In this document: piece after piece, positions 1 to 64,000 of the stretch | Layout of the letters: each line of letters opens with the position of its first letter | Numbering within the stretch: position 1 is the first letter of the stretch | NCBI RefSeq assembly: GCF_016593255.1 | Contig: NZ_AP023212.1 | Location: forward strand, 2,024,001 to 2,088,000 | Direction: 5' to 3' | DNA from: Hydrogenimonas urashimensis | Lineage (GTDB): Bacteria > Campylobacterota > Campylobacteria > Campylobacterales > Hydrogenimonadaceae | DNA: 64,000 nucleotides | Program-made: the position numbers and the translations under genes | The notes under the pieces: model-generated | Database searches by the model: none | What the model saw: only the letters and a program-made list of their open reading frames with translations | What the model was told of the DNA's origin: nothing

Positions 1-1452
1 GACCAGCTGTTTCGGATCGCCCAATGCTTCGGAAATGGATGTGAAGGAGCGGATGTCGCTGAAAAAGATCGTTACCTCCTTCTGCTGCGTCTCGAATGCG
101 TCCGATATGCCATTTTGAAGCAGCGCGTCCACAACCTGCGGCGAAACCTTTTTTGCGAATTTCTCACGTATTTTCTCTTTGACACGGGTCTCAAAGAGGT
201 AATTGAACATACTCAGTACCAGGAACAGGAGGATAATCAACAAAGTTGGGAAAGCCATGTTGAGCAGAATATGACGGTTTGCAAAAAGGTAGTAATCGAA
301 ACCGAAAAATGCAACAAAAAGAGAGAGACTCAAAAGAACGGTTGCCAATGGAGGCGCGTAGGAGAAGATCAAAATCGTAATCAACGCCAAAGCGAGCAAA
401 AGTGTCGTATCGGCCGCTTCGACCCAGTCAGGCACCGTGACGAAATCGCCGTTGATCATATTGTCTATGGCTGTCGCATGGACCTCCACGCCAGGAAATG
501 TGCTGTCAAAAGGCGTTGCCCGAAGATCGAGAAGCCCTGATGCCGATGTGCCGATCAAAACGATTTTTCCACGAATTTTTTCTGCATCGAAATTTCGATC
601 GTAGATGTCGGCAGCCGAAAGATAGGTATAACTTTTACCCGGACCCCGGTAGTTGACCGTCAATCGTCCAAATCTGTCTGTGGGAAGATGCAGTGTGCCC
701 ATACGGATACCGGCCACGCCCGATTCCGAGTAGTCGATATCGATACGGCCGGATTGCATCATGGCGCGGACCATTTCCAGGGAGATAGATGGGAAAAGCA
801 TGCCGTCGTAGCGTATCAGGAGGGGAACGCTGCGGACGATGCCATCAAGATCGGGCAGGGTGTTGAAAAATCCGCTGGAGTAGGCACTGTTTTGAATGAC
901 GGGAATATTGGGAACGATCCTTTGCGCTTCCAAGATGAATGAACGCTTCATCGGCTTGTTGTGTTCGATGAAGAGAGCCGGAATCTCCGGTATATCGCCA
1001 GGCTCGCTCCCTTGTGCTTCAAAATCGAAAAAGAAACCGAGTATCGTGGGACTTTCGGAGACCGCCCGTGCCAGCAACAGATCGTAATCCGGAACGTTTC
1101 TGTCATGGATTCCATAGGCTTCGAAGACCCGTTTGGGCGAGCTGTTGTCCGGTTCGGAAAAGACGATATCAAAACCTATGACAGCGGCTTCGGCTTCGGC
1201 AAGGTTGCGGAGGATTCTGGCTATCTTGATCCGGGGCCAGGGCCACTGACCAAGCGCATGGAGGCTCTTTTCATCGATATCGACGATAACGATGTCGTCG
1301 CTTGCGGGCTGAGGACCACGTATTTTGAAAAGTGTGTCGGTCAGCTTTTTGTCAAAAGGCAGAAGCGTCTCATTGTGATAAAGGTATCCCCATAAGACGC
1401 CCATGACAACGATAAGAGCGATAAGAAAGATGAAAAGCCGTTTTTTTCTCAT
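1..1452 (-). CDS. CHASE2-domain adenylate/guanylate cyclase (3' part cut off)
   Basis: The protein is a membrane sensor that would make a cyclic nucleotide in the cytoplasm in response to an extracytoplasmic signal. Reading leftward from ATG at 1452, the frame is open to the window edge (484 codons, no stop). Seen in order: an N-terminal membrane anchor (about residues 5-25), a CHASE2 region (about 30-330), three closely spaced membrane segments (about 345-420), a linker with KVSPQVVDALL, and the start of a class III cyclase domain with FFSDIRSFT, whose Asp is the expected metal ligand. The rest of the catalytic domain lies outside the window, so adenylate versus guanylate specificity and activity cannot be judged. 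It follows the FecR-domain gene on the same strand after a 37-nt gap, a common CHASE2-FecR pairing. Confidence 0.85.
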   Translation of the reverse strand, partial: MRKKRLFIFLIALIVVMGVLWGYLYHNETLLPFDKKLTDTLFKIRGPQPASDDIVIVDIDEKSLHALGQWPWPRIKIARILRNLAEAEAAVIGFDIVFSEPDNSSPKRVFEAYGIHDRNVPDYDLLLARAVSESPTILGFFFDFEAQGSEPGDIPEIPALFIEHNKPMKRSFILEAQRIVPNIPVIQNSAYSSGFFNTLPDLDGIVRSVPLLIRYDGMLFPSISLEMVRAMMQSGRIDIDYSESGVAGIRMGTLHLPTDRFGRLTVNYRGPGKSYTYLSAADIYDRNFDAEKIRGKIVLIGTSASGLLDLRATPFDSTFPGVEVHATAIDNMINGDFVTVPDWVEAADTTLLLALALITILIFSYAPPLATVLLSLSLFVAFFGFDYYLFANRHILLNMAFPTLLIILLFLVLSMFNYLFETRVKEKIREKFAKKVSPQVVDALLQNGISDAFETQQKEVTIFFSDIRSFTSISEALGDPKQLV

Positions 1453-1489
1453 TCGTAAAATGCCATGAAAAAAATCCGTTGTTCCAGCA

Positions 1490-3325
1490 CTATTGCATCT
1501 TGCCGCCGAAAACCCCTTTGGCACTGCCATGGTCGGGACTCGTCAGCTCGAACGTTCCTCCGATTTCATCGGGTGAAATCGTTCCATAAAAGTCTCCCTT
1601 CAGGCTTCCGCCGATATTGTCGACTTCGCTGTCGGGCGCGGCGGTGACATGGGGGTCTTCAAAATGGCCGGAATCGATACCACCTTGGATGTTGACGGAC
1701 CATTTTGGTTCGCCTTGGGCCTGAAAATACATGGAGCCATCGAATGTCTCTTGCCAGAAATCGACATTCATATTGATCTCTCCATCAGCTACTTTGTCGT
1801 TCGTAATCGCGGTCACTCCGCCTTTGTAGGTGGCTTTTGAACCAAAGAATTTTTTAGTCATCATAACGAATGACGTTGTCTTGTTTTCACCTTCGAACCA
1901 GGTATCGGTCGGACGATTGTCGCCGTTTAACCAATATCCGTAAGAGACATTGTCATAGCTGTAGGTTGTGATTTTTCTTGGTTCGGAAGGCACGCCGTTA
2001 TTCTCCCCGGAGGGGGCGTTCGTATCGGGTGTATCTGTATCCGTCATATCCGTCCCCGGCACATTCTCATCCGCAACTCCACTGTCGGAAATGCCTGGAG
2101 CGGGCATATCGTTTTGCGTTTGCGTCTCTTCTTCTCCGCTATTTGGCAGATCTGTTTCGGGAACATCGCCACTCTCTGGTATCTCCGTGGTTGGTACATT
2201 CTCACCGACCGTCCCGCTGCCGGGAATGTTACCGGAGGAGGGAATATTGGCACCTTCGTTACCCGGCATCCCTGCATCCGGAATGTTCATGGAAGGAGTA
2301 TTGCCCTGAGGTGTTCCAGAATCGGATGGGGCGGGATTTTGTGAATTCCATGCGCCCGATGTGGCATCATCCGTGGTCGAAGGTGGCGTGGTCGGTTGAT
2401 TCTGGCTATCTGTGCCGCTGCCAGGGCTGTCCGTGCCGGGAGCGCCCCCTGCTTCCGGCCTGTCCGATTCCGATGGAGAGGATGTCTGTGATGCATCGGA
2501 GGATGTCGGGTCGTTTGAGGACGGGGTATGCGGAGACGGGCTTGTATCGGGCGAGTTGCCCATTTCTCCCGAATCGGTAGAAGGAGAGTTTCCGGGTGTT
2601 CCTGTCATAGCCGGCTTTTCAATCTCTTCTACCTCCTCTTCCGTTTTATTCTGCTTATTGGTATCCAGCGCCTCGTTTTCGTAAGTCTTGATGGCGGCAG
2701 GCTCCCTTTTGGTTATTTCGTCATGTTTCATCATCGAAACGATGAAGCCGCTTTTTTCAATCGGAATCGGTTTTGTCGGGGGCATCTCGGGCCTAACGAA
2801 AATCATGTTGCCGGCATCCACATCGATCGATTTTTTCATGTGTGCCGAAAGAACATAAATACGCCCCCTCGTGCAGGCGATTTTATCTCCATTGGCCGGG
2901 TCGGCTTCGATGACGATTTCGGTGCCACGGACACCGATTGTCGCGTTTTCGGTATGGAGTTTGAATTTTTCGGGAACGATTTTTCCTATCTTCCCGGTGA
3001 TGGAACGGAAAAATCCTTTCGGCATATCAAACCGGGCGTGGGAAGCCTCGCTCGCGTCGTAAAAATAGTTTTCGACAGAAAACCGGCTTCGACTTCCGAG
3101 GGTGATGACTGTCCTGTCGTTGAAAGTGAGCTGTACTCGGGTGTTCGCTGCCGTGGTGATGGTATCTTTCTCTTCCAGCGTCTCCCCGAGCCGAAGGGGT
3201 AGCCGCCCATCACCTCGTAAGAGGGTCGCCTCTCCCCTCAAAGCGGAAACGACGCCGACACCGGCAGCCAGATATCCGGCGAAAAAGATGGAAAAGAAGA
3301 CGAGAACGAGGCTTTTTTTAAACAT
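1490..3325 (-). CDS. FecR-domain protein with long Ser/Pro/Gly-rich linker
   Basis: A 611-residue exported protein of unknown substrate. I chose ATG 3325 because AAGGAG lies just upstream; the frame stays open 17 codons further but without a ribosome site. A signal-like hydrophobic segment (residues about 4-24) is followed by a FecR domain (about 25-190) containing TVITLGSRSRF and ATIGVRGTE, typical of periplasmic FecR domains. Residues about 225-450 are low-complexity, rich in Ser, Pro, Gly, Thr and Asp, with recurring short (N)(I/V)P-x-SG type units. The last 170 residues form a separate globular region with many Gly and aromatic residues. It lies 1 nt after the TPR/barrel gene stop, so the two are probably co-translated. 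FecR domains next to CHASE2 cyclases are common; this suggests a cell-surface signalling or adhesion role, which is inference. Confidence 0.75.
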   Translation of the reverse strand: MFKKSLVLVFFSIFFAGYLAAGVGVVSALRGEATLLRGDGRLPLRLGETLEEKDTITTAANTRVQLTFNDRTVITLGSRSRFSVENYFYDASEASHARFDMPKGFFRSITGKIGKIVPEKFKLHTENATIGVRGTEIVIEADPANGDKIACTRGRIYVLSAHMKKSIDVDAGNMIFVRPEMPPTKPIPIEKSGFIVSMMKHDEITKREPAAIKTYENEALDTNKQNKTEEEVEEIEKPAMTGTPGNSPSTDSGEMGNSPDTSPSPHTPSSNDPTSSDASQTSSPSESDRPEAGGAPGTDSPGSGTDSQNQPTTPPSTTDDATSGAWNSQNPAPSDSGTPQGNTPSMNIPDAGMPGNEGANIPSSGNIPGSGTVGENVPTTEIPESGDVPETDLPNSGEEETQTQNDMPAPGISDSGVADENVPGTDMTDTDTPDTNAPSGENNGVPSEPRKITTYSYDNVSYGYWLNGDNRPTDTWFEGENKTTSFVMMTKKFFGSKATYKGGVTAITNDKVADGEINMNVDFWQETFDGSMYFQAQGEPKWSVNIQGGIDSGHFEDPHVTAAPDSEVDNIGGSLKGDFYGTISPDEIGGTFELTSPDHGSAKGVFGGKMQ

Positions 3326-3326
3326 T

Positions 3327-4700
3327 TTAGAACTCCTTGACGAGATTGACGTTGGCGTAGAATTTTCTGTATTCATAGGTATCGAAATCGGAATGGTTGT
3401 GGGTATAGCCCACCGAAGTCTCCACTTTGAAATAGTTTTGGAATTTTTTGGTGAATGTTATGACAAGATTGGCATAGATGTCGTCACGTTTTTCGAGAAA
3501 GAAAAAATCGATATCGGTATAGTGGAGTTTTTTTACAATCAGATCACCGCTTAGGCTCTTGTCAGGCGCAATTCTGTATCGGCTCCAGACCCGAAGCATT
3601 CCCGCATTGTGATTGACATTGGTGAGGGAGGAATCGATTTTTCTCTCCTTGATAAGGCTGAAGGAGGGTTCAATGACCCAGTCCTTGTTCAGCAGCCAAT
3701 GCACCAGGATGGTTCCCATGAGATAGTTGGCATCCCGTCCCTCATTCAAAGGGCTGTCACTCTTTTTTCTCTGAAAGGTGAGTGTCAGTTTGGAGAAATT
3801 GACTGATGAGTGCATGTAGAGCAAAGAAGGCATGAAGTAGTAAGTGTGCAGATAGGGATCGGAACCGTAGAACATTTTATCGAAACCTACAGCCAGATTG
3901 AGAAGAAAATTTCCGGTGGAATAAGCCAATGCCGGTGTATAGTTGGCATAGAAGATATTTTTGTCGGAGTGTTTGCTCATCGTCTGAAAATAGATGGATA
4001 CGTCGTTTTTCAGGGCAAATCCGCCCCGCTCACCAAAGTCATAGAGATGGTTGAGATCGATCATCTCCTGATGGTAATAGTCGTCATCGTCGATGACGGC
4101 ATTTTCGACCCTGATTTGATAGGCGGGAAGAAAGATTTCATCGTACCGCGCACGATTGTAAACGTTGGAATCGTAACCGATGCCGGCCATGATGGAGCCG
4201 TGGAAAAAGCTTCTGGTTCGATGCTGTCGTATATGAGAGAGATAAATTTGTATTTTTCTTCTGATGGGAGAGGGAATATTCTCTTTCAAAATCTCTTCAA
4301 AAAGCTGTTGCGCGTCGGCGTAGTTTCCCATGGCGTAGTAGCTTCGTGCCATCTCGAGTTTCACCAACTGGTCGTCCGGCCTGGCGATAAGAACCCTTTC
4401 GAATGCGATGACTGCATCTTCGTAGTGTTTTGTTTCATAGGCGCATCGGCCCAGATAAAACTGCACACGCAGATTTCGCAGGTGTGTCAGTTCGAGCTTT
4501 TTGAAAAGCCGGTAGGCTTCTGTGTAGGCTCCCGCTTTGTAATATCTTATCGCCTCTTCGATGCTTTCTTCATCTTTTGGCGTTTTGGTCTGTGGGTTTT
4601 GGGCATGATTTTCCGTCGGGAGATTCCGGGCGATTCCTTGTGGTCCCCATAGAAGCAAAAGGACAGTTCCAATCAACAGACGACCCCATAGATGTTTCAA
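3327..4700 (-). CDS. TPR-containing outer membrane beta-barrel protein
   Basis: 457 residues. The start appears to be TTG (4700) with AAGGA about ten nt upstream. Residues 1-24 form a signal peptide. Residues about 45-165 contain tetratricopeptide-like repeats (for example YYAMGNYADAQQLFEE). From about 175 the protein switches to alternating aromatic beta strands beginning with GIGYDSNVYNRA and ending in a C-terminal Phe, typical of outer membrane barrels. This TPR-plus-barrel layout resembles surface lipoprotein assembly modifier-like and related DUF560-type proteins; assignment to that family is tentative. It is the first gene of the barrel-FecR-CHASE2 run, suggesting a secretion or surface-display partner of the FecR protein. 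The 242-nt stretch between it and the DedA gene (4701-4942) holds no gene I can support. Confidence 0.7.
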   Translation of the reverse strand: MKHLWGRLLIGTVLLLLWGPQGIARNLPTENHAQNPQTKTPKDEESIEEAIRYYKAGAYTEAYRLFKKLELTHLRNLRVQFYLGRCAYETKHYEDAVIAFERVLIARPDDQLVKLEMARSYYAMGNYADAQQLFEEILKENIPSPIRRKIQIYLSHIRQHRTRSFFHGSIMAGIGYDSNVYNRARYDEIFLPAYQIRVENAVIDDDDYYHQEMIDLNHLYDFGERGGFALKNDVSIYFQTMSKHSDKNIFYANYTPALAYSTGNFLLNLAVGFDKMFYGSDPYLHTYYFMPSLLYMHSSVNFSKLTLTFQRKKSDSPLNEGRDANYLMGTILVHWLLNKDWVIEPSFSLIKERKIDSSLTNVNHNAGMLRVWSRYRIAPDKSLSGDLIVKKLHYTDIDFFFLEKRDDIYANLVITFTKKFQNYFKVETSVGYTHNHSDFDTYEYRKFYANVNLVKEF

Positions 4701-4942
4701 TGCCGTGTTTTCCTTGTTGTTTATTGGAAAAATATATCGGCAGAATTTATCATGTGTTTATTCACCGCTTTTAGCAGGAAGTGTTAAAACATTCTTTCAA
4801 ATGATGATATTGAAGAAAAAAGAGGCAGTGGAAAAGTATGTATCCTCTCATTTGCGGAGGATTGCAAACCTACTCACATTCGGGCATTTTCATGTTTTTA
4901 GCAGCGCATGGCGCGATCGTTTTATAAACGGAAATGGCGGTC

Positions 4943-5575
4943 TCACCTCTGCTTTTCCAACTCTTCGATAAACTCTTCTTCGATTTTTTTGTTCTTCTTT
5001 CTGTAGTAGTAGAAGACAGCGGCGACCATCAGAATGATGGCGCCGATGAGATAGTGAAGCACCGACTCTATCTCTTCTTCGTGCTCTCCGAAAATGTAGC
5101 CGAGGCTCAGCAGGACGGCACACCAGATGCCTGCTCCCAAAAAGGTGTAGATGCTGAAGCTCAGCAGATGCATCTTCCCGATGCCCGCGGGGAGGGAGAT
5201 GTACTGGCGAATGCCGGGAAGCAGGCGTCCCCAGAATGTGCTGGCGGGCCCGTATTTTTCGAAAAACTCTTCGGTTTTGTCGATTGTTTCGGGTTTGATG
5301 AAAACGAATTTTCCATATTTTATGAGAAAAGGACGCCCCAGTTTGTGGCCGAGAATGTAGTTGAAGATGGCACCGGCCAGCGATCCTCCGGCCCCGGTGA
5401 GGAAGGCTGCGACAAGACTCATCTCGCCCTTGCTTGCGAGGTATCCTGCGGGAATCATGGCGACCTCGCTGGGAAAGGGGAAAAAGGAGCTCTCAAGGAA
5501 CATCATGATGAATATCCCCAGATACCCCATGGCTCCGACGGTCTCTACAATCCAGTTGACGATTTCGTGCAGCAA
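4943..5575 (-). CDS. DedA family membrane protein
   Basis: A 210-residue inner membrane protein of the DedA/SNARE-associated family, whose members act in membrane lipid homeostasis, including scrambling or flipping of undecaprenyl phosphate or other phospholipids. Family hallmarks visible: FLESSFFPFPSE near residue 27, AGAGGSLAG-like small-residue stretch, FFEKYGPASTFWGRLLPGIR with its conserved Arg-Pro segment, and several hydrophobic spans. I prefer a TTG start at 5575 preceded by GAGG at good spacing; the frame is open upstream to 5629, but that extension would run into the pyrC promoter region. It is divergent from pyrC. No link to the neighbouring FecR cluster is evident beyond shared strand. 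Confidence 0.85.
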   Translation of the reverse strand: MLHEIVNWIVETVGAMGYLGIFIMMFLESSFFPFPSEVAMIPAGYLASKGEMSLVAAFLTGAGGSLAGAIFNYILGHKLGRPFLIKYGKFVFIKPETIDKTEEFFEKYGPASTFWGRLLPGIRQYISLPAGIGKMHLLSFSIYTFLGAGIWCAVLLSLGYIFGEHEEEIESVLHYLIGAIILMVAAVFYYYRKKNKKIEEEFIEELEKQR

Positions 5576-5602
5576 ATTAACATCCTCATAACATGATGGC
5601 GG

Positions 5603-5608
5603 TATAAT
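5603..5608 (+). promoter_or_regulatory. -10 box of pyrC promoter
   Basis: TATAAT lies 45 nt before the pyrC ATG in the 77-nt divergent gap to dedA. I see no good -35 hexamer, which is usual for sigma-70 promoters in this phylum. Confidence 0.5.
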
Positions 5609-5652
5609 AACATCAGTTGAGTAAAACAACCAGTAAAAAGAAGGTTCGCATC

Positions 5653-6663
5653 ATGGTCATTTCACTTCATTCTCCTCTTGATATGCATCTGCATCTTCGG
5701 GACGAAGAGATGCTCGACATCGTCGCACCGCTGAGTGCCCGGACCTTTGCGGGAGGGCTTGTCATGCCCAATCTCGTGCCGCCCGTGACGACGGCGGAGG
5801 ATGTTGCACGATACCGCGGGAAGATACGCAAAGCGCAGGGGGAGAACCGTTTTGTGCCCTACATGACTCTCTTTTTCAAATCGGACTATACCCCGGAGTT
5901 TCTCGAGAGTGTCCGGGATGAGATTCTCGCCATCAAGCTCTATCCGGCGGGCATCACGACCAACTCCGAAGGGGGTGTGAGCGGTTTCGATCTCAAAGAG
6001 CTTTCGCCGGTGCTGAGCGTCATGAGCGACCTGGGCATCCCGCTGTGCGTCCACGGGGAGACGGGCGGCTTCGTCATGGACAGAGAGGCGGAATTCATTC
6101 CGATCTACGAGAGGCTTGCCGAAAATTTTCCCGATCTGACGATTGTCATGGAGCATATCACCACCAAGGAGGCGGTCGAAGCGCTGGAGCGCTACGAAAA
6201 TCTTTATGCGACGATCACGCTGCACCATCTCTACATCACCCTCGACGATGTGGCGGGGGGACTGCTGCAGCCCCACCTTTTCTGCAAGCCGATCGCCAAG
6301 CGGCCCGAAGACAGGAGCGCACTTCTCAACGTGGCGCTGGAAGCCCATCCGAAAGTGATGTTCGGGTCCGACTCGGCCCCCCATCCGCGGGAGAAAAAGG
6401 AGGCGCCGGGATGCGCCGCGGGCGTCTTTACGGCACCCATCGCCCTTCAGGGGCTCGCCCAGCTTTTCGACAGACACGGAGCGTTGGAGAATCTGCAGGC
6501 TTTCGTCAGTGACAACGCCCAGCGTATCTACGGTATTCGACCTTTGGAAAAAGAGGTGGTTCTGGAAAAAACAGCGTGGCTGGTACCCGAAATCTATGAA
6601 GGAACGGTGGTCCCGATGTTCGCCGGAGAGAGCCTGGAATGGAGAATCGTGAGTGCAGGCTAA
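5653..6663 (+). CDS. pyrC: Dihydroorotase (class II)
   Basis: Catalyses the reversible cyclisation of N-carbamoyl-L-aspartate to dihydroorotate in pyrimidine biosynthesis, in the cytosol. At 336 residues it has the usual length of class II PyrC. Binuclear zinc ligands are all present: HLHLR (His12, His14), the carboxylated Lys95 in IKLYPAG, His134 in CVHGETGG, His168 in MEHITT, and the catalytic Asp240 in FGSDSAPH. The ATG at 5653 is preceded by AGAAGG. The response regulator gene begins inside its last codons (11-nt overlap), so pyrC leads an operon with a two-component system and ExbB/ExbD; I see no functional reason for that linkage. Confidence 0.95.
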
Positions 6664-7309
6664 AGTGCTGCTTCTTGAAGACGACCGGCTCTTCGGAGAG
6701 ACGCTTGTCGATTTCCTGGAAGGAGAAGGATACGAGGTCGAACATTTTCTTGCGGCGAAACCTGCGATCGAAGCGGTATACGAGTATGACGGATTCGATC
6801 TCTATCTGTTGGATGTCAATGTGCCCGATCTCAACGGGTTTGAGCTTCTGAAGCAGCTGCGCGAAAGCGGTGATATGACGCCGGCGATCTATATCACCTC
6901 CGCCAGAGATAAGGAGGCGCTGGCAAGAGGGTTTCACAGCGGGGGCGACGACTATATGAAAAAGCCGATCGACCTGGATGAACTGCTGCTTCGGATCGAA
7001 GCGCAGCTTCGCCGCCGGCAGGGCAGCGGGAAAATAGAGGTGGGGAAGTATCTTTTCGACATGGAGCGGCTGGTGCTCTACCAAGACGGCGAGCCGGTAC
7101 AGCTTCCCAGAAAACTGGCGGAACTTCTCGGGCTTCTGCTGAAAAACCGGGGCGAGGTCGTGCAAACGGAAGAGATCCTTCGGGAGATATACGGCGAAGA
7201 GAACCCCGGAACGGGTGTGCTTCGGGTCTATATCACCAAACTCAAACAGCTTTTCGGAAAAGAGAGCATCAGAAACATTCGGGGTGTGGGTTACTGTTTC
7301 GATGCATGA
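6653..7309 (+). CDS. OmpR-family response regulator
   Basis: A 218-residue transcriptional regulator partnering the histidine kinase that follows. The receiver domain (about residues 1-118) has the acidic pocket (Glu9, Asp10, Asp11), phospho-acceptor Asp54 in LLDVNVPD and Lys104 before Pro. The C-terminal winged helix (about 125-218) has the OmpR/PhoB pattern, ending in [10 protein letters not shown]. It starts with GTG overlapping the pyrC 3' end by 11 nt, so translational coupling is likely. The target is unknown; its position suggests control of the ExbB/ExbD transport genes downstream, as inference. Confidence 0.93.
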
Positions 7310-7324
7310 GAACGGAAATGCCGC

Positions 7325-8203
7325 ATGAAACGCAGGGAGATCACGAAAGTCCTCCTCTTCTATGTCGTGACATTCGTTTCGATGGCGGTGCTGATGTGGG
7401 TAGTCTTCGAAAACTTCGGATACAGCAACGAGAATTTTCTGATCGTCACACTGATGCTTCTGCCTCTTTCGCTGCTTTTCGGATATATCCTCTCCAAAGT
7501 GGCGCTCGAACCGCTCTTTATCACCAACGATCTTCTCGACAAACTCCTCAAAGACACCCTTCACGAACTCAATATCCCCCTATCTACGATCTTTGCCAAC
7601 GTTGCCATGCTCAAACGCCGGGAGGAGGACCCGAAAAAGGTGACGCGCCTGGAGCGAATCGAAAAGGCGGCGGAAAATCTGGGAGAACTCTACGAGGATC
7701 TCGACTACTTCATCAAGAAAGAGATCGGCACCGTGGAGCGGGAAACTTTCGATCTGGATCGCGTGATTGAATCGGCCATCCTCAAGATGGAGGAGATACG
7801 GGGCGATATTTCGATACAATACACTCCGACAGGCTACGTTGTAAAAGCCGACAGGCGCGGATGCCAGAAGGCTGTGGACAACCTGCTTTCCAACGCCATC
7901 AAATACAATCGCAAAAAGGGGCAGGTGGAAATTTCGGGCGAGAACGGGTGGCTCGTGATCCGCGACAGCGGTATCGGCATGGACGAAACGACCCTCTTCA
8001 ACATTTTCGACCGTTACTATCAGAGCGATTTGAGCGCATCGGGATACGGCATAGGCCTGCACATCGTCAAAACCTTCTGCGACGAGCACGGCATCGAGAT
8101 CAAAATCGATTCGAAAGCGGGAGAGGGGACCACGTTTCGGCTCAATTTCGCAGCGGCCTTCCCGAAAACGGATGTGACAAACGAGGAAAGAAATGAAAAG
8201 TGA
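7325..8203 (+). CDS. Sensor histidine kinase
   Basis: A 292-residue membrane kinase, presumed to phosphorylate the response regulator encoded just upstream. Two membrane segments (about residues 8-28 and 38-56) enclose only about ten periplasmic residues, so it has no real periplasmic sensor domain and may sense the membrane itself or a partner. The dimerisation/phospho-acceptor motif is TLHELNIPLS with His80. The ATPase domain shows the N box (DNLLSNAIKYN), the G1 box (RDSGIGMDE) and the G2 box (SGYGIGLHIVK). Its 3' end overlaps the ExbB start by 11 nt, which links sensing tightly to the transport genes. Confidence 0.93.
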   Translation: MKRREITKVLLFYVVTFVSMAVLMWVVFENFGYSNENFLIVTLMLLPLSLLFGYILSKVALEPLFITNDLLDKLLKDTLHELNIPLSTIFANVAMLKRREEDPKKVTRLERIEKAAENLGELYEDLDYFIKKEIGTVERETFDLDRVIESAILKMEEIRGDISIQYTPTGYVVKADRRGCQKAVDNLLSNAIKYNRKKGQVEISGENGWLVIRDSGIGMDETTLFNIFDRYYQSDLSASGYGIGLHIVKTFCDEHGIEIKIDSKAGEGTTFRLNFAAAFPKTDVTNEERNEK

Positions 8204-8633
8204 TACGATAACCGATCTGGTCGACTACGGATTTATAGGAGTACTGCTTCTTATGAGCGTCATCGCGCTCTGGCTGATTCTGGAACGCTATTTCTATTAC
8301 CGGCATGTCGATCTTCGAAGTTTCAAAGAAAAAGAGGAGTTGGAGATCGCACTGGGAGAGAACCTGACGATGATCGCCTCGATCGGGGCGAACGCCCCTT
8401 TTATCGGTTTGCTGGGGACCGTTGTCGGCATCATGGTGACATTCGTGACGATCGGGCAGAGCGGTCTGGTGGAGACCAAAGAGATCATGGTGGGGCTCGC
8501 ACTCGCCCTCAAAACGACAGCGGGCGGCATACTGGTGGCGATTCCTGTCGTATGGCTCTACAATATGCTGGGCAGAAAGGCCGAAATTCTCGTGGCACAA
8601 TGGGAAATGATGAAACGCAGAGGGGAAATTTGA
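8193..8633 (+). CDS. exbB: ExbB/TolQ/MotA-type proton channel subunit
   Basis: A 146-residue inner membrane protein of the ExbB family, forming with ExbD the proton channel that energises TonB-type transport. Three hydrophobic segments are visible (about 12-32, 65-88, 105-128) with the family-specific GLLGTVVGIM and ALKTTAGGILVAIP stretches. It is short for ExbB, as are many Campylobacterota versions. It overlaps the kinase gene and precedes exbD, with no TonB gene nearby, so it may serve a TonB encoded elsewhere (one lies at 37.9 kb with its own ExbB/ExbD) or a different force-transmitting partner. Confidence 0.88.
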   Translation: MKSDTITDLVDYGFIGVLLLMSVIALWLILERYFYYRHVDLRSFKEKEELEIALGENLTMIASIGANAPFIGLLGTVVGIMVTFVTIGQSGLVETKEIMVGLALALKTTAGGILVAIPVVWLYNMLGRKAEILVAQWEMMKRRGEI

Positions 8634-8682
8634 TGGTCCATCGAATTGTCGGAAATCGGGAAAAAGTTTCTATTCGGACATC

Positions 8683-9060
8683 ATGAAAATCAAAAAATTC
8701 GATCAGATCAACGTTCTGCCTTTTATCGACATCATGCTGGTGCTGCTTGTCATCGTCCTGACCAGTGCTTCGTTCGTTTCCAAAGGGACCATTCCCGTCG
8801 ATCTTCCCGAGGCGAGCAGTACGAACGCGCCGATTGAGAAAATGCAAAGCATCGTCATCGACAAGGAAGGCAATTTCTATTTCGAAGAGAAAAAGATGAG
8901 TTTTGATGCACTCAAAGCGAAAATTCTCTCTCTCGATCCGAAAAAAGATGCGCTCATCATCAAAAGCGATGCGAAGAGTCAGTTTCAGAATTTCGTCAGG
9001 GTGATCGACCTTCTGAAGTCAAAGGGATTCGAAAAAATCAGTATCGAGACCAAACAGTAA
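8683..9060 (+). CDS. exbD: ExbD/TolR-type proton channel subunit
   Basis: A 125-residue protein with one N-terminal membrane helix containing the proton-relay Asp16 (PFIDIMLVLLVI) and a periplasmic domain ending in a FVRVIDLLKSKGFEKISIET type segment, as in ExbD. The 49 nt between exbB and exbD contain no clear terminator. Forms the ExbBD motor with the preceding gene. Confidence 0.9.
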   Translation: MKIKKFDQINVLPFIDIMLVLLVIVLTSASFVSKGTIPVDLPEASSTNAPIEKMQSIVIDKEGNFYFEEKKMSFDALKAKILSLDPKKDALIIKSDAKSQFQNFVRVIDLLKSKGFEKISIETKQ

Positions 9061-9069
9061 AGGAAAAGT

Positions 9070-9525
9070 ATGAAAGTTTCGTGGGGTGTGATGCTCCTTC
9101 CGGCGATGTTCTCGCAGCTCATCGCCGCCGATGCGTCGTGCAGGGGATGCGGTGCCGGCAAGCTGATGCTGCAGTGCGATGTCTATGTGGCACGCCAGGG
9201 GGACCTGAGCAGGCAGCATGTTTGCGAGGAGTATGCCAAAATCGTCGATATCGACGGAGCTTCCGCCAAAGCGGCCTGGTACTATCTGCTTGCGGGAAAA
9301 CCGGAACGGGCGGTGGATGCGGCGCAAAGAGCTCTGCATCAGGGACAGACGTTTGCCGCCGGCTATCTGGCAGAGGCGTATGCCATTTTTGGGAAGCATG
9401 AGGAAGCGAAAAAGTATATGGAGCGTTTCAGAACATTGAAACAGCAGGGAGGCTATATTGAAAAAGAGATAAAAACACTCAGAAAGATCTACCCCTCCGC
9501 CGACTTTTCAGCGCTGAAGGAGTAG
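9070..9525 (+). CDS. Exported Cys-containing TPR-like protein downstream of exbBD
   Basis: 151 residues and not recognised as a named family. It has a signal peptide (about residues 1-19, cut near AADA), then a short Cys-rich stretch, CRGCGAGKLMLQCDV, that could bind a metal or form disulfides. A helical repeat region follows (about 50-130) with TPR-like spacing (AAWYYLLAGKPERAVDAAQ and AGYLAEAYAIFGKHEEA). It starts 9 nt after exbD, so it belongs to the same operon. A periplasmic accessory of the ExbBD motor is plausible but unproven. Confidence 0.7.
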   Translation: MKVSWGVMLLPAMFSQLIAADASCRGCGAGKLMLQCDVYVARQGDLSRQHVCEEYAKIVDIDGASAKAAWYYLLAGKPERAVDAAQRALHQGQTFAAGYLAEAYAIFGKHEEAKKYMERFRTLKQQGGYIEKEIKTLRKIYPSADFSALKE

Positions 9526-9539
9526 ATCGGAAAGCGATG

Positions 9540-9941
9540 CTATTTCGTGTGTGCCTTGTGGGCCGCGATCAGGTCCTCGATGTTCGCACCCAGTACGTAG
9601 ACATTTTCATATCCCAACGCTTCGAGGTACCCCATGACACGGTTGGCGAACCACCCTTTCAGGCAGGCAACGAGAATCGGTGTCGTTTTGTCCTGGGGAA
9701 GAATGTCGAGATAGTCGGCAAACTCCGTATAGGGAGTGTAGTAGGCATCCGGAATGTTCGCTTCTTCGGCATTTTCACCATTCACCTTGGCAGGGGGGCG
9801 GACATCAAGAAGCACAGCCCCGACCTCACGGATCAGTTCGATCCCTTTTTCCATACCGACATTTCCAAGTTCGGCCTTCTCTTTGTTCCGCCGGATGGCC
9901 GATTCGATACGCTCAACGATGTTTTGATCCAATGTCGCCAT
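9540..9941 (-). CDS. Rhodanese-like domain protein
   Basis: A 133-residue single-domain rhodanese with no signal peptide, so probably cytoplasmic sulfur (sulfane) transfer. The rhodanese features are LLDVRPP near residue 45 and an active-site loop VACLKGWFANRV with Cys93. The loop is followed by the usual helix and a final GYENVYVLGANIEDL-like strand/helix. The physiological substrate is unknown. It converges with the TPR-like gene with only 14 nt between stops. Confidence 0.87.
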   Translation of the reverse strand: MATLDQNIVERIESAIRRNKEKAELGNVGMEKGIELIREVGAVLLDVRPPAKVNGENAEEANIPDAYYTPYTEFADYLDILPQDKTTPILVACLKGWFANRVMGYLEALGYENVYVLGANIEDLIAAHKAHTK

Positions 9942-10111
9942 GATCTTCTCCTTCTGAATGGGATTGTTTAGTCGATCTGTGCAGAAATTCTATATCAAAG
10001 AGGCTTAAAAATCAAGATCTTATCGCACTAAATATTGGCGCTTGCACACGATTTGCACATTCCGGTGATAGTGTAGGGTACAGGTCCAGACAGGGACGGA
10101 AAGGATTGCCA

Positions 10112-10552
10112 ATGCAACTGCGTAGATTCTATGCCGAATATTCCCGGGCGGCAGGCTATCTCAAATCGCCTTCCCTCCTTTTTATGCGCCTCATTTTGGC
10201 TCACGGTTTCTACGAACCGGCCATGATGAAATGGAACGATATCGCTGCCGTGAGCGAATGGTTTGCATCGCTTGGAATGCCGATGCCGACACTCAACGCT
10301 TATATGGCGGCTGCAACGGAATTGATAGGAGTGGTACTTCTGACACTGGGGTTCATGACCCGATTTATTGCGCTGCCGCTTATTGTCGTAATGGTTGTGG
10401 CGATTGCCACAGTGCATCTGCCCCACGGATTTTCAGCCGGAAACAACGGGTTCGAGATACCTCTTTACTACATGATCATGCTTTTTGCGCTGATGGCGCA
10501 CGGAGCGGGCCGATTCAGCCTGGACCGCCGGCTCTTCGGAGAGGATGCCTGA
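10112..10552 (+). CDS. DoxX family membrane protein
   Basis: A 146-residue inner membrane protein with four predicted membrane spans and the DoxX pattern: an N-terminal LFMRLILAHGFYEPAMMKW stretch, ASLGMPMPTLNAYMAAATEL, then GFMTRFIALPLIVVM and a final YMIMLFALMAHGAGRFSLDRRL. DoxX-like proteins are linked to redox or quinone-related roles, but function here is unknown. ATG 10112 has AAAGGA six nt upstream. The gap 10553-10798 holds only a weak hairpin near 10629-10650 and no gene I can support. Confidence 0.85.
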   Translation: MQLRRFYAEYSRAAGYLKSPSLLFMRLILAHGFYEPAMMKWNDIAAVSEWFASLGMPMPTLNAYMAAATELIGVVLLTLGFMTRFIALPLIVVMVVAIATVHLPHGFSAGNNGFEIPLYYMIMLFALMAHGAGRFSLDRRLFGEDA

Positions 10553-10798
10553 AAGGCAGGCGATGTGGAGATGTCGGAATTTATCCGACACGGTGATCTG
10601 CCGCATCCGTCTATTCCGGTGTTTTTGAAAAAGGCGGTTTTTGCCTTTCTCATCCTCTTCCGGTTGCCTGTGGGGGTCTGCGACCGTTTCGGCCAACACA
10701 ATCCGCTTTTGATCGACTATCCTCCAAACAAAAAGCCCCGCTGCTTCTTTTTTCCAATCCGTGACTCGAGCCTTTGGAGATGAAGCCTCGGAAGGTCT

Positions 10799-11515
10799 CT
10801 ACAAACAGGCGTCGATGACCGACGCTTCGTTGGGATAGAGGTAGATCTCTACCCGGCGGTTGAGAGCCATATTTGTGGGTGTGTCGTTGGGAACCAGCGG
10901 TTTACTGAAGGAGCATCCCCGTGCGTAGATGGGATTTGCAACTCCCAGACTCTTGAGCAGATTCGCTACACTGAAAGCACGTTTTTGCGAGAGTTTGAGA
11001 TTGTAGTCGTAAGATCCCCGACTGTCGGTATGGCCGACCACTTGTACGATCGTGGAAGGGTAGTTTTTAAGGACATCGACAAGCCGAGTGATTTTCTCCC
11101 GTGCGGCGGGTGTCGGATCCGCGGCATCGGTCTCGAACATCATGGCGCTTTTGAAGGTGATTTTGACATATTTGTCCTGCTTTGTGACGATGATATCCTG
11201 CGTCTTCGCGGCCTCTTTTTCATCCTGGCTGACCGTCGTGTTCATCGAATCGGCCACCTCCTGTGCCTGTTTGTCCAGGTTGTAGCCGATAAGGCCACCG
11301 ACGGCCGCTCCGGCCGCCGCGCCTATCAGTGCACCCTTTCCGCGGTGTCCCTTGCTGACCGCAGCACCGAGCGCGGCACCCGCCAGTGCTCCGATAACGG
11401 CACCCTGTCCGGTTTTCTGCCCGCGGTTTGGCATCGGCTCTTTGGAAGCGCACCCGCCCACCGTCAAAGCGGCTGCAATGGAAAGTGCGATGACTTTTAT
11501 CGGGATATTTTTCAC
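10799..11515 (-). CDS. OmpA-family lipoprotein with glycine-zipper
   Basis: A 238-residue outer membrane lipoprotein. The signal peptide ends in a lipobox with Cys22 (TVGGC). Residues about 37-85 form a glycine zipper (repeated GA/AG dipeptides such as GALAGAALGAAV), typical of membrane-embedded or oligomerising segments. Residues about 115-238 are an OmpA C-terminal peptidoglycan-binding domain with VQVVGHTDSRGSYDYNLKLS and NRRVEI. A clear AAGGAG precedes the ATG. It resembles YiaD/PAL-like proteins that tether the outer membrane to peptidoglycan; it is not a canonical Pal because of the zipper. Confidence 0.9.
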   Translation of the reverse strand: MKNIPIKVIALSIAAALTVGGCASKEPMPNRGQKTGQGAVIGALAGAALGAAVSKGHRGKGALIGAAAGAAVGGLIGYNLDKQAQEVADSMNTTVSQDEKEAAKTQDIIVTKQDKYVKITFKSAMMFETDAADPTPAAREKITRLVDVLKNYPSTIVQVVGHTDSRGSYDYNLKLSQKRAFSVANLLKSLGVANPIYARGCSFSKPLVPNDTPTNMALNRRVEIYLYPNEASVIDACL

Positions 11516-11591
11516 TTTTCACTCCTTTGGAAGACTTTTTGAAATGATATCAATCAAGTGTGAACTCATCGTAAATGAAAAAGGGATTGGA

Positions 11592-11597
11592 TATAAT
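11592..11597 (+). promoter_or_regulatory. -10 box upstream of mutS
   Basis: TATAAT 31 nt before the GTG start of the MutS gene; no clear -35 hexamer. Confidence 0.45.
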
Positions 11598-11627
11598 TAT
11601 TTTATTGCTACAGGAAGGTGACGACGG

Positions 11628-14582
11628 GTGCAGATCGAAGCGATCAACGAGCTTTTGAATGACAAGAAACGGCTTTTGACCGATATCTATTTCGAGCTTC
11701 AGAAGCGTTTCGAGGAAAAGTACGGTCCGGATACCGTCGTCGTGATGGAAGTGGGCACTTTTTTCGAAGTGTATGAAGTCAACAACGACACTCTTAAAAT
11801 CGGCAAGGCCAAAGAGATCGCCGAACTGCTCAATATCCAGTTGACAAGAAAAAACAAGACCATTCTCGAAAACTCCGTCGCCAATCCGATGATGGCGGGC
11901 TGGCCTTCGGTCTCGCTGGACCGGTACCTTTCTCGTCTCGTTCAGAGCAAAAAATACACCATCGTACTGGTTCGGCAGAAAGGCGTGCCGCCCAAAGTCA
12001 AACGCTATATCGGCAACATCCTCTCGCCGGGAACCAATTTCGACTATCTCGTCGAGCCGACCGAAAACTATCTGGTCAGCCTGATCGTCGATATCAACAA
12101 CGGCATCTACTCCTGCGGTTACAGTGCCATTGATGTGAGCACCGGGAAGACCTGGCTTAACGAGATACACGGTACCAGGGAGGACAAGACGTACGCCCTG
12201 GACGAAGTCTTCAATATGCTCCAGAGTTACAATACCTCGGAACTGCTGCTGACACTCAACGATGCCTCGATCGATGCGGAATGGATCGTGCGCTACCTCG
12301 AAATCGAAGGGCATATCAGCTACACCGTCGGAACCACTCATCACAAAATCGCCTACCAAAACGAACTGTTCGCCAATGTCTACGGCATACGTTCCTTTCT
12401 GAGCCCCATCGAATATCTCGACCTGGAACGCTACCCCTATGCCTCCGAATCGCTTTCTTTGTTGATCGATTTCATCATCGAGCACGATGCCGCACTCATC
12501 GAAAAGATGAACCGTCCCGTGTTTCTCGGTGGCCAGCACTTCGTCTACCTGGGCAACAATGCCCTGGAACAGCTCAATATCATCAGTCGGGACCCTGACG
12601 AGATGACGCTGCTCAAACTGATCGATATGACATCCACCGCCATAGGGAAGCGTCTTTTCAAGGAGCGGCTGCTCAATCCCATCTGCGACGAGAAGGAGCT
12701 GCGACGCCGCTACGATCTGGCCGAAAAGGTGGCCGACCATACCCAGAACTTCGCCAATACGCTCAAAGAGGTCTATGACCTGGAGCGGATTTTGCGCCGT
12801 ATCAAACTGGGCAAGCTTCACCCCTTTGAGATCGTCTATCTGCACGATTCACTCAAAGCGCTCGAACAGCTGGTCTGGGAGGCACAAGGGATCGGAATCG
12901 ACGTGGAAGAGGATCTGCGGGTCCGGATCGAAGGGTTCGTGAAGGAGCTGGAGAGGACTTTTTTGCTGGATGAGTGCGCCAAATACCGCCGTGACCAGAT
13001 TGAGAGCAACATTTTCCAGCCCGGCATCAATCTCTTTGTCGATCAGATTGTGGAAGAGAACAGAAAACAGATGCAGAGGCTCGAAGCAATCCGGTTGCAT
13101 GTCGAAAACTTTTTCGAGCGCGGTGAAAGCGATACCGAATATGTCACCCTCGGATGGCTGGAGAGCGAGGGCTATTTCCTCACCATGACCCGAACGCGCT
13201 TCGGCATGATCGAAAAAGATCTGATGGAGAGTTTTCTCCTGCTGGACGGCAACCATTATTTCCTGCGGGATTTCACTTACAAAAAGCTCAAGAACAGCGT
13301 CAAGATCACGTCGAAGCTCATCGACGAGATCTCCAGGGCGGTCATGGCGAACCAGTCCCGCATCGTGGCGCTCATCAAACAGAGCTATGTCGAGTCACTC
13401 GAGCTGCTCGAAAAACGGTATGCGCAGCTTCTGGAGCAGATCATCGCATTCGTTGGCCGTTTCGACGTGGCGATCGCCACGTCGCGGGCGGCGAAGCAGT
13501 TTAACTATGTTCGCCCCGAAATACTCACCCGAAGAGAGAACGGGGATGAGCATACGCTGGAGTTCATCGGACTGCGCCATCCTCTCATCGAATCCCGGGA
13601 AGAGAACGGTATCTACATACCCAACGATCTGATGATGGGCGATCTGCCAAAAAAGGCGGTGCACGACCATGTCACTCTCCAGGCGAGCGACAACAAGCCG
13701 GTTAGAGGCGTGCTGCTTTACGGCATCAACTCCAGCGGCAAGAGCTCTTTGATGAAAAGTGTCGGCATGGCGGTCATCATGGCGCAGGCCGGCTTTTTCG
13801 TTCCCGCCGCCTCGATGCGTTTTCACCTTTTCGACAAGCTTTTTACGCGCATCGTGAGCAAGGACAATCTCTACAAGGGGCTCAGCACCTTCGCCATCGA
13901 GATGATGGAGCTCAAGAATATTTTCAACAGAGCCGGCAGGCATTCGCTTGTCCTGGGTGATGAGATAAGCCACGGCACCGAAACCGAATCGGCTCTGGCC
14001 ATTGTCGCCAGCGCGGTAAAAAGGCTCCACGATCTTGGGACCCTTTTCATCGTGGCGACGCACCTGCACAAACTGACCGAACTGGAAACGGTGACGGGGC
14101 TGGATGGGGTCGTTTTCCTGCATCTGGCGGTCGAATACGACGAAGCGGAGGACAGGCTGCTGTATAACCGAAAACTGATGCCCGGTTCGGGCAGTACCCT
14201 TTACGGGCTCGAATTCGCCCGTTCCCTCCATATGGACCGACGTTTCATTGAGACCGCCTACACGATCCGCGAATCGCTCAGCGGAAACGAAGAGAGCATC
14301 AAGCGGTTGAAAAAGAAGAAGCGAAGCCGCTACAACAAAGAGCTTTACCTCAGCAGCTGCGCCCTCTGCGGCGCACCTGTGGAGGAGGTGCACCATATCG
14401 CGCCCAGGGCAAAGGCGGATGCGGAGGGAAAGATCGGCCACTTCCACCAGAACCACCGCTACAATCTCATTCCCCTTTGCAAAAGGCACCATCGGCTCGT
14501 CCACGAGGGCAAAGTGGTCATTCACGGATTTGTCATGACCGATGAGGGGCTTCAACTGCGATATATCGAGAGATCGGAATAG
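11628..14582 (+). CDS. mutS: MutS7-type MutS protein fused to an HNH endonuclease
   Basis: A 984-residue protein expected to bind mismatched or damaged DNA and possibly nick it. GTG start with AGGAAGG upstream. The N-terminus has a MutS domain I with the mismatch-wedge pattern in GTFFEVYE (Phe-x-Glu). The middle holds the connector, lever and clamp helices. The ATPase has Walker [10 protein letters not shown] near residue 700, Walker [11 protein letters not shown] and VATHLHKL. The last about 75 residues form an HNH domain: CALC (about 910-913), VHHIAP, and [10 protein letters not shown]. This MutS-HNH layout matches the MutS7 subfamily known from Campylobacterota, some giant viruses and octocoral mitochondria. 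I infer that the built-in nuclease could replace MutL/MutH nicking; Campylobacterota generally lack a classical MutS1/MutL system. Confidence 0.9.
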
Positions 14583-14608
14583 ACTCTCTTTCTTTAGCTT
14601 TTTTTATG

Positions 14609-14614
14609 TATAAT
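14609..14614 (+). promoter_or_regulatory. -10 box upstream of the DUF2231 gene
   Basis: TATAAT preceded by a TG dinucleotide one base away and a T-rich run, 39 nt before the start codon at 14653. Confidence 0.45.
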
Positions 14615-14652
14615 CGTTCAAATTCACAAATCCACTGAATCAAGGAGAACCC

Positions 14653-15633
14653 ATGAGCCTGCCTGTCATCGACATTCCAATCAAGCTGCCCTTCGAGGTG
14701 CCGCTGCTTGTGCACCCGATCTTCGTCCATTTCGCCATAGCGATTCCCGTGATCGTCTTTCTGCTCGAAATTGCCAACATCAAAGCAAGAAACCGTGCCG
14801 TCAGCGTGACATCGCTCTTTTTGATGACATTGGCGCTTCTGGTCTATGCCGGAGCATTCTTCGCGGGAAAAGCCGACGGTTCGAACGCCTTCGCGCTGCT
14901 CGCTCCGGAAGTCCAGGAGGAGTTGAAGTTCCACAAGCTGCTGGGAACCTATCTGGTTTATGCGATCGGGGTGCTTTTCGTACTGAAGCTTTTGGCGATG
15001 CTGGTCAAGAAGCCATGGGCGCGGGACTTTTTCCTCGCGATGCTGCTCATCTTCATCGGTGTCCTGTTCAAACAGGGCAAAGACGGCGGAGAACTGGTCT
15101 ATAAATACGGCGTAAACGTCGAAGCGGTGAACCAGCTGCAGGACAAAGTCGACGAGATGGAGTACGAGATAGAGGATCTCAAGAAGGCCAAGGAGGCTCC
15201 CGCCGGCAAGGCAACCGAAACGCCCGCCGAATCCCACGAAGCGGCTCCGGCGACAGAAGGCGCTTCCGAAGCTCCCTCCGGGGAGCAAGAAAGCGGTATG
15301 AAAGAGACCGCTCCCGCCGAAGAATCGCATGGAACGGCTCCTGCTATGGAGCATCATGAAGCCGTGCCGGGCGAAGGTTCTCAAGAAACCGCCCCCGCGG
15401 AAGAGTCCCATGAAGCGGCACCAGCCGAACACAAAGAGGAAACATCGATGCAAAAGGCTGCACAGGAAGCGGCGGAGGAAGCCGGTACGGCTCTGCATGA
15501 AAAAGTGCAGGAGGCTGCCGAAGCCGTTGGGGAAGCGGCAGAGGGTGCTGTGGAGGAATCCGCGGAAGCTGCGCATGAATCCGCCGAAAGCGAGTCGGCA
15601 GCGGAGAGCAGCACCGAACATACCGAACCCTGA
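14653..15633 (+). CDS. DUF2231 membrane protein with long Ala/Glu-rich C-terminal tail
   Basis: 326 residues. The N-terminal 150 form a four-helix membrane domain of the DUF2231 type, beginning with LLVHPIFVHFAIAIP, whose His residues suggest heme or metal contact in some relatives. A short coiled-coil (about 155-180, LQDKVDEMEYEIEDLKKAK) follows. Residues about 185-260 carry several imperfect ESHEAAPAE-like units. The last 65 residues are Ala/Glu-rich and predicted helical, resembling repeats in apolipoprotein-like or LEA-like segments. AAGGAG precedes the ATG. Its stop overlaps the helicase start by one nt. Function unknown. Confidence 0.75.
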   Translation: MSLPVIDIPIKLPFEVPLLVHPIFVHFAIAIPVIVFLLEIANIKARNRAVSVTSLFLMTLALLVYAGAFFAGKADGSNAFALLAPEVQEELKFHKLLGTYLVYAIGVLFVLKLLAMLVKKPWARDFFLAMLLIFIGVLFKQGKDGGELVYKYGVNVEAVNQLQDKVDEMEYEIEDLKKAKEAPAGKATETPAESHEAAPATEGASEAPSGEQESGMKETAPAEESHGTAPAMEHHEAVPGEGSQETAPAEESHEAAPAEHKEETSMQKAAQEAAEEAGTALHEKVQEAAEAVGEAAEGAVEESAEAAHESAESESAAESSTEHTEP

Positions 15634-17819
15634 TGCCCCCCAAGCGACCGCTTCCTTTCGTCCTGCCCGCCTCGCTCGATGCGCGGAAACGGTCCGCTCG
15701 GCTGCGTCGCCACAAAATCAAACCCTCCAATATCGCCCGTACCTTCGAAGGGGACGGGTGGATTCTCTATATTCCCACAAAAAAGAGTTACTTCAAACTT
15801 CCCAAAGAGATGGTTCCCAGCCGGGAACTGGAACACCGTATCCGAAAGATTCACGACTACATCGAAGAGTACAAGGCGCTGATCGATGTGGAACGGCATG
15901 CCGAGATGCAGGCGCGGCTGCGCGAGATTCGTTCCATCAGCGGCAGGGAGCGTGAAATCTACGGCCGCGCGATTTTGGGACTCAAAGGGCGTTCGGCCGG
16001 ACAGAAGTTCGACTTCTATCTGGTGCGGTTCAGTCGTGACCGGATCATCGAAACGGAGATCGGCAGCGGCGATATCGTTCTGATATCCCGGGGAGAACCT
16101 CTCCGAAGCGAGCTGACGGCGACAGTGATGCAGGTGGCCAGAAATTTTGTCGAAGTCGCCTTTTCGCAAAAACCGCCCCCGTGGGTCAAGGAGGCCCAGA
16201 TCCGTCTTGATCTCTATGTCAACGACATCACCTTCAAGCGCATGGAGGCCAATCTCGAAACGATGCGCCACATGCCGGCGCCCTACAGCAGGATGCGGGA
16301 CATCGTTTTGGGCCTTGCGGACCCGATGCCGGCAAAAGCGGTGCCTTTCGATCCAAAAAACCGTCGACTGAACGCCACACAGCAAGAAGCGGTGGCTTTG
16401 GCACTGGGCAGCGGAGATGTCGCTTTGATTCACGGACCGCCGGGAACCGGCAAGACGACGGCGGTTGTGGAGGCGATCTTGCAGTTCGTCGCGAAAGGGA
16501 AAAAGGTACTCGCCGCCGCCGACTCCAACGTCGCTGTGGACAATATGCTCGAAAAACTGGCCGAATCCGATACTCTCGGGATGGTGCGTATCGGTCATCC
16601 GGCGCGTATCGGGGAGAAACTGGAATCCTACTCGCTTTTCGCACAGGTCGAACGGGACGAGAGAAGCAGGAGAGTCAAAGCGATGCTTCAGGAGGCGCAG
16701 AAACTGGTGGAAGAGAGGAACCGCTACAGCAAGCCGACATCCGCGAGGCTCAGAGGCATGTCGAAAGAGCGCGTCAAGACGTTGGCGGCGACGGGAAGAG
16801 CCTATCGCGGGGTGGATGTCAAAACGATCCAATCGATGGCCGCGTGGATCCGGGAGGATGAAAAAGTCGAGCGTTTCTACAGTGCCATTCGCGAGTTGGA
16901 AGCCGCCATCGTCCGCGATATCATCGCCAAAGCCGATGTGGTGCTTTCGACCAACGGCATGATCGGTTCGGAGGTGCTCGAAGGTGTGACCTTCGATGTC
17001 GCTGTCATCGACGAAGCGAGTCAGCAGATGGAGCCTTCGACCCTGATGCCGATGCTGCGTGCGCCCAAAGCGGTGCTGGCGGGTGATCACAAACAGCTGC
17101 CGCCGACCGTGATCAGCAATCTTGACATACTCGGACATTCTCTTTTTGAACGGCTGATGGAAAGAAACGGGGTGCCCTCGGCCATGCTGAAGGTGCAGTA
17201 CCGGATGAACGAAACGGTCATGGATTTCCCCAACCGCCTGATGTACGGCGGTGCCCTGAAGGCCGATGCTTCGGTCGCCGGCAGGAGGCTCGCCCTCGCC
17301 GAGCTTTCGGCAGATAGACAGATTGCCTCCTTGCTCGATCCCGAAAAACCGGTGGTGTTCGGCGACACTTCCGCTTTGGATGCCGACGAGGTGCTGCAGG
17401 TACGCTCGACCTCCTATGAAAATCCGATCGAAGCGGAGTGGATAGGCAGAATTGTCAGGTCACTTTCCGAAGGAGGCGTTTCGCCCGAAGAAGTGGGTGT
17501 CATCACGCCCTACCTGGCCCAGGTCAAACGGATTCGCCAATGGATGGATGAGGAAGGTTTGGCCTGCGAAGTCAAGAGTGTCGACGGTTTCCAGGGGAGA
17601 GAGAAGGAGGTGATACTCATCTCGTTCGTCCGGTCGAATCCGGCGAAAGCGATCGGGTTCGTCAAAGACCGTCGACGACTCAATGTGGCGATGACCCGTG
17701 CCAAAAGCAAACTTGTCATGATCGGTGATGGGGGAACGCTGGAGCCCAACGAACCTTTTACCGAGCTTTTTGATTGGCTGCGGACGTATGGTCGGATTGT
17801 GCCACTTCAAGAGGGGTGA
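15633..17819 (+). CDS. SF1B DNA/RNA helicase (IGHMBP2/UPF1-like)
   Basis: A 728-residue superfamily 1 helicase of the AAA_11/AAA_12 type. It has an N-terminal beta-rich domain (about 1-230) and motif I IHGPPGTGKTT near residue 270. Motif II is VIDEASQQMEPS, followed by motif III AGDHKQLPPT, motif IV/Va pieces LKVQYRMNE and VKSVDGFQGREKE, and motif VI NVAMTRAKSKL. The Q-L-P-P-T and DEAS motifs are typical of UPF1-like 5'-3' helicases. Bacterial members are poorly characterised; a role in replication-transcription conflict or RNA metabolism is possible. The TGATG overlap with the preceding gene implies coupled translation. Confidence 0.9.
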   Translation: MPPKRPLPFVLPASLDARKRSARLRRHKIKPSNIARTFEGDGWILYIPTKKSYFKLPKEMVPSRELEHRIRKIHDYIEEYKALIDVERHAEMQARLREIRSISGREREIYGRAILGLKGRSAGQKFDFYLVRFSRDRIIETEIGSGDIVLISRGEPLRSELTATVMQVARNFVEVAFSQKPPPWVKEAQIRLDLYVNDITFKRMEANLETMRHMPAPYSRMRDIVLGLADPMPAKAVPFDPKNRRLNATQQEAVALALGSGDVALIHGPPGTGKTTAVVEAILQFVAKGKKVLAAADSNVAVDNMLEKLAESDTLGMVRIGHPARIGEKLESYSLFAQVERDERSRRVKAMLQEAQKLVEERNRYSKPTSARLRGMSKERVKTLAATGRAYRGVDVKTIQSMAAWIREDEKVERFYSAIRELEAAIVRDIIAKADVVLSTNGMIGSEVLEGVTFDVAVIDEASQQMEPSTLMPMLRAPKAVLAGDHKQLPPTVISNLDILGHSLFERLMERNGVPSAMLKVQYRMNETVMDFPNRLMYGGALKADASVAGRRLALAELSADRQIASLLDPEKPVVFGDTSALDADEVLQVRSTSYENPIEAEWIGRIVRSLSEGGVSPEEVGVITPYLAQVKRIRQWMDEEGLACEVKSVDGFQGREKEVILISFVRSNPAKAIGFVKDRRRLNVAMTRAKSKLVMIGDGGTLEPNEPFTELFDWLRTYGRIVPLQEG

Positions 17820-17892
17820 GAGCGCCGCTGCGCACCGGTGAAAATGGCGGAGAGTTAATGGGAAACCGAAGCATGCCGCGTCTCCCAATCAC

Positions 17893-17908
17893 CGATCATC
17901 GATGATCG
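17893..17908. other. 16-bp perfect palindrome between convergent genes
   Basis: A perfect 16-bp inverted repeat centred on ATCGAT lies in the 115-nt gap between the helicase and PAS gene stops. It has no loop and no following T tract, so it is a poor intrinsic terminator; a protein-binding site or chance are alternatives. Confidence 0.35.
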
Positions 17909-17934
17909 AATCGGCCACGGTTGCCGTGCCTAAA

Positions 17935-18459
17935 TCAGTAGAATCGATGGATCTCTTCGAGAAGATTGTCGAAAGTGACATCCTCTCCCGCTTCGTGCAA
18001 TACTTCGTTGAGGTACTTTTCGCTGGCCTCCATACCGCCCTCTTTTTCGATTTCCGTCAACTTTCTGTAGAGCGGGTCGAGGACATCCTTGACATGTTTT
18101 GAGACCGCTTTGCGATAGGCACGGTATCCTGTAATCTCCTTGGTGTTGATGTCACGGATGATTTCGAAGTGGGTGAACACCCAGTAGTAGCGTCCGTCCT
18201 TGGCCAGGTTCTTGATGGCGACGTTGATGTTCTTGCCCGCTTTCAGACGGTCCCACAGGAGTTTGAAAGCGATTTTCGGCATGTCGGGATGACGGACGAT
18301 ACTGTGGGGCTGACCGATCAGTTCGTCCCTGGAGTACCCCGATATTTCGCAGAAATAGTCGTTGACATCGGTGATGATCCCTTTCGTATCCGTCTGGCTT
18401 TCGATGTATTTGGTATTGTCGAGTTGAATCTCTTCGTTTTTAGGTTCCGGTCGCTTCAT
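17935..18459 (-). CDS. Single PAS-domain protein (Aer-like), divergent from nosZ
   Basis: 174 residues with one PAS domain (about 20-130) of the Aer/redox-sensing kind: GIITDVNDYFCEISGYSRDELIG, then HSIVRHPDMP, and DGRYYWVFTHFEIIRD. There is no output domain; a short helical tail ends the protein. Such proteins may bind FAD or act as stand-alone chemotaxis/energy-taxis modules. I chose ATG 18459 (AGGGG upstream) over 18477 because the predicted transcript starts near 18483, leaving a 24-nt leader. It shares a symmetric FNR-type site with nosZ, suggesting co-induction under oxygen limitation. Confidence 0.8.
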   Translation of the reverse strand: MKRPEPKNEEIQLDNTKYIESQTDTKGIITDVNDYFCEISGYSRDELIGQPHSIVRHPDMPKIAFKLLWDRLKAGKNINVAIKNLAKDGRYYWVFTHFEIIRDINTKEITGYRAYRKAVSKHVKDVLDPLYRKLTEIEKEGGMEASEKYLNEVLHEAGEDVTFDNLLEEIHRFY

Positions 18460-18489
18460 GGAATGCCCCTTTTTCATTATTTTAACTGA

Positions 18490-18495
18490 TTTATA
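18490..18495 (-). promoter_or_regulatory. -10 box of the PAS gene promoter
   Basis: TATAAA on the minus strand, separated by exactly 22 nt from the FNR-type box at 18518-18531. With a start point about 7 nt downstream (near 18483), the box centre is at -41.5. Confidence 0.55.
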
Positions 18496-18517
18496 CTATA
18501 AATGATTTTGCAAAAAA

Positions 18518-18531
18518 TTGACATACGTCAA
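18518..18531. promoter_or_regulatory. CRP/FNR-family operator shared by nosZ and the PAS gene
   Basis: TTGAC-N4-GTCAA, a dyad close to the FNR/DNR consensus TTGAT-N4-ATCAA. The arms are perfectly complementary. Matching -10 hexamers lie 22 nt away on both sides (18490-18495 minus, 18554-18559 plus), placing the centre at -41.5 for both divergent promoters, the class II activator position. A specific regulator gene is not present in the window. Confidence 0.75.
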
Positions 18532-18553
18532 GAAAAATTAACGTTAAATTAAC

Positions 18554-18559
18554 TATTAT
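18554..18559 (+). promoter_or_regulatory. -10 box of the nosZ promoter
   Basis: TATTAT 22 nt downstream of the FNR-type box. The predicted start near 18566 gives a leader of about 72 nt. The leader includes TTAAC/GTTAA repeats at about 18539-18553. Confidence 0.6.
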
Positions 18560-18637
18560 TTTAACATGCAGTTTGGGTTTTTCATTTAATTGAAAAACTC
18601 AGCCTGTAATTTCAGGAAAACTTAAAAAGGAGGCAGC

Positions 18638-21241
18638 ATGAGTTCGATCGTCAAGAAGCTATCGATGATAGCGATCGGTACTCTGGTAGGTGTGTCGATG
18701 GCCTCCGCCAGTTCAGAGCTTGAAAAAGTGATGAAAGAGCGGGGACTGACGCAGCAGGATCTGCTGGCGGCAGCCAAAACCTACACACCCAGCGGCGGAC
18801 GGGACAAATACATCGTATTCAGTTCCGGTGGACAGTCCGGACAGATCATCGTATACGGTGTACCGTCCATGAGAATTTTGAAGTATATCGGTGTCTTCAC
18901 GCCCGAGCCCTGGCAGGGATGGGGATATGACGATGACACCAAGAAAGTGCTGGCCCAGGGTAAAATTCGCGGTAAACAGATCACCTGGGGTGACACGCAC
19001 CACCCGGCGATTTCCGAAACGAATGGCAAATACGACGGCAAGTGGCTGGTCATCAACGACAAGGCCAACCCGCGTCTCGCCGTGATCGATCTGAGCGACT
19101 TCGTTACCAAACAGATCGTCGTCAACCCCGTTTTCAAATCGGACCACGGCGGGGCTTTCTTTACGCCCAACAGCGAATATATCCTCGAAGCGTGCCAGTA
19201 CGGTGCACCGCTTGATAACAACTACCATCCGATGGATGAGTATGCCGAGAGCTTCAGAGGTGGTGTCACTGTCTGGAAATTCGACCATAAACACGGAAAG
19301 ATCCTTCCGGAAAAATCGTTCACGATCGAAATGCCCCCCTATATGCAGGACCTCTCCGATGCCGGTAAAGAGGCGAGCTACGGATGGGGTTTCACCAACT
19401 CTTTCAATTCCGAAATGTATACCGGTGGTATCGAAAAGGGGCTTCCACCGTTTGAAGCGGGAATGAGCCGGAACGATACCGACTACCTGCATGTCTATAA
19501 CTGGAAAAAACTGGCCAAACTGGCGGAAAATCCCAAAAACGTCAAGATCATCAACGGTCACAAGGTCATTCCGATCGATGTCGCCGTCAAAAACAATGCC
19601 CTTTTCCTGATTCCTGAACCGAAATCTCCACACGGTGTCGATGTCAGCCCGGATGGCAAATATATCGTTGTCTGTGGCAAGCTCGATACCCATGCGACGG
19701 TTTACAGCTGGGATAAAATCAAAAAGGCGATCGACAGCAAAGATTTTGTCGGCAAAGATCCCTACGGTATTCCGATCATCGACCTGAAAAAAGCGGCGCA
19801 CTGTCAGGCTGAATTGGGCCTCGGACCCCTGCATAACCAGTACGGACCGAAATGGAAAACGGAAGGGGAGATCTATACATCTCTCTATGTTGACAGCCAG
19901 GTTGTCAAATGGAACTACCTGAAATGTAAAGTCGAAGACCGTGTCAACGTCAACTACAACATCGGCCACCTCTGCGGTATGGAGGGCAAAACGGAAGATC
20001 CTCAGGGCGAATATATCATCGCGCTCAACAAACTGGCGATCGACCGCTTCAATCCCATCGGGCCTTTGCATCCGCAAAACCACCAGCTTATCGATATCCG
20101 CGGCAAGAAGATGCAGCTTCTGTACGATATGCCTCTGCCTCTGGGTGAACCCCACCAGGCTGTTGCGATCCGTGCCAGCAAGCTCCATACCCATGTTCGC
20201 TACAAGATGGGCACCAACCCCTTCACCGGCAAAATCCATGAAGGCAAGACTCTGGCGGGACAGGAGAAAATCGTTCGCAAAGGCAACCATGTCTATGTCT
20301 ACGGTACCGTTGTACGTTCGCATATCAACCCAGAGCATGTCACTGTCAATCTGGGAGATACGGTCACCTTCTACCTGACCAACCTGGAGCGGGCGGAAGA
20401 CGAAACCCACGGATTTACTGTGGATGATTACAATATCCATGCCTCTCTCGAGCCTGGCAAAACGGTTGCATTGACATTCAAAGCCGACCGCGAAGGTGTC
20501 TTCCCATACTACTGTACAGAGTTCTGTTCGGCGCTTCACCTGGAGATGATGGGTTATCTGCTCGTCAAAGATCCGAACAAGAAATATGTCTCCGCGCATA
20601 AACTGAAAATGGCGAAAATGTCTCCCGAGCAGCTGAAAAAAGAGTATGAGAAGATCGTTGCGACCAATGCGGCGACCGACAAGGTCATCCAGAGTGTCGT
20701 GAAGTTCCTCAAAGAGAACCATTACGAAAAATATCCGGTCGTCAAGCAGCTCGTCGAGGATGCCCTCGATCAGTACGGCAAGATTCCCGAGCAGAAGAAG
20801 AAAGCTGACGAATATCACAAAAAAGGTGATCTTGAAAAAGCGATTCTGTTTGAGAACATGATCTGGCAGTACATGGTCAAAACGGCGGACGTCGGCATTC
20901 GTGCCCGAGACTTGCTGATCCGCAAAATCGCGACACCGATGAGCGAAGCGGCCAAACGCGGTGAAGTCGCCTTCAACGAAGGTGGATGCGGTGGTTGCCA
21001 TGTTATCGGCAAAGTTTCGTCCGGACCGGATTTGACCGGTGTTCTCCAGCGACACGAAAATGGTGAAAAATGGGTAGCGGAATTCATCAAAGATCCGAAA
21101 TCCAAATATAACGATCCGTATGTCAAATCGATGATCAACTACTTCAATCTGCGCATGCCGAATCAGGGTATGAGCGATCAGGAGATCAAGGATATCATCG
21201 AATACTTCAAGTGGGTGGATGAAAACGCCAACCTCTTCTAA
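18638..21241 (+). CDS. nosZ: Nitrous oxide reductase, clade II, with C-terminal cytochrome c domain
   Basis: Periplasmic enzyme reducing N2O to N2. 867 residues, longer than clade I NosZ because of the fused heme domain known from Wolinella-type enzymes. A Sec signal peptide (about 1-25) without a twin-arginine motif is typical of clade II. The beta-propeller (about 60-540) carries the His ligands of the CuZ site, including GGAFF and SPHGVDVSPDGKY surroundings. The CuA cupredoxin domain has His591 and Cys626-x3-Cys630-x3-His634-x2-Met637. The heme motif CGGCH is at 784-788. AAGGAGG precedes the ATG. It is the first gene of the nos cluster and has its own FNR-type promoter. Confidence 0.98.
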   Translation: MSSIVKKLSMIAIGTLVGVSMASASSELEKVMKERGLTQQDLLAAAKTYTPSGGRDKYIVFSSGGQSGQIIVYGVPSMRILKYIGVFTPEPWQGWGYDDDTKKVLAQGKIRGKQITWGDTHHPAISETNGKYDGKWLVINDKANPRLAVIDLSDFVTKQIVVNPVFKSDHGGAFFTPNSEYILEACQYGAPLDNNYHPMDEYAESFRGGVTVWKFDHKHGKILPEKSFTIEMPPYMQDLSDAGKEASYGWGFTNSFNSEMYTGGIEKGLPPFEAGMSRNDTDYLHVYNWKKLAKLAENPKNVKIINGHKVIPIDVAVKNNALFLIPEPKSPHGVDVSPDGKYIVVCGKLDTHATVYSWDKIKKAIDSKDFVGKDPYGIPIIDLKKAAHCQAELGLGPLHNQYGPKWKTEGEIYTSLYVDSQVVKWNYLKCKVEDRVNVNYNIGHLCGMEGKTEDPQGEYIIALNKLAIDRFNPIGPLHPQNHQLIDIRGKKMQLLYDMPLPLGEPHQAVAIRASKLHTHVRYKMGTNPFTGKIHEGKTLAGQEKIVRKGNHVYVYGTVVRSHINPEHVTVNLGDTVTFYLTNLERAEDETHGFTVDDYNIHASLEPGKTVALTFKADREGVFPYYCTEFCSALHLEMMGYLLVKDPNKKYVSAHKLKMAKMSPEQLKKEYEKIVATNAATDKVIQSVVKFLKENHYEKYPVVKQLVEDALDQYGKIPEQKKKADEYHKKGDLEKAILFENMIWQYMVKTADVGIRARDLLIRKIATPMSEAAKRGEVAFNEGGCGGCHVIGKVSSGPDLTGVLQRHENGEKWVAEFIKDPKSKYNDPYVKSMINYFNLRMPNQGMSDQEIKDIIEYFKWVDENANLF

Positions 21242-21248
21242 TTCCTGA

Positions 21249-21272
21249 CAGGCCGGGATTTTTCCCGGTCTG
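21249..21272 (+). terminator. Hairpin directly after nosZ
   Basis: A 10-bp stem (one G-U pair) with a TTTT loop begins 8 nt after the nosZ stop. There is no strong U tract after it, so it is more likely a partial terminator or mRNA-stabilising 3' end that would keep nosZ transcript levels above those of the downstream nos genes. Confidence 0.55.
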
Positions 21273-21350
21273 CTTCCTCTTATCCCACTATCGATTTTAT
21301 TATTATAATTATTCGTCAATTTTATTGAAATCATCAGTAATTTCTATTAT

Positions 21351-21392
21351 TTGACCTGTATCAAATAATAGATAGACAATTTAATGTATAAT
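21351..21392 (+). promoter_or_regulatory. Second FNR-type promoter, upstream of nosB
   Basis: The box TTGAC-N4-ATCAA at 21351-21364 is followed, after 22 nt, by TATAAT at 21387-21392. The expected start near 21399 puts the box at -41.5, the same geometry as at nosZ, and gives a 24-nt leader to the nosB ATG. Confidence 0.75.
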
Positions 21393-21422
21393 CAACCCAA
21401 CTTTATTCATAAGGACAGAGCT

Positions 21423-22211
21423 ATGAAAAGTTCATTGACCAAGGCGAGAATATTTACATTCATCGCGTTTGGGCTGCTGATGTACTATTTTGTCATTCCG
21501 GCAGTGTTTACCCACGATGTGATAGAGCTGGTACGTGCGGGAAAGGCCGACAAGATTCCTCCCGTAGCCTACAAGGTGTGGAACTACTACGCGAAAAACA
21601 TATACGTCAGCCCCTCCACACCCAAAGAGGCGGTAGGCGATCTAAAGAAAATGATAGAAGAGGATGCAGAACTCTCTGTCGTCTCCGCCCCTATCTGGTA
21701 TGTGGCGCTTGAAGCGCCCAACTACCCCAAAGAAGCCTTCCCGGAAGGGATTCCCGTCTATTACCACTTCGACGGATTCAGTGGTGACGTGCACGAGATG
21801 AACACGATCAACCATTATATCGGTATGGATCCGATGGAAAGGGGAGCACCCTATCTGCGCGCGCTGGCGCCCTATGCCCTTGTGCTCGTGGCACTTTTAA
21901 TGATCTATTACATGGTGTATGACAGCAAAATCCTGGATTTGCTGATGCTGCTTCCCGTTGTACTGCCTGTCATATTTTTGGGATTTTATGCCTACTGGCT
22001 CTACTGGTTCGGCCACCATATGCACGAGTGGGGAGCTTTCAAAATCAAACCCTTCATGCCCACGGTTTTCGGTGACGGCAAAGTGGCCCAGTTTACGACC
22101 CATTCCTATCCGACGACGGGCTTTTGGATACTGCTGGCCATCAGTGCATTCAGTCTGTTGGCGATCATTTCCAAGAAAAAAGCGCGCAAACTGGCTGCGG
22201 CAGAGGCATAA
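21423..22211 (+). CDS. nosB: NosB, membrane protein of Wolinella-type nos clusters
   Basis: A 262-residue membrane protein matching NosB by position directly after nosZ and by topology: one N-terminal span (about 10-28), a periplasmic region of about 120 residues, then four hydrophobic spans ending in a basic tail. His/aromatic-rich loop WFGHHMHEWGAFKIKPF between the last spans could contact a metal or quinone. NosB has no proven biochemical function; it is restricted to clade II clusters and presumably helps NosZ maturation or electron supply. ATG 21423 is preferred because AAGGA precedes it and upstream in-frame starts lie before the predicted transcript start. Confidence 0.85.
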   Translation: MKSSLTKARIFTFIAFGLLMYYFVIPAVFTHDVIELVRAGKADKIPPVAYKVWNYYAKNIYVSPSTPKEAVGDLKKMIEEDAELSVVSAPIWYVALEAPNYPKEAFPEGIPVYYHFDGFSGDVHEMNTINHYIGMDPMERGAPYLRALAPYALVLVALLMIYYMVYDSKILDLLMLLPVVLPVIFLGFYAYWLYWFGHHMHEWGAFKIKPFMPTVFGDGKVAQFTTHSYPTTGFWILLAISAFSLLAIISKKKARKLAAAEA

Positions 22212-22223
22212 TCAGGCAGGTTG

Positions 22224-23468
22224 ATGCGAAAAGCGGTGATGATGATGGCAACGGCAGCGGGGTTGATGGCGGCCAATGTACTGCAGGAAGCCATCGACCA
22301 TGCCGAACCCGGTTCCAGGCTGGAACTGCCGGCGGGCGAATATCACGGGAATATTTTCATCGACAAGCCGCTGATTATCGATGGCGTCGACCAGAAGGCA
22401 AAAATAGTCGGAGATGAGAACGGAACCGTCATAAAGATCCGAAGCGACTATGTCACTATCAAAAACCTGACCATTCTTGGCAGCGGAAGCGAACATGAAA
22501 ATGTCGACGCCGGCATTTCGATAAAAAACGCGAAGCATGTGACGGTGGATCACTGCAGGATCGATGACTGCCTTTTCGGTATCGACCTGGAGCAGGTACA
22601 CGAATCGCAGCTGACACACAACTGGATACGCTCGAAGCCCTTTTCGCTGGGCTTGCGGGGCGATGCGATACGTCTTTGGTACAGCAACGACAACAACGTG
22701 AGCTACAATACGATCACCCATTCACGGGATATGGTGGTCTGGTACAGCCACGGCAACACGATCGCCCACAATTTCGGGGAGTACAGCCGCTATTCGCTCC
22801 ATTTCATGTATGCGGGAAAGAATGACGTTCTCTACAACACCTACGAGCATAATTCGGTCGGCATCTTTTTCATGTATTCGCAGGATACCGTGGCGATCGG
22901 CAACGTCATCAAAAATTCGCTGGGTACGACAGGGCTTGGAATCGGTCTAAAGGATGCCAGCAACTTTACGCTGATCGACAATACGCTGATCTACTGCGCG
23001 CGGGGGCTTTACATCGACCGTTCCCCGTTTCAGCCCGATATGAACAACACGATCAAGAACAACAGGATTCTCTACAATTCGGAGGGCATCCATTTCCATT
23101 CATTGAGTGTCTCCAACAATATTGTCGGAAACATATTCAAAGGCAATATCGACAATGTGGTTGACGATGACCAGGTGATGCTCCATTCGGTCAAGAATTT
23201 CTGGGACAGAAACTACTGGGATGACTACGAAGGATTCGACAAAGACGGCGACGGCATCGGCGACACGCCGTACCATCTTTTTTACTATGCGGACCGCATG
23301 TGGATGCTCAATCCCAATATCAAGTTTTTCTATGCGTCGCCCATCGTTTCGATAATGAACTTTCTGGCCAAGCTGGCTCCGATTTCCGAACCGGTGATGC
23401 TGTTGAAGGATGACCATCCGGTGATGTTCGAAAAAGATTTAGAAAGGGAGTTCTCCAATGACACCTGA
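22224..23468 (+). CDS. nosD: NosD, copper-site maturation protein
   Basis: Periplasmic right-handed beta-helix protein needed with NosF/NosY for assembly of the CuZ [4Cu:2S] centre. 414 residues with a Sec signal (about 1-17) and CASH/parallel beta-helix repeats from about 60 to 330 (NNVSYNTITHSRDMVVWYSH and similar turns). A C-terminal region with NFWDRNYWDDYEGFDKDGDGIGDTPY follows; I give this only in part as its key residues WDDY and DGDGIGDTPY are the NosD hallmark. It overlaps nosG by 11 nt. Confidence 0.95.
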   Translation: MRKAVMMMATAAGLMAANVLQEAIDHAEPGSRLELPAGEYHGNIFIDKPLIIDGVDQKAKIVGDENGTVIKIRSDYVTIKNLTILGSGSEHENVDAGISIKNAKHVTVDHCRIDDCLFGIDLEQVHESQLTHNWIRSKPFSLGLRGDAIRLWYSNDNNVSYNTITHSRDMVVWYSHGNTIAHNFGEYSRYSLHFMYAGKNDVLYNTYEHNSVGIFFMYSQDTVAIGNVIKNSLGTTGLGIGLKDASNFTLIDNTLIYCARGLYIDRSPFQPDMNNTIKNNRILYNSEGIHFHSLSVSNNIVGNIFKGNIDNVVDDDQVMLHSVKNFWDRNYWDDYEGFDKDGDGIGDTPYHLFYYADRMWMLNPNIKFFYASPIVSIMNFLAKLAPISEPVMLLKDDHPVMFEKDLEREFSNDT

Positions 23469-24261
23469 AGAGAAGAGAAAACGCAGAAAATTCATACAGC
23501 AGATGACAGGGTTGGGTGTTCTCGGCCTTGCCGCGGCCGGTGGTATCCTGAGTGCCCCCTATCTGAAAGCGGCTCCAAGCAGACTTCGTCCACCGGGGGC
23601 GGTACCCGAAGAAGAATTCATCGGCCTGTGTATCAAATGCGGCCAATGCCTGCAGGTATGCCCCTACGATTCGATACTGCTGGAGGATATCGACGGAAAA
23701 GTGGGCGTGGGGATGGCCTATATCGAACCTCGTGAACGCGGATGCTATCTCTGTGAGGCATTTCCCTGTATTCTCGCCTGTCCCAGCGGTGCGCTCAACC
23801 ATGAGCATGACAGCATTGAGTATGTTCATATGGGTGTCGCCGTGGTCCATAACCCGGAAGGGTGTCTTGCCAAAGTCGGCAAGCCCGTACCCGACAGCGC
23901 CATCGACCGCATTTACGAGCATACGAAAGTGCTGACAGAAGAGGAGAAGCGTTCGAAAAAAGTGACCGTCGATCCCAACGATCCGGAAAAAGTCCAACTG
24001 CAGAAAGAGCTGCTTATCAAACTGGAAAAGCATCGCGGTGAGAAATCCTGTACGATTTGCGCCGATATGTGCCCGTTCCATCCCGACCACACACTGGCGA
24101 TCGGCATGGTGGATGCGGCGGGCGGAGGCATGCTTCCGGAAATCAGGGAGGCGTGCAACGGCTGCGGCGCGTGCGTGGAACTTTGCCCGACCGATGTGAT
24201 CAAAGTGATACCGCGCAAAAGCTATACCGACATTTACGGGGGAGGAAACAACAATGCGTAA
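23458..24261 (+). CDS. nosG: NosG, NapG-like polyferredoxin
   Basis: Periplasmic iron-sulfur protein, proposed to pass electrons from menaquinol with NosH. 267 residues. The N-terminus has a twin-arginine-like RRKFIQ followed by a hydrophobic stretch. Four cysteine clusters suit four [4Fe-4S] centres: CIKCGQCLQVCP (about residue 59), CYLCEAFPCILACP, CTICADMCP, and CNGCGACVELCP. Overlaps with nosD before it and nosC1 after it indicate one transcript. Confidence 0.95.
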   Translation: MTPEEKRKRRKFIQQMTGLGVLGLAAAGGILSAPYLKAAPSRLRPPGAVPEEEFIGLCIKCGQCLQVCPYDSILLEDIDGKVGVGMAYIEPRERGCYLCEAFPCILACPSGALNHEHDSIEYVHMGVAVVHNPEGCLAKVGKPVPDSAIDRIYEHTKVLTEEEKRSKKVTVDPNDPEKVQLQKELLIKLEKHRGEKSCTICADMCPFHPDHTLAIGMVDAAGGGMLPEIREACNGCGACVELCPTDVIKVIPRKSYTDIYGGGNNNA

Positions 24262-24817
24262 AATAGTGACAATGGTACTGACAAGTGCCCTGATACTTGG
24301 GCTCGCCGGCTGCGGTGACAAAAAAGAGAAGAAACAAGAGGCACAAAAAAGCGCTCCCGGAGAGATCAAGGTGACGAAAGGCGCAGTGAAAAAGAGTGGT
24401 GCCGAAGAGAAATCGAAAGAGAATACGGGCCAGTTCTACTACTCCTACAACAAAGAGAAGAATGCGACGGAAGAGAAGAGCAACCGCCGAACGACACTCG
24501 ATGCCTACCTCAATATCCGTTCGCCTTATGAAAGAGTGCAGATCGAACTGATGATCAAAAAGCTGAGCAAGGATTTCGTCATCCGATGCTCGCCGTGCCA
24601 TGACGATTACGCCAACGGGGTTATCGGACCGTCGCTTCTGGGCAAGGATGGCGAGTTTATCTATAAACGGTTGATCGCCTTCAAAACGGGCGAAAAGAAG
24701 AATGTACTGATGAAACAGCTCGTCGCGCAGATGGACGACGCCAAACTCAAAAGCATCGCCGACGAAATCGCCGAATTCAACAAACAAATCCAGGAAATGA
24801 GAAAGGGTAGACAATGA
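24254..24817 (+). CDS. nosC1: NosC1, lipoprotein monoheme cytochrome c
   Basis: A 187-residue c-type cytochrome that would carry electrons towards NosZ. The signal peptide ends in a lipobox LAGC (Cys20). A charged Lys/Glu-rich linker (about 25-75) leads to one heme motif, CSPCH, near residue 114, with likely distal Met ligands further on (VLMKQLVAQMDD). Overlaps nosG by 8 nt and nosC2 by 4 nt. Confidence 0.92.
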   Translation: MRKIVTMVLTSALILGLAGCGDKKEKKQEAQKSAPGEIKVTKGAVKKSGAEEKSKENTGQFYYSYNKEKNATEEKSNRRTTLDAYLNIRSPYERVQIELMIKKLSKDFVIRCSPCHDDYANGVIGPSLLGKDGEFIYKRLIAFKTGEKKNVLMKQLVAQMDDAKLKSIADEIAEFNKQIQEMRKGRQ

Positions 24818-25338
24818 TTCGACACATTATCGCTGCAATCGCCACACTTCTGGCCATCTGGGCAATGGTTTTCATGTATCAGCTCGATCGGGAATCGGAA
24901 CGCTTCAAACAGATTCGGGACATCATCGAAAAAACGAAGATGGAGGTGCCCCAGGCCAAAACTTCCACCCCGCCGATTCAGCAGATTGAGGAACCGGTAA
25001 GTGTCGAGGAACAGATGAAGAAAGAAGAGGATGAAGTCGCCAAAAAACTCAAGTCGCTGCGCGAGCGGGCCGGAAGCGCCATGGCGTTCAAAGTGAGCCC
25101 CATGTACAAGCAGAAGTGCTCTTCCTGCCACGGTGTCAACGGGGAAGGTGCGGTCGGGCCGAAACTGATCGGCAGGGATCAGGCTTACGTCTATCAGGCA
25201 TTGATGGACTTCAAATCGGGCAAACGTAAAAACTATGTCATGTACGGACTGCTGATGAAGATGAGCGACGAGGACCTCAAAGCGCTCAGTAAAGAGATAG
25301 GTACGTTTGAAGAGAAAATGAAAGCGGCTGCGGAGTAA
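24814..25338 (+). CDS. nosC2: NosC2, membrane-anchored monoheme cytochrome c
   Basis: A 174-residue paralogue of NosC1 with an uncleaved N-terminal membrane anchor (about 5-22) instead of a lipobox, a Glu/Lys-rich linker, and heme motif CSSCHG near residue 107 followed by GAVGPKLIG. The C-terminal YGLLMKMSDEDLKAL parallels NosC1. It overlaps nosC1 by 4 nt. Pairs with NosC1 in the proposed menaquinol-to-NosZ path. Confidence 0.92.
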   Translation: MIRHIIAAIATLLAIWAMVFMYQLDRESERFKQIRDIIEKTKMEVPQAKTSTPPIQQIEEPVSVEEQMKKEEDEVAKKLKSLRERAGSAMAFKVSPMYKQKCSSCHGVNGEGAVGPKLIGRDQAYVYQALMDFKSGKRKNYVMYGLLMKMSDEDLKALSKEIGTFEEKMKAAAE

Positions 25339-25368
25339 ACCGTTGCCACAACTTTGCAAGGAATAACG

Positions 25369-26280
25369 ATGGATAGATATAACAGCAGCATACGTGATAT
25401 CATCCGAGCGCCTTTCTGGTCCACCTTCTATTACAGGACACACAAAGGGGGCATCCGGCCAACGTGGCGTTTTTGGCGGTGGATTAGTGTTATAGTGATC
25501 AATATCGCTTTTTTCATCTCCTACCACGTAGATGTGCAGCTGCTCGAAGGAACGATGAACGGATCCCGGCTGCTGGGATTTCACCTGATCGATCTTTTTA
25601 CGGCGATCGAAACCTGGGCGGCCACCCATGTGATCCATACCAATATGATTATCGGTTCCGTGACGATCGCCTTTTTCTACATTCTTTTCGGTGGAAAGAG
25701 TTTCTGCGCTTGGGCATGCCCCTACGGTATTTTGAGTGAAATCGGCGAATATTTTCATCAAAAACTGGTGCGCAAAAAGATCATCAAAGAGCGCAAATGG
25801 GATCCGCGCATCCGATTCGCATTTTGGGCCGTCATTCTCATCGTCACTTTCGTCGACGGTTTTCTGGTGTTCGAAGTGATCAACCCGATCGGTATCATCA
25901 GCCGCCTCATTGTCTACGGGTGGAGCCTTGCGGTTGTCTGGGTCGTTGTGATCTTGTTATTCGAGATTTTCTATTCGCGCCGCATGTGGTGCAAATATAT
26001 CTGTCCGGTCGGCACCACTTACAATTTTTTGGGCTGGATCACCGCGACCAAAGTACAGTGGGACATGGACAAATGCGACCATTGCGGGGCCTGCCTGGAT
26101 GCCTGTTTCGAAAACCATGTCATCGAATTCACCAAGCCGAAATATGACAAAGAGCGGAAGGAGAAGGGTGTGAGCAAGCAGTTGGTCGTCAACGGTGACT
26201 GCACGCTGTGCGCGCGTTGTTTCGATGTCTGCCACACCGACGCCTACAATTACACATTCCGACTGAAAGATCTGGTCTGA
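25369..26280 (+). CDS. nosH: NosH, NapH-like membrane ferredoxin
   Basis: 303 residues; with NosG forms the presumed menaquinol dehydrogenase of the N2O-reducing chain. Four membrane spans are seen (about 37-55, 85-108, 145-170, 178-200). Two cytoplasmic Cys-Pro motifs (CAWACPYG, CKYICPVG) are typical of NapH. The C-terminus has two 4Fe-4S motifs, CDHCGACLDAC and CTLCARCFDVC. ATG 25369 follows AAGGA; the upstream in-frame start has no such site. Stop overlaps the nosF start (TGATG). Confidence 0.95.
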   Translation: MDRYNSSIRDIIRAPFWSTFYYRTHKGGIRPTWRFWRWISVIVINIAFFISYHVDVQLLEGTMNGSRLLGFHLIDLFTAIETWAATHVIHTNMIIGSVTIAFFYILFGGKSFCAWACPYGILSEIGEYFHQKLVRKKIIKERKWDPRIRFAFWAVILIVTFVDGFLVFEVINPIGIISRLIVYGWSLAVVWVVVILLFEIFYSRRMWCKYICPVGTTYNFLGWITATKVQWDMDKCDHCGACLDACFENHVIEFTKPKYDKERKEKGVSKQLVVNGDCTLCARCFDVCHTDAYNYTFRLKDLV

Positions 26281-26930
26281 TGGGCAGCATTGTCGTCGAA
26301 GCGAAAAACGTGACGAAAACTTTCATGGGAGTGCGGGTGCTCGACAATGTCTCTCTCTCCATCGCGCTGGGTGAGAGGGTGGCCATGATGGGGCCAAACG
26401 GTGCAGGAAAGACGACATTCGTCCGAACGGTTCTCGGTTTTTACCATATCGATGGAGGTTCGCTCAGGGTCGAGGGATTCGATCCTGCAAAAGAGAGGAC
26501 GAAAGTTTTGCAAAATATCGGTTTCATCCCTCAGCTGCCCCCGCCGGTGAAGCTGAGCATTTCCGAACTTCTGACCTTTGTGCAGCGGAGTACCGGCAGC
26601 CCCAAAGAGGCGATCGTCGCCCAGGCGGAGGCGATGGACCTGGACATTCGCAGCCATCTGCACAAACCCTTTTTCAAGCTTTCCGGCGGCATGAAACAGA
26701 AGCTTCTTATCGCCATCGCTTTGGCGAGACGAAGCCGTCTTCTCATTTTTGACGAGCCGACGGCCAACCTGGATCCAAAGGCGCGGGAGCACTTCTACCG
26801 TCTCCTTTCGTCGATCGACTACGAGCACTCGACGATATTCATCACCCACCGTATCGAAGAGATCGAGGGGTTGGCGAACAGGCGAGTCTATATGGATCTT
26901 GGCAAGGTAGTGGAAGATGAGAGACTATAG
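26280..26930 (+). CDS. nosF: NosF, ABC transporter ATPase
   Basis: ATPase subunit of the NosFY transporter that works with NosD to supply a sulfur-containing component for CuZ. 216 residues: Walker A GPNGAGKTTF (about 38), signature LSGGMKQKL, Walker B RLLIFDEPTANLD, and switch His in FITHR. The ATG at 26280 overlaps the nosH stop. A NosL gene and a repeat tract separate it from nosY, unlike the Wolinella order nosF-nosY-nosL. Confidence 0.95.
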   Translation: MGSIVVEAKNVTKTFMGVRVLDNVSLSIALGERVAMMGPNGAGKTTFVRTVLGFYHIDGGSLRVEGFDPAKERTKVLQNIGFIPQLPPPVKLSISELLTFVQRSTGSPKEAIVAQAEAMDLDIRSHLHKPFFKLSGGMKQKLLIAIALARRSRLLIFDEPTANLDPKAREHFYRLLSSIDYEHSTIFITHRIEEIEGLANRRVYMDLGKVVEDERL

Positions 26931-26981
26931 GTCGCGAAGCGGCTCGCTTCCTCAGATGATCGGTGGTTTCAAGGAAGTGGA

Positions 26982-27086
26982 CGCTCATCGCTCATCGGTC
27001 GGGGGAGGCGTGCTTCGTGCGCCGATTCGCGATTTCGGGTTTTTGGTTTCCTTTTCCCGTTTTCTGTTCTCTGTTCTTTTTGTCTC
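26982..27086 (+). repeat. Degenerate heptanucleotide tract A
   Basis: Sequence with 7-nt periodicity between nosF and the lipobox of the next gene: GCTCATC twice at 26983-26996, and GTTTTCT-GTTCTCT-GTTCTTT at about 27059-27079, joined by T/C-rich, irregular units. It overlaps the N-terminal coding part of the following NosL protein. Confidence 0.6.
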
Positions 27087-27495
27087 CATGACCCTCTTTG
27101 TGACAGGATGTGAAAAAAAAGATTGGCACCAACCGGAGAAAATCCATTGGGACAGAGATATGTGCGAGCGGTGCAAAATGGCCATCAGCGAACGAAAATA
27201 CGCCGTGGAAGTGATCGATCCCAAAACCCGCAGACACTACAAATTCGACGATATCGGCTGCGCGATCCTGTGGTTCAAAGAGGAACATCTCGATTGGGGC
27301 GATGAAGCGATCATCTGGGTCAAAGACGGCAAAACGGGAGAGTGGATCGATGCTAGAAAAGCGTGGTATTCGACCAATAAAATCACGCCGATGGGATACG
27401 GATTCACGGCCTACAAAACCAAAGACGAAGCCGGTGGCGGTGAAGTGATCGATTTCGAAGAGGTCAAACGGCGTGTCATCAAGATAGGACGATGA
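27010..27495 (+). CDS. nosL: NosL-type copper-binding lipoprotein (copy 1)
   Basis: Outer- or inner-membrane lipoprotein that binds Cu(I) and delivers it to apo-NosZ. The NosL domain has CERCKMAI (Cys-x2-Cys-x-Met), then FDDIGCAILW, WIDARKAWY and TPMGYGFTAY. The start is uncertain: GTG 27010 places the lipobox Cys (FVTGC) at residue 34, a normal signal length, while ATG 26917 (14-nt overlap with nosF) would put it at residue 65. The N-terminal coding part is made of the heptamer tract, so a repeat expansion may have rebuilt the signal peptide. It sits between nosF and nosY. Confidence 0.85.
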   Translation: MLRAPIRDFGFLVSFSRFLFSVLFVSMTLFVTGCEKKDWHQPEKIHWDRDMCERCKMAISERKYAVEVIDPKTRRHYKFDDIGCAILWFKEEHLDWGDEAIIWVKDGKTGEWIDARKAWYSTNKITPMGYGFTAYKTKDEAGGGEVIDFEEVKRRVIKIGR

Positions 27496-27499
27496 AACG

Positions 27500-27534
27500 G
27501 AAATGAGAAATTTGGAATCGGAAAACGGAAACAA
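27500..27534 (+). repeat. Degenerate heptanucleotide tract B
   Basis: Five consecutive 7-nt units of the form GAAAxxx/GGAATCG occupy the gap between this nosL and nosY. Units share GAAA at the same phase. Confidence 0.6.
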
Positions 27535-27570
27535 AGCGGTATTTCCCGGAACGAAAGAAATGGAGATTTT

Positions 27571-28398
27571 ATGAAAAATCTTGGATTGGTGGCCTACCTG
27601 GATATCAGAGAGAGCCTTCGGGCGAAGTGGTTCTATGTCTATGCCTTCGTATTCGGCGGTCTGATGGGACTCTTTTTCATCAGCGGCATCACCGATTCGG
27701 TGGTGATGGGGTTTACGGGTCTTAGCCGGCTGCTGCTTGTTTTCATTCAGGTAACGATCATCATTCTGCCCATTTTCATTCTCATCACGACGGTCAAGTC
27801 GATCGCCGCGGACCGGGAGAGCAATGTCTTGGAGTATATGCTCTCCTTTCCCATTTCCCTCGCTGAGTATTACTGGGGCAAATTGTTGGGGCGGTTCATG
27901 ACCGTCTTTTTTCCGGTCATCGTCGCCCTTTTTATCGGGGTTGCCTGGGGCCTTAGCCAAGGAGGGGAGATGCCCTGGGCAATGATTTTTCTCTATTCGG
28001 CGCTGATATTTTCCATCTGTATCGTTTTTCTGGGAATCGCCTTTTTCATTTCAACCCTGGTCAAGTCCCACGATGTGGCGCTGGGGCTCTCTTTTACGGT
28101 ATGGATCGTGCTTCTGGGCTTCATCGATGTGGCTTTGATCGGGCTGATGATGCAAAACAGAATCTCCGACGAAGCGATTCTGACGATCGCCATGCTCAAT
28201 CCGCTGGAAGCGTTCCGTATCGGGGCGATCGCGCTGTTTGATCCGGAACTGACCGTCATCGGCCCGGTGGCCTACTATCTTCTGGATACGCTGGGGCACA
28301 CTTTTTTGATGCTTTATGCCGTGGTCTATCCGATCGTGCTGGGAGGGATATTCGCCTTTCTCGGGTATCTGGCGTTTCGAAAACGCGATCTTCTGTAA
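27571..28398 (+). CDS. nosY: NosY, ABC transporter permease
   Basis: Membrane subunit of the NosDFY complex. 275 residues with six hydrophobic spans and the ABC-2 type pattern including TTVKSIAADRESNVLEYMLS followed by PISLAEYYWGKLLGRF, close to NosY family sequence. A GGAGAT-type site lies near the ATG. Together with NosF it would energise transfer of a sulfur species to NosD in the periplasm. Confidence 0.95.
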   Translation: MKNLGLVAYLDIRESLRAKWFYVYAFVFGGLMGLFFISGITDSVVMGFTGLSRLLLVFIQVTIIILPIFILITTVKSIAADRESNVLEYMLSFPISLAEYYWGKLLGRFMTVFFPVIVALFIGVAWGLSQGGEMPWAMIFLYSALIFSICIVFLGIAFFISTLVKSHDVALGLSFTVWIVLLGFIDVALIGLMMQNRISDEAILTIAMLNPLEAFRIGAIALFDPELTVIGPVAYYLLDTLGHTFLMLYAVVYPIVLGGIFAFLGYLAFRKRDLL

Positions 28399-28526
28399 TA
28401 GTTTTTCAAGACGGCAGATGGCAAAATGATTCTGCCGGACCGTTCGGGGCTGCGAAGGAGATGGAAGCGAAAGCCCGTTCGGTTTTCATGATTTGACAAA
28501 ACGAATGCAAAGGGGGAATAGAATAG

Positions 28527-29012
28527 ATGAGACGATTGCTGTCGGTATTGATGGTTGTGGCCCTGGGACTTTTCGCGGCACAGAATCAGAAGGTGAAAGA
28601 GGAAGTGGCGTTCGACCCGGTCTACGGTCTGCCGATTGGAAAATATCCGAAGTTCGAGGCGGACGTGATTCTCAAGGACGGCCGTACCATCCGTTTCTGC
28701 TGCGTCAAAGCGATGCTCGATTTCTACTATCGCCCCTGGCTCTTTCCCGAATTCAAGGTAAGCCGTGACAGAAAAGAGATCGAAAGGATGATCGTCAGAG
28801 ACTATCTCGACGGCACGAAAACCGAGGCGGAAAAAGCCTGGTACGTTTACGGCAGCCGGGTTGCCGGCCCCCACGGTGACGACCTGATTCCGCTCGGTTC
28901 GAAGGTTCGTGCCGAACTCTTCGTCAAACGGTACGGAGGCTCGCGTATCATGGATTTCAAGACGGTGAAGCAGAAAGGTTTCGGCCTGATCGATTTCCTC
29001 GACTCTCCTTAA
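28527..29012 (+). CDS. NosL-like protein lacking the CxxCGM copper motif (copy 2)
   Basis: 161 residues with a cleavable-looking signal (about 1-19). It aligns well with the second domain of the next gene: PxYPKFEADV against KHPKWAAFI, RDYLDGTKTEAEKAWYVYGS against RDYYTLKPVWAKEAWYVVGS, GDDLIPLGSKVRAELFVKRYGG against GNELIPFKEKKAAENFMRDHHG. Where NosL has CPVCGM, this protein reads DPVYGL, so both Cys and the Met are gone. It has instead FCCVKAM about 25 residues later. AAGGGGG lies ten nt upstream of the ATG. Likely an altered-specificity or scaffold NosL; function unknown. Confidence 0.82.
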   Translation: MRRLLSVLMVVALGLFAAQNQKVKEEVAFDPVYGLPIGKYPKFEADVILKDGRTIRFCCVKAMLDFYYRPWLFPEFKVSRDRKEIERMIVRDYLDGTKTEAEKAWYVYGSRVAGPHGDDLIPLGSKVRAELFVKRYGGSRIMDFKTVKQKGFGLIDFLDSP

Positions 29013-29061
29013 CAGAGAGTTAATGCCTCTTCGGTATGATAGTAAAAAAGAAGGAGAGACC

Positions 29062-30222
29062 ATGAAGCGTCTGATTGCAGCCTTGTTGCTTGGTATCGGG
29101 CTTTTCGTCTATGCCGATGCGGCGGCGTTTGGCAAGATGGCCACCAAAAAACCGGAACTGATACAGCAGGGACCCCAGAAGATGTGGTGTTCGGTGTGCG
29201 GGATGAATCTGAAGATGTTCTACAAAACATCCCACGCGGTGATCCTTGAAGACGGTACGAAAAAGCAATACTGCTCCATCCGCTGTCTCGCGGCAGACTG
29301 GCCGAATATCTCCCAAAAGGTCAAGAAAATCCTGGTCGTCGATGCGGCGACGGAAAAACTGATCGATGCGAAGCGGGCCCATTATGTCGTCGGTTCGAAA
29401 GTCAAAGGGACCATGAGCATGACCAGCAAGATCGCTTTCGGGTCGCTGGAAGATGCCCGGGATTTTCAGAGAAAATTTGGCGGAAAAATCGTCGATTTCG
29501 ACGAGGCGTTCGCGATGGCACGGGAGAGTCTCGCCAAAGATTCGATGATGATAGCGAAGAAGAAAGAGAAAAAGATGTATCCAATGGGTGAGAGAATCTA
29601 CAAAAAGATGTGCCGGCCCGTGGATGTGTCGAAATATGCCCGCATCAACGAACTCAAAGCGGCAATCAAAACGGAAAAACTCTGCAAACCGATGAAAGAG
29701 AAGCAGCTTCAGGCCGTGGCGCTTTACCTGTGGGACATCAAAGGAGGACACGTCCCCGCATCGCCAGAACGTACCGCAAAGCATCATGGGAAGAACGAAG
29801 GAAATATGCCCGAAGTCGGCAGAGAGGAGAAGTGTCCGGTCTGCGGCATGTTCGTTTACAAGCATCCCAAATGGGCCGCTTTCATCTACTACGAAAAGAA
29901 CGGCAGGCTGGCCCACCTGGCCTTTGATGGTGTCAAAGACATGATGAAATTCTATTTCAACCCCGGCAAATGGGGCGATTACGGCGATATCAAAAAGCAT
30001 ATCAAAAAAATCGTCGTCCGCGACTACTATACGCTCAAGCCGGTCTGGGCGAAAGAGGCGTGGTATGTGGTAGGCAGTGATGTCTACGGCCCCATGGGCA
30101 ACGAGCTGATTCCTTTCAAGGAGAAAAAAGCGGCGGAAAATTTCATGCGTGACCATCACGGCAAGAAGCTGCTGCGATTCGATCAAATCACCCAAGAGCT
30201 TGTCTACAAACTGGATGAATAG
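29062..30222 (+). CDS. nosL: Two-domain NosL protein with cytochrome-like linker (copy 3)
   Basis: A 386-residue exported protein. Domain 1 (about 35-155) has CSVCGM (Cys43, Cys46, Met48) plus YCSIRC. Domain 2 (about 255-380) has CPVCGM (Cys258, Cys261, Met263). Between them (about 172-235) lies a stretch shaped like a small c-type cytochrome, from MGERIYKKMC to LQAVALYLWDIKGG, but without CxxCH. The ATG 29062 has AAGGAGAG upstream and a 20-residue signal peptide. I infer two Cu(I) sites in one chaperone for NosZ loading. The next gene starts inside its last codons. Confidence 0.88.
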   Translation: MKRLIAALLLGIGLFVYADAAAFGKMATKKPELIQQGPQKMWCSVCGMNLKMFYKTSHAVILEDGTKKQYCSIRCLAADWPNISQKVKKILVVDAATEKLIDAKRAHYVVGSKVKGTMSMTSKIAFGSLEDARDFQRKFGGKIVDFDEAFAMARESLAKDSMMIAKKKEKKMYPMGERIYKKMCRPVDVSKYARINELKAAIKTEKLCKPMKEKQLQAVALYLWDIKGGHVPASPERTAKHHGKNEGNMPEVGREEKCPVCGMFVYKHPKWAAFIYYEKNGRLAHLAFDGVKDMMKFYFNPGKWGDYGDIKKHIKKIVVRDYYTLKPVWAKEAWYVVGSDVYGPMGNELIPFKEKKAAENFMRDHHGKKLLRFDQITQELVYKLDE

Positions 30223-30532
30223 AAGAATACGATATTTCGTGCTCATGACCGCCGCCATGGTGGTGGCCTTGGCGGCTGAGATCACCGGTTTCACTCTCGC
30301 AAAAGGTGTGACGGGCGCAGAAAAGAGGCAAAAAAGAGAGTTTGTGGCATGGGTGCAGCTGCCCGATCTCAGTGTTGCGACGGAGGCGCGTTTTATACGG
30401 TTCCGCACCCTGGCCGATGCCTACGCGCCCTTTAACGAAAGTCCCGAACTTCTGGACTATTTCCCCGCCTCTTTCACCTACGCACCCGCCGACAATGTCG
30501 CCAAAATACCTTCGAAGATCGTGTTGAAATGA
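30215..30532 (+). CDS. Small membrane-anchored protein in the nos cluster, unknown
   Basis: 105 residues, not recognised. One N-terminal hydrophobic segment (about 5-25) after three basic residues, then a polar periplasmic part with WVQLPDLSVATEARFIRFRT and a Pro/Tyr-rich end. It overlaps the two-domain nosL by 8 nt and the permease by 4 nt, so it is clearly translated within this operon. Possibly a periplasmic partner of the following FtsX/MacB-type transporter. Confidence 0.65.
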   Translation: MNRRIRYFVLMTAAMVVALAAEITGFTLAKGVTGAEKRQKREFVAWVQLPDLSVATEARFIRFRTLADAYAPFNESPELLDYFPASFTYAPADNVAKIPSKIVLK

Positions 30533-31698
30533 AAAATCTCTTCGCCTTCGCACTGAGTTCTTTGATGCGGCGGGGGAGCAAAAATCTTTTCATTTTCGTC
30601 GTTTTCACGGTGATGATCTTCATTCTCGCTTCGATATTTTCGATTACCCATGCCCTGAAGGCGGAGATGTTCACGACGCTCGAGGCGCTTCCTGACATTA
30701 CGGTACAGCGGATCGTGGCGGGCAAGCAGACCGATATCGATGCGGGGCGAAGCGAGAGGATTGCGCAGATTTTCGGTGTGACCGATGCGCTGCCGAGGGT
30801 CTGGGGATACTACTATTTCCCCCGGGCGGGGGTCAACTTCAGCATTGTGGGGGTGGAAGCCTTCGGAACCCAGTACAAAGCTTCTCTTGAAAGCGTGGCC
30901 GACATCTACGCCGACAGACTGGCCTCCGGCGATACGATGATCGTGGGCAAGGGGGTCGAAGAGACGCTGGCACGCAACTTTTTCAAGGGCTATTTCTATT
31001 TCGTCAAACCCGATGGCGATTTGAAAAAAGTGACCCTCGCCGGGGTCTTCAAACCCGCCACCTCTCTTGAGAGCAACGACATCATCGTCATGGAAAACGG
31101 ACTGGTTCGGGAGATTTTCGGAATGGATGAGGAGGCGGCGACCGACATCGTCGTCCATGTGGCCAATCCCGACGAGGTGCGCACCGTCGCCCGGAAGATC
31201 AGTGAACTCTATCCCGACACCCGGGTCATAACCAAGGAGGATCTGAAAATCAGCTACCAGAATGTTTTCGATTACAAAAGCGGCATTTTCCTGGCGCTGT
31301 TCATCATCGCGATTTTCACCTTTTTCATCATCATCTACGACAAGGCGAGCGGACTGAGCAGCGAAGAGAAACGGGAGATCGGCATTCTCAAGGCGCTTGG
31401 ATGGAAGATCGGCGACATTCTACGGGTCAAGTTCTTCGAGGCCATCGTCATATCGATCGGCGCCTATCTGGCAGCGGTCCTACTGGCACTCGGCTACGTT
31501 TTCGGTTTCAACGCGCCCCTGATGCGCAACCTCTTCATGGGATATTCGGTGCTCAAGCCGCCTTTCGATCTTCCGTTCTCGCTTGATGGCGGAACACTGG
31601 CGCTGATCTTTTTCACGACGGTACCCGTCTATATCGCCGCGACACTGATTCCTTCCTGGAAAGCGGCGACACTGGAGGCGGACGAGGTGATACGATGA
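30529..31698 (+). CDS. MacB/FtsX-type ABC transporter permease
   Basis: 389 residues with the type VII exporter layout: one N-terminal span (about 17-40), a periplasmic domain of about 210 residues, then three spans near 260-280, 305-335 and 355-380. FtsX hallmark: SSEEKREIGILKALGWKIGDILRVKF. Such permeases work as mechanotransmitters or lipoprotein extractors (MacB, LolCE). Pairs with the ATPase at 31853. Being inside the nos cluster, it may act on NosL lipoproteins or copper delivery; this is inference. Confidence 0.85.
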   Translation: MKNLFAFALSSLMRRGSKNLFIFVVFTVMIFILASIFSITHALKAEMFTTLEALPDITVQRIVAGKQTDIDAGRSERIAQIFGVTDALPRVWGYYYFPRAGVNFSIVGVEAFGTQYKASLESVADIYADRLASGDTMIVGKGVEETLARNFFKGYFYFVKPDGDLKKVTLAGVFKPATSLESNDIIVMENGLVREIFGMDEEAATDIVVHVANPDEVRTVARKISELYPDTRVITKEDLKISYQNVFDYKSGIFLALFIIAIFTFFIIIYDKASGLSSEEKREIGILKALGWKIGDILRVKFFEAIVISIGAYLAAVLLALGYVFGFNAPLMRNLFMGYSVLKPPFDLPFSLDGGTLALIFFTTVPVYIAATLIPSWKAATLEADEVIR

Positions 31699-31706
31699 AT
31701 TCTGTT

Positions 31707-31833
31707 GTTGCTCGTTGGTCGTTGGTCGTTGGATTTTCGTTATTGGGCATTGGGCATCGGGCATCGGGCATCGGGGGCCGTTTCGCGGCCTCTTTCCTTT
31801 TCCTCTTACCGGTTTCTAATTTCCGATTTCCTT
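31707..31833 (+). repeat. Degenerate heptanucleotide tract C
   Basis: Between permease and ATPase genes. Units read GTTGCTC, GTTGGTC, GTTGGTC, GTTGGAT, then TTGGGCA twice and TCGGGCA twice, in 7-nt phase up to about 31775. A second block GGTTTCT-AATTTCC-GATTTCC spans 31811-31831. This is the clearest of the three tracts. Confidence 0.75.
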
Positions 31834-31852
31834 CATGGATGGAGGAAAACCC

Positions 31853-32542
31853 ATGCTGATCGAAGTAAAAAACGTGACGAAGGTGTTCAATCCGGGACGT
31901 CCCAACGAGATGACGGCACTGGAAAATGTCTCTTTCGGAATCGAAAGGAACGAGCTGGTGATTCTCAAAGGACCCAGCGGCAGCGGAAAGAGTACGCTGC
32001 TCTCTCTCATCGCCGCGCTTCAGAAGCCCACATCCGGCGAGGTGGTGGTCGACAACGAGCGGGTCTCCAAACTCCCCGACGATTTCGCGGCGCTCTTTCG
32101 CCGTCACAAAATCGGGTTCATCTTCCAGAAATTCAATCTCATTCCCACACTCAGTGTCTTCGAGAATATCATCACCCCCCTGATGCCCGAAAAGCTGGCA
32201 GAAAAAGAGCTCGAGGCCAAGGCCGAACGGGTCATGGCGGAGTTTTCCATCGCGCACAAGCGCAACGAATTGGCCAAAAACCTCTCCGGCGGCGAACAGC
32301 AGCGTACCGCCATCGCCCGGGCACTCGTCAACGATCCGCCCATCATCCTCGCCGACGAACCCACCGCAAACCTGGATGAAAAGCTGGCAAAGGCGTTTTT
32401 GGAGTATGTGGGGCGCATCAAGGAGGAGGGCAAAACCATCGTTATCGCCACCCATGATCCCCTCTTTTTCGGGCTCGACATGACCGACAGGGAGATCGGG
32501 TTGCATAACGGGAAAATCGTATCGGTGAAAAGTGGAACGTGA
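31853..32542 (+). CDS. MacB/LolD-type ABC transporter ATPase
   Basis: A 229-residue ATPase partner of the FtsX-type permease. Walker A GPSGSGKSTLL (about 37), Q-loop FIFQKFNLIPTLSV, signature NLSGGEQQRTAIARAL, Walker B PIILADEPTANLD, and an IATHDP switch. GGAGG lies 7 nt before the ATG at 31853. Family sequence is of the lipoprotein-release/macrolide-export type rather than NosF type. Confidence 0.9.
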   Translation: MLIEVKNVTKVFNPGRPNEMTALENVSFGIERNELVILKGPSGSGKSTLLSLIAALQKPTSGEVVVDNERVSKLPDDFAALFRRHKIGFIFQKFNLIPTLSVFENIITPLMPEKLAEKELEAKAERVMAEFSIAHKRNELAKNLSGGEQQRTAIARALVNDPPIILADEPTANLDEKLAKAFLEYVGRIKEEGKTIVIATHDPLFFGLDMTDREIGLHNGKIVSVKSGT

Positions 32543-32654
32543 TAGGTGAATCGCTGAAATATTCGTCGGCTTCGCCGATGGAGTCATGCAAGAGTACTGG
32601 GGAGCAAGACGACCGGTCGGCCCCGTTTGTTCTCGGCTTCCAAAGGATGCCGGT

Positions 32655-33614
32655 ATGCTGAATCCCGATGTCATCGCCATTGTGATGCTCGACGCCATCC
32701 TTTTTCTCTTCGCTTTGACGGCATTGGCCATTTCGGTGCAGATTGTGCGCAGGTGGGATTCGGCGGCCACGACACCGCTGCAGTACAGGCTCGAGAAACG
32801 CGCCTATCTCGTTGCGACGATCATCAAATTCATCTTCTACCTCAAGCTGCCGCTCTTTGTCTATTTCATCTATACGCTCGACCTGCTTTCTGCTATCCTG
32901 CCCGGTGCCATGTGTGCGGCGGGAGTGACCAATGCCACGGTCTACGGCATGCCGCTTTTTGTCGTCAAAATCCTCGACCTTTACCTCTTCGGTCTCTGGA
33001 TCGTCGTACACACGATCGATATGCACAAACCGGACTACCCCTTCACGAAGATGAAATTCTGGCTTTTTATTCTCATTTTCCCCTTTTTCGCCCTGGAAGT
33101 AGGGCTTGAGGTACTGCATTTTAAAGGCATCAATCCCCATGTCATTGTCAGCTGCTGCGGGACCCTCTTTTCTGCGGCGAAAAGTTCTGCCGCATCGCTC
33201 TTCATCACTCTGCCCGTGCCGGTGATCCTGGCGCTTTTTTACGGCAATTTCGCTCTGATTCTCATGGCGTGGCTGCTGAAACGCCCGGGGCTGACGGCGT
33301 TTTTGAACCTGCTTTTCGTACCGGTGGCGATCGTTTCGCTGATCGCCTTCTTTTCGACCTATGTCTACGAATTGCCTCACCATCACTGCCCCTTCTGCCT
33401 GCTTCAAAGCGACTATCACTACGTCGGCTACCTGATGTATACCGCCCTTTTTGCAGGAACTTTTTTCGGGATCGCCGCCTGGGTGGGAAAAAAGCTGGGG
33501 TATCCGGCGGCAAAACGGTGGACGCGATGGTCACTGATTGGGGATATTTTATATGTTGCTCTGGTATCATTCTATCCGATCGCTTTTTATCTCAAAAACG
33601 GAGTATGGCTTTGA
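32655..33614 (+). CDS. Polytopic membrane protein with CPFC motif, nos cluster
   Basis: 319 residues, not recognised as a named family. About eight hydrophobic spans. Periplasm-facing Cys candidates: CAAGVTNATVYG (about 93), SCCGTLF (about 164), and HHHCPFCLLQSDYHYVGY (about 250), in which three His precede a CxxC pair. AAAGGA precedes ATG 32655. It overlaps the next nosL by 10 nt. The combination of His and CxxC at a membrane edge suggests copper or thiol redox chemistry, possibly reducing or loading NosL proteins; this is inference. Some VKOR-like proteins also use CPFC-type motifs, but I see no overall match. Confidence 0.7.
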   Translation: MLNPDVIAIVMLDAILFLFALTALAISVQIVRRWDSAATTPLQYRLEKRAYLVATIIKFIFYLKLPLFVYFIYTLDLLSAILPGAMCAAGVTNATVYGMPLFVVKILDLYLFGLWIVVHTIDMHKPDYPFTKMKFWLFILIFPFFALEVGLEVLHFKGINPHVIVSCCGTLFSAAKSSAASLFITLPVPVILALFYGNFALILMAWLLKRPGLTAFLNLLFVPVAIVSLIAFFSTYVYELPHHHCPFCLLQSDYHYVGYLMYTALFAGTFFGIAAWVGKKLGYPAAKRWTRWSLIGDILYVALVSFYPIAFYLKNGVWL

Positions 33615-34087
33615 GACGGTTTCTGATAACGCTTTTAGCGCTTTTTGTGGCAGGCTGCAGCGGTTCGGGCGGCGGCAGCGGTCTGAGCAGTCCGGATGGC
33701 GGACCGGTCGCTTTCAAACCGGGCAGTGTCACCTGCCCCCAATGCCACATGGATGTCAAATCCCTGACAGACAGCACAGAGCTGATCGACGACAACGGCA
33801 GGGTGACGGTTTTCGACGATCCCGGATGCATGGCGCTCTGGATGGATGCCCACGGCATCGATCCCTCCTCGGCGAAAATCTATGTCTATACACGCGACAC
33901 CCATCGGTGGATCGATGCGGCAAAAGCGCACTATTCCCAAACCGATCCCACGCCGATGGGGTACGGCTTCGGAGCCTACGAGAAACCGGCCGAAGGGCGT
34001 ATTGCGTTTAAGGAGATGCGGCTTCGGGTTCTGCAGGGGCTGACCCTCAAAGACCCGAAAATCAGGAAAAAACTGCTTGGATATTAG
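33605..34087 (+). CDS. nosL: NosL-type copper-binding lipoprotein (copy 4)
   Basis: 160 residues. Signal peptide with lipobox VAGC (Cys17), a Gly/Ser-rich linker, then the NosL domain with CPQCHM, FDDPGCMALWMDAHG, WIDAAKAHY and TPMGYGFGAYE. It is closest in layout to copy 1 (same FDD-GC and TPMGYGF features). CGGAG precedes the ATG, which lies within the end of the previous gene. Confidence 0.92.
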   Translation: MALRRFLITLLALFVAGCSGSGGGSGLSSPDGGPVAFKPGSVTCPQCHMDVKSLTDSTELIDDNGRVTVFDDPGCMALWMDAHGIDPSSAKIYVYTRDTHRWIDAAKAHYSQTDPTPMGYGFGAYEKPAEGRIAFKEMRLRVLQGLTLKDPKIRKKLLGY

Positions 34088-34130
34088 CGCCAAAGGCGCC
34101 ATAGAGACAACATACGAAAAAAGGAAAAAC

Positions 34131-34412
34131 ATGGCATACGAACCCGAATTCAAATCGATGATCAAGGCCAAACCGTTGGGCGGATGGTATATCGAACTGA
34201 CCGAAACAGCCACAGGCGAAACGGTAGTCTGCGACAATCTGGACGAATATATGCACAAGATAGAGGAGATGGGACAGGAGTACGGTCCGGACATGCAGGT
34301 CGCCTGGAGTGTGGATCCTACCGTCGACAGGAAAATCATGGATGCCTATATCCTGGAGATACGCGGTTTGATGCGCAAATACCAGGAAGAAAGCGGCGTC
34401 GGCGGCGAGTAG
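34131..34412 (+). CDS. Small cytoplasmic protein at the end of the nos cluster
   Basis: 93 residues, not recognised. Acidic, no signal peptide or membrane segment, single Cys in TVVCDNLDEYMHKIEEMG. Good ribosome site (AAAGGA). The fold looks alpha/beta with a helical C-terminus. Its position 43 nt after nosL copy 4 and before a shared terminator hairpin suggests it ends the nos transcript. Function unknown. Confidence 0.65.
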   Translation: MAYEPEFKSMIKAKPLGGWYIELTETATGETVVCDNLDEYMHKIEEMGQEYGPDMQVAWSVDPTVDRKIMDAYILEIRGLMRKYQEESGVGGE

Positions 34413-34445
34413 CCAGGGCCATGGAAAACGCGGGATGAATCATAA

Positions 34446-34464
34446 GAGCCGGTAAAACCGGCTC
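34446..34464. terminator. Hairpin between nos cluster and nnrS (convergent)
   Basis: An 8-bp perfect GC-rich stem with a 3-nt loop lies between the two converging stops. There is no long T run on either side, so termination may be incomplete. Confidence 0.55.
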
Positions 34465-34483
34465 GCGGAATACGAGACTCTCT

Positions 34484-35689
34484 TTATCTTTTCCCAAATA
34501 TCAGCGTCGGGCCGAATTTGACTCCCCATGCGAGAAAAAGCGCCATCCAGAGTGTCGCGGACAGATCGAAGAGCCAGGCGAGGTTAAGGCCAAGACCCGT
34601 TGCCATCGAGTAGAGAAATCGCGCCAGTACCACCACCTGCGTAAACCAGAAGAGAGCGATGGAGATTCTGTCCGCATGGGGGACCTGGCCGGAATGGCCC
34701 AGTGTGACACGGGTGCCGAAACCGATCAGAATCGTCGTAACAAAACCGATGGCCACAAGATGCAGGCCCGCGTAGAGAAAGGAGGTCTGCATCCATATTT
34801 CGGCCAGACACGTCAGGGCATCTATCGCCAGGGCGACGGGTAGCCAGAAGAGTCCCAGATGCAGAACCCACAGAATCGCCGCGGATGTGAAAACCGGGAG
34901 TTTCCATCCGAGAAACTCTTTTAGCAGATAGCCTGCCAGCAGAAGGGTGAGGACGATTTCAAAAAGAGCGAAACCGAAGGCGAAAGCCGCCACCTTGAGT
35001 GCGAGCAGTCCGAACACGATGGGTAGAAAGCGTCGGGGCTTTGTCACGGCCACATGGCTGAAAAAGGGGACCATCCTCTGTGCCACGACAAAAGTGAGAA
35101 AGATGAGATAGAGGTAGACGCCGATTCCCATGGCCAAAGGCTGCCATGCGAAATCGATACCGAAAATGCCGAAGGTGATACCCGTGACAAAGATGAGGTG
35201 GGCGACAAGACCCGATCCGTGGGCGACGAGCAGCCAGAGGGGATCGCTCTTTTCCGGGGAGCCTCCGACCAGATAGATAAGCCGGAAATTGCTGACGGCG
35301 AAAAGGTTGCCGGCAAAAAGCGTAAGTGCCCCTGCGACGGCCAGCGGCGGGAAAAGGAGAGAGCCGGCCGCGAAGAGGAGCGCTCCTGTTTCATACAGAA
35401 AAAAGAGCCGGGTATAGATCGTTTGCGGGACCGGCTGTGTCATACAGAATCTGGGAAACGTCGTCAGCAAAAATCCGTGGAAAAAGTGGCTGAAGACGAC
35501 AAAAAGCATCGCGTAGCCGTGAAAGACCGTTCCGTCGATCTTCAGGGGAATGCTCCCGCGGTATCCCAGCATGAAAAGCAGCACGAAAAGCACCGCCCAG
35601 AGGATTCCCGCCAGAAAGAAAGGCTGATGGGGCTGGGAAAGAAAATAGCTCCATGCCGATGATCGATTCTGTGCCGTCTGAAAATTCAT
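34484..35689 (-). CDS. nnrS: NnrS family heme/copper membrane protein
   Basis: A 401-residue protein with about 12 membrane spans. NnrS proteins protect cells against nitric oxide stress and are often co-regulated with denitrification genes. Family marks include an N-terminal QPHQPFFLAGILWA segment, FHGYAMLFVVFSHFFHGFLLTTFPRF (given here by its key residues HGY and HGF), and HLVAIGFVTTILIGFGTRVTLGH. AGGAG precedes ATG 35689. It converges on the nos cluster, which fits an NO-handling role beside N2O reduction. Confidence 0.9.
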   Translation of the reverse strand: MNFQTAQNRSSAWSYFLSQPHQPFFLAGILWAVLFVLLFMLGYRGSIPLKIDGTVFHGYAMLFVVFSHFFHGFLLTTFPRFCMTQPVPQTIYTRLFFLYETGALLFAAGSLLFPPLAVAGALTLFAGNLFAVSNFRLIYLVGGSPEKSDPLWLLVAHGSGLVAHLIFVTGITFGIFGIDFAWQPLAMGIGVYLYLIFLTFVVAQRMVPFFSHVAVTKPRRFLPIVFGLLALKVAAFAFGFALFEIVLTLLLAGYLLKEFLGWKLPVFTSAAILWVLHLGLFWLPVALAIDALTCLAEIWMQTSFLYAGLHLVAIGFVTTILIGFGTRVTLGHSGQVPHADRISIALFWFTQVVVLARFLYSMATGLGLNLAWLFDLSATLWMALFLAWGVKFGPTLIFGKR

Positions 35690-35734
35690 GGTTGTGCTCC
35701 TGAAAGGTTTCAAAGCATGTATTGTATCAGAATG

Positions 35735-37666
35735 TCAAAGGGGATTGGAGTGTCGCAGAATCCTTTCCAGGGGTTCTGGCTGATGGAGGTAATACCCCTG
35801 TATGCTGGTGATGCCGATATCCCGGACAATGTTGTAGATAGCGTCGTTGGAAACAAACTCCGCCACTGTATCGATGTTGTAGTTTTTCGCCAGGTTGTGG
35901 ATGATTTCGACGAACTCCCGGGAGTCGGCGTCTTCGGCAATACGGCTGACGAAAGAGCCGTCGATTTTGAGGCTGTCGATTTTGAGTTTGAGAATTTTCG
36001 CGAAATTGGAGTAACCCGACCCGAAGTCGTCGATGGCGATTTTCACACCGTAATGTTTGACCCGCTCGATGAAAGCGCTGATATCTTCGTAGTTTTTCGC
36101 CTCTTCCGACTCGAGAAGTTCCAGGGTGATATGATCGCTGTATTTGGACATGGCGATACGGTCGATGATGTAATCTCGGGTGGGACGGTGATGGATGTCG
36201 TCGGCTGAGAGGTTGATGCTCAGAAAAAGGCCGTATTTTTCGACGGCATCCATCGATTTTTTGAAAATGATCTTGGTGATTTCGGAATAGAGACGAATCT
36301 GTTTCGCCAGAGGGATGAACCGGATGGGTGGGTAGATTTTCCCTTTCTCGTCCTCCAGGCGTGCCAGCACCTCGTATTTTTGTATCTTTTTTGTCCGGGT
36401 ATCGGCGATCGCCTGGAAGTAGGGAACGATACGCTCCTCTTTGATGGCGGTCGTGAGCTCTTTGGTCATCATGATGTTCTCAAGATAGTGCTGCGGTTTG
36501 ATCAGGCCATCGGAGTAGATAACCATGTTCTCGCTGGAGTGCTTGGCGTGTTTGAGCGCCATGTCCGCTTTGATCAGCGGCTGAGGCTGGTTGATGGCGA
36601 CACCGATGGAGATCTGCAGGACGAACTCTCCGTTGGTGACCATGAAAGGAAATTCGCTGGCTAATTTCGCTGCCTGTGTGATCATGGAGAAAAAGGTGGC
36701 GGAGGATTTTTCGTTCGTCTCCAGGATGGCGAATTCATCACCCTGCAGATGGTAGATTTCATAAATATAGGGGATGACGGATCGAAGATAGGCGGCATAG
36801 TCCTGGATGATTTTATCACCGACATTGGAGCCGAAAAGGTCGTTGTAGGACTGGAAACGGTCGATATTGAATATCGCAACCGACGCAGCGGGGAGATTTT
36901 CTATCTTTTCGATGAAGCTCAAACGGTTGGGGAGTTTTGTCAGCGGATTCTTTTTAAGATGGTCCAGTGCCTCCTCGGTCCGTTTTTTGACTTCGCTCTC
37001 CAACTCTTCCGAATAGCGTGCCAGTTCTTCGTTGGCTGTCGCGAGCTCCTTTTGAAAATTCTCCCTCTCCAGAAGATAGGTTTTCAGCTTCCGATTGAGG
37101 GAGTTGACCTCCATCAGGAGAAAGAAGAGAAGTGTCAGTGTCGCAGCGGCGAAAAAGAAGGAGATATAAAAAGTCGCCTGCAACCTCTTTTTTTGATCTT
37201 CCGTAAATCGTTCGAACGTTTCGATGTAGCTTTTTCGCAGGGAGTGCAGATGCCCTCTAAGGGTTTCAAACGCGGCAACGAGCTTTTGCGACGGCGTGTC
37301 GGAAGCGTACGCGACAAAGGTTTCTATCTCCTTTCTAAGACGCTCGCACTCTCTTTCGATGGTATAGGATTTCAGGGTTTTTTCATTGTATCGGCAGATC
37401 GTGCCCACCAGTTTGCTTAGCTGCGTCACGGCCACTCTCTTTGTTGCGCCAGGAACCCGGGAGCCGGAACGATTGGCGATTCGCTGCAAATGGATCTTTT
37501 GAAGCGTTTCGGAGAGATCGTCGATCGGAACCAGTACACTCTGGTCGAAATGTTTGTTCTCTTCGTAGAGTTCCAGCGCCCCTTTGAGAGTAAATAGAAG
37601 CAGAACACCGGCAATGAAAAAAACGAAAAAGATGGTCAAAAACCGGAGAGTGATATTTTTAATCAT
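35735..37666 (-). CDS. GGDEF/EAL protein with degenerate GGDEF
   Basis: 643 residues. N-terminal span (about 8-28), a helical periplasmic region (about 30-155), a second span (about 165-188), coiled-coil, GGDEF domain (about 240-390) and EAL domain (about 405-640). The GGDEF signature is LQGDEF, missing the first Gly, so synthesis of c-di-GMP is doubtful. The EAL motif is EVLARL, and catalytic IDDFGSGYSN and KIDGSFV are present, so phosphodiesterase activity is likely. I chose ATG 37666 because it starts at the membrane anchor. It lies 45 nt upstream of nnrS on the same strand and may be co-transcribed with it. Confidence 0.88.
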   Translation of the reverse strand: MIKNITLRFLTIFFVFFIAGVLLLFTLKGALELYEENKHFDQSVLVPIDDLSETLQKIHLQRIANRSGSRVPGATKRVAVTQLSKLVGTICRYNEKTLKSYTIERECERLRKEIETFVAYASDTPSQKLVAAFETLRGHLHSLRKSYIETFERFTEDQKKRLQATFYISFFFAAATLTLLFFLLMEVNSLNRKLKTYLLERENFQKELATANEELARYSEELESEVKKRTEEALDHLKKNPLTKLPNRLSFIEKIENLPAASVAIFNIDRFQSYNDLFGSNVGDKIIQDYAAYLRSVIPYIYEIYHLQGDEFAILETNEKSSATFFSMITQAAKLASEFPFMVTNGEFVLQISIGVAINQPQPLIKADMALKHAKHSSENMVIYSDGLIKPQHYLENIMMTKELTTAIKEERIVPYFQAIADTRTKKIQKYEVLARLEDEKGKIYPPIRFIPLAKQIRLYSEITKIIFKKSMDAVEKYGLFLSINLSADDIHHRPTRDYIIDRIAMSKYSDHITLELLESEEAKNYEDISAFIERVKHYGVKIAIDDFGSGYSNFAKILKLKIDSLKIDGSFVSRIAEDADSREFVEIIHNLAKNYNIDTVAEFVSNDAIYNIVRDIGITSIQGYYLHQPEPLERILRHSNPL

Positions 37667-37808
37667 GGTCGCTTCTTTCCAAAATCCATACACGAGCCGG
37701 CCGGCTCCTTTGGATAAACTATCGGTACAAACGGCCATTACTTTATGTTTTGGTCTCTTCATGGGCGTGAATTGACGCGTATTAACGTTTTTCCTACCTG
37801 AATTTGAC

Positions 37809-37814
37809 TATAAT
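37809..37814 (+). promoter_or_regulatory. -10 box upstream of tonB
   Basis: TATAAT in the divergent gap between the GGDEF/EAL gene and tonB. Confidence 0.4.
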
Positions 37815-37892
37815 CGCTCCATTGAATTTGTGCAAATCCGATAAGATGACACGACTTTGCGTCGTGGCGGTTTTGTCCAGTGGCAGGTGGAT

Positions 37893-38642
37893 GTGTTTGA
37901 CGAAAAATATGTAGGTCGCTATCTTTTCTTTTCGATCCTCATCACGGTCGTCATCGCCGAAGCGCTGATTCTGCTTTATGTCCACCTCGAAGAGCCTTCG
38001 CCAAAACCCGAAAAACAGGAACGCATGGTGCGTGTCCACATCTCCCACCCCGTTGCCAAACCGCCGGTGCGCAAAGTGACCAGACCCCATCCGAAGCCGG
38101 CCAAGAAAACTGTTGCGAAACCCAAACCCAAACCCAAACCCAAGCCGAAACCAAAACCAAAACCAAAGTCCAAACCCAGGCCAAAAAAGAGAGTCAAACC
38201 CCTTCCTGCGCCAAAACCACTCCAACAGCCCAAACCGGCCCAAAAGGTGGAAAAACCCCCCAAAATGCAGCCTCCCGTGCCCGAAAAGTCGGTTCGCGAA
38301 CCGATCAAAAAGCGACCGGCCACGCCCCCTCGGGATTTCGAAAAAGCCGCGCGAGCCAAGGCGCTTTATCTGCAGAAGGTGAGAGAGAAGATCGAAGCGA
38401 ACAAATATTATCCCAGACGGGCGAAAAAACTTCGACAAACGGGCCGGGTTGAGGTACAATTTGTGATCCGAAAAGATGGCTCCGTCTGTTGTGTCGAGGT
38501 GGTGGGGCGATCCCGCCACAAAATCCTGAACCGTGCGGCGGTGCGGACCATCGAGAAGATCGGCCGGTTCGAACCGCTTCCGGCGTCGATGAACGTGTCG
38601 GAGCTGAAACTGACGGTGCCGATCAACTACAGACTGAGGTAG
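37893..38642 (+). CDS. tonB: TonB-like energy transducer
   Basis: Couples the ExbB/ExbD proton motor to outer membrane receptors. One N-terminal span (about residues 10-30), a very long periplasmic Lys-Pro spacer (about 60-155), and a C-terminal TonB domain (about 165-249) with YYPRRAKKLRQTGRVEVQF. The domain also has KDGSVCCVEVVG and a PLP-like end (GRFEPLPASM). The start is uncertain: GTG 37893 has an AGG at good spacing; GTG 37887 and TTG 37857 are alternatives. A Cys pair (CCVEVV) in the C-terminal domain is unusual. First gene of a tonB-exbB-exbD operon. Confidence 0.88.
   Translation: MFDEKYVGRYLFFSILITVVIAEALILLYVHLEEPSPKPEKQERMVRVHISHPVAKPPVRKVTRPHPKPAKKTVAKPKPKPKPKPKPKPKPKSKPRPKKRVKPLPAPKPLQQPKPAQKVEKPPKMQPPVPEKSVREPIKKRPATPPRDFEKAARAKALYLQKVREKIEANKYYPRRAKKLRQTGRVEVQFVIRKDGSVCCVEVVGRSRHKILNRAAVRTIEKIGRFEPLPASMNVSELKLTVPINYRLR
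38118..38180 (+). repeat. Hexanucleotide Lys-Pro coding repeat in tonB
   Basis: About ten tandem 6-nt units (CCCAAA/CCAAAA variants) encode the KP spacer. Copy number could change by slippage and alter how far TonB reaches across the periplasm. Confidence 0.8.
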
Positions 38643-38650
38643 GATATTTT

Positions 38651-39178
38651 ATGAATCTGATGCACTATATCGAATCGGGCGGCGTCATCATGGAGATACT
38701 GATCGCGATGAACACGATCGGTATCGCCGTGATGGTGACCAAATGGATTCAGTTCTGGCGGTACAACCGGCAAAAAAAACTCCATGCCGACCAGATCGTC
38801 GAGGAGTTCGGGGGCCTGGGATCCAACGACAGAGATACGCTGCTGCTCATCATCAAGGAGCTGTTGCAGAGCCGTCTGAAAAAGCTCGAAAGCGGCATGC
38901 CGACGATCAAGATTATCGCGACGACCGCCACCCTGTTTGGACTGCTCGGGACCGTCGTCGGTGTTCTGATGGCTTTCGAGGCGATCGCGAAGATCGGAAT
39001 GGGAGATCCCTCCGTTTTTGCCAAAGGCATCTCGATGGCACTGGTGACGACGGTGGGAGGGCTTATCGTGGCGATTGTCCATACGATTGGCTACAACTAT
39101 CTCATCGCCTATCTCGATTCGATCGAAGCCAATATCGAAGCGGAACTGCTGGTCCGTTATTACGGGGAGAAAGCGTGA
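38651..39178 (+). CDS. exbB: ExbB/TolQ-type proton channel subunit (second system)
   Basis: 175 residues with three membrane spans (about 12-30, 80-105, 125-148) and the family core LFGLLGTVVGVLMAFEAIA and ISMALVTTVGGLIVAIVHT. Longer than the first ExbB at 8.2 kb and more typical. It lies 8 nt after tonB; its last codons overlap exbD by 4 nt. Confidence 0.92.
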   Translation: MNLMHYIESGGVIMEILIAMNTIGIAVMVTKWIQFWRYNRQKKLHADQIVEEFGGLGSNDRDTLLLIIKELLQSRLKKLESGMPTIKIIATTATLFGLLGTVVGVLMAFEAIAKIGMGDPSVFAKGISMALVTTVGGLIVAIVHTIGYNYLIAYLDSIEANIEAELLVRYYGEKA

Positions 39179-39561
39179 GACGACGGGAGTCGCTGACACT
39201 CGACATGACCCCGCTGGTGGATGTCGTTTTTCTGTTACTGATATTTTTTCTGGTCACTTCCGTTTTCAAGAAGGACGAATTGGCACTTCTGCTCAACCTT
39301 CCCGAAGGCAAAGAGGGCGGACAGATGGTCAAGAGAAAAGAGGTCATCATCGAAATGGGGGAAGATACGCTGGCCTACAACGGCAGGCCGATCGATTTCA
39401 AAACCCTCGACAAAGAGCTGGGGGCGATCGTCGAGAAGAGGCTTCCGGTAATCATCCGTATCGACGAGAAGGTCGAATACGGACGGATCATCAAGCTTTT
39501 CGACATGCTCAAAAAACATCGATTGAGCAATATCGCACTGGTGGAAAAAGCGAAAAAGTAA
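39175..39561 (+). CDS. exbD: ExbD/TolR-type proton channel subunit (second system)
   Basis: 128 residues, GTG start overlapping the exbB stop with GGGGAGA upstream. Single membrane helix with proton-relay Asp16 (MTPLVDVVFLLLIFF) and a periplasmic domain with KVEYGRIIKLFDMLKKHRL. Completes the TonB-ExbB-ExbD set. Confidence 0.92.
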   Translation: MRRRESLTLDMTPLVDVVFLLLIFFLVTSVFKKDELALLLNLPEGKEGGQMVKRKEVIIEMGEDTLAYNGRPIDFKTLDKELGAIVEKRLPVIIRIDEKVEYGRIIKLFDMLKKHRLSNIALVEKAKK

Positions 39562-39571
39562 GGAGGAAAAG

Positions 39572-39913
39572 ATGAAAAAATGGTCACTCCCCATGCTTGC
39601 GGCGATACTTCTGTGGCTTGGCGGATGCACCCAGGAGACGCAGAACCGGCTGGGACGCGCCGTACAGAACTGGACCGGTGCCAACGGGGTGCTCGATATC
39701 TACGAAGGGGGCAAACTGGTGATGCGTTTCATCGGCATCGACAAACTGACCACCGCTCTGGGCACCACCGACGGAAAACCCCGAAACTACAGGTACGGGT
39801 ACGGCTATCTGGACAAAAACTTCAACTACAAAAAAGACCCGGGCGAAAAGAAACTCTATTTTGAAATCAGCAACTTCACCCCCTACATTTTCTACGAAAA
39901 CCCGGAAAGCTAA
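39572..39913 (+). CDS. Small lipoprotein after exbD
   Basis: 113 residues, exported lipoprotein (lipobox LGGC, Cys19). The mature part is beta-rich with GYGYLDKNFNYKKDPGEKKLYFEIS. I do not recognise a named family. AGGAGG-like site (AAGGAGG) precedes the ATG. In the tonB operon by spacing; may be a periplasmic accessory, unproven. Confidence 0.75.
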   Translation: MKKWSLPMLAAILLWLGGCTQETQNRLGRAVQNWTGANGVLDIYEGGKLVMRFIGIDKLTTALGTTDGKPRNYRYGYGYLDKNFNYKKDPGEKKLYFEISNFTPYIFYENPES

Positions 39914-39922
39914 AGGAAGCGC

Positions 39923-41026
39923 GTGCATAAACTCGATACGATCGAACTTTTCATAAAACTCCTCTCGTTCAGGTCGGTGACACCGGACGATGACGGTGCT
40001 TTGACTTTCATCCGCGACTATCTTGGCGATTTCGAGGCGGAGTGGGTCAACCGTGTGAATGTCAAAAACCTCTTTCTTTACAAAAAATTCGCAGACGGCC
40101 CGCACCTCTGTTTCGCGGGCCATATCGACGTCGTTCCGCCCGGCGAGGGTTGGGAGAGCGACCCTTTCGTGCCGAAAGCGCAAAAAGGATATATCTACGC
40201 CAGGGGGGCGCAGGATATGAAAAGCGGCGTGGCGGCGTTCGTGCAGGCGTGCCGGGATGTCGAAGATTTCAGCGGTACCCTCTCGCTGTTGCTGACCAGC
40301 GACGAAGAGGGGGAGGCGAAACATGGCACCGTCGAAGTGCTTCGGTATCTCAAGGAGAAGGATTTTCTGCCCGATTACGCGGTCGTGGCCGAGCCGACAT
40401 GTGAGAAGGTTTTCGGAGACGCCATCAAAATAGGCCGTCGCGGCTCGATCAACGGCACCATCGAAAAGATTGGCAGGCAGGGGCACGCCGCCTACCCGGA
40501 AAAGGCGCTCAACCCGATTCACAAAGTGGCCCAGGTGCTGCCCCACATCGCCGGCGTCGATCTGGACGAAGGGGATGAATTTTTCGCCCCCAGCAAATTC
40601 GTCATCACCGATATCCGAGCCGGCATGGAGGTGACCAACGTGACGCCGGGTCGACTGAAAATGATGTTCAACGTACGCAACAATACAAAAACGACGAAAG
40701 AGGATATCGAGGCCTTCGTCGACCGCTATTTCAAAGATATGAACTATATGCTCACGATCTCCCAATCGGCGAAGCCCTTCATGACCGACAAGGATTCGAA
40801 AATCGTCGAGGCCCTTGGCTGCGCGATAAGGAAAGTGACGGGTCTCAAAACGAAGTACTCCACGGCGGGCGGAACGAGCGACGCACGTTTTTTTGCGGAG
40901 TTTGGCGTCGACGTGGTGGAGTTCGGCGTACGAAACGACACGATCCACGCTCCCAACGAACGGACGACACCCGAGGAAGTGAAGGCACTTAAATACGTCT
41001 TTGACGAGGTGATTAAAAGCTTCTGA
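39923..41026 (+). CDS. dapE: Succinyl-diaminopimelate desuccinylase
   Basis: Hydrolyses N-succinyl-LL-diaminopimelate in lysine and peptidoglycan synthesis, cytosolic, zinc-dependent. 367 residues, normal for DapE. M20 motifs: CFAGHIDVVPPGEGW (metal His and Asp), GAQDMKSG, LTSDEEGEA (catalytic Glu pair), AVVAEPTCE, a dimerisation domain (about 180-290), and AGGTSDARF. The GTG start has AAGGA upstream, closely following the lipoprotein gene. Confidence 0.95.
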   Translation: MHKLDTIELFIKLLSFRSVTPDDDGALTFIRDYLGDFEAEWVNRVNVKNLFLYKKFADGPHLCFAGHIDVVPPGEGWESDPFVPKAQKGYIYARGAQDMKSGVAAFVQACRDVEDFSGTLSLLLTSDEEGEAKHGTVEVLRYLKEKDFLPDYAVVAEPTCEKVFGDAIKIGRRGSINGTIEKIGRQGHAAYPEKALNPIHKVAQVLPHIAGVDLDEGDEFFAPSKFVITDIRAGMEVTNVTPGRLKMMFNVRNNTKTTKEDIEAFVDRYFKDMNYMLTISQSAKPFMTDKDSKIVEALGCAIRKVTGLKTKYSTAGGTSDARFFAEFGVDVVEFGVRNDTIHAPNERTTPEEVKALKYVFDEVIKSF

Positions 41027-41052
41027 TTAGAGAATGCGTGATAAAAATTAAT

Positions 41053-41058
41053 TATAAT
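41053..41058 (+). promoter_or_regulatory. -10 box upstream of the thioredoxin-fold gene
   Basis: TATAAT 27 nt before ATG 41086, in an AT-rich spacer after dapE. Confidence 0.45.
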
Positions 41059-41085
41059 TCAATCAAAAACGGAAAAAGAGCCTTC

Positions 41086-41505
41086 ATGCTGAAAAAAAGT
41101 GTTGCCCTCATTCTTCTGGCATCGTCTCTTTTGATGGGCGAAATTCTCTGGCAGCCTTCCTACCGCCAGGCGAGAGAGGAGGCGGTGAAAACGAAGCGAC
41201 CGATGATGGTCATTCTGGTCTCCCACACATGCCGATGGTGCCGAAAGCTCGAAAGCCGAACACTCAACAATCCGCAGGTAGTCGATTTCGTCAACGACAA
41301 TTTCGTGCCGGTCATCGTCTACAGGGAAGAGGGGAACTATCCGCAGGAGAGGATTCATTCCCCCTATGTGCCGGCCACCTTCTTTTTAACGCCTGATGGG
41401 AAAGAGATCATGAAACCGACGGTGGGGTACTGGGAACCCCACGATTACATGAGCGATCTCGTTATGGCGGCAAGAAAATTCAAAACGCTTCGATCTCCCC
41501 GTTGA
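41086..41505 (+). CDS. Exported thioredoxin-fold protein
   Basis: 139 residues of the Thioredoxin_7/DUF255-like kind. Signal peptide about 1-17. Active site CRWC in SHTCRWCRKLE, and cis-Pro loop YVPATFFLTPDGKE. Likely periplasmic thiol-disulfide exchange or a heme/copper maturation thioredoxin. Its 3' end overlaps the convergent HATPase-GNAT gene by 26 nt. Confidence 0.87.
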   Translation: MLKKSVALILLASSLLMGEILWQPSYRQAREEAVKTKRPMMVILVSHTCRWCRKLESRTLNNPQVVDFVNDNFVPVIVYREEGNYPQERIHSPYVPATFFLTPDGKEIMKPTVGYWEPHDYMSDLVMAARKFKTLRSPR

Positions 41506-42925
41506 TTCTGTGCAGCAATTCGCTGCAGAAATCGGTGTGGCAGACGATCTGTTTCGTCTCCACATTGTCGCTGTTGGGCATCTGGAGCCGCAGATAGTCA
41601 TCTTTCCCTTTCCGATAGAAGAGCACCCCGCTGAAAGCGAACCCCTCCTCTTTAAGCACTTTGACCACCTCGTCGATACAGCCGCACTTCATAAGATTGA
41701 TATCGGCGAAGATCATGTCCACATGCTTTCTGTAGAGGATGTGCAGATGATGGCGAACGACATGGGCGAAGTCTTCCGACACCCAGTCGATCACCAGTGT
41801 TCCGCACTGTGTGTATTCGCTGAGTTCCCATGTGATGCTGTTGTATTCCCGGGGTTTTTGCATTTGGGCCTCTTCGATCCGAAGTTCGTTGTTCGCATAG
41901 ATGAGGCGTACAAGGTCCCGATAGTCTGACGGCAGGAAAATTTTCCGTTTTTTGACACCGTTGAGAATTTTGTAGCCGATCAGGACGGCGGCCCGTTTCT
42001 GTGTGCGGACGGCATTGGGATCGGTCAGCGAGACAGTATTGGGAACTATTCCAAGAAGCAGGGCGCTTTCACCGAATCCGTGACGGAGGTTGGCGCGCTG
42101 GCTGAAAGGGTGAAGCATCAGCGCCTCTCCGAAGATCGCGTCGAGCTTCAGTTCCCTGGCACGCTGCTGGACCCGATCGAGCATGGCGTTCATGATGCCT
42201 TTGCCCTTGTAGTCCGGATGCACCACCGCCACGCCGATCTCCGCGATGTTGGCATCGGGGATCATGACGAGAGCGAAGTGGCCGACGATCTTCCCTTCTC
42301 TCGTTTCGGCCACGACCGACGCGATCTCTCCGTTTTCGTTGAGTTCCCGTATTCTCCTCGGATAGTAGAAGAGTGACTTGTAGTAGCTGTAGGTATAGTT
42401 GTTGTAGATGAGACGGCTGATCGACTCTTCGTCGCCGCATTCGTAATCTCTTATCTGGATCGATGCGGGTTTCAGTGATGCCGGCGATTCGTCTTCGAGG
42501 TCGGAGTAGGGCTGGAAGGTGATGTCGTCGAACTCCATGGGATGCGATTTGAAAATCGTGAAGGATTTGCCCTTTCGGCCAAGATTGGAGAAGCGAAGCT
42601 CGTCCACATAGTCCACGATCCGTTTGAGACCTCCGGTACGCTCCGATTTCATGTAACTGTCGAAATCGAAGGGCTGCCCCATGTCGTGGACGCTGATCTG
42701 GATACCGTGGGGATGGAAGAGGATATCGATGTCGATCATCCCGTCGAGGTTTTTCGGGTAGGCGTGGCGGATGGCGTTGAAAAGCAGTTCGCGGCTCGCC
42801 GCCACGATGTCGACAATCTCTTTCTGGCCGATTTCCGCGATATGCGCGGCCTCCTCGATCACATGCATCGCCATCGGGAGATATTTGATATTGTTGGGAA
42901 TGCTGAGGGTGATATTCTGCTGCAT
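41480..42925 (-). CDS. HATPase (RsbW-like)-GNAT acetyltransferase fusion
   Basis: 481 residues, cytoplasmic. Residues about 1-135 are a GHKL ATPase of the anti-sigma/RsbW type: N box SRELLFNAIRHAY, G1 VHDMGQPFD, then GGLKRIVDYVDELRF. Residues about 160-300 are a GNAT fold with IGVAVVHPDYKGKGIMNAML, the acetyl-CoA pyrophosphate loop. The last 180 residues are a further region, possibly a second acyltransferase-like half, with MIFADINLMKCGCIDEVVKVL. ATG 42925 has AAGGGA upstream. The substrate is unknown; the ATPase may control acetylation of a partner. Precedes nothing obvious on its transcript; the amidohydrolase lies 2 nt upstream in the same direction. Confidence 0.82.
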   Translation of the reverse strand: MQQNITLSIPNNIKYLPMAMHVIEEAAHIAEIGQKEIVDIVAASRELLFNAIRHAYPKNLDGMIDIDILFHPHGIQISVHDMGQPFDFDSYMKSERTGGLKRIVDYVDELRFSNLGRKGKSFTIFKSHPMEFDDITFQPYSDLEDESPASLKPASIQIRDYECGDEESISRLIYNNYTYSYYKSLFYYPRRIRELNENGEIASVVAETREGKIVGHFALVMIPDANIAEIGVAVVHPDYKGKGIMNAMLDRVQQRARELKLDAIFGEALMLHPFSQRANLRHGFGESALLLGIVPNTVSLTDPNAVRTQKRAAVLIGYKILNGVKKRKIFLPSDYRDLVRLIYANNELRIEEAQMQKPREYNSITWELSEYTQCGTLVIDWVSEDFAHVVRHHLHILYRKHVDMIFADINLMKCGCIDEVVKVLKEEGFAFSGVLFYRKGKDDYLRLQMPNSDNVETKQIVCHTDFCSELLHRINGEIEAF

Positions 42926-42927
42926 GG

Positions 42928-44121
42928 CTATCCCTTCGCTTCCCTGAGCGCTTTGACGGCGCTGAGGCATAGAATTTTCATGCCGATCGTCAGCGCGTCG
43001 TCGTCCACGTCAAACCGCGTATTGTGCTGCGGAACGCAGGTTCCCTTCTCCTCGTTGCAGACGCCGAGCCGAAAGAAGGCGCCGGGAACGATCTGCAGGT
43101 AGCGGGAGAAGTCCTCCCCGCCCATGACCGGATCCACCAGATCCACGAGTCCTTCTTTTCCCACCACCTCTTCGGCCGCGGCTTTGACGATATCCACCAT
43201 GTGGTCGTTGTTGGTCAGTTCCGGCGGGCCGAATTGGTAGTTGAAGTGGTATTTGGCATCCATGGCGGTACAGATTCCCTTGATCGTCGTCTCCATCATT
43301 TCGGGAATCTTTCTGCGTACCGACTCGTTGACGGTACGGACTGTGCCGGCGACCGTGACGAAGTCGCAGATAATGTTGGGTGCGTTTCCCCCTTCGATTT
43401 TTCCCATGGAGATGACGGCCGGGTGGAGGGGGTCGATGCGCCGGCTGACGATATGGTTGAGGGAGTTGATGACCATGGCCGCCACCAGCACCGCGTCGAT
43501 GCCTTCGTGGGGCCTGGCACCGTGGGCCGTCTTGCCATAGATGTCGAAGCTGAAAGTGTCGGCTGATGCCATCATCACGCCATATTTGTAACCGATCTGA
43601 CCTGTGCGAAGATAGGGGTAGACATGCAGGCCGAAGATGGCGGAGACACCCTCCAGCGCTCCGTCTTCGATCATCTGGTTGCTGCCCCCTTCGAGAATCT
43701 CTTCGGCGGGCTGGAAAATGATGCGCACGTTGCCCGGCAGCTTCTCTTTGATGCGGTTGAGTACCAGGGCGCAGCCAAGAGCCGTGGCGGTATGGGCGTC
43801 ATGGCCGCACGCATGCATGATCCCCTCTTTTTTCGATGCGTAGGGTTTGTCGCTGTTTTCGGGCATCGGGAGCGCGTCCATATCGCCCCGAATGGCGACC
43901 GTGGGAAGAGCGGGATCTTTGACGATGTCAGCCACGAGGCCGTAATGGTTTTCGAACCTTTTGAAAGAGATGCCCTCCGCCTCCAATATGGAACGCAAAA
44001 GGAGGTTGGTCTCTTTCTCTTTACCGGAAAGCTCCGGATTTTGGTGAATATCGTGGCGAATGTTCACGATTCGCTCAAAAAGTGTGTCCACCTCTTTTTT
44101 GATCTGCTCATTGATGCCCAT
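42928..44121 (-). CDS. M20 family amidohydrolase (N-acyl amino acid hydrolase type)
   Basis: 397 residues. Hydrolyses an amide bond of N-acyl amino acids or similar; hippurate hydrolase, aminoacylase and N-acetyl-diaminopimelate deacetylase share this family, so the substrate cannot be fixed from sequence. Metal and catalytic motifs: RGDMDALPM, HACGHDAHTA, FQPAEEILEGG, FGLHVYP, and VMGGEDFSRY. AAGGAG lies 5 nt before ATG 44121. Two nt separate its stop from the HATPase-GNAT start, suggesting one transcript. Confidence 0.9.
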   Translation of the reverse strand: MGINEQIKKEVDTLFERIVNIRHDIHQNPELSGKEKETNLLLRSILEAEGISFKRFENHYGLVADIVKDPALPTVAIRGDMDALPMPENSDKPYASKKEGIMHACGHDAHTATALGCALVLNRIKEKLPGNVRIIFQPAEEILEGGSNQMIEDGALEGVSAIFGLHVYPYLRTGQIGYKYGVMMASADTFSFDIYGKTAHGARPHEGIDAVLVAAMVINSLNHIVSRRIDPLHPAVISMGKIEGGNAPNIICDFVTVAGTVRTVNESVRRKIPEMMETTIKGICTAMDAKYHFNYQFGPPELTNNDHMVDIVKAAAEEVVGKEGLVDLVDPVMGGEDFSRYLQIVPGAFFRLGVCNEEKGTCVPQHNTRFDVDDDALTIGMKILCLSAVKALREAKG

Positions 44122-44211
44122 GATCACTCCTTTCCGATGGAACTTGTCCCATACTCCATCATAGGGCAGAGCAACTTATAATTTCGTTATTTGGCCGGTA
44201 TTGAGTGCGTG

Positions 44212-45219
44212 TCAGGGGAGAAAAAATCTCTTTTCGAGACTCTTTTCGAAAGATTTCGACGCTTGAAGAAGTGCCGCTTTGCGGCTTTTGGATGAGACGC
44301 CTTTGATGGGATATCGCATCCCTTCTTCCACCGTTTTTTCGCCGCCATTGGAAAGTTTCAGGTCGACCGTGCCTTTGACGATGTAAAATCCATGGATTCT
44401 GTCGTAAGAGAGGGTGGGGTCGAGGGCTACACGAAGAGCCCCATTCGGGCAGGGAGGCTTCTGCGTGAGGGCAAAGCCCCGTTGCGCGAGAGCGGCCGCC
44501 ACCGTTTTGGCGAAAGGGAGAAAATCGCTGTTTCGAACCGGCTCGATGCAGAACCGTAAGTGCTCTTTGGCCTCTTTCTCTTTGCGGATGAAAAAGAGTT
44601 TGCGTTCCGTCACGTTTCGATAGAGCGGCTCATAGGCAGGGTCCAGGGCCGCGAGTATCATCAGTTCGGGGAGAATCTTTTCGTACATCTCTTTCAAGCG
44701 TTTTGCCTGTTTGAATCGCGACAGCCCGCTGGCGTCGTTTGGGGCGTTCCAATTCGCTTCGGCTTCTTTGATCTGCCCGGAAACCTCCTTCAGAAGCGAT
44801 TTTGTAAAATCATCGCGATGGATTCCGACCTGGGTGATGTAACGGTTCCAGGCCAGACGTTCGCTTCGCAAGGTTTCATAATGTGTCACAGGCACTTTTT
44901 CGACCGTCGTTTCGATGTCGTAGGTGCTCTCTTTGAAGGTGTGTTCATAGACATCCCGGTGGGAGTATTCCCGCGATCTGTAGGTGGAGGAGACGGTGAC
45001 CCGGATGCGTGCCAGGAGGTTCGAAAGAGCGTGTCGTGTCGCCTCTTCCATCGTTTCTCCTTCGCCGGTGCCGTAGAGCCACTCCCGGTTGTTCGGCGGA
45101 GGGTTGAGATACCACACCGGAGCGGTGAGCGGTTTTCGGGCGGCTCTTTGGTGTGTGTGCTCGGCGCAGCCACCGAAAAAAAAGAGTGCGACAAAGAGGA
45201 AACAGGCGATTTTTTTCAT
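44212..45219 (-). CDS. LPP20-type lipoprotein (large member)
   Basis: 335 residues. Lipobox FGGC (Cys18). Residues about 35-190 resemble the LPP20/FlgP-like fold: WYLNPPPNNREWLYGTGEGE (a typical 'P-x-W ... G-x-G' start), ATRHALSNLLARI, and a conserved ETTVEKVPV region. The C-terminal 140 residues are a further beta-rich part. It overlaps the CsgG-like gene by 4 nt. An outer membrane or periplasmic structural role is likely. Confidence 0.75.
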   Translation of the reverse strand: MKKIACFLFVALFFFGGCAEHTHQRAARKPLTAPVWYLNPPPNNREWLYGTGEGETMEEATRHALSNLLARIRVTVSSTYRSREYSHRDVYEHTFKESTYDIETTVEKVPVTHYETLRSERLAWNRYITQVGIHRDDFTKSLLKEVSGQIKEAEANWNAPNDASGLSRFKQAKRLKEMYEKILPELMILAALDPAYEPLYRNVTERKLFFIRKEKEAKEHLRFCIEPVRNSDFLPFAKTVAAALAQRGFALTQKPPCPNGALRVALDPTLSYDRIHGFYIVKGTVDLKLSNGGEKTVEEGMRYPIKGVSSKSRKAALLQASKSFEKSLEKRFFLP

Positions 45220-46208
45220 TGGTTCATCTGCTTCAGGGCACTCTCTTTCGCACGGATCGACTGTTGGATACGCACAATCGCCGCGTCGATCGTTTCGTTG
45301 GGTTCCGGGCAGTTTCTGTCGGCCAGGAGATAGAGTGAACGCGCCGCTTCGAGCTCTCCTTTTGTCTCCTTCACCACGCCGAGATCGTACGCTGCGACAT
45401 AGCTCTGTTCCCCCGTACTGCGCAGCAGTTCGCCGAGCAGCTGTTCCGCTTTGTCGTAACGGCCGTGTTCGATAAACGTCAGAGCGTTTTTCAGAAGCTT
45501 TTTCTCTTCGGCGGAATAGTCGATGTCCGGTTCCTCCAGAAGTTCGACCTCGTGATAGGTGTAATGGGGCGTCAGGCGCTGAATGAAGTGATCGGCGATT
45601 TCGTTCGCAAGCAGATCGAGCGCTTCACCTTTTGTTGGAATGTGCGTGCTGGAGTCAAAACAGCGGTTCCAGTGTCTGGAGCGTTTCAACGTATCGGCGA
45701 AGAGGACTTCTCCTTTGGCGATGTCCACCAGACGGATATGCGCGGAGACCACGGCGCTTCGCTCCATGCAGGAGACATCGAAGATGTTGTATTCCTTGCA
45801 CTTTTTGTCGAGACATTCGAATCTCTTTTCGGTGTAGTAACTGTCTTCCGCATCCGCAGCGGTGACCGATCCGGTAATGAGCGCGGTGGCACCCAGCAGC
45901 TTCCCGGCCTCGACCACCTGTTCCTCGTCGGCGAGTCCCGACTCCTGCAGACGTAGCTCTTCGAGAATTTTGCTGAGGTCGCCGCGGCTTATGACGGTAA
46001 ACCATGGCTTGCCGTCCACCCTGGCGGCTGCCGCTTTCGTTTCGATTTTTTCCGTCAAGCCGACCGTGTCATGCCTGAATGTGTACACCGCAATCCGCTT
46101 CGCGCCGGCGGCCCGGTCGATCTCGGCCGGCTGCAAAGAGGCGATACGGACCGTTTTCGAGCATCCTGTGAAAACAAGAAACACGAGAGCGAGAGCGACA
46201 AGCTTCAT
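45216..46208 (-). CDS. CsgG/LpoB-like lipoprotein
   Basis: 330 residues. Lipobox FTGC (Cys16). Residues about 35-205 have the CsgG/LpoB-type nucleotide-binding-like fold: KRIAVYTFRHD, FTVISRGDLSKILEELRLQESGLADEE, LLGATALITGSVTAADA and RLVDIAKGEVLFADTL. The C-terminal part (about 240-320) is helical with TPR-like repeats (AAYDLGVVKETKGELEAARSLY). It overlaps both flanking LPP20-type genes by 4 nt. Such sets occur near flagellar FlgO/FlgP/FlgT or cell-wall synthase activators; which applies here is open. Confidence 0.78.
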   Translation of the reverse strand: MKLVALALVFLVFTGCSKTVRIASLQPAEIDRAAGAKRIAVYTFRHDTVGLTEKIETKAAAARVDGKPWFTVISRGDLSKILEELRLQESGLADEEQVVEAGKLLGATALITGSVTAADAEDSYYTEKRFECLDKKCKEYNIFDVSCMERSAVVSAHIRLVDIAKGEVLFADTLKRSRHWNRCFDSSTHIPTKGEALDLLANEIADHFIQRLTPHYTYHEVELLEEPDIDYSAEEKKLLKNALTFIEHGRYDKAEQLLGELLRSTGEQSYVAAYDLGVVKETKGELEAARSLYLLADRNCPEPNETIDAAIVRIQQSIRAKESALKQMNQ

Positions 46209-46786
46209 CGATTTTCTGGGAACTCTTTATCAAGCTCTTTGAGCGCCTGTTTGGCCTGGAACTGCTGCCAGAGCGCATCGTTGTTTTTGTAGCTGCTGAT
46301 GATCGCCTGGCGGGCGGCTTCGTCCACACTCTTTTTGTCCACTTTCACAAGCACATAGATCGAGCCGTCTTCGGGATGCTCCCAGTAGGCGGCCTGCTGT
46401 GAATCGTGAAGGGTTACGCGGGAGACCTGTTTCGAAACGTTTTCGACGACACGTTCCACCGTCTCTTGTTCACCGACCCCTGTCGATCGGGCGAACTGTG
46501 TGGTTCTGGCTTTCACATCCAGAATGATCTGATGGGCCAGATTGGAGCGGGCATCGGCCAGTGCTTCTTTGCGGGCGAAACCGAAACCGAGTTTGCCGAT
46601 CTGCGCCGTACCGACCGCCGCATAGTATGCATCGTCATGATGCAGTCCGCATACCCATTTGGGTGCCTCTTTGCCATGGATCGTACATTCGCTCTGAATC
46701 TGTTCCGGTTCGGGTTTTTTGGAACTGCATCCGGCAAAAAATGCCAGAACGATCATGGTGGCGATTAATGGTTTGGCATAACGCAT
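46205..46786 (-). CDS. LPP20-type lipoprotein
   Basis: 193 residues. Lipobox FAGC (Cys20). LPP20 features: APKWVCGLHHDDAYYAAVGTAQ, ARKEALADARSNLAHQI and the C-terminal VDKKSVDEAARQAI. The last 25 residues (DALWQQFQAKQALKELDKEF) resemble the end of the small lipoprotein encoded just upstream. It overlaps the CsgG-like gene. Confidence 0.85.
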   Translation of the reverse strand: MRYAKPLIATMIVLAFFAGCSSKKPEPEQIQSECTIHGKEAPKWVCGLHHDDAYYAAVGTAQIGKLGFGFARKEALADARSNLAHQIILDVKARTTQFARSTGVGEQETVERVVENVSKQVSRVTLHDSQQAAYWEHPEDGSIYVLVKVDKKSVDEAARQAIISSYKNNDALWQQFQAKQALKELDKEFPENR

Positions 46787-46801
46787 CGTTTCTCTCCTTT
46801 G

Positions 46802-46969
46802 TTATTTTGAAAATTCTCTATCCAGCGAATCGAGTGCATCGTGTGCCTGTTTCTGCTGGTACTGCGCGTCCTTGTTTTTATATGCGGGCAACGGCTCTTT
46901 GGAACCGCAGCCGCCAAAAAGAGAGAGTGCCAGGATCGTATACACTATCGTCCGAGCCCACCTTGTCAT
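46802..46969 (-). CDS. 55-residue lipoprotein, mini-relative of the LPP20 protein
   Basis: A small reading frame that is easily missed. ATG 46969 has an excellent GAGGAGG four nt upstream. The product has a basic N-terminus, a hydrophobic stretch, lipobox FGGC (Cys21), and a short mature tail with NKDAQYQQKQAHDALDSLD, which aligns with the C-terminus of the LPP20 protein downstream (NNDALWQQFQAKQALKELD). It is the first gene of the lipoprotein cassette, 15 nt before the next start. Probably an outer membrane anchor that packs with the same partner as the LPP20 tail. Confidence 0.72.
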   Translation of the reverse strand: MTRWARTIVYTILALSLFGGCGSKEPLPAYKNKDAQYQQKQAHDALDSLDREFSK

Positions 46970-47044
46970 GCATCCTCCTCTTTCGTTTCAACCGATTTTA
47001 ACATATTCGTTATAAACCGATTGTGGAGGTGTTGCCGATATGGG

Positions 47045-47050
47045 TATAAT
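47045..47050 (+). promoter_or_regulatory. -10 box close to the asparaginase-like start
   Basis: TATAAT ends 7 nt before ATG 47058; TTGTGG at 47021-47026 is a possible -35 with 18-nt spacing. The mRNA would be leaderless or nearly so, which fits the lack of a ribosome site. Confidence 0.45.
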
Positions 47051-47057
47051 CTCTTTT

Positions 47058-47564
47058 ATGGAAAGAGTACGGATTATCAATACGGGCGGGACCTTCAACA
47101 AGCGGTACGATCCGGTGGCCGGCCGGCTTTTCGTTCCGGCGGACGACCGGGCGGTGGAAGCGGCGCTGGCCTCTTTGCGAGCCAACCGGACGTTGTTTCT
47201 TGGCGGAGCGATCTACAAGGACAGTCTGGAGATGGACGATGCCGACCGTGATCTGCTGTGCGAAATGGCCGCGGAAACGAAAGAGGATGCCATCGTCATC
47301 GTCCACGGCACCGACACGATGAAAAAAAGCGCCGAAGCGCTGGCCGGATGGCCGGGAGTCGCCGGGAAGAAGCGGGTGGTGCTGACAGGGGCGATGGTCC
47401 CTTTTTCGATCGATCCTACCGAAGCGACGGCCAATCTCGTCTCGGCCGTGACGGCGGCGGGATTTCTCGACCCCGGGGTCTACATCGCGATGCACGGATT
47501 GGTGCTTCCATGGCGGAAGATACGGAAAAACCGTGAAGCGGGACGTTTCGAAAGGGTCGAGTGA
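47058..47564 (+). CDS. Short asparaginase-like protein (N-terminal domain only)
   Basis: 168 residues, about half the length of type I/II L-asparaginases. It keeps the N-terminal catalytic domain: RIINTGGTFNKRYDP (nucleophile Thr in TGGT), VHGTDTMKKSA (second Thr, Asp and Lys) and VLTGAMVPF. The C-terminal domain is absent, as in a short Campylobacterota family; activity as a true asparaginase is uncertain. ATG 47058 lacks a good ribosome site. Its stop overlaps the addB start (TGATG). Confidence 0.75.
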   Translation: MERVRIINTGGTFNKRYDPVAGRLFVPADDRAVEAALASLRANRTLFLGGAIYKDSLEMDDADRDLLCEMAAETKEDAIVIVHGTDTMKKSAEALAGWPGVAGKKRVVLTGAMVPFSIDPTEATANLVSAVTAAGFLDPGVYIAMHGLVLPWRKIRKNREAGRFERVE

Positions 47565-49840
47565 TGGAGTGCATCGTCTTTTCGACCCACCGCCGGATAC
47601 GCGATTTTGTGGCGGCGCACGACAATACGCTGCTGCCGAAACTCTACACGATGGATGAATTTCTGCGGCGGACGGTCGTGGTGCCGGGCCGGGTGTTCGT
47701 GGATGAAGCGAGCCGGGTGCTCTACCTCTACCGGGCCATCGAAACCCTCGACATTTCCCGGCTCGGCTTCGATAAAAATTTTCTGAGCTTCGTAAAAAAT
47801 TCGGAGTTCGTCTTCCGTTTTTTCGAGGAGCTTCATGCCGAACAGGTGCCGATCGAAAAACTCAAAGAGGTCGATCTTTATGCCGAATACGAGGAGCATC
47901 TGCAGATTCTGCAGGCGATTTTCCAACGGTACACGACCCTGTTGGAGAAAGAGGGGCTCGTGGACAGGGCGGCGGTTGGCGCCTATCGGCTCAATGAAAA
48001 ATTTCTGAGGCAGTTTGAGCGGATCGACATCCATGTCGACGGCTATCTGAGCCGGTTCGAGACGGGGGTGCTGGAGCGGATCGAAACGCCTCTGTTCCTC
48101 CATTTCGTCACCACCCCTTTCAATAGCAAGCTGATTGAACGTCTCGGTCTTGAAGAATCTGTGGCGACGAACCGGCGCTGCACCCTCGACTGGCGGCGAA
48201 AAGTGATCGTCGAAGAGGAGAGGCTTCCGGCGCTTCGAAGCGATGCGATCGATCTGGCCGCTTTCGAAGAGCGGATTGACCAGGTGGCTTACGTGCTTCG
48301 GAAGGTGGAGGCTTTTATCGAAGCGGGCGCCGACCCCGACCGGGTCGCCGTCATTCTGCCCGACGAGGATTTTGCCGAATATCTGAAGCTTTTCGATCCG
48401 CTGAAGAATTTCAATTTCGCCATGGGGACCCCCTTTGTACAGAGCCGCTACTATCGCAGGCTGGCGGATCTTTATGATGCCCTTGCGGACCGGAGTGCAA
48501 GCGCGAAGGAGAAAATGGCCAAAGACGAGCTGACGGAAGCTTTTTCACGGGTGAGTGATTTTACGTCGTTTCTGGCGTTTCTGCAGGAGGTTCCGATGCG
48601 GCCTCAGGAGCTGGAAGCGATCGACGAGGCGCTCTTTTCGTTCAAAAAGTTCGGCCCGCTTCTTGGGCACGCCACCCCCCTGCAGCTGCTGCACACGTGG
48701 CTTCAGCGTCTCGAACCGCTCTCTTTGGACGATGTGGGAGGCGGCAGGATCACGGTGATGGGGCTTCTGGAGAGCCGGGGAAAAACTTTCGACGGCGTGG
48801 TGATCGTCGACTTCAACGAGGAGGTGGTGCCCAAGGTGAGCGAAAAAGACCTCTTTCTCAACAGTGCCATCCGCCGCCATGCCGGCATGCCGACACGAAA
48901 GGACAAGGAGAATCTCCAGAAAAACTACTACTACCGACTTCTTCAAAACAGCGGGCGGGCGGCCCTGTGCTGCGTCAGAAACGAAGAGAGCCTGCCAAGC
49001 CGGTTTCTGGCGGAGCTGGGGCTGGGCGATCCTACGGTGGAGAATGGCCGCTATCGTGCCATTATCGCTCCACGCTCCACATCGCCTGTGAGGTACGCTG
49101 CCCCGCTATCAGGACCCAACCCGTTTAGAAGTAAACCGGAGCTGACACCGACGAAACTCAAAGACTGGCTGGAGTGTCCCCGGCGTTTCCACTACCGCTA
49201 TCTGCTGGAAATCAGGTCGGAGCGCGAGGAGGAGAAGGTGGTGGGCACACTGATACACGAGGCCCTCGAAGCGGCCGCGCTGAGCAAAACGGAGCTTCTC
49301 TCGCCCGAGGGCTATTTCGAATTTCTGATCGATCACATCTACCGCGGCAGCAGGGATATTCTGCAGCGTTTCGAAATCTCGCTGACCTGGGAGGAGCGGC
49401 TCGAGCGGTTCTGCCGGGCCGATTACGACGAACTGCTCTCCTTTCATCAGGTGGCGCTGGAGGAGTGGATCGAAGTGACCTACGGCGGTTTCAGGCTCTC
49501 AAGCCGGGCCGACCGCATCGATCTGGGGGAGGATGTGGTCCGCCTCATCGATTACAAAACGACGAAACATCTGGACAAAACACTCTCCGATGCCAACGAC
49601 TTCCAGCTTCTTTTCTACTGGCTCTGGGCGAAAGAGACGTTTCCCGGGCATCGGGTCGAAGCGATCTACTACGACCTTTACAACGTAAAAAAGCAGAAGA
49701 TCGATCTGCACGGGAAGGCGGAGGAGCTCGACAGAGTGCTGGCAGTGCTCAATGAGCGTGAAACTTTCGACTACCCGATGACCGACGATTTGAAAATGTG
49801 CAGATACTGTGATTACAAAACAGCGTGCGGAAGAGAATAG
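47564..49840 (+). CDS. addB: AddB-like helicase/nuclease subunit
   Basis: Subunit of the AddAB double-strand break repair complex, working with AddA (51945) to resect ends for RecA. 758 residues, shorter than Bacillus AddB. The N-terminal part lacks a recognisable Walker A. The C-terminal nuclease has ECPRRFHYRYLL (first Cys), GTLIHEALE, SSRADRIDLGEDVVRLIDYKTTK (PD-(D/E)XK, quoted only by its core RADRIDL and IDYKT), and the final CRYCDYKTAC. These four Cys would hold the AddB [4Fe-4S] cluster. The gene is separated from addA by a PilZ-type protein gene. Confidence 0.88.
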   Translation: MECIVFSTHRRIRDFVAAHDNTLLPKLYTMDEFLRRTVVVPGRVFVDEASRVLYLYRAIETLDISRLGFDKNFLSFVKNSEFVFRFFEELHAEQVPIEKLKEVDLYAEYEEHLQILQAIFQRYTTLLEKEGLVDRAAVGAYRLNEKFLRQFERIDIHVDGYLSRFETGVLERIETPLFLHFVTTPFNSKLIERLGLEESVATNRRCTLDWRRKVIVEEERLPALRSDAIDLAAFEERIDQVAYVLRKVEAFIEAGADPDRVAVILPDEDFAEYLKLFDPLKNFNFAMGTPFVQSRYYRRLADLYDALADRSASAKEKMAKDELTEAFSRVSDFTSFLAFLQEVPMRPQELEAIDEALFSFKKFGPLLGHATPLQLLHTWLQRLEPLSLDDVGGGRITVMGLLESRGKTFDGVVIVDFNEEVVPKVSEKDLFLNSAIRRHAGMPTRKDKENLQKNYYYRLLQNSGRAALCCVRNEESLPSRFLAELGLGDPTVENGRYRAIIAPRSTSPVRYAAPLSGPNPFRSKPELTPTKLKDWLECPRRFHYRYLLEIRSEREEEKVVGTLIHEALEAAALSKTELLSPEGYFEFLIDHIYRGSRDILQRFEISLTWEERLERFCRADYDELLSFHQVALEEWIEVTYGGFRLSSRADRIDLGEDVVRLIDYKTTKHLDKTLSDANDFQLLFYWLWAKETFPGHRVEAIYYDLYNVKKQKIDLHGKAEELDRVLAVLNERETFDYPMTDDLKMCRYCDYKTACGRE

Positions 49841-49872
49841 AAGATGTGAAAAACGGTTTAAATTTCATTGGA

Positions 49873-49878
49873 TATAAT
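49873..49878 (+). promoter_or_regulatory. -10 box upstream of the PilZ-type gene
   Basis: TATAAT 53 nt before ATG 49931, suggesting the gene can be transcribed separately from addB. Confidence 0.45.
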
Positions 49879-49930
49879 ATCGCAATGTGGTTTGCAAAAC
49901 ATTGCCACAAATTCGAGTCAGAGCGATACA

Positions 49931-51808
49931 ATGCATAATGAAAATTTTCTGAAGCGCTTCAAACTTTTCAGGGTCCTGGTCGTGGCGCCGAAAGAGGGAG
50001 AGTTTTTCAGGTGGTGCCGTGATTTCGATGACCATTGCGGTCTTTGCACCTACGAAGAGCTTGGGGAGTGCGGCTCGGGCGGTCCACCCCATCTCGTTCT
50101 TTTGCAGACTGACGGAGAAGGGAACGATTTTTTAAAACGCAAGGAGGCGATGGAGCGTCTTCGGAAATTGCGTTACTGGCAACTGATACTTTTTGCCAAG
50201 GACCCGGAACGCCCGGAAGTTCAACGGTTCGCGATCGACCATCACGCTTTCGGTCTTCATCCGCTTCCGGCCTCCAGGGAAGATGTGATGAAGGCGGTGG
50301 CAGAGGTGCTACCGGCCCTGATGGAGAGGATGCAGGAGCAGACACGCAGCATCCAGTTGCAGAAAATCGTCGATATGGGGGCCGCGCAGGTGCTTGCGGG
50401 GGCGGGCGGGAAGCCTCTTTTTGCAAACACGGCGGCGAAACGGCTTTTTGGCGTACCCGATGCGGCACACCTCGCGGAGAGTATCTGGCACACACTCTCC
50501 CCTGCCGATTTTCCACGGAAGGAAGGAGACGTCCGGCTGATCCCTTTCCGTGACAAAAGAGTGCTGGTCGCCCTGTCGGGAAATGGGGAAAAAGAGCATC
50601 TGTATACTTTCATCCCCCTGGATGACCGCATGGATGTGCAATCTGGCACTTTCGTTTCGAGAATCGGGTTTGTCGACACGCTCAAGGACAAAATGGCGCA
50701 GCGTATCGGCTCCGACGAACCGCTTGCCCTTCTTGCCGTGCGCATAAGCAATCTGCACAGTATCGTCGAAAATTTCGGATGGAGCGTTTCACACAGTGTC
50801 GTCAAATCGTTCGGTGAAATGATGTGTACCCATTTCCAGCCCGTGGAGTCCTGTGGCGTCTGGCACAAGGATATGCCGGCTCTGCTTTTTACGGGAGATG
50901 CCGCCACGGGCCTGAAAGAGCGGCTGGAGCGTTTCGTGGCGGAGATCAAAATTTTCGAATTCGAGCAGAATATTACGCTCACGGCCGATTTTGTCCTGAT
51001 CGATGTTCACGACGAAGATCTCAACGCATTGATCAATCTTGTCGAAAAGTTCTACACGGGGCAGCTTTCGGTCGCCGATACGAAAGGATTCTCCTGTTAC
51101 AGGAGCGGCACGGGCCAGGAAGTCCGCAAGGAGGAGGATCTGCTGATGCAGTTTTTCACCAATATCATGGCCAATCGGCTTCCTGTCAAACTGCTCAACA
51201 TCTACAAGGGGCTTCCCATCTCCACTCCGACACGCATACTGAAAGTCGAAGAGGGAAAGATTGTCGTCAAAACCGAAAAAATCCAGAAATTCGTCATGCG
51301 GGAAGAGAGACGGGTTGTTTTTCAGTCTCCCCATCTGCCGGGGGATATCGAGGCGGAAGTGCACATGACCGATGCCCAGCGGCCTCTGGCGATATTGAAA
51401 AAGGTGAAGATGATGCACACTTCCATCAACAACCGCAAACATACGCGCGTTAATGTGACTTCACGCCTTCCTGTATCGCTCAAAGTAGGAAAGAACCATT
51501 ACAGTGGCTTTGTCCACGACATTTCGATCAACTCCATCGCCCTCTTTTTCAACGCCGGCAAATTCGCGGAGAACGAACTGCGGCAGAAGCGTGCCGATCT
51601 CTCCTTCAAGCTGCCGTGGGAAAATGAAGAAGGTTTCGTCAATATCGCGGTTCCCGGAGAAATCCTCTTCAACCGTGAAGAAAACGGGTATCACAAACTG
51701 GTCGTGATTCTCGAGCCCAGCGATGTGAATGAAAGCTATATCTTCGACTATATCTACAAGCGGCAGAAAGAGCTGATTAGGGAGATCAAAGAACGGATAG
51801 GCTCCTGA
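49931..51808 (+). CDS. Receiver-like/PAS/degenerate GGDEF-PilZ protein
   Basis: 625 residues, cytoplasmic. A receiver-like N-terminal part (about 12-130) without clear phospho-Asp, then a PAS-like region (about 150-240, GAAQVLAGAGGKPLFANTAA). A degenerate GGDEF-like domain (about 250-390) follows, with VWHKDMPALLF where GGDEF would be. A C-terminal PilZ-like domain (about 500-615) has RKHTRVNV and VHDISINSIAL, the arginine and D-x-S-x-x-G/S type c-di-GMP contacts, though the last Gly is replaced. A c-di-GMP effector role is likely; partner unknown. It sits between addB and addA. Confidence 0.75.
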   Translation: MHNENFLKRFKLFRVLVVAPKEGEFFRWCRDFDDHCGLCTYEELGECGSGGPPHLVLLQTDGEGNDFLKRKEAMERLRKLRYWQLILFAKDPERPEVQRFAIDHHAFGLHPLPASREDVMKAVAEVLPALMERMQEQTRSIQLQKIVDMGAAQVLAGAGGKPLFANTAAKRLFGVPDAAHLAESIWHTLSPADFPRKEGDVRLIPFRDKRVLVALSGNGEKEHLYTFIPLDDRMDVQSGTFVSRIGFVDTLKDKMAQRIGSDEPLALLAVRISNLHSIVENFGWSVSHSVVKSFGEMMCTHFQPVESCGVWHKDMPALLFTGDAATGLKERLERFVAEIKIFEFEQNITLTADFVLIDVHDEDLNALINLVEKFYTGQLSVADTKGFSCYRSGTGQEVRKEEDLLMQFFTNIMANRLPVKLLNIYKGLPISTPTRILKVEEGKIVVKTEKIQKFVMREERRVVFQSPHLPGDIEAEVHMTDAQRPLAILKKVKMMHTSINNRKHTRVNVTSRLPVSLKVGKNHYSGFVHDISINSIALFFNAGKFAENELRQKRADLSFKLPWENEEGFVNIAVPGEILFNREENGYHKLVVILEPSDVNESYIFDYIYKRQKELIREIKERIGS

Positions 51809-51944
51809 AGGATTGCCTTCCGATGGTATCGGGCATACAGACCATCCGAAACGGCGCGCTCCCTTTTCGACGAAGCCGCCGCGCGCGTTCTCGTTTGATG
51901 GATGGTAGTGTATACTGTGTAATATCAATTACCAAGGAATGGGT

Positions 51945-54584
51945 GTGGAACGACTTTTGGCATTGAGCGCCAGCGCGGGCAGCGGCAAAACCTTCGCGCT
52001 GGTGGCGCGGTATCTGGCGCTGCTCTTCATGGACGCGAAACCTTCGGAGATTCTGGCCATCACCTTCACCAACAAGGCGGCGGGGGAGATGCGGGAGCGG
52101 CTGATGGCTTCGCTGGAGGAGCTTTCCTCGCAGATGGCCGAAGCGATTGCCCGAAGCAGCGGAATGGGCATCGAAGAGATCGAGGCGAAACGGCCCAAGG
52201 TGCTGCGCCGGTTTCTTGCCGGCGATTTGAGGGTGATGACCATCGACAAATTCATCCACCAGGTGCTTAGGAAATTCTGCTGGTATGTGGGTATCGAAAG
52301 CGATTTCGAAATCGCCGCGACACCCACGGAGGAGTTCTTCGGACACTTTCTGCAAAATCTGGATGACAGGCACTACAGGGAGCTGGTCGATTTCGCCCGG
52401 TTTGAGGCACAGAAGCGCCAGAACATCAGCGATTTTTTCGAACTGCTTTACGAAAAAGAGAAGGAGCTCCCGCCTCTTGGATATTCCGTGGAACCCTACA
52501 GTGACCAGGAGGCGATGCGCTGGGCATTGCGGATCAAAGAGTATTTTCAGGATCAGCCTGTCAGCGAGCGGGCAAAAAAGACGATGGATTTCGAAACGAT
52601 CGACGATGTCGTCCACAGCAAATGGTTCGCGAAAAAGAGCCTGAACTACTGGGATTACAAAAAAGTCTACACTCCCGTCGTGGACGAGTGGTTCGCCGAA
52701 CTCAAGCGGGAGGTGGCGGCCTACTACAGGAAAAAAGAGCGCTTTTTCCTGGCGCGGATTTTTGCGCTCTACGATCTTTACAAAGCGAGCAGGAGCGGTT
52801 ATATGCGCCGTTGCGGCCGACTCTACTTCAAAGATATCGAACATCTGGTCTACGAACTGCTGCGTCAGAAGGATTTCACCCAATTTCTCTATTTCCGTCT
52901 CGATGCGCGTATCGGCCATATCCTTTTCGACGAGTTTCAGGACACGTCGGTCACCCAGTATCGGATTTTCGAACCGATCATCGAAGAGATCGCTTCGGGG
53001 GGGAGCGAGCGCACCTTTTTCTACGTGGGCGATACGAAACAGTCGATCTATCGGTTCCGCGGCGGGCAGAAGGCGCTTTTTGACTATGTGGCGAAACGGT
53101 TCCACATCCACGTCGGGCATCTGGATACCAATTACCGTACCGGGGAGGTTATCGTCGATTTCGTCAATCGCACCTTCCCCTACGTGCAGCCACCCCAAAA
53201 AGCGTTTCATAAAGGCGGCTATGTGGAAGTGGCGGAGGGTGAGCCGCTCGAAGAGCTGGCGGCGGTGCTCGGGCGCCTCATCGACGCGGGGGCGGCCGAC
53301 GAATCGATCGCGGTTCTGGTCCACGACAACAAGGAGATTCTGCAGGTTGGGGATATGATCCGGGAGCGCTTTGGCAAAGAGATCGCCACCCACAAGCGGG
53401 CGAAAGTGTCCGAGCAGCCCAGCGCCAAGGCGATGATCGAACTGATGCGTCTTCTTTACGCCCGGTTGCGCGGAAAGGAGGGATCGCTGCATCGGCTCAA
53501 TTTCCTGACGCTGATCGGCCGTCCCTACGATCCGGATTTCGAGGCGGAGATTCCACTGGATCGGCCCGCGAAAATGATCAAAACGATGATGGAACGGTAC
53601 GCTCTTTTTGACGAAGCGGCCATGAAGCTGCTGGAGTTCGCGATTCCGCTGCACGATCTGGTCGAATTCATCCATGAGATCGACCACTATGAAGAGGAGC
53701 TGCCTCCCCGGGAAGTTCGCGGTATCAACGTGCTGACAATCCACAAGTCGAAGGGGTTGGAGTTCGAGCATCTGATCGTGCTCGATCGGCTGGGTCGGTC
53801 GAAATCGGATACCACACCGGTGATTTTCGATTACGAGGGGATCGAGCTCAAAAGAGTCTGGATGAAATTCAAGAACCGCGAAGAGGTCGATGGCGAGTAT
53901 GCCGCCGCTTTGAAGAGGGAGAGATCGCTGGTCGCTGAGGATAGGATGAACAAAATCTATGTCGCTTTCACCCGTGCCAGACGCTCTCTTTTTGTCGTAA
54001 AAAAAGAGAAAGGCTCAATCTTCGACTTTCTCGATTTGAAGCCGCAGACACTCGGAAACTTTTCCGTCGAGGCGATTCGCAAGCCAGCAGAAAAGGAGTC
54101 AGCGCCTTTGACGGTGCATCTTCGCGACTACGGCCGGCAGAATGTGCCGCAGGAGAATCAACGGTACCAGGCGAACGATTTTGAGGCGATCTACCTGGGA
54201 CAGGGGGTCCACTACCTGTTCGAAACGGAAGACGAAGACGCCTTTTTGAACCGGTACGGTGCTCTCTGCGATGTCAAGAAGGCGAAAGAACTGGTCAAAG
54301 CGGGACGCGGCAATATGGAGTATCTGCTGCTGACGGAGGGGAAAGAGATCCACGAACTCCCTTATGTTTTCGAAGGAAAAGAGGGCATCGTCGATCTTTT
54401 TGTCGACCAGGGCGAAAAGGGTGTCATTATCGACTACAAAACGGCAACCCCCCACGACATCCGGAGCTACAAGGAGCAGCTTCTTCGCTACAAGGAGGCG
54501 CTTGAAGCGCTGATGCCAAAGAAAAAAGAAATCGATGCCTATATCTATTTTCTCGATACTCTGAAACTTGTGAAAGTAGGGTAG
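51945..54584 (+). CDS. addA: AddA-like UvrD-type helicase/nuclease
   Basis: 879-residue helicase and nuclease subunit of AddAB. Motif I SASAGSGKTF near residue 9, Ia ITFTNKAAGEMRERL, II FDEFQDTS, III VGDTKQSIYRFRGG, IV NYRTGEVIVDFVN, V LTIHKSKGLEF, VI KIYVAFTRARRSLF. The C-terminal RecB-type nuclease has GIVDLFVDQGEKGVIIDYKTA with catalytic D and D-x-K (key residues in IVDLF and IDYKT). I chose GTG 51945 because AAGGA is six nt upstream; the ATG at 51939 abuts that site. Confidence 0.9.
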   Translation: MERLLALSASAGSGKTFALVARYLALLFMDAKPSEILAITFTNKAAGEMRERLMASLEELSSQMAEAIARSSGMGIEEIEAKRPKVLRRFLAGDLRVMTIDKFIHQVLRKFCWYVGIESDFEIAATPTEEFFGHFLQNLDDRHYRELVDFARFEAQKRQNISDFFELLYEKEKELPPLGYSVEPYSDQEAMRWALRIKEYFQDQPVSERAKKTMDFETIDDVVHSKWFAKKSLNYWDYKKVYTPVVDEWFAELKREVAAYYRKKERFFLARIFALYDLYKASRSGYMRRCGRLYFKDIEHLVYELLRQKDFTQFLYFRLDARIGHILFDEFQDTSVTQYRIFEPIIEEIASGGSERTFFYVGDTKQSIYRFRGGQKALFDYVAKRFHIHVGHLDTNYRTGEVIVDFVNRTFPYVQPPQKAFHKGGYVEVAEGEPLEELAAVLGRLIDAGAADESIAVLVHDNKEILQVGDMIRERFGKEIATHKRAKVSEQPSAKAMIELMRLLYARLRGKEGSLHRLNFLTLIGRPYDPDFEAEIPLDRPAKMIKTMMERYALFDEAAMKLLEFAIPLHDLVEFIHEIDHYEEELPPREVRGINVLTIHKSKGLEFEHLIVLDRLGRSKSDTTPVIFDYEGIELKRVWMKFKNREEVDGEYAAALKRERSLVAEDRMNKIYVAFTRARRSLFVVKKEKGSIFDFLDLKPQTLGNFSVEAIRKPAEKESAPLTVHLRDYGRQNVPQENQRYQANDFEAIYLGQGVHYLFETEDEDAFLNRYGALCDVKKAKELVKAGRGNMEYLLLTEGKEIHELPYVFEGKEGIVDLFVDQGEKGVIIDYKTATPHDIRSYKEQLLRYKEALEALMPKKKEIDAYIYFLDTLKLVKVG

Positions 54585-54667
54585 GAACATCGGAAGGCAG
54601 GAAACGGCGGCGGCATCCTGCCGCTTTTGTCATTCGCCTCGTTCTAACCTTCCCTTAACCCCCGTTG

Positions 54668-54673
54668 TATTAT
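54668..54673 (+). promoter_or_regulatory. -10 box upstream of amrS
   Basis: TATTAT 37 nt before ATG 54710; no clear -35. Confidence 0.4.
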
Positions 54674-54709
54674 GCTGTTTAAAAAGCGATACCATCGAAG
54701 GAGGGCATT

Positions 54710-55735
54710 ATGGCACACGATGCGTGGCTGAGCAAGGAGCTCAAAGAGGGCAAAGTCCTCTGTCTGGCGTGCGGGCACGCCTGCAAACTTGAACCTGGCG
54801 AATACGGCAAATGCGGTGTCCGTGTCAACGAGAACGGAAAACTCAAATCGACGGTTTACGGGCTGGCGGCAGCTGTGCATGTGGATCCTGTCGAAAAGAA
54901 GCCGCTTTTCCATTTTCTGCCCGACACGCCGGTCTTCTCGATCGGTACGGTGGGGTGCAATTTCTGCTGCAAATTCTGCCAGAACTGGGAGATCAGCCAA
55001 CATCCTCAGACCCACAACTATGAGGTATTCGGACAGGACCTGCCGCCACAGCGTATAGTGGAGCTGGCACTGGAGACCGGATCGAAATCGGTTGCCTACA
55101 CCTACAACGAGCCGATCGTCTATTTCGAGTACACCTACGACACCGCGAAACTGGCCAAGGAGAAAGGGCTTAAAAATATCTACGTCACGAGCGGATTCGA
55201 AACCCGCAGGGCGATCGACGAGCTGGCACCCTATGTGGACGCCATGAATATCGATATCAAATATTTCGACGACGAGAATTACCGAAAGATCAGCTGCGCC
55301 CGTCTCAAACCGGTGCTTCAGGCCATCGAATACGCCCACGGGAAGGGAATCTGGATCGAAACGACAACGCTGATCATTCCCGGCATCAACGACAGCGACG
55401 AAGAGCTGCGGCAGATCGCAAAATTCCAGGCCGATCTGAGTCCCGACATGCCGTGGCACATCTCCCGTTTCCATCCCGACTACAAGATGCTCGATCGTCC
55501 CGTCACCCCCATCGAGACGCTGGTGCGTGCCTATGAGATCGGAAAGGAGGCAGGACTCAAATACATCTATGTCGGCAACTATCCCGATGCCGACAGGGAA
55601 TCGACCTATTGTCCCGGCTGCGGCTACAAGGTGATCGAACGGCAGGGCTACATCGGTGAGCGGGTCGTGAACCACCTGGATGAAGAGGGCAACTGCCCGA
55701 AATGCCACACACATATCGCAGGCGTATGGAAGTAG
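54710..55735 (+). CDS. amrS: AmmeMemoRadiSam-type radical SAM protein AmrS
   Basis: A 341-residue radical SAM enzyme of the AmmeMemoRadiSam group (related to pyruvate formate-lyase activating enzymes). The [4Fe-4S] motif is CNFCCKFC in GTVGCNFCCKFCQNW, that is CxxxCxxC. An N-terminal CLACGHACKL plus KCGV and a C-terminal pair CPGCGYK/CPKCHTH may bind zinc or another cluster. The partners AmmeMemo and Memo are not in the window. Biological substrate unknown. GAAGGAGG precedes the ATG. Confidence 0.92.
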   Translation: MAHDAWLSKELKEGKVLCLACGHACKLEPGEYGKCGVRVNENGKLKSTVYGLAAAVHVDPVEKKPLFHFLPDTPVFSIGTVGCNFCCKFCQNWEISQHPQTHNYEVFGQDLPPQRIVELALETGSKSVAYTYNEPIVYFEYTYDTAKLAKEKGLKNIYVTSGFETRRAIDELAPYVDAMNIDIKYFDDENYRKISCARLKPVLQAIEYAHGKGIWIETTTLIIPGINDSDEELRQIAKFQADLSPDMPWHISRFHPDYKMLDRPVTPIETLVRAYEIGKEAGLKYIYVGNYPDADRESTYCPGCGYKVIERQGYIGERVVNHLDEEGNCPKCHTHIAGVWK

Positions 55736-56105
55736 AGCCTGCAGCCATAAAAATACACAAAACATAATAGATCCGATCGACTGTTCACAAAAAATTACCC
55801 AAACGGTTGGAAAATTCGGGAAGTTTCTCTCTATTCTTCCCGAATCGCCTCCTTTTTGACGAAATATCCTCTTTTTTCTTCTTTTTTTTCAACACTAATT
55901 GGCAAAACTGCCGATATTAAAAACAGACGCTATCCATCATATGCCCCCGCAACTGCCCGGCAACCGGCACATGATGTGTGACGTCATACACACAACAGGC
56001 GGAAGCGGCAGCGCGTAAACGGGATGTTGCCTGTTTGAGATTCGTGTTTTTGGATAGCTGGGGTCGAATTGAGCCTCTTGTAACTTGTTTGGAAAAAGGT
56101 CGTCG
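55736..56105. other. 370-nt intergenic region with near-palindrome
   Basis: No gene is supported here. It holds an AT-rich stretch (about 55840-55920) and the 8-bp palindrome TGACGTCA at 55979-55986, flanked by TGTG on the left and TACACA on the right, giving an imperfect dyad of about 18 bp. This could be an operator for the HD-GYP regulator gene downstream, about 120 nt away. Confidence 0.4.
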
Positions 56106-57902
56106 TTGGAACTCGAAAACCCTCTGGAGTCGTGTACCGTTTTGTATGTCGAAGACGAAAAGGAGATCCGTAATTACGTGATCCCGTTTCTAGGGCCCCG
56201 CGTCAAGACGCTATGGGTGGCTGAAAACGGAGAAGAGGGGCTAAGGCTCTACGAAAGGCATCGACCCGACATCATTGTCACCGACCTTAAAATGCCCCGG
56301 ATGGACGGTATCGAAATGTCCAAGACCATCCGCGACGAAGATCGGGACACCCCGATCGTGCTGACCGCCTCCTACAGCGATCAGCACCACCTTTTCGCCG
56401 CAATCGAAGCGAAAATCACCTCCTTTTTGCGCAAGCCGGTCAAAATCAACGAACTGCTGCGCACCGTGGAGGATCTGGCCAAGAAGATCACCTACGAGCG
56501 GGCCCAGAGACAGGTTCAGGCGACGATGGCGCAGCACTATCTGGCAATCGAAGAGGAGGCGCTGCTGATCTACATCGATCAGGGCGGCCATATCAAGAAG
56601 ATCAACGACCAGATGGCGATGCGGCTCAATTACCGGCTCGATCTGCTGGAGGGGGAGCCTTTTGAAAGCATTCTCTACAAAGGAAGCGATTTCGCCCGCT
56701 ACAAATCGCTCTTCGAGGCAATCGAAGGAGGAGACAGCTGGCATGGGGAGATCCATCTGATCACCCAGTGCGACATGGAGCTGATATTCAAGGCGACACT
56801 GATTCCGCTCTACGATGTCGACAAGCCGGGATACCAGTTCATGATGCTTCTTGAGGATATCACCGAACTGATCAACTACCGAAGAATCATCAAGAACGAG
56901 CTCGACGAAACACAGGATACGCTGCAGGAGAAGATCCATTTCCTCGAACAGTATCAAAACGCCATCAACGAAGGTACGGCGATCTGCCGCTTCTCGGAAG
57001 ACGGCACGATCCTCAAAACCGACTCGCGGTTCGACCATATTTTCGGCTTCAGGAAGAATGAACTGAAGCAGCGATCCTTCTATCAGCTCTGCCCCAATAT
57101 GGAGTCGGTTCTCAAACGGGATGTGGCCGAGGCGGTGAAGCAGCGCAGTGTACTGCGCGAGAGGATCCGCTGCCAGGACAAGTACAACCAGCTTCACGTG
57201 GCAGACTCCGTCTTCATCCCCATCTATAAACTCAACGGGGAGATCGAGGAGATCATCAGCATTCACAACGATATCACCGATATCATCAAGCTCAACGAAG
57301 AGATCAAAAATACCCAAAAAGAGCTGCTCTACATCCTCGGCGAAGTGGCGGAGAGCCGATCGCGGGAGACAGGACACCACGTCAAGCGTGTCGCCGAGTA
57401 CAGTCGCGTGCTCGGAGAGCTCGCCGGGCTCAGCGAGAAGGAGGTGGAGCTTCTCTCCGTCGTCGCCCCGATGCACGATGTGGGCAAGATCGCCATACCC
57501 GACAGGATTCTTCTCAAACCCGACAATCTCACCCCCGAAGAGTTCGAGATCATGAAACGCCATACCCTCATCGGCGGCGAGCTCTTCGGCCACTCGGAAC
57601 GCCCCTTCATGAAAGCCGCGCGCATCGTGGCGCTGGAACACCATGAAAATTACGACGGAACGGGATATCCCAACGGAAAAAAAGGGGAGGAGATCCATAT
57701 CTTCGGCCGCATCGTCGCCATCGCCGACGTTTTCGATGCACTGAGCATGAACCGTATCTACAAGAAAAGCTGGCCTCCCCGGGAGATCATGGAGTATCTT
57801 GAAAAAGAGCGGGGAAAAAAGTTCGATCCCCGACTGCTCGATCTGTTTCTTAAAAACATTGATCTCTTTTTTGCCATTCGACAGCGTCTCGACAACAACT
57901 GA
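56106..57902 (+). CDS. Response regulator with PAS and HD-GYP phosphodiesterase domain
   Basis: 598 residues. Receiver domain (about 10-125) with acidic EDEKE, phospho-Asp in DIIVTDLKMP, and Lys before Pro (LRKPV). Two PAS-like regions follow (about 150-270 and 290-400). The HD-GYP domain (about 405-598) is intact: GHHVKRVAEYS, MHDVGKIAIPD, HHENYDGTGYPNG, and ADVFDAL. It would hydrolyse c-di-GMP. I prefer TTG 56106 (AAGG six nt upstream) to TTG 56085. It converges with a GGDEF regulator 39 nt away. Confidence 0.92.
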   Translation: MELENPLESCTVLYVEDEKEIRNYVIPFLGPRVKTLWVAENGEEGLRLYERHRPDIIVTDLKMPRMDGIEMSKTIRDEDRDTPIVLTASYSDQHHLFAAIEAKITSFLRKPVKINELLRTVEDLAKKITYERAQRQVQATMAQHYLAIEEEALLIYIDQGGHIKKINDQMAMRLNYRLDLLEGEPFESILYKGSDFARYKSLFEAIEGGDSWHGEIHLITQCDMELIFKATLIPLYDVDKPGYQFMMLLEDITELINYRRIIKNELDETQDTLQEKIHFLEQYQNAINEGTAICRFSEDGTILKTDSRFDHIFGFRKNELKQRSFYQLCPNMESVLKRDVAEAVKQRSVLRERIRCQDKYNQLHVADSVFIPIYKLNGEIEEIISIHNDITDIIKLNEEIKNTQKELLYILGEVAESRSRETGHHVKRVAEYSRVLGELAGLSEKEVELLSVVAPMHDVGKIAIPDRILLKPDNLTPEEFEIMKRHTLIGGELFGHSERPFMKAARIVALEHHENYDGTGYPNGKKGEEIHIFGRIVAIADVFDALSMNRIYKKSWPPREIMEYLEKERGKKFDPRLLDLFLKNIDLFFAIRQRLDNN

Positions 57903-57941
57903 TACGAAACAGGAAGCAAAAAGTGCGGCCGCGCTTCGCTC

Positions 57942-59720
57942 TCAATAGCAGATGCGGTTGCGTCCCTGCCGTTTCGCTTCGTACATTTTGGCGTCGGCCC
58001 TGCTGATGAGCGTGTCGAAGGATTCGCCCGGAATCCACTCCGTTGCCCCGAAACTTGCCGTGACAGGGAGCGGAATGTCCCCGTTGCGCTGCTCGATGCA
58101 TTGACGAAGCTTCTGGGCGAGGTGGACCGCGTCACCCAGAGCCGTTTCTGGAAGCAGAATCAAGAACTCCTCCCCTCCCCACCGTATCAGTGTGTCTGTG
58201 CTGCGCAGCGAGGATTTGATCGATCGGGACGTTTGGGTCAGTACCTTGTCACCCATTGCATGGCCATAGGTGTCGTTGATCTTTTTGAAATTGTCGATAT
58301 CGAAAAAGAGAATCGAAAATCTCTTGCCGTACCGTCTCGCCCGATCGATTTCCGCCTCCAGCAGCTCCATACCCCTGTGGCGGTTGACCGTGCCTGTGAG
58401 ATTGTCCGTGTGTGCCATCGTGTCCAGCTTCTGTATGAGCCGATCCCGCTCCATCCTCGTGCGAATGGAGTCGAGGGCGAAACTGAGGGTTTCGGCGATT
58501 TTCTCCCATAGCTCCAGCTCCTCTTTTTCGAAGAAGTGGGGCTGTTTGAACATGAGCGTGAGGATATTTTCGGATGAGAGTGTCATATCCTGCAGGGGTA
58601 TGGAGACAAGAGAGTGGATAGCGTTGTCAATGAAAGTGCGTTTGAAAGAGGATTCCGCCAGCTGGGAAAGATCGTCAAGGAAAACCGTTTTACGGTGTTT
58701 TGCCGCCAGATAGCAGGGAAGCTGACGGCTTGCCTCCCCATCTTTTCCGTGGTCGGTGACGCCCTTCAAGAGCCGGAGGGTCTCTTTGGGTAGATCGTGG
58801 GTATGGAAAACCAGTTCAAGACCCTTTTCTTTGACGAAAAGGCATCCCTGGATATTGGCATCGATGGCGGGAATTCTGTCGAGAATCCTCTGCAGAAAAG
58901 TTTCGAAGTCCCCGGAGCGCATCGCCTCATGGCTGATATCGGTATGAAACCGCATCAGGGATTTGAGATAGCTTTCCTTTTTCAGCTGTTTCTTTGTCTG
59001 CCTGTGGGCCTGCAGAAGCGATTCGACGGGATACCACTCGGTCATATACGTTTCCGCCTCACCGTTCGCAATCTGCTTGCCGAAACCGCTCAGGATTGTT
59101 GTGCCGCCCTCTCTTTTTCTAAAAACGCCGTGACAACTTTCCACTCTGCCGAATCGTTTCAAATGCGACAGAAAGGGGAACGTTTCGCTCCGCCGCGTCC
59201 CTTTGGGGGAGAGGATGATCGACGAAAGCGGCAAGGCCAGAAGCTCCTCTCTTGAATAGCCGAGATAATCGGCGAAAGAGGTGCCGATATCTTCGATTCT
59301 GGCGTCGGACGAAATTTTAAGAGAGTAGATGGTCTCATCGAAAAAGTTGAAACTTTCGCGTATGGGCCGCAGGAGCTTTTCGGGAGGGGACTCCTTGAAA
59401 AGATAGTGGGTGACACCCTTTTTGACGGCATCGGTGACAAAGGGAATGTCATCGATCGTCACGGTAAGAAAAATTGGGCACCGGGGCTTTGCTTTCTTGA
59501 TTTTCTCGATAAATTCGAGACCGTCCATCTCCGGAAGCGAGAAATCGGTGACGATGGCGTCGGCGTCGAAATTTCTGAAAAGCTCCAGACCCTCTTTGCC
59601 GCTTTTTGCGATACGCACGATGTCGATATGCTCCTGCAGCAGCGCACCGATGCGCCCACGAATGGTTTCGTCATCTTCGATATAGACAATACGAATTGGT
59701 AGTTTTTGTTTTTCTTTCAA
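57942..59720 (-). CDS. Response regulator with PAS/GAF and active GGDEF domain
   Basis: A 592-residue diguanylate cyclase. Receiver domain (about 8-125) with IEDDE and phospho-Asp in AIVTDFSLPEMDG. A PAS-like region (about 130-235) and a GAF-like region (about 255-415) follow. The GGDEF domain (about 425-592) has active GGEEF and an upstream inhibitory site RSTD, five residues before it. TTG 59720 with GGGGAG six nt upstream is preferred over TTG 59744. TATAAT on the minus strand at 59776-59781 is the likely -10. Confidence 0.92.
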   Translation of the reverse strand: MKEKQKLPIRIVYIEDDETIRGRIGALLQEHIDIVRIAKSGKEGLELFRNFDADAIVTDFSLPEMDGLEFIEKIKKAKPRCPIFLTVTIDDIPFVTDAVKKGVTHYLFKESPPEKLLRPIRESFNFFDETIYSLKISSDARIEDIGTSFADYLGYSREELLALPLSSIILSPKGTRRSETFPFLSHLKRFGRVESCHGVFRKREGGTTILSGFGKQIANGEAETYMTEWYPVESLLQAHRQTKKQLKKESYLKSLMRFHTDISHEAMRSGDFETFLQRILDRIPAIDANIQGCLFVKEKGLELVFHTHDLPKETLRLLKGVTDHGKDGEASRQLPCYLAAKHRKTVFLDDLSQLAESSFKRTFIDNAIHSLVSIPLQDMTLSSENILTLMFKQPHFFEKEELELWEKIAETLSFALDSIRTRMERDRLIQKLDTMAHTDNLTGTVNRHRGMELLEAEIDRARRYGKRFSILFFDIDNFKKINDTYGHAMGDKVLTQTSRSIKSSLRSTDTLIRWGGEEFLILLPETALGDAVHLAQKLRQCIEQRNGDIPLPVTASFGATEWIPGESFDTLISRADAKMYEAKRQGRNRICY

Positions 59721-59775
59721 AAAAATCTCCCCACCCAGCGACAAGTGCCGAAAGTTATAATAAATAATAACATAA

Positions 59776-59781
59776 ATTATA
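59776..59781 (-). promoter_or_regulatory. -10 box of the GGDEF regulator gene
   Basis: TATAAT on the minus strand preceded by TG one base away (extended -10 style), 55 nt before the start codon. Confidence 0.5.
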
Positions 59782-59908
59782 CAAAAAACGATTTATTCGG
59801 CAACAGATGTTTCACCCGATGTCAAAATCCGGGCCTCGGCTGGAAATGACGTCTATTCAAATGGTAAAATAGGTTCGTCACTATAAAACCCATCCCAAAA
59901 ACCGGTGC

Positions 59909-61762
59909 ATGGCCACGAAAAGCGGGAAACACTACGCAGCCGGCAAGAGGGTTTGGCAAAGGCCGCTTTTGAAAAAAATTCTCAAACAGGTATTCGGCCA
60001 TACCGGTTTCCGTCCGTTCCAGCAGGAAGCGGTGGAGGCCGTGATGGCGAACCGCGATCTCTTGATGATTCTGCCTACCGGTGGCGGAAAATCGCTCTGT
60101 TACCAGTTGCCGGCTCTGATGAAAGAGGGGGTGACAGTCGTCGTTTCGCCGCTGCTGGCACTGATGCACGATCAGGTCAGGGCGTTGAAGCTGCAGGGCG
60201 TCGAGGCGGAGATGATCGGATCGATGCAGACTCCAGAAGAGATCGGCACGGTGATCGCGAAACTTCGCGAAGGCGAAGTGAAACTTCTTTATATCGCTCC
60301 CGAACGCTTTTTTGCCCCCGGCTTTCTTAAGCTGCTCAAATCGATCCAAATCGCGATGTTCGTCATCGACGAAGCGCACTGCGTCAGCGAATGGGGACAC
60401 GAATTCCGCGAAGATTACCGGCGGCTCGGAGTCCTCAAAGAGTATTTTCCGAATACGCCCGTCGCGGCTTTCACGGCCACAGCCACTCCCGAAGTGGAGA
60501 GTGACATTCTCCTGCAGCTGGGTCTTAATGAACCGGTGCGCCTGCGCGGGTCGGTCTACAGGAACAACCTGCTGATCCGCGCGGAACCGCGCCGGGGGGA
60601 CGGCAGAGGGCAGCTTGTCGATTTTCTAAGAAGATACCGGGGAGAGAGCGGCATCGTCTATACCTTTACCCGCAATGCCGCCGAGAAGCTGGCCGATTAT
60701 CTGAACCGACAGGGTTTCAGGGCGAAGGCGTACCATGCGGGATTGACGAAGAGGCTGCGCCGTGAGGCCTACCACGCATTCGTCCACGACGAGATCGACG
60801 TGGTCGTCGCTACGGTGGCTTTCGGCATGGGAATCGACAAATCGAACATCCGCTATGTCGTCCATACCCGCATGCCCAAGACGCTTGAAAACTACTACCA
60901 GGAGATCGGACGTGCTGGGCGGGACGGCCTGCCCGCCGAAACCCTGCTTCTTTACAGTGCCGCCGATGCGGCACAGCGTGCCTCGCTGCTGGAGGAGCTG
61001 CCGGAGGGTCCCTACCGGCAAAACGCCTACAACAAGCTCGAAAAGATGATCGGGTTCTGTCGGAGCGAATCGTGCCGGCACGGACAGATTGCGGACTATT
61101 TTGCCGAGCGGATGGAAGCGTGCGGCGAGCGGTGCGACAACTGCATGGGCGACGCCGAGCACATCGACGTGACAGAAGACGCGCGGAAATTTCTCTCCGC
61201 TCTCTACCGGACGCGGCAGCGTTTCGGCAAAAGCCATCTGATCGATCTTCTGCGGGGCGCAGAAAACAGAAAGATCATGCAGTTCGGACACGAGAAGCTC
61301 TCGGTCTACGGCATCGGAAAGGAGCGAAGCAGAGGGGAGTGGGAGGCGATCGTCGAGCGGCTGATGGAGCTCGGGGCACTGGCGAGGGGGCAACACAGGA
61401 GTCTCCTCCTAACCCCCGTGGGAGCGGAGATTCTGAAAGGAAAGGGGCGCGTAAAGATTCGCTCCGACCGGCTTCGGGTGAAAGAGCGAAAGAGAAAACC
61501 CCCGCGGTCGGTGCCTGCGGATATCGTGTACGATAAGGCGATTTTCGATAGACTTAGAGCATTGCGCAAAGAGATCGCCGCAAAAGAGGGTGTGCCGGCC
61601 TATATCGTTTTCGCGGATAGGACCCTTGCGCTGATGGCTGCCCTGCTGCCGGTGACACGGAATGAGATGCTTGGGATCAACGGTGTGGGAGAGGTCAAGT
61701 TCGAACGGTACGGCGAAGAGTTTTTAACGCTACTGAAGGAGTTGTCAAATGGCGAATTGTGA
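59909..61762 (+). CDS. recQ: ATP-dependent DNA helicase RecQ
   Basis: A 617-residue 3'-5' helicase for recombination and fork repair. Motif I LPTGGGKSLCYQ, DEAH box VIDEAHCVSEWGH, FTATATPEV, motif V GMGIDKSNIRYVVHTRMP, motif VI QEIGRAGRDG. The RecQ zinc site is CRSESCRHG plus CGERCDNC. A winged helix and a C-terminal HRDC-like segment (about 530-617) complete the usual bacterial layout. No strong ribosome site at ATG 59909; TAAAAT at 59865-59870 may be its -10. Overlaps the next small gene by 14 nt. Confidence 0.95.
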   Translation: MATKSGKHYAAGKRVWQRPLLKKILKQVFGHTGFRPFQQEAVEAVMANRDLLMILPTGGGKSLCYQLPALMKEGVTVVVSPLLALMHDQVRALKLQGVEAEMIGSMQTPEEIGTVIAKLREGEVKLLYIAPERFFAPGFLKLLKSIQIAMFVIDEAHCVSEWGHEFREDYRRLGVLKEYFPNTPVAAFTATATPEVESDILLQLGLNEPVRLRGSVYRNNLLIRAEPRRGDGRGQLVDFLRRYRGESGIVYTFTRNAAEKLADYLNRQGFRAKAYHAGLTKRLRREAYHAFVHDEIDVVVATVAFGMGIDKSNIRYVVHTRMPKTLENYYQEIGRAGRDGLPAETLLLYSAADAAQRASLLEELPEGPYRQNAYNKLEKMIGFCRSESCRHGQIADYFAERMEACGERCDNCMGDAEHIDVTEDARKFLSALYRTRQRFGKSHLIDLLRGAENRKIMQFGHEKLSVYGIGKERSRGEWEAIVERLMELGALARGQHRSLLLTPVGAEILKGKGRVKIRSDRLRVKERKRKPPRSVPADIVYDKAIFDRLRALRKEIAAKEGVPAYIVFADRTLALMAALLPVTRNEMLGINGVGEVKFERYGEEFLTLLKELSNGEL

Positions 61763-62024
61763 AGAGTTGAAGGCGCTTTTGGAACTGGAAATGATCCCCG
61801 ACATCGAGGATGCGATCGACGACTTTTTTGAGATCGTGGCGGACGCGAAGAATGCGGACGAAGCGGCCAAGGCCGAATATGCCGAGCTCCAGGAGCTTCG
61901 TGCCGCTTTAACGGAGCTGCTCCACGATATCGAAGAGGGTGACGTGAGCGACGAGGAGTGTGTCGAGATTTTCACGGAGCTGGAAAAGATGATCGAATCT
62001 CCCGGGGAGGATGAGGATGTGTGA
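61749..62024 (+). CDS. Small acidic protein after recQ (paralogue A)
   Basis: 91 residues, no known family. Very acidic and helical, starts MANCEELKALLELE. It overlaps recQ by 14 nt and the next gene by 8 nt, so translation is coupled. It resembles the next protein: same CEELKA start and a shared DIE/DID motif before a CxE/CGE-like site (EECVEIFTEL against WECGELYEEF). Possibly a small regulator or partner of RecQ; this is inference. Confidence 0.75.
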   Translation: MANCEELKALLELEMIPDIEDAIDDFFEIVADAKNADEAAKAEYAELQELRAALTELLHDIEEGDVSDEECVEIFTELEKMIESPGEDEDV

Positions 62025-62262
62025 AGAGCTCAAGGCGATGATCGAAGGGGACCTTCGCCCCTTTGTCGAGACAGCGAAGGATCTCTATCTTCGCGAAGGA
62101 AATTTCGAGCGGGAGGAGGATCTTACGGATCTGCTCCGGACTTTCGACGAGATCGTTGAGGATATCGACAACGGCGTCATGGATCTGTGGGAGTGTGGAG
62201 AGCTTTACGAAGAGTTCAGGCGCCACAGGGAAAGCGGCGATTTTTTGGATAAAATAAGCTGA
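62017..62262 (+). CDS. Small acidic protein after recQ (paralogue B)
   Basis: 81 residues, acidic, helical; appears to be a diverged duplicate of the preceding gene. I chose ATG 62017 because GGGGAGG lies six nt upstream; ATG 62011 would abut it. No membrane segment or known motif. Confidence 0.75.
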   Translation: MCEELKAMIEGDLRPFVETAKDLYLREGNFEREEDLTDLLRTFDEIVEDIDNGVMDLWECGELYEEFRRHRESGDFLDKIS

Positions 62263-62299
62263 AACGATCAACCCAGATGAGATACCGGAAGGAGTTGCG

Positions 62300-62599
62300 A
62301 TGGAGATCAAAAAGTGTGAAACGCTCGAAGAGCTGCGCAAAGAGGTGGACAAGGTCGACGAGATGATCGTGGAGCTGATCGCAGTGCGCAACGACTATAT
62401 CAAGCAGGCGGCCAATTTCAAACATACCGTCGACGAAATCAAGGCGGACGAGCGGATCGAAGATGTGCTCAACCATGTGCGGCATAAAGCGCTGACACTC
62501 GGGGTCTCGCCCAACATGGTAGCCGACATCTACAAACAGATGATTGATGCGATGGTCGAGACGGAGATCGCCGAATTTCGCAACAGAGGCTCTTTTTGA
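62300..62599 (+). CDS. AroQ-type chorismate mutase-like protein
   Basis: 99 residues with the three-helix AroQ/PchB pattern: LEELRKEVDKVDEMIVELIAVRNDYIKQAANFK, quoted here by its landmarks ELRKEVDKVD and RNDYIKQAA, then RIEDVLNHVRHKA and YKQMIDAMVETEIAEF. It could rearrange chorismate to prephenate or act as isochorismate pyruvate lyase; length and the Lys of KQAA suit either. GGAG precedes the ATG. Confidence 0.82.
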   Translation: MEIKKCETLEELRKEVDKVDEMIVELIAVRNDYIKQAANFKHTVDEIKADERIEDVLNHVRHKALTLGVSPNMVADIYKQMIDAMVETEIAEFRNRGSF

Positions 62600-62647
62600 G
62601 TCGTCATGAAAGAGGGTTTCAAATTTTGACAAAAAGGTGAAAAATTT

Positions 62648-63217
62648 ATGAGTGTAAAAGATACATTGATGGCACGAAGCGGTGGCAGATGCGAACTGTG
62701 CGGGAGCGAGAAGGAGTTGAGCGTTCTGGAGGTGCAGCCTTCCGACGGCAGTGCGGAAAAGTCGATCCTTGTCTGCCGGGTCTGCCGGGAGCAGATCGAA
62801 GATCCGTCGGAGATGGATCCCAACCACTGGCACTGCCTCAACGAGAGCATGTGGAGTACCGAACCGGCTGTGCAGGTGACGGCGTACCGCCTGCTTAAGC
62901 GACTCGCTCCCACCGAGGGGTGGGCGCAGGATCTGCTCGATATGCTCTATCTGGAGCCGGAAGTGCAGGCGTGGGCCGAAGCCGAAGAGCAGGGCGTCCC
63001 AGAGCGCGAGCCGACGCGCGATAGCAACGGAACTATCCTTCAAGAGGGTGATTCGGTGACGATCATCAAGGATCTCGATGTCAAAGGAGCCGGATTTACC
63101 GCCAAACGCGGCACTGTCGTCAAAAACATCCATCTTACCGACAATCCCGAACAGATCGAAGGGCGTGTCAACGGTGTAAAGATCGTTCTTCTTAGCAAAT
63201 TTCTCAAAAAGGCGTGA
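62648..63217 (+). CDS. PhnA/YjdM family zinc-ribbon protein
   Basis: 189 residues. N-terminal zinc ribbon CELC...CRVC (about 18-50), a helical middle region, and a C-terminal SH3-like beta barrel (about 125-185) with DSNGTILQEGDSVTIIKDLDVKG and GTVVKNIHL (landmarks DSNGT and GDSVTIIKDL). The family is called PhnA by history but is not the phosphonoacetate hydrolase, and its role is unclear. AAGGTG precedes the ATG. Confidence 0.9.
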   Translation: MSVKDTLMARSGGRCELCGSEKELSVLEVQPSDGSAEKSILVCRVCREQIEDPSEMDPNHWHCLNESMWSTEPAVQVTAYRLLKRLAPTEGWAQDLLDMLYLEPEVQAWAEAEEQGVPEREPTRDSNGTILQEGDSVTIIKDLDVKGAGFTAKRGTVVKNIHLTDNPEQIEGRVNGVKIVLLSKFLKKA

Positions 63218-63247
63218 ATCCCCGGAGGGGGCTTTGCGCTTTTTTTC
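63207..63247 (+). terminator. Hairpin with T tract after the PhnA gene
   Basis: An inner CCCC-GGA-GGGG stem (63220-63230) lies inside AAAAAGGCG...CGCTTTTTTT arms (63206-63246). The T run makes this the most convincing intrinsic terminator in the window. Confidence 0.6.
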
Positions 63248-63423
63248 CGCTTCTTTTTTTCCCGTTTTGACGGGTCAATGATCAAAATTATTTCTTCATA
63301 TATTTTGAAAAACAAATATTTTTCATTGTTTTTCATCGAAACCCTGCATAATATGTATCAACAAGTCTGATATAAGGGATTTTAATCATTTATTTAGCAT
63401 AGATGTATCAAAATAGATGCATA

Positions 63424-64000
63424 ATGGATAAACCGGTTACTATCAGACAGTTGGTATTGAAAATAATCGCTCTTTTCTTTTTTGCGAGCCTGGCCGTCGA
63501 ACTTTTCACAGGTTTCTACCTCAAGGAGCGGACGCTTGAAACATTGGCCATCGAGGATGCGCGACGGACGAGCGAACTGGTTTTCGAGAATATCTATACC
63601 AAAATGCAGGGGATGTGGACGAAAAAGGATATCCAAGAGATTCTTGGACGTCTCAACGCGCTGCACAGAGATCTGAAAATCGGAGTCTACAGGAGCGCCC
63701 TGGTCGAAGCGCAGTATGGACGCATCGAAGAGGACCATCTCAAATTAGCGTCGGACCCCCTGGTGCAAAGAGCCATGAAGGGCGAAGAGAACATCAGTAC
63801 GATAGAGAAAGGAACCATCCGCTATCTTTTTCCCGTCCGGGTCGAAAAGAGGTGTCTTTCGTGCCATACCAATGCCAAGGTGGGGGATATCAACGGTGTC
63901 GTGGATATCGTACTGCCCATTCGCCAGATTGTCGTGTCGCTTGATCGGATGATCTACTATTTCACCCTCCTGTTCGCCATTTTCCTCTTCATTTTCTTCT
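63424..64000 (+). CDS. Membrane sensor with periplasmic heme-binding (CxxCH) domain, cut by window end
   Basis: Open frame from ATG 63424 to the window edge (192 codons). N-terminal membrane span (about 10-30), a periplasmic region with LVFENIYTKMQGMW and ALHRDLKIGVYRS, and the heme c motif CLSCH near residue 149 (EKRCLSCHTNAKVGDINGVVDI, landmarks only). A second membrane span starts at about residue 177. This matches DUF3365/Tll0287-like c-heme sensors, which usually continue into histidine kinase, GGDEF or methyl-accepting output. The output domain is outside the window. No ribosome site is obvious. Confidence 0.8.
   Translation, partial: MDKPVTIRQLVLKIIALFFFASLAVELFTGFYLKERTLETLAIEDARRTSELVFENIYTKMQGMWTKKDIQEILGRLNALHRDLKIGVYRSALVEAQYGRIEEDHLKLASDPLVQRAMKGEENISTIEKGTIRYLFPVRVEKRCLSCHTNAKVGDINGVVDIVLPIRQIVVSLDRMIYYFTLLFAIFLFIFF

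Follow-up and report, generated by a model that had tools for sequence, protein, structure and literature searches.

The locus examined here raises the question of whether a single CRP/FNR-type box can serve two divergent promoters, one of nosZ and the other of a gene for a PAS protein, and which regulator and signal would then act on it. We analyzed a 64,000-nucleotide stretch of the Hydrogenimonas urashimensis chromosome (referred to as the window), in which nosZ, encoding a clade II N2O reductase with a C-terminal cytochrome c (18638-21241, + strand; the nearest named relative is from a Hydrogenimonas MAG, 92%), and the gene of a single-domain, 174-residue Aer-type PAS protein (17935-18459, − strand) point away from each other. 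Between them lies the Nss/DNR-type CRP/FNR box TTGACATACGTCAA (18518-18531, no strand assigned), an exact dyad with the letters TTGAC-ATAC-GTCAA that matches TTGA-N6-TCAA exactly and is conserved in seven congeneric lineages and upstream of nosZ in Campylobacterota. No other exact TTGACNNNNGTCAA occurs in the 64 kb; boxes with one or two mismatches were rejected as signal, their counts in the window being at chance level. A −10 hexamer for nosZ, TATTAT (18554-18559, + strand), is located to the right of the box and one for the PAS gene, TATAAA (18490-18495, − strand), to the left, and the gap to the box is exactly 22 nt on both sides, which would place the transcription starts near 18566 and 18484, respectively. 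The first-pass annotation had reported the box as well as both hexamers and their spacings, and all of these are as it described them. Moreover, the box at 18518-18531 is genuine and beyond chance, as confirmed by an excess of its spacing genome-wide and by its enrichment over shuffled sequences upstream of nosZ.

For the nosZ side, we compared 78 nosZ upstream regions from Campylobacterota loci, the window included, which were reduced to 68 by dereplication. An exact TTGA-N6-TCAA in the right region was found in 45 of the 78, and 59 have a box with at most one mismatch. The stricter TTGAY-N4-RTCAA occurs in 36/68 dereplicated upstreams, compared with a mean of 0.14 and a maximum of 3 in first-order shuffles, while each spacing other than N4 gives 0 or 1 match. 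When the upstreams were superimposed by their boxes instead of being aligned, a −10 consensus emerged at positions 23-28 past the box, and 31 of 39 control nosZ loci have a −10 matching at least five of six positions at 22-23 nt. The site would thus be centred near −41.5, as in the class II promoters of E. coli FNR (PMC3688515). The proposal that nosZ has a class II CRP/FNR box is therefore borne out by conservation across the phylum and by the −10 at the class II distance, and the sequence comparison gives solid support for assigning the nosZ half of the switch to a known kind. We also found a second box that the first-pass annotation did not mention, TTGACCTGTATCAA (21351-21364, no strand assigned), which has the same geometry before nosB (21423-22211, + strand), with a TATAAT −10 (21387-21392, + strand) 22 nt away.

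The closest described systems are the Nss regulon of Wolinella succinogenes (NssA/B/C; nap, nrf and nos) and the TTGA-N6-TCAA sites of Nitrosophilus labii, which in the portions of the accounts used here resemble the present case in consensus, distance to the start and target genes, and in having a CRP/FNR-type regulator near nap (PMC6682613, PMC11539149). In N. labii the same box consensus and distance are given for napA, norE and nosB, while nosZ has four two-mismatch sites, unlike the exact box here; the transcripts of nosZ and Crp/Fnr are negatively correlated there, which counts against an activation model (PMC11539149). Within those same portions, a box shared between divergent promoters is not described, and neither is the TTAAC repeat discussed below (PMC6682613, PMC11539149).

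We then asked what reads the box, using the whole genome (2.30 Mb, single contig). TTGAY-N4-RTCAA has 29 sites, whereas nine other spacings total 103, a mean of 11.4 (Poisson P 1e-5); about half of the 29 sit within reading frames and are probably there by chance. Intergenic boxes that have a −10 hexamer 22-23 nt away are found upstream of napA, a NirDL-like gene, a hemerythrin gene, nosB, and genes for a multihaem cytochrome and a porin, and before genes adjoining a haem-copper (nor-like) subunit, a set resembling an Nss/DNR-type denitrification regulon. Three CRP/FNR proteins are encoded, and just one has an FNR/DNR-type recognition helix (TPETLSR, E-x-x-S-R type); the other two were rejected as readers of the box since they lack the ExxSR helix. 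The gene of this candidate regulator (G000:C1:835625-836263) adjoins napA, the regulator was found in 16/18 congeners, and the TPETLSR helix is present in 16/18 loci examined. Its best match among solved structures is Pseudomonas aeruginosa DNR (PDB 3dkw, E 6e-15), with which it shares the ExxSR helix, although the two are distant in sequence and NO or haem sensing by the candidate is putative. An O2-sensing FNR requires four Fe-S cysteines, and the candidate has one, unlike E. coli FNR with its Fe-S cysteine set. Low oxygen perceived through an Fe-S FNR, one of the two signals suggested earlier, is consequently not supported, as the sole candidate is also closest to DNR; since this DNR-like protein with a single cysteine is encoded beside napA, nitrogen oxides appear to be the likelier signal.

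On the other side of the box, the start codon of the PAS gene is probably at 18459 rather than at 18477, because AAGGGG precedes the ATG at 18459, the orthologues begin with MKRPEP, and the leader would shrink to just ~6 nt if translation began at 18477. Judged from its sequence, the PAS domain is Aer/CetB-like: the best solved match is the PAS domain of E. coli Aer (8dik, E 2e-24), the flavin motif R-H-x-D is common to both (PMC2628428), with VRHPDMP, which includes the RHPDMP motif, aligned with Aer, and the protein stands alone as does Campylobacter jejuni CetB (PMC2628428). In contrast to Aer and CetB, it has no adjoining chemoreceptor gene that we could find and is linked to nos instead. 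Of the 298 genomes of the order, 56 have a full-length orthologue, and nosZ is present in 50 of these 56 compared with 71 of the 242 others (Fisher 6e-17, uncorrected for kinship). Outside the genus, nos genes are found within ~8 kb of the orthologue at 32/43 loci, where it usually follows nosY-nosL directly, as opposed to 0/17 for close paralogues. The connection between the PAS protein and N2O respiration, previously argued from the promoter, is thus strengthened by gene neighbourhood and co-occurrence, and on these comparative grounds it stands independently of the promoter evidence. The suggestion that the protein is taxis-like fared less well: a chemoreceptor-tip motif, the one sequence motif used, was found at just 3 of 60 PAS loci scanned, so a taxis role is unproven, and a CetA-like partner adjoining the PAS gene was rejected as the motif has no match at the window locus. 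A PAS gene is drawn in the denitrification figure for N. labii and is not discussed in the portion of that account used here; our literature search found no paper that discusses a nos-cluster PAS gene, which does not prove absence.

Whether the box also serves the PAS promoter is the harder part of the question. In seven box-bearing lineages, all of one genus, the box, the nosZ −10 and a PAS-side block, TTTATAC-W-ATAAA, are kept at fixed mutual distances; among them the PAS start codon lies anywhere between 58 and 120 nt from the box, whereas both 22-nt spacings are invariant. A PAS-side −10 with at least five of six matches at 22-23 nt is present in 5/7 lineages and in 4/39 control loci (P 0.0016), a result that depends on the cut-off, as the difference is gone at four of six or better (P 0.15). 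This loss of contrast is what would be expected if the box served nosZ only, the PAS gene being transcribed from a separate promoter, weak or constitutive, and TATAAA being an accident of AT-rich DNA or of a TTTATA-N-TATAAA palindrome; the block TTTATACTATAAA is itself palindromic. Such an arrangement would also agree with the nosZ boxes found phylum-wide without a PAS neighbour and with six congeners (L124-L127, L129 and L132) in which the PAS-nosZ pair is kept and the left half of the nosZ box is gone. The fixed 22-nt PAS-side distance in seven lineages and the difference at the stricter cut-off speak against it, and we regard exclusive use by nosZ as rather unlikely. Because the divergent pair exists without the box in these six relatives, shared control is not essential. 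The earlier claim that one dimer serves both genes is thus upheld as far as the two fixed spacings are concerned and is unproven beyond that, and from the sequences shared control appears likely in this species and not general. The regulator was found in five of the six box-less congeners, and the nosB box is kept in most. In the same six, an RGGGCTG-like sequence occupies the place of the left half-box, with TTTCAAG and the TTAAC repeat kept. One congener (G161; L147 and L158) has two nosZ copies ~3 kb apart, each 96% identical to that of the window, with a box upstream of the PAS-side copy only.

The geometry bears on what the shared dimer would do. With only ~82 bp between the two predicted starts, polymerases would run into each other over the box, as would be expected if the CRP/FNR dimer activated nosZ and repressed the PAS promoter by blocking or competing. 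We consider this quite improbable, given that the distance on the PAS side is that of class II activation and that other families have the PAS gene downstream in the nos cluster in the same direction, probably co-expressed. It is sterically doubtful that one dimer could act as a class II activator towards both sides simultaneously, and with starts so close together the two polymerases would probably take turns at the divergent promoters. Our literature search found no account of a single divergent shared class II FNR site, and this is not proof of absence.

A second element, overlooked in the first-pass annotation, is situated in the interval from the box to the nosZ −10: a direct repeat, TTAAC-N6-TTAAC, with an 11-bp period (18538-18553, + strand). 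Sites of the OmpR/PhoB family consist of two half-sites in direct repeat with an 11-bp period. The repeat shares this layout and period and looks like a putative OmpR/PhoB-type site, with binding predicted; it matches no described regulator, and our literature search found no description of it as a conserved control element. An inverted NssR-type TTAAC-N4-GTTAA was rejected, since the conserved form is the direct repeat. TTAAC-N6-TTAAC is present in 28 of the 78 nosZ upstreams and in 23/68 after dereplication (shuffles 0.16, maximum 2), and N6 alone is enriched, other spacings from 2 to 12 occurring in 0-2 upstreams each. In 12 loci the repeat starts exactly 20 nt from the box start, four times after it and eight times before it (reversed). 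Among its six genome sites, one is at nosZ, two are before TonB receptors, and one (G000:C1:888268, L163) is before genes for a CxxCxM membrane protein resembling NosL (weak Pfam NosL match) and a SafE-like protein; the other two, upstream of an acetolactate-synthase-like gene (13987) and within a reading frame (257782), do not suit any common theme.

The best candidate reader of the repeat, named from gene neighbourhood, is an OmpR-type response regulator (6653-7309, + strand) with its partner histidine kinase (7325-8203, + strand), which are followed consecutively by exbB and exbD (6653-9060 in all) and have relatives beside or near nosZ in several genera. That copper is the signal of this system is a guess from the gene list. 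An HvfX-family protein (copper-binding RiPP maturation) is encoded at 10106-10552, ~8 kb from nosZ, and a 388-residue protein with two NosL matches at 29056-30222, preceded by NosL-like genes at 26917-27495 and 28527-29012. The OmpR-type system might even be the main nosZ switch, with the CRP/FNR box auxiliary and losable. In the PAS-nosZ intergenic alignment the repeat is retained irrespective of the box (12 of 13 distinct sequences have it exactly, and the remaining one differs by a single base), and its enrichment at a single spacing and the nos-linked regulator-kinase relatives fit such a role. However, the exact repeat is absent from most box-bearing nosZ upstreams, and its position between box and −10 suits a repressor as well as an activator, leaving a primary role for this system fairly improbable in our estimate.

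Taken together, we moderately favor a model in which one DNR-type dimer activates nosZ and the divergent PAS gene, with its counterpart at the nosB box and an OmpR-type co-input. A DNR/Nss-type CRP/FNR protein would bind the box at 18518-18531 and, at −41.5, activate nosZ as a class II activator; the second box would do likewise for nosB, and the other half of the same dimer would activate the PAS gene in this species and its box-bearing congeners, with the polymerases probably alternating. The OmpR-type regulator would probably bind the TTAAC repeat, and the presence of nitrogen oxides would lead to joint production of N2O reductase and a flavin redox sensor. The box, the spacings, their conservation, the candidate regulator and the nos linkage of the PAS gene can be read directly from the sequences; binding, activation, the signal and the use of one site for both promoters we infer from them. 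What is new lies in the proposed double use of the box, in a PAS family linked to nos and in the combination of box and repeat as a composite element.

No biological sink of N2O other than NosZ is known, and few studies address how clade II nosZ is regulated. The analysis provides a promoter map with a box, a repeat and two starts, together with single candidates for the CRP/FNR regulator and for the two-component system and with a PAS protein conserved in nos clusters. If the nos-linked system does bind the repeat, nitrogen oxides are joined by a second input to nosZ. More tentatively, and as a possibility for many Campylobacterota, nosZ may be controlled jointly by a nitrogen-oxide CRP/FNR protein and an OmpR-type system linked to nos; the latter would also control TonB receptors and a NosL-like protein and perhaps connect nosZ with copper supply, and a nos-linked Aer-type PAS protein would report the redox state of N2O respiration.

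Follow-up and report, generated by a model that had tools for sequence, protein, structure and literature searches.

To our knowledge, the nitrous oxide reductase NosZ is the only biological sink of the greenhouse gas N2O. The assembly of its CuZ centre is an unsettled question, in which NosL is assumed to act as the copper carrier. NosFY is generally regarded as an exporter of a sulfur species. The NosDFYL complex of P. stutzeri has been solved, with NosL docked on the NosDFY transporter, and the NosL structures we take as references are those of P. stutzeri (7osf/7znq), S. denitrificans (7og7) and A. cycloclastes (2hpu). NosL is reported to bind Cu(I) very tightly. The conserved candidate residues in NosL are the CXM Cys, the CXM Met and one further Met (Bennett et al. 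2019, PMC6530538). With a sufficient copper supply, N2O reduction continues in Paracoccus denitrificans lacking NosL (PMC7558416; PMC6530538). Published Campylobacterota nos clusters are described with one nosL each (PMC6279868; PMC4794192), and in Sulfurospirillum cavolei the gene named nosL adjoins nosF (PMC4794192, locus tags).

The stretch of DNA analysed here, 64,000 nucleotides of the Hydrogenimonas urashimensis genome (referred to as the window), contains a clade II nitrous oxide reductase cluster with the gene order nosZ, nosB, nosD, nosG, nosC1, nosC2, nosH, nosF, L1, nosY, X and LL, in which X denotes the NosL homologue under study. The features concerned are:

18638 to 21241, forward strand: nosZ, clade II-type nitrous oxide reductase with a C-terminal cytochrome c domain
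21384 to 26930, forward strand: nosB, nosD, nosG, nosC1, nosC2, nosH and nosF, in an order matching other Campylobacterota clusters
26917 to 27495, forward strand: L1, a lipoprotein-type NosL between nosF and nosY (PF05573, 3e-7; start codon uncertain)
27571 to 28398, forward strand: nosY, permease of NosDFY (ABC2_membrane match), usually followed by X throughout the phylum
28527 to 29012, forward strand: X, a NosL-fold protein without copper ligands (161 aa, open ORF)
28614 to 28631, forward strand: DPVYGL, residues 30–35 of X, by alignment a degenerate form of the CPVCGM copper motif
28695 to 28703, forward strand: FCC, residues 57–59 of X, its first Cys at the canonical NosL FCS position
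28866 to 28886, forward strand: GPHGDDL, residues 114–120 of X, with His116 replacing the xMG Met and D118-D119 as a family-specific acidic pair
29062 to 30222, forward strand: LL, a tandem NosL protein (PF05573, 3.8e-56, two stretches)

Four NosL domains score above the Pfam cut-off in the whole genome, all of them at the nos locus. L1 carries a VTGC lipobox together with CERCKM and TPMG motifs, and is the likely copper carrier. Both domains of LL have intact motifs (CSVCGM in the first, CPVCGM in the second); since LL-type proteins also occur in genomes without nosZ, LL probably has a role outside nos. The middle segment of LL, between the two intact domains, is cytochrome c-like and has no haem motif (MGERIYKKMCRP...KPMKEKQLQAVALYLW). 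A relative's tandem NosL (L035:5543-6898) has in its linker a Cys/Met/His-rich stretch, GCGMKHKRMHGKGCAMKRSGGCQMKNKKSGCKMMKKHHCNHGMKM, which looks metal-binding and is absent from the linker in the window. A model of the tandem NosL computed without an alignment was poor (pLDDT 57) and was left out of the results. Further downstream, at 30529 to 34087, an FtsX-like permease, an ABC ATPase and a membrane protein form a module with a NosL-like protein (CPQCHM); the module was met again in many genomes, in some of them inserted between L1 and nosY or placed on the opposite strand.

X itself matched Pfam NosL (PF05573) at 4.2e-16 and 59.9 bits, above the curated threshold (cut-off 24). Its AlphaFold2 model (pLDDT 86.8, pTM 0.77) superimposed on NosL structures with Z 14.3–15.5 and rmsd 2.2 over 117–123 residues, with Z 15.5 and rmsd 2.2 for Shewanella NosL (7og7) and Z 14.8 and rmsd 2.2 for the NosL chain in the P. 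stutzeri NosDFYL complex (7osf/7osg). By profile and by modelled three-dimensional fold alike, X is a member of the NosL fold family. In a profile comparison with P. stutzeri NosL, X scored 1.3e-11 and 47.7 bits vs. 3e-6 and 30.2 bits for L1. The model also showed a distant likeness to the organomercurial lyase MerB (Z 7.3, a weak match only), and for NosL itself a similarity to the MerB fold has been reported (Taubner 2006, as cited in PMC7558416). Residues 2–19 form a predicted hydrophobic N-terminal signal, and, as read from the sequence, there is no lipobox Cys, the first Cys being residue 58; export apparently proceeds via the Sec route into the periplasm. X is thus like the NosL copper chaperone in fold, Pfam family, nos-cluster context and apparent periplasmic export.

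The likeness does not extend to the copper ligands. Alignment of X with the second domain of LL (EKCPVCGMFVYKHPKW in the neighbour vs. FDPVYGLPIGKYPKF in X) bore out, position by position, the claim of an earlier note on this DNA that CPVCGM has become DPVYGL, with Cys1 replaced by Asp30, Cys4 by Tyr33 and Met6 by Leu35. Where P. stutzeri and Shewanella NosL have GAMG and the second LL domain has GPMG, the xMG loop of X reads GPHG. Compared with the NosL copper chaperone, X therefore has Tyr33 in place of the CXM Cys, Leu35 in place of the CXM Met and His116 in place of the second conserved Met (taken as the xMG-loop Met), and the lipid-anchor Cys is missing as well. In our own reading of the alignments, the further Met of Bennett et al. 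would be this xMG-loop Met, so that all the named conserved candidates would be absent from the X of the window.

The same note had pointed to a new FCC. This triplet is indeed present at residues 57–59, but is new only with respect to the second domain of LL, and it is not conserved. Since the corresponding triplet is FCS in the canonical NosL of P. stutzeri and Shewanella and YCS in the first domain of LL, the unusual residue is the second Cys alone. Across the X family the place is occupied by FCC, FCS, FVS, FAS or FSS. A new metal site at FCC could be ruled out, given that FC is ancestral and that the triplet varies within X.

X was recovered from 12 genomes of the same GTDB genus (including that of the window) and from one more distant MAG. 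In all 12 genus copies D-P-x-Y replaces C-x-x-C, with both Cys gone, and D30 and Y33 are invariant across the 13 sequences; intact CxxCGM orthologues, which would have marked X as a case of decay in a single strain, were looked for among the genus copies, and none was found. Over the phylum X takes two forms: families f1, f4, f9 and f10 and some members of f11 have D-P-x-Y, and all others have (C/G/S/T)-x-(V/I/L)-(R/K).

For the phylum, 98 distinct X sequences were counted, leaving out a few rows that were binned wrongly by score and show the same X motifs. None of the 98 has the CXM Cys (R in 47, Y in 32, K in 16, F in 2, T in 1) or the xMG-loop Met (A in 38, H in 26, S in 18, K in 7, G in 7, N in 1, R in 1), and the CXM Met is retained in only 10, while the position-1 Cys (residue 30) is retained in 45. 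An Asp follows xxG in 97 of them; X carries GDD[LI] vs. MGxxL in NosL. K61, D92, G109, S110 and G117 are invariant across the phylum and D118/D119 nearly so. No conserved Cys/His site was found across the phylum sequences; Met63, which lies in a helix of the model and is common to ordinary NosL, is the sole Cys/His/Met position retained in most X. L1-type sequences, on the other hand, have CxxCxM and PM in nearly all cases, and CPVCGM and GPMG are found in LL second domains, apart from a few degenerate sequences of single-domain relatives.

The genomic setting of X was compared over 60 nos regions from 28 genera, which with the window made 61 Campylobacterota clusters. X was located immediately 3′ of nosY in 54 of these 61. 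The median gap is 10 bp (128 bp in the window), and in several clusters the two genes overlap by 4 bp. Genome-wide searches covered the window's own phylum, and X was called by a gap in the scores of profile A2 (single-domain ORFs at 150 bits or above; others at 149.4 bits or below and mostly ORFs of 360–410 aa), except that the X of G224, which carries an insertion, was located by position alone. X was present in 91 of 397 phylum genomes and nosZ in 129, and 90 of the 91 X-positive genomes also carried nosZ (Fisher p of 1e-56, with relatedness ignored); counted by genus, X was found in 28 of the 32 with nosZ. A scan of genome contigs returned only three relatives, all from Campylobacterota or Campylobacterales MAGs, and a plasmid search for X or NosY gave zero matches.

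Within the cluster, X is tied to nosY, because the sole X-positive genome without nosZ (G160) has lost nosZ and retained nosY-X, because the nosY-X pair moves together (being situated upstream of nosZ and apart from nosF in L100, L103, L104, L105, L123 and L127, six clusters in all), and because second nosZ copies with only nosB alongside have no X. This second nosZ type, ca. 68% identical, was seen with nosB alone in L207, L208, L209 and L181, with no nosDFY or NosL nearby. X is not strictly required, since nosZ and nosY occur without it in 32 genomes that belong to a single Campylobacter-like genus, and G228 has nosZ with no NosL of any kind. According to two independent profiles, X is the sole NosL-fold protein in eight genomes (G029, G034, G041, G124, G174, G203, G233 and G276), seven of which are Campylobacter-like (f3g12), the eighth being G276. 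Two loci have an interrupted nosZ: in L122 (G181, which we take to be perhaps Wolinella succinogenes) the gene is split into two reading frames and the X motif reads TCPIKF, and at G251:C15:18915-21507 it consists of two pieces and contains an in-frame TAA, X still being present.

In a NosL tree built without the motif columns, X fell on one side of a branch, adjoining the second domain of LL; a single X clade was only weakly supported (SH-aLRT 12), while the DPxY form was well supported (97) and the L1 branch well separated (SH-aLRT 99). By tree and by sequence (36–40% identity), the second domain of LL and its relatives are the nearest type to X, but they keep CPVCGM and GPMG intact and also occur in nosZ-less genomes, whereas X tracks nosZ and nosY. 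L1 shares the NosL superfamily and the cluster with X, yet differs by its intact lipobox, CERCKM and TPMG and by its separate branch. X evolves faster than nosZ, nosY and nosD, and its dN/dS is 0.06–0.08 in the close, least saturated pairs and 0.07–0.27 in most others (one pair at 0.44), similar to the 0.09–0.32 of L1. X is under purifying selection. The loss of the ligands is phylum-wide and syntenic, which together with this selection upholds the suggestion that the change is functional; decay in a single strain is ruled out by the conservation in genus and phylum and by dN/dS. The literature searched, which comprised papers readable without subscription, yielded no account of a NosL without Cys encoded after nosY, and judged from the alignments X is a conserved NosL branch without copper ligands that is undescribed there.

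Because the fold is kept while the known copper ligands are lost phylum-wide, X probably aids N2O-reductase assembly otherwise than by carrying copper. More specifically, we see about an even chance that the NosDFY maturation machinery of Campylobacterota has in X a dedicated subunit that is free of copper and serves for docking or as a structural part, with L1 carrying the copper. By analogy with the P. stutzeri complex, X would have retained the docking surface of NosL and given up copper. Seated on NosD/NosY, it would play a structural or gating part, such as keeping NosD receptive or orienting NosZ; copper would be supplied by L1, with its CERCKM motif, or by some other source in genomes lacking L1. 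Docking and copper carriage, which NosL combines in Pseudomonas, would in this way be divided between two paralogues. X is linked to nosDFY by gene neighbourhood, as a partner of the NosDFY(L) complex should be, and its higher score against P. stutzeri NosL fits with docking retained by X and copper by L1. Of the three roles guessed at in the earlier note, that of a scaffold is the best supported, because fold, nosY linkage and ligand loss all fit, and it stays an inferred one. The weak point of the division of labour lies in the eight genomes in which X stands alone and the model has no copper carrier: these need copper from elsewhere, or an X that binds some copper itself, the former being possible since P. 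denitrificans copes without NosL as long as copper suffices.

These eight genomes, which have no NosL-fold protein but X beside nosZ, speak for X still being a metal carrier, for Cu(I) or another metal, via rearranged ligands (the first Cys, the Cys of FC(C/S), His116 and nearby Met residues), as do the position-1 Cys in 45 of 98 sequences and the presence of C58, C59, M63, H116 and M142 in the window protein. We nevertheless consider this unlikely, as zero Cys or His are conserved throughout, the only conserved soft residue being M63 in its helix; in several DPxY members neither the FCC place (FVS, FAS) nor position 1 has a Cys, and others have Lys instead of His116. A different metal preference, another guess of the earlier note, is disfavoured likewise, because no conserved Cys/His site is left, with Met63 the only mostly kept position and Cys30 found in under half.

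The same fold as a docking NosL with its ligands lost would also suit a role in antagonism or timing, in which X mimics NosL without copper, takes the place of NosL on NosD (or that of NosD on NosL) and thereby regulates the exchange between NosL and NosZ. The tight gap suggests expression coupled with nosY, but the eight genomes without any other NosL-fold protein are left unexplained; we regard this role as distinctly unlikely. About as doubtful is a part for X and NosY in providing the sulfur of CuZ, with X as the periplasmic partner that guides a NosFY-exported sulfur species to NosZ: genetically X is tied to nosY and not to nosZ or nosF, yet X has no conserved Cys for a persulfide. CuZ does contain sulfide (PMC6530538). 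Finally, that X is a decaying, functionless paralogue is scarcely credible, for despite its faster evolution and its absence from one Campylobacter-like genus its dN/dS is well under 1, like that of intact L1, and it keeps its invariant and near-invariant residues and its constant place behind nosY.

Returning to X as a copper-free docking subunit, we would tentatively extend this, at clearly less than even chances, to Campylobacterota at large: the NosL that docks on NosDFY may be copper-free there and the two jobs split, some Campylobacter-like species may assemble CuZ on a copper-free NosL alone, and the "nosL" behind nosY may often be copper-free. The gene after nosY should not be annotated or counted as a copper chaperone in surveys of clade II nos clusters. 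A copper-ligand-free, nosY-coupled NosL homologue would moreover mean that docking is separable from copper delivery, and may provide a natural handle on the contact between NosL and NosDFY.

Follow-up and report, generated by a model that had tools for sequence, protein, structure and literature searches.

Solved members of the LolCDE/MacB class of ABC machines move periplasmic parts and pass no substrate through a channel. Copper has to be delivered to the copper-dependent respiratory enzymes of the periplasm and maintained there as Cu(I). Nitrous oxide reductase, which to our knowledge is the sole biological sink known for a strong greenhouse gas, depends on this step. NosL proteins of other organisms are known to bind Cu(I) (PMC7558416, PMC6530538). 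For a different periplasmic metal protein, support is provided by FetABCDEF, in which an ABC pair and thioredoxins are combined with a membrane protein of eight transmembrane helices and five cysteines (PMC10783030). Finally, the nos cluster of Sulfurospirillum cavolei carries a five-gene insertion that includes an ABC permease and an ATPase, for which no function was proposed (PMC4794192).

Gene content and the ABC engine

The window, the whole stretch of 64,000 nucleotides that was analysed, comes from Hydrogenimonas urashimensis, a vent bacterium in which the module adjoins genes for nitrous oxide reduction. All open reading frames named in an earlier sequence-only reading are present, in a nos cluster on the + strand with the order nosZ, B, D, G, C1, C2, H, F, NosL1, Y, NosL2, NosL3, the module genes and a gene for a 93-residue protein, after which nnrS follows on the opposite strand (Table 1). 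The core module (30215-34087) comprises a small anchored protein, an ABC permease, its ATPase, the CPFC protein and a NosL-like lipoprotein, and adjoins the two-domain NosL3. The sequence-only reading had described five non-classical genes among NosL genes, mostly with overlapping ends. These genes are real, and the NosL-like gene at 33605 belongs with them; the 93-residue gene was rejected as a member, since most of its homologues (in 18 of 200 genomes) are at a distance from the module and the gene persists in a nos cluster of the same genus (G145; nosZ 93% identical) that nevertheless lacks the whole module. Overlaps are found at three of the six junctions (NosL3/small protein, 8 bp; small protein/permease, 4 bp; CPFC/NosL4, 10 bp), whereas permease/ATPase, ATPase/CPFC and NosL4/93-residue gene are separated by gaps.

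Table 1. Features of the nos cluster and module, in window positions.
Feature	Position	Strand	Evidence or remark
Classical clade II nos genes, nosZ to NosL2	18638..29012	+	context, upstream of module
NosL3, single protein with two NosL domains	29023..30222	+	Pfam NosL 4.4e-56, two stretches
Small membrane-anchored protein, 105 aa	30215..30532	+	motif DLxxxTEARFxR...P..FP
FtsX/LolCE/MacB-type (type VII) ABC permease, 389 aa	30529..31698	+	Pfam FtsX 3.5e-8
ABC ATPase, LolD/FtsE/MacB class	31835..32542 (alternative start 31853)	+	Pfam ABC_tran 4.9e-37
CPFC protein, 319 aa, 8 TM helices	32655..33614	+	alignment of 49, AF2 model
NosL4, divergent NosL-like lipoprotein, 160 aa, lipobox VAGC	33605..34087	+	
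93-aa protein, neighbour outside module	34131..34412	+	

The permease has four transmembrane helices, a periplasmic domain after the first of these and an FtsX C-terminal domain, and scores above the Pfam FtsX cut-off. Its AF2 model (pLDDT 87) was matched by Foldseek to LolE (E 4.5e-15), MacB (2.4e-13) and LolC, and in a tree the module permeases form a clade of their own (100/100 support). The catalytic motifs of the ATPase, as read from the sequence, are intact (Walker A GPSGSGKST, signature LSGGEQQ, Walker B ILADEPT), and its best PDB matches are MJ0796 and LolD. By permease architecture and by possession of a dedicated ATPase with intact catalytic motifs, the pair is a type VII (LolCDE/MacB/FtsX) ABC machine.

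These relationships raise the prospect of a specialised Lol system, which would extract NosL-type lipoproteins from the inner membrane or sort them, and in which CPFC and the small protein would confer specificity. The best solved relatives of the permease are indeed LolC and LolE, the ATPase is LolD-like, NosL4 has a lipobox and NosL partners are very often adjacent. We nonetheless regard such a system as unlikely: assignment of the permease to LolCE was rejected at 40.9 bits against a family cut-off of 362, while another permease in the same genome scores 282; there is a single permease gene; LolA was not identified among the recurrent neighbours of the module, and neither a LolA nor a LolB partner is part of the conserved unit. 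Lipoprotein extraction also leaves the five invariant cysteines, TlpA, DsbD_2, SCO1 and CopA unexplained.

CPFC and the NosL partners

In the CPFC alignment, C87, C167, C168, C245, C248 and H243 are invariant. The model (pLDDT 90.8, pTM 0.89) has eight transmembrane helices and places the invariant cysteines and H243 in loops on one side of the membrane, which is predicted to be the periplasmic side because of the charge bias of the loops. CPFC belongs to no Pfam or NCBIfam family and has no PDB relative; at E <= 0.001 its fold was matched neither by viral structures nor by any in the PDB, DsbB, VKOR and CcdA included. Kinship with FtrD/FetA was considered and rejected (hhalign against FtrD, E 0.5, no profile similarity), and the Hydrogenimonas urashimensis genome contains no FtrD-like (DUF2318) match.

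NosL1, NosL2 and NosL3 all score above the Pfam NosL cut-off. NosL4, too divergent for Pfam and with no Pfam or NCBIfam match of its own, resembles NosL1 (38% over 107 aa, compared with the NosL1 copy of G145), and in 32 of 52 Campylobacterota loci a homologue of NosL4 comes after CPFC. The N-terminal domain of NosL3 is of a four-cysteine type (CSVCGM...CSIRC), a pattern present in 61 of the 82 module loci that have a NosL as opposed to none of the eight module-less nos clusters inspected; the G145 counterpart of NosL3 consists of the C-terminal domain only. The small protein has no family in Pfam, NCBIfam or PHROGs. Outside Campylobacterota, 54 of 65 loci encode a homologue of it immediately upstream of the permease, whereas its gene is missing from mcc-type modules.

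Distribution and genomic company

Of 298 Campylobacterota genomes, 107 have the permease, and these are precisely the ones that have CPFC; the gene order also recurs in Campylobacterota and in other phyla, so the gene set reflects more than chance. This shows that (NosL), small anchor, type VII permease, ATPase, CPFC and NosL-like lipoprotein are conserved as a unit.

The tightest linkage is to MccA, a haem-copper sulfite reductase. With an MccA query identical to PDB 4RKM, 48 genomes were found to have a Wolinella-type MccA; all of them carry the module, and in 47 it lies 9.3-13.3 kb from mccA. The module occupies a fixed position at the end of the mcc operon, where it adjoins a CcsA-type haem lyase; the mcc operon of Wolinella succinogenes carries one copy, and there is a second near 623 kb (genome G167). 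In the CPFC tree the mcc-linked copies form one clade, and linkage to mcc arose just once in evolution. The nos-linked copies require about eight label changes in that tree, and linkage to nos has therefore arisen repeatedly. The module is found in 68 of 89 nosZ genomes (odds ratio 14), in 16 of those 68 at no more than 25 kb from nosZ against about 2% expected by position alone. Many of the genomes are close relatives, which inflates the association statistics for mccA and nosZ alike.

The sequence-only reading had called this an extended nos module and had suggested a gene-neighbourhood search with the permease and CPFC. In the genomes surveyed here the homologues lie mostly away from nos genes, an outcome the reading had itself named as counting against it: 109 of 126 copies lie beyond 25 kb of nosZ, nosZ is missing from 39 of the 107 module genomes, and the module is missing from 21 of the 89 nosZ genomes, so that it is neither confined to nosZ genomes nor present in all of them. 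Together with the module-less G145 cluster, this distribution rules out a nos-specific function, and the label has to be given up. Other clients must exist, since 27 module genomes have neither nosZ nor a Wolinella-type MccA. Conversely, 37 genomes encode MccA-like enzymes that retain both copper cysteines but have no module nearby, and copper loading of the MccA fold thus does not need it; the idea that these enzymes had lost the copper site was discarded, as C399, C495 and the active-site residues are kept.

As many as 63 of the 126 copies lie near neither nosZ nor mccA, and compared with the G145 nos cluster the module is an insertion, as might be expected of a portable operon that landed beside nos and mcc by chance. 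Such neutral hitchhiking has a next to negligible probability, however, given the strict co-occurrence of the parts, the repeated nos linkage and the company of NosL across phyla.

Among the 65 loci outside Campylobacterota, neighbours include TlpA (53), NosL (46), DsbD_2 (36), CopA (20), a heavy-metal domain protein (19) and SCO1 (18); in Pseudomonadota they are NosL, TlpA, DsbD_2, SCO1 and a copper ATPase, and nosZ is present in 19 of 27 genomes tested outside Campylobacterota. In Campylobacterota, NosL is a more constant partner than TlpA, which is mostly missing from the unit. The CopA-type ATPases and heavy-metal domain proteins, like the precedent of the haem exporter HrtBA, also a type VII machine, would suit copper detoxification, with the unit ridding the periplasm of Cu(I) or damaged thiols and the NosL-like proteins as scavengers. 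We think this quite unlikely, as the fixed terminal position in the mcc operon and the repeated nos linkage fit enzyme assembly better, and the recurrent neighbours in the loci examined include no prominent RND pump, multicopper oxidase or copper regulator. Alternatively, the TlpA and DsbD_2 neighbours, the haem lyase of the mcc operons and the CxxC and vicinal cysteines of CPFC could point to pure thiol redox, in which CPFC would be a DsbB/CcdA-like carrier for cytochrome c or disulfide control and the link to copper indirect. This appears decidedly improbable: the constancy of NosL over TlpA in Campylobacterota and the outcome of the fold search speak against it, and what is common to all contexts is copper chaperones, not cytochromes.

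Proposed function and relation to known systems

The module keeps company with copper enzymes (NosZ, MccA) or with copper and thiol genes (NosL, SCO1, CopA, TlpA, DsbD_2). Because it recurs with copper-chaperone genes, often beside copper-dependent respiratory enzymes, it seems reasonable to suggest, with a probability of about 0.6, that it serves NosL-dependent copper enzymes of the periplasm as an ATP-driven accessory for thiol-based copper handling, a biochemistry that we infer from context. The earlier proposal of a second ABC machine working with a His/CxxC membrane protein on copper or thiol redox survives to this extent, in that the two travel with NosL and their neighbours indicate both copper and thiol redox. 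A conserved ATP-driven module common to NosZ- and MccA-bearing bacteria is a candidate for the copper-delivery step.

In such an accessory, the engine would consist of two permeases and two ATPases, whose ATP cycles may open and close the CPFC site. CPFC would hold Cu(I) or relay reducing equivalents through the vicinal C167-C168 and the C245-C248 pairs, which TlpA/DsbD-type thioredoxins, where present, could re-reduce. Cu(I) would be handed to the four-cysteine NosL domain, or the cysteines of this domain would be held reduced, and the domain would then deliver to NosDFY/NosZ or MccA. Need for the module would be greatest under copper shortage or in an oxidising periplasm, which would account for its being dispensable in some nos clusters. 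More tentatively, CPFC might found a new class of membrane copper/thiol exchanger, with eight helices and a type VII ABC drive, that hands reduced Cu(I) to periplasmic chaperones. If so, the CPFC module and FetABCDEF would represent a general convergent machine (ABC engine, five-cysteine membrane protein and thioredoxin), and such machines would power metal handling outside the cytoplasm.

The sequence-only reading had also called this its best candidate for an undescribed system in the window; the ABC genes had, however, already been mentioned, with no function assigned, in Sulfurospirillum cavolei (PMC4794192). The insertion there is very probably the same module: as at locus L147, an ABC permease and ATPase lie between nosL and nosY, although that paper names only the two ABC genes. 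Like NosDFY-NosL, in which an ABC machine is coupled to a NosL copper chaperone that serves a copper enzyme of the periplasm (PMC7558416), the module pairs ABC genes with NosL; its permease, however, is of LolCE/MacB type and not NosY, it has no NosD, it is additional to a complete NosDFY and it also occurs in genomes without nosZ. With LolCDE it shares the permease fold and ATPase class, but its permease, encoded by one gene, falls far under the LolCE cut-off, the genome has another LolCE-type permease elsewhere, and the module adds the cysteine protein and copper neighbours. With MacB and type VII mechanotransmission it shares a four-helix permease with a periplasmic domain, but its ATPase is a separate gene and the unit has no MacA or TolC partner. 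There is also a likeness to FetABCDEF of the Campylobacter jejuni FetMP/P19 iron system, which likewise has FtsX-type ABC permeases with an ATPase, an eight-helix five-cysteine membrane protein, TlpA-type thioredoxins and an adjacent periplasmic metal protein. It differs in having two permease genes rather than one and FetM/P19 in place of NosL; CPFC lacks profile similarity to FetA/FtrD, and the module permeases fall in a clade apart from FetB/FetC (100/100). Judged by these sequence relationships, the module appears to be built like FetABCDEF and to be of separate descent.

Gene content and predicted proteins

The window comes from a Campylobacterota genome (G000), a complete chromosome of 2.3 Mb whose named relatives place it closest to Hydrogenimonas; the gene layout is listed below.

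Layout of the module and adjoining genes in the window
Feature	Position	Placement	Family assignment
Clade II nos cluster	18638-30222	nosZ start to NosL3 end	
NosL3	29023-30222	end of nos cluster	two-domain NosL
105-aa anchored protein	30215-30532	directly after NosL3	no Pfam/NCBIfam family above cut-off
FtsX-type permease	30529-31698		Pfam FtsX
Permease-ATPase gap	31699-31834		
ABC ATPase	31835-32542		Pfam match
CPFC protein	32655-33614		no Pfam/NCBIfam family above cut-off
NosL4, divergent NosL-like lipoprotein	33605-34087		no Pfam/NCBIfam family above cut-off
93-aa gene	34131-34412		no Pfam/NCBIfam family above cut-off
nnrS		opposite strand, after 93-aa gene	

NosL1, NosL2 and NosL3 are all recognised by Pfam. 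The sequence-only reading described the gene ends as mostly overlapping, which holds for three of the six junctions, the other three being without overlap. The gap between permease and ATPase carries heptamer tandem repeats of the TTGGTCG type and then a GGGCATC-type run; GGTCGTTGGTCGTTGG occurs at 6 sites in the genome versus 0 for a reversed control, and the same gap in close relatives (loci L035 and L036) holds heptamer repeats of different sequence.

The permease model (pLDDT 87) matches LolE, LolC and MacB (best E 4.5e-15), and on this basis the protein is a type VII ABC machine. We rejected its identification as LolCE itself, since its score of 41 bits is far short of the 362 cut-off, whereas a different permease in the genome reaches 282.

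The high-confidence model of CPFC, a 319-aa cysteine-rich membrane protein, shows eight long membrane helices (pLDDT 90.8, pTM 0.89); its fold had no PDB or viral structure match at E ≤ 0.001, and its sequence no relative among PDB sequences. Residues invariant in the alignment include C87, C167, C168, H243, C245 and C248, which are placed in three loops on the same side of the membrane. Since lysine and arginine abound in most loops on the opposite side, the cysteines should, in the modelled topology, face the periplasm.

At 61 of 82 loci, with the Sulfurimonas copies forming the main exception, the NosL beside the module is of a four-cysteine type (CxxCGM...CSIxC), a type present in 0 of the 8 nos clusters inspected that lack the module. 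In NosL3, two NosL domains of unlike type are fused, and its counterparts are the C-terminal domain alone in a relative from the same genus (G145) and two separate genes in other phyla.

Conservation of the module across genomes

A genome search identified CPFC in 107 of 298 Campylobacterota genomes and the permease in exactly those 107, nearly always about 2 kb apart. Of the spacing exceptions, G177 and G196 have permease and CPFC on separate contigs, the G177 permease lying at a contig end. The other, G234, carries CPFC with a NosL-like partner on one contig (G234:C38) and the permease with NosL genes on another (G234:C12; loci L144 and L145), neither piece being at an end, apparently the only true split of the module seen. 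The usual Campylobacterota order is NosL, small protein, permease, ATPase, CPFC and NosL-like protein.

Scanning 85,000 species genomes yielded 203 module loci, and the best 80 of these include Campylobacterota, many Beta- and Gammaproteobacteria, Magnetospirillum, a Holophagaceae and a Stygiobacter bin. The order in other phyla is (SCO1), small protein, permease, ATPase, CPFC, TlpA, (heavy-metal protein, CopA), DsbD_2, NosL, NosL; at 65 such loci the neighbours were TlpA (53), NosL (46), DsbD_2 (36), CopA (20) and SCO1 (18). The module permeases form one clade in a tree, separate from P19/Fet permeases and from the genome's other FtsX-type permeases. We note that a Wolinella genome (G167) also holds a second, very divergent module copy (L132, G167:C1:615000-631000) with no NosL beside it and an end branch of 2.33 in the CPFC tree.

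Association with nos and mcc

The only prior notice that we found in open-access papers is a five-gene insertion in the nos cluster of Sulfurospirillum cavolei (PMC4794192). A neighbourhood search for permease and CPFC, as the sequence-only reading had proposed, showed co-occurrence with nosZ, which is found in 89 of the 298 genomes, 68 of them carrying the module (odds ratio 14, from non-independent genomes, as are all counts behind the module associations); proximity is much rarer, with the two within 25 kb in only 16 of those 68. The module was also proposed to be an extension of nos, which does not agree with this spacing, with the 39 module genomes that have no nosZ, or with G145, where nosZ is 93% identical and the nos order unchanged. 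The G145 cluster has no small protein, permease, ATPase, CPFC or NosL4, its N-terminal NosL3 domain is missing, and the 93-aa gene comes straight after, so that the module stands as a discrete, optional insert. The 93-aa protein, earlier counted as a module member, is instead a part of this genus's nos cluster; members of its family are present in 18 of 200 Campylobacterota genomes, for the most part at unrelated places well away from the module. Among 27 module genomes outside Campylobacterota, nosZ had no match in 8, some perhaps because the genomes are incomplete. As a separate observation, the Wolinella nosZ is interrupted by an inserted gene, its NosZ pieces flanking a 396-aa ORF (L158, G167:C1:866000-885000).

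The mcc operon of Campylobacter-, Sulfurospirillum- and Wolinella-type genomes ends with one module copy, in the order octahaem cytochrome (seven CXXCH and one CX15CH), FKBP isomerase, iron-sulfur protein, NrfD, CcsA-type haem lyase, Sel1 protein, NosL, permease, ATPase, CPFC and NosL-like protein. The G167 octahaem protein scores as a self-match against MccA, the haem c-copper sulfite reductase of PDB 4RKM. All 48 genomes with a Wolinella-type MccA have the module, 9.3-13.3 kb from mccA in 47, and with mccA at a contig end in the remaining one; 27 module genomes have neither nosZ nor this MccA.

A second MccA-like octahaem group (CX17CH) occurs in 37 of 298 Campylobacterota, never with the module nearby. 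All 11 proteins examined keep both copper-ligand cysteines, C399 and C495. This ties the module to a single mcc lineage; the enzyme fold has no universal need of it. At the CX17CH loci L160-L170 (in G111, G046, G175 and others) another multihaem gene adjoins, which at L160, the one locus scanned, has rhodanese and cytochrome b561 domains.

A tree of 54 CPFC proteins places the mcc-linked copies in a single clade (100/98) and those of other phyla in another (100/100), with the nos-linked copies scattered and requiring about eight label changes. Linkage to mcc is one event. Without a functional tie, the repeated linkage to nos would be difficult to account for, because 25 kb either side covers, by our own arithmetic, only about 2% of such a genome.

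Proposed mechanism and closest analogue

The combination of a type VII engine, a five-cysteine membrane protein and a copper chaperone points to an ATP-driven system that handles either Cu(I) or thiols holding Cu(I). Going beyond gene content, fold class and predicted topology, we infer that the periplasmic cysteine cluster of CPFC may carry Cu(I), or else the reducing power that Cu(I) requires, and that release or exchange there would be powered by the permease and its ATPase. The four-cysteine NosL would then receive the cargo and hand it on to NosDFY/NosZ or MccA; in other phyla, TlpA and DsbD_2 could re-reduce the CPFC cysteines.

The closest working analogue is FetABCDEF of C. jejuni. There, P19-type iron uptake depends on an 8-TM five-cysteine protein, the FetBC-FetD ABC transporter and thioredoxins, which are believed to pass reducing power along (PMC10783030). 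Both systems have an ABC transporter, an 8-TM five-cysteine protein and thioredoxins (for the module, TlpA/DsbD_2 in other phyla). CPFC and FetA, however, are unrelated by profile comparison, and the likeness is therefore one of plan and not of descent.
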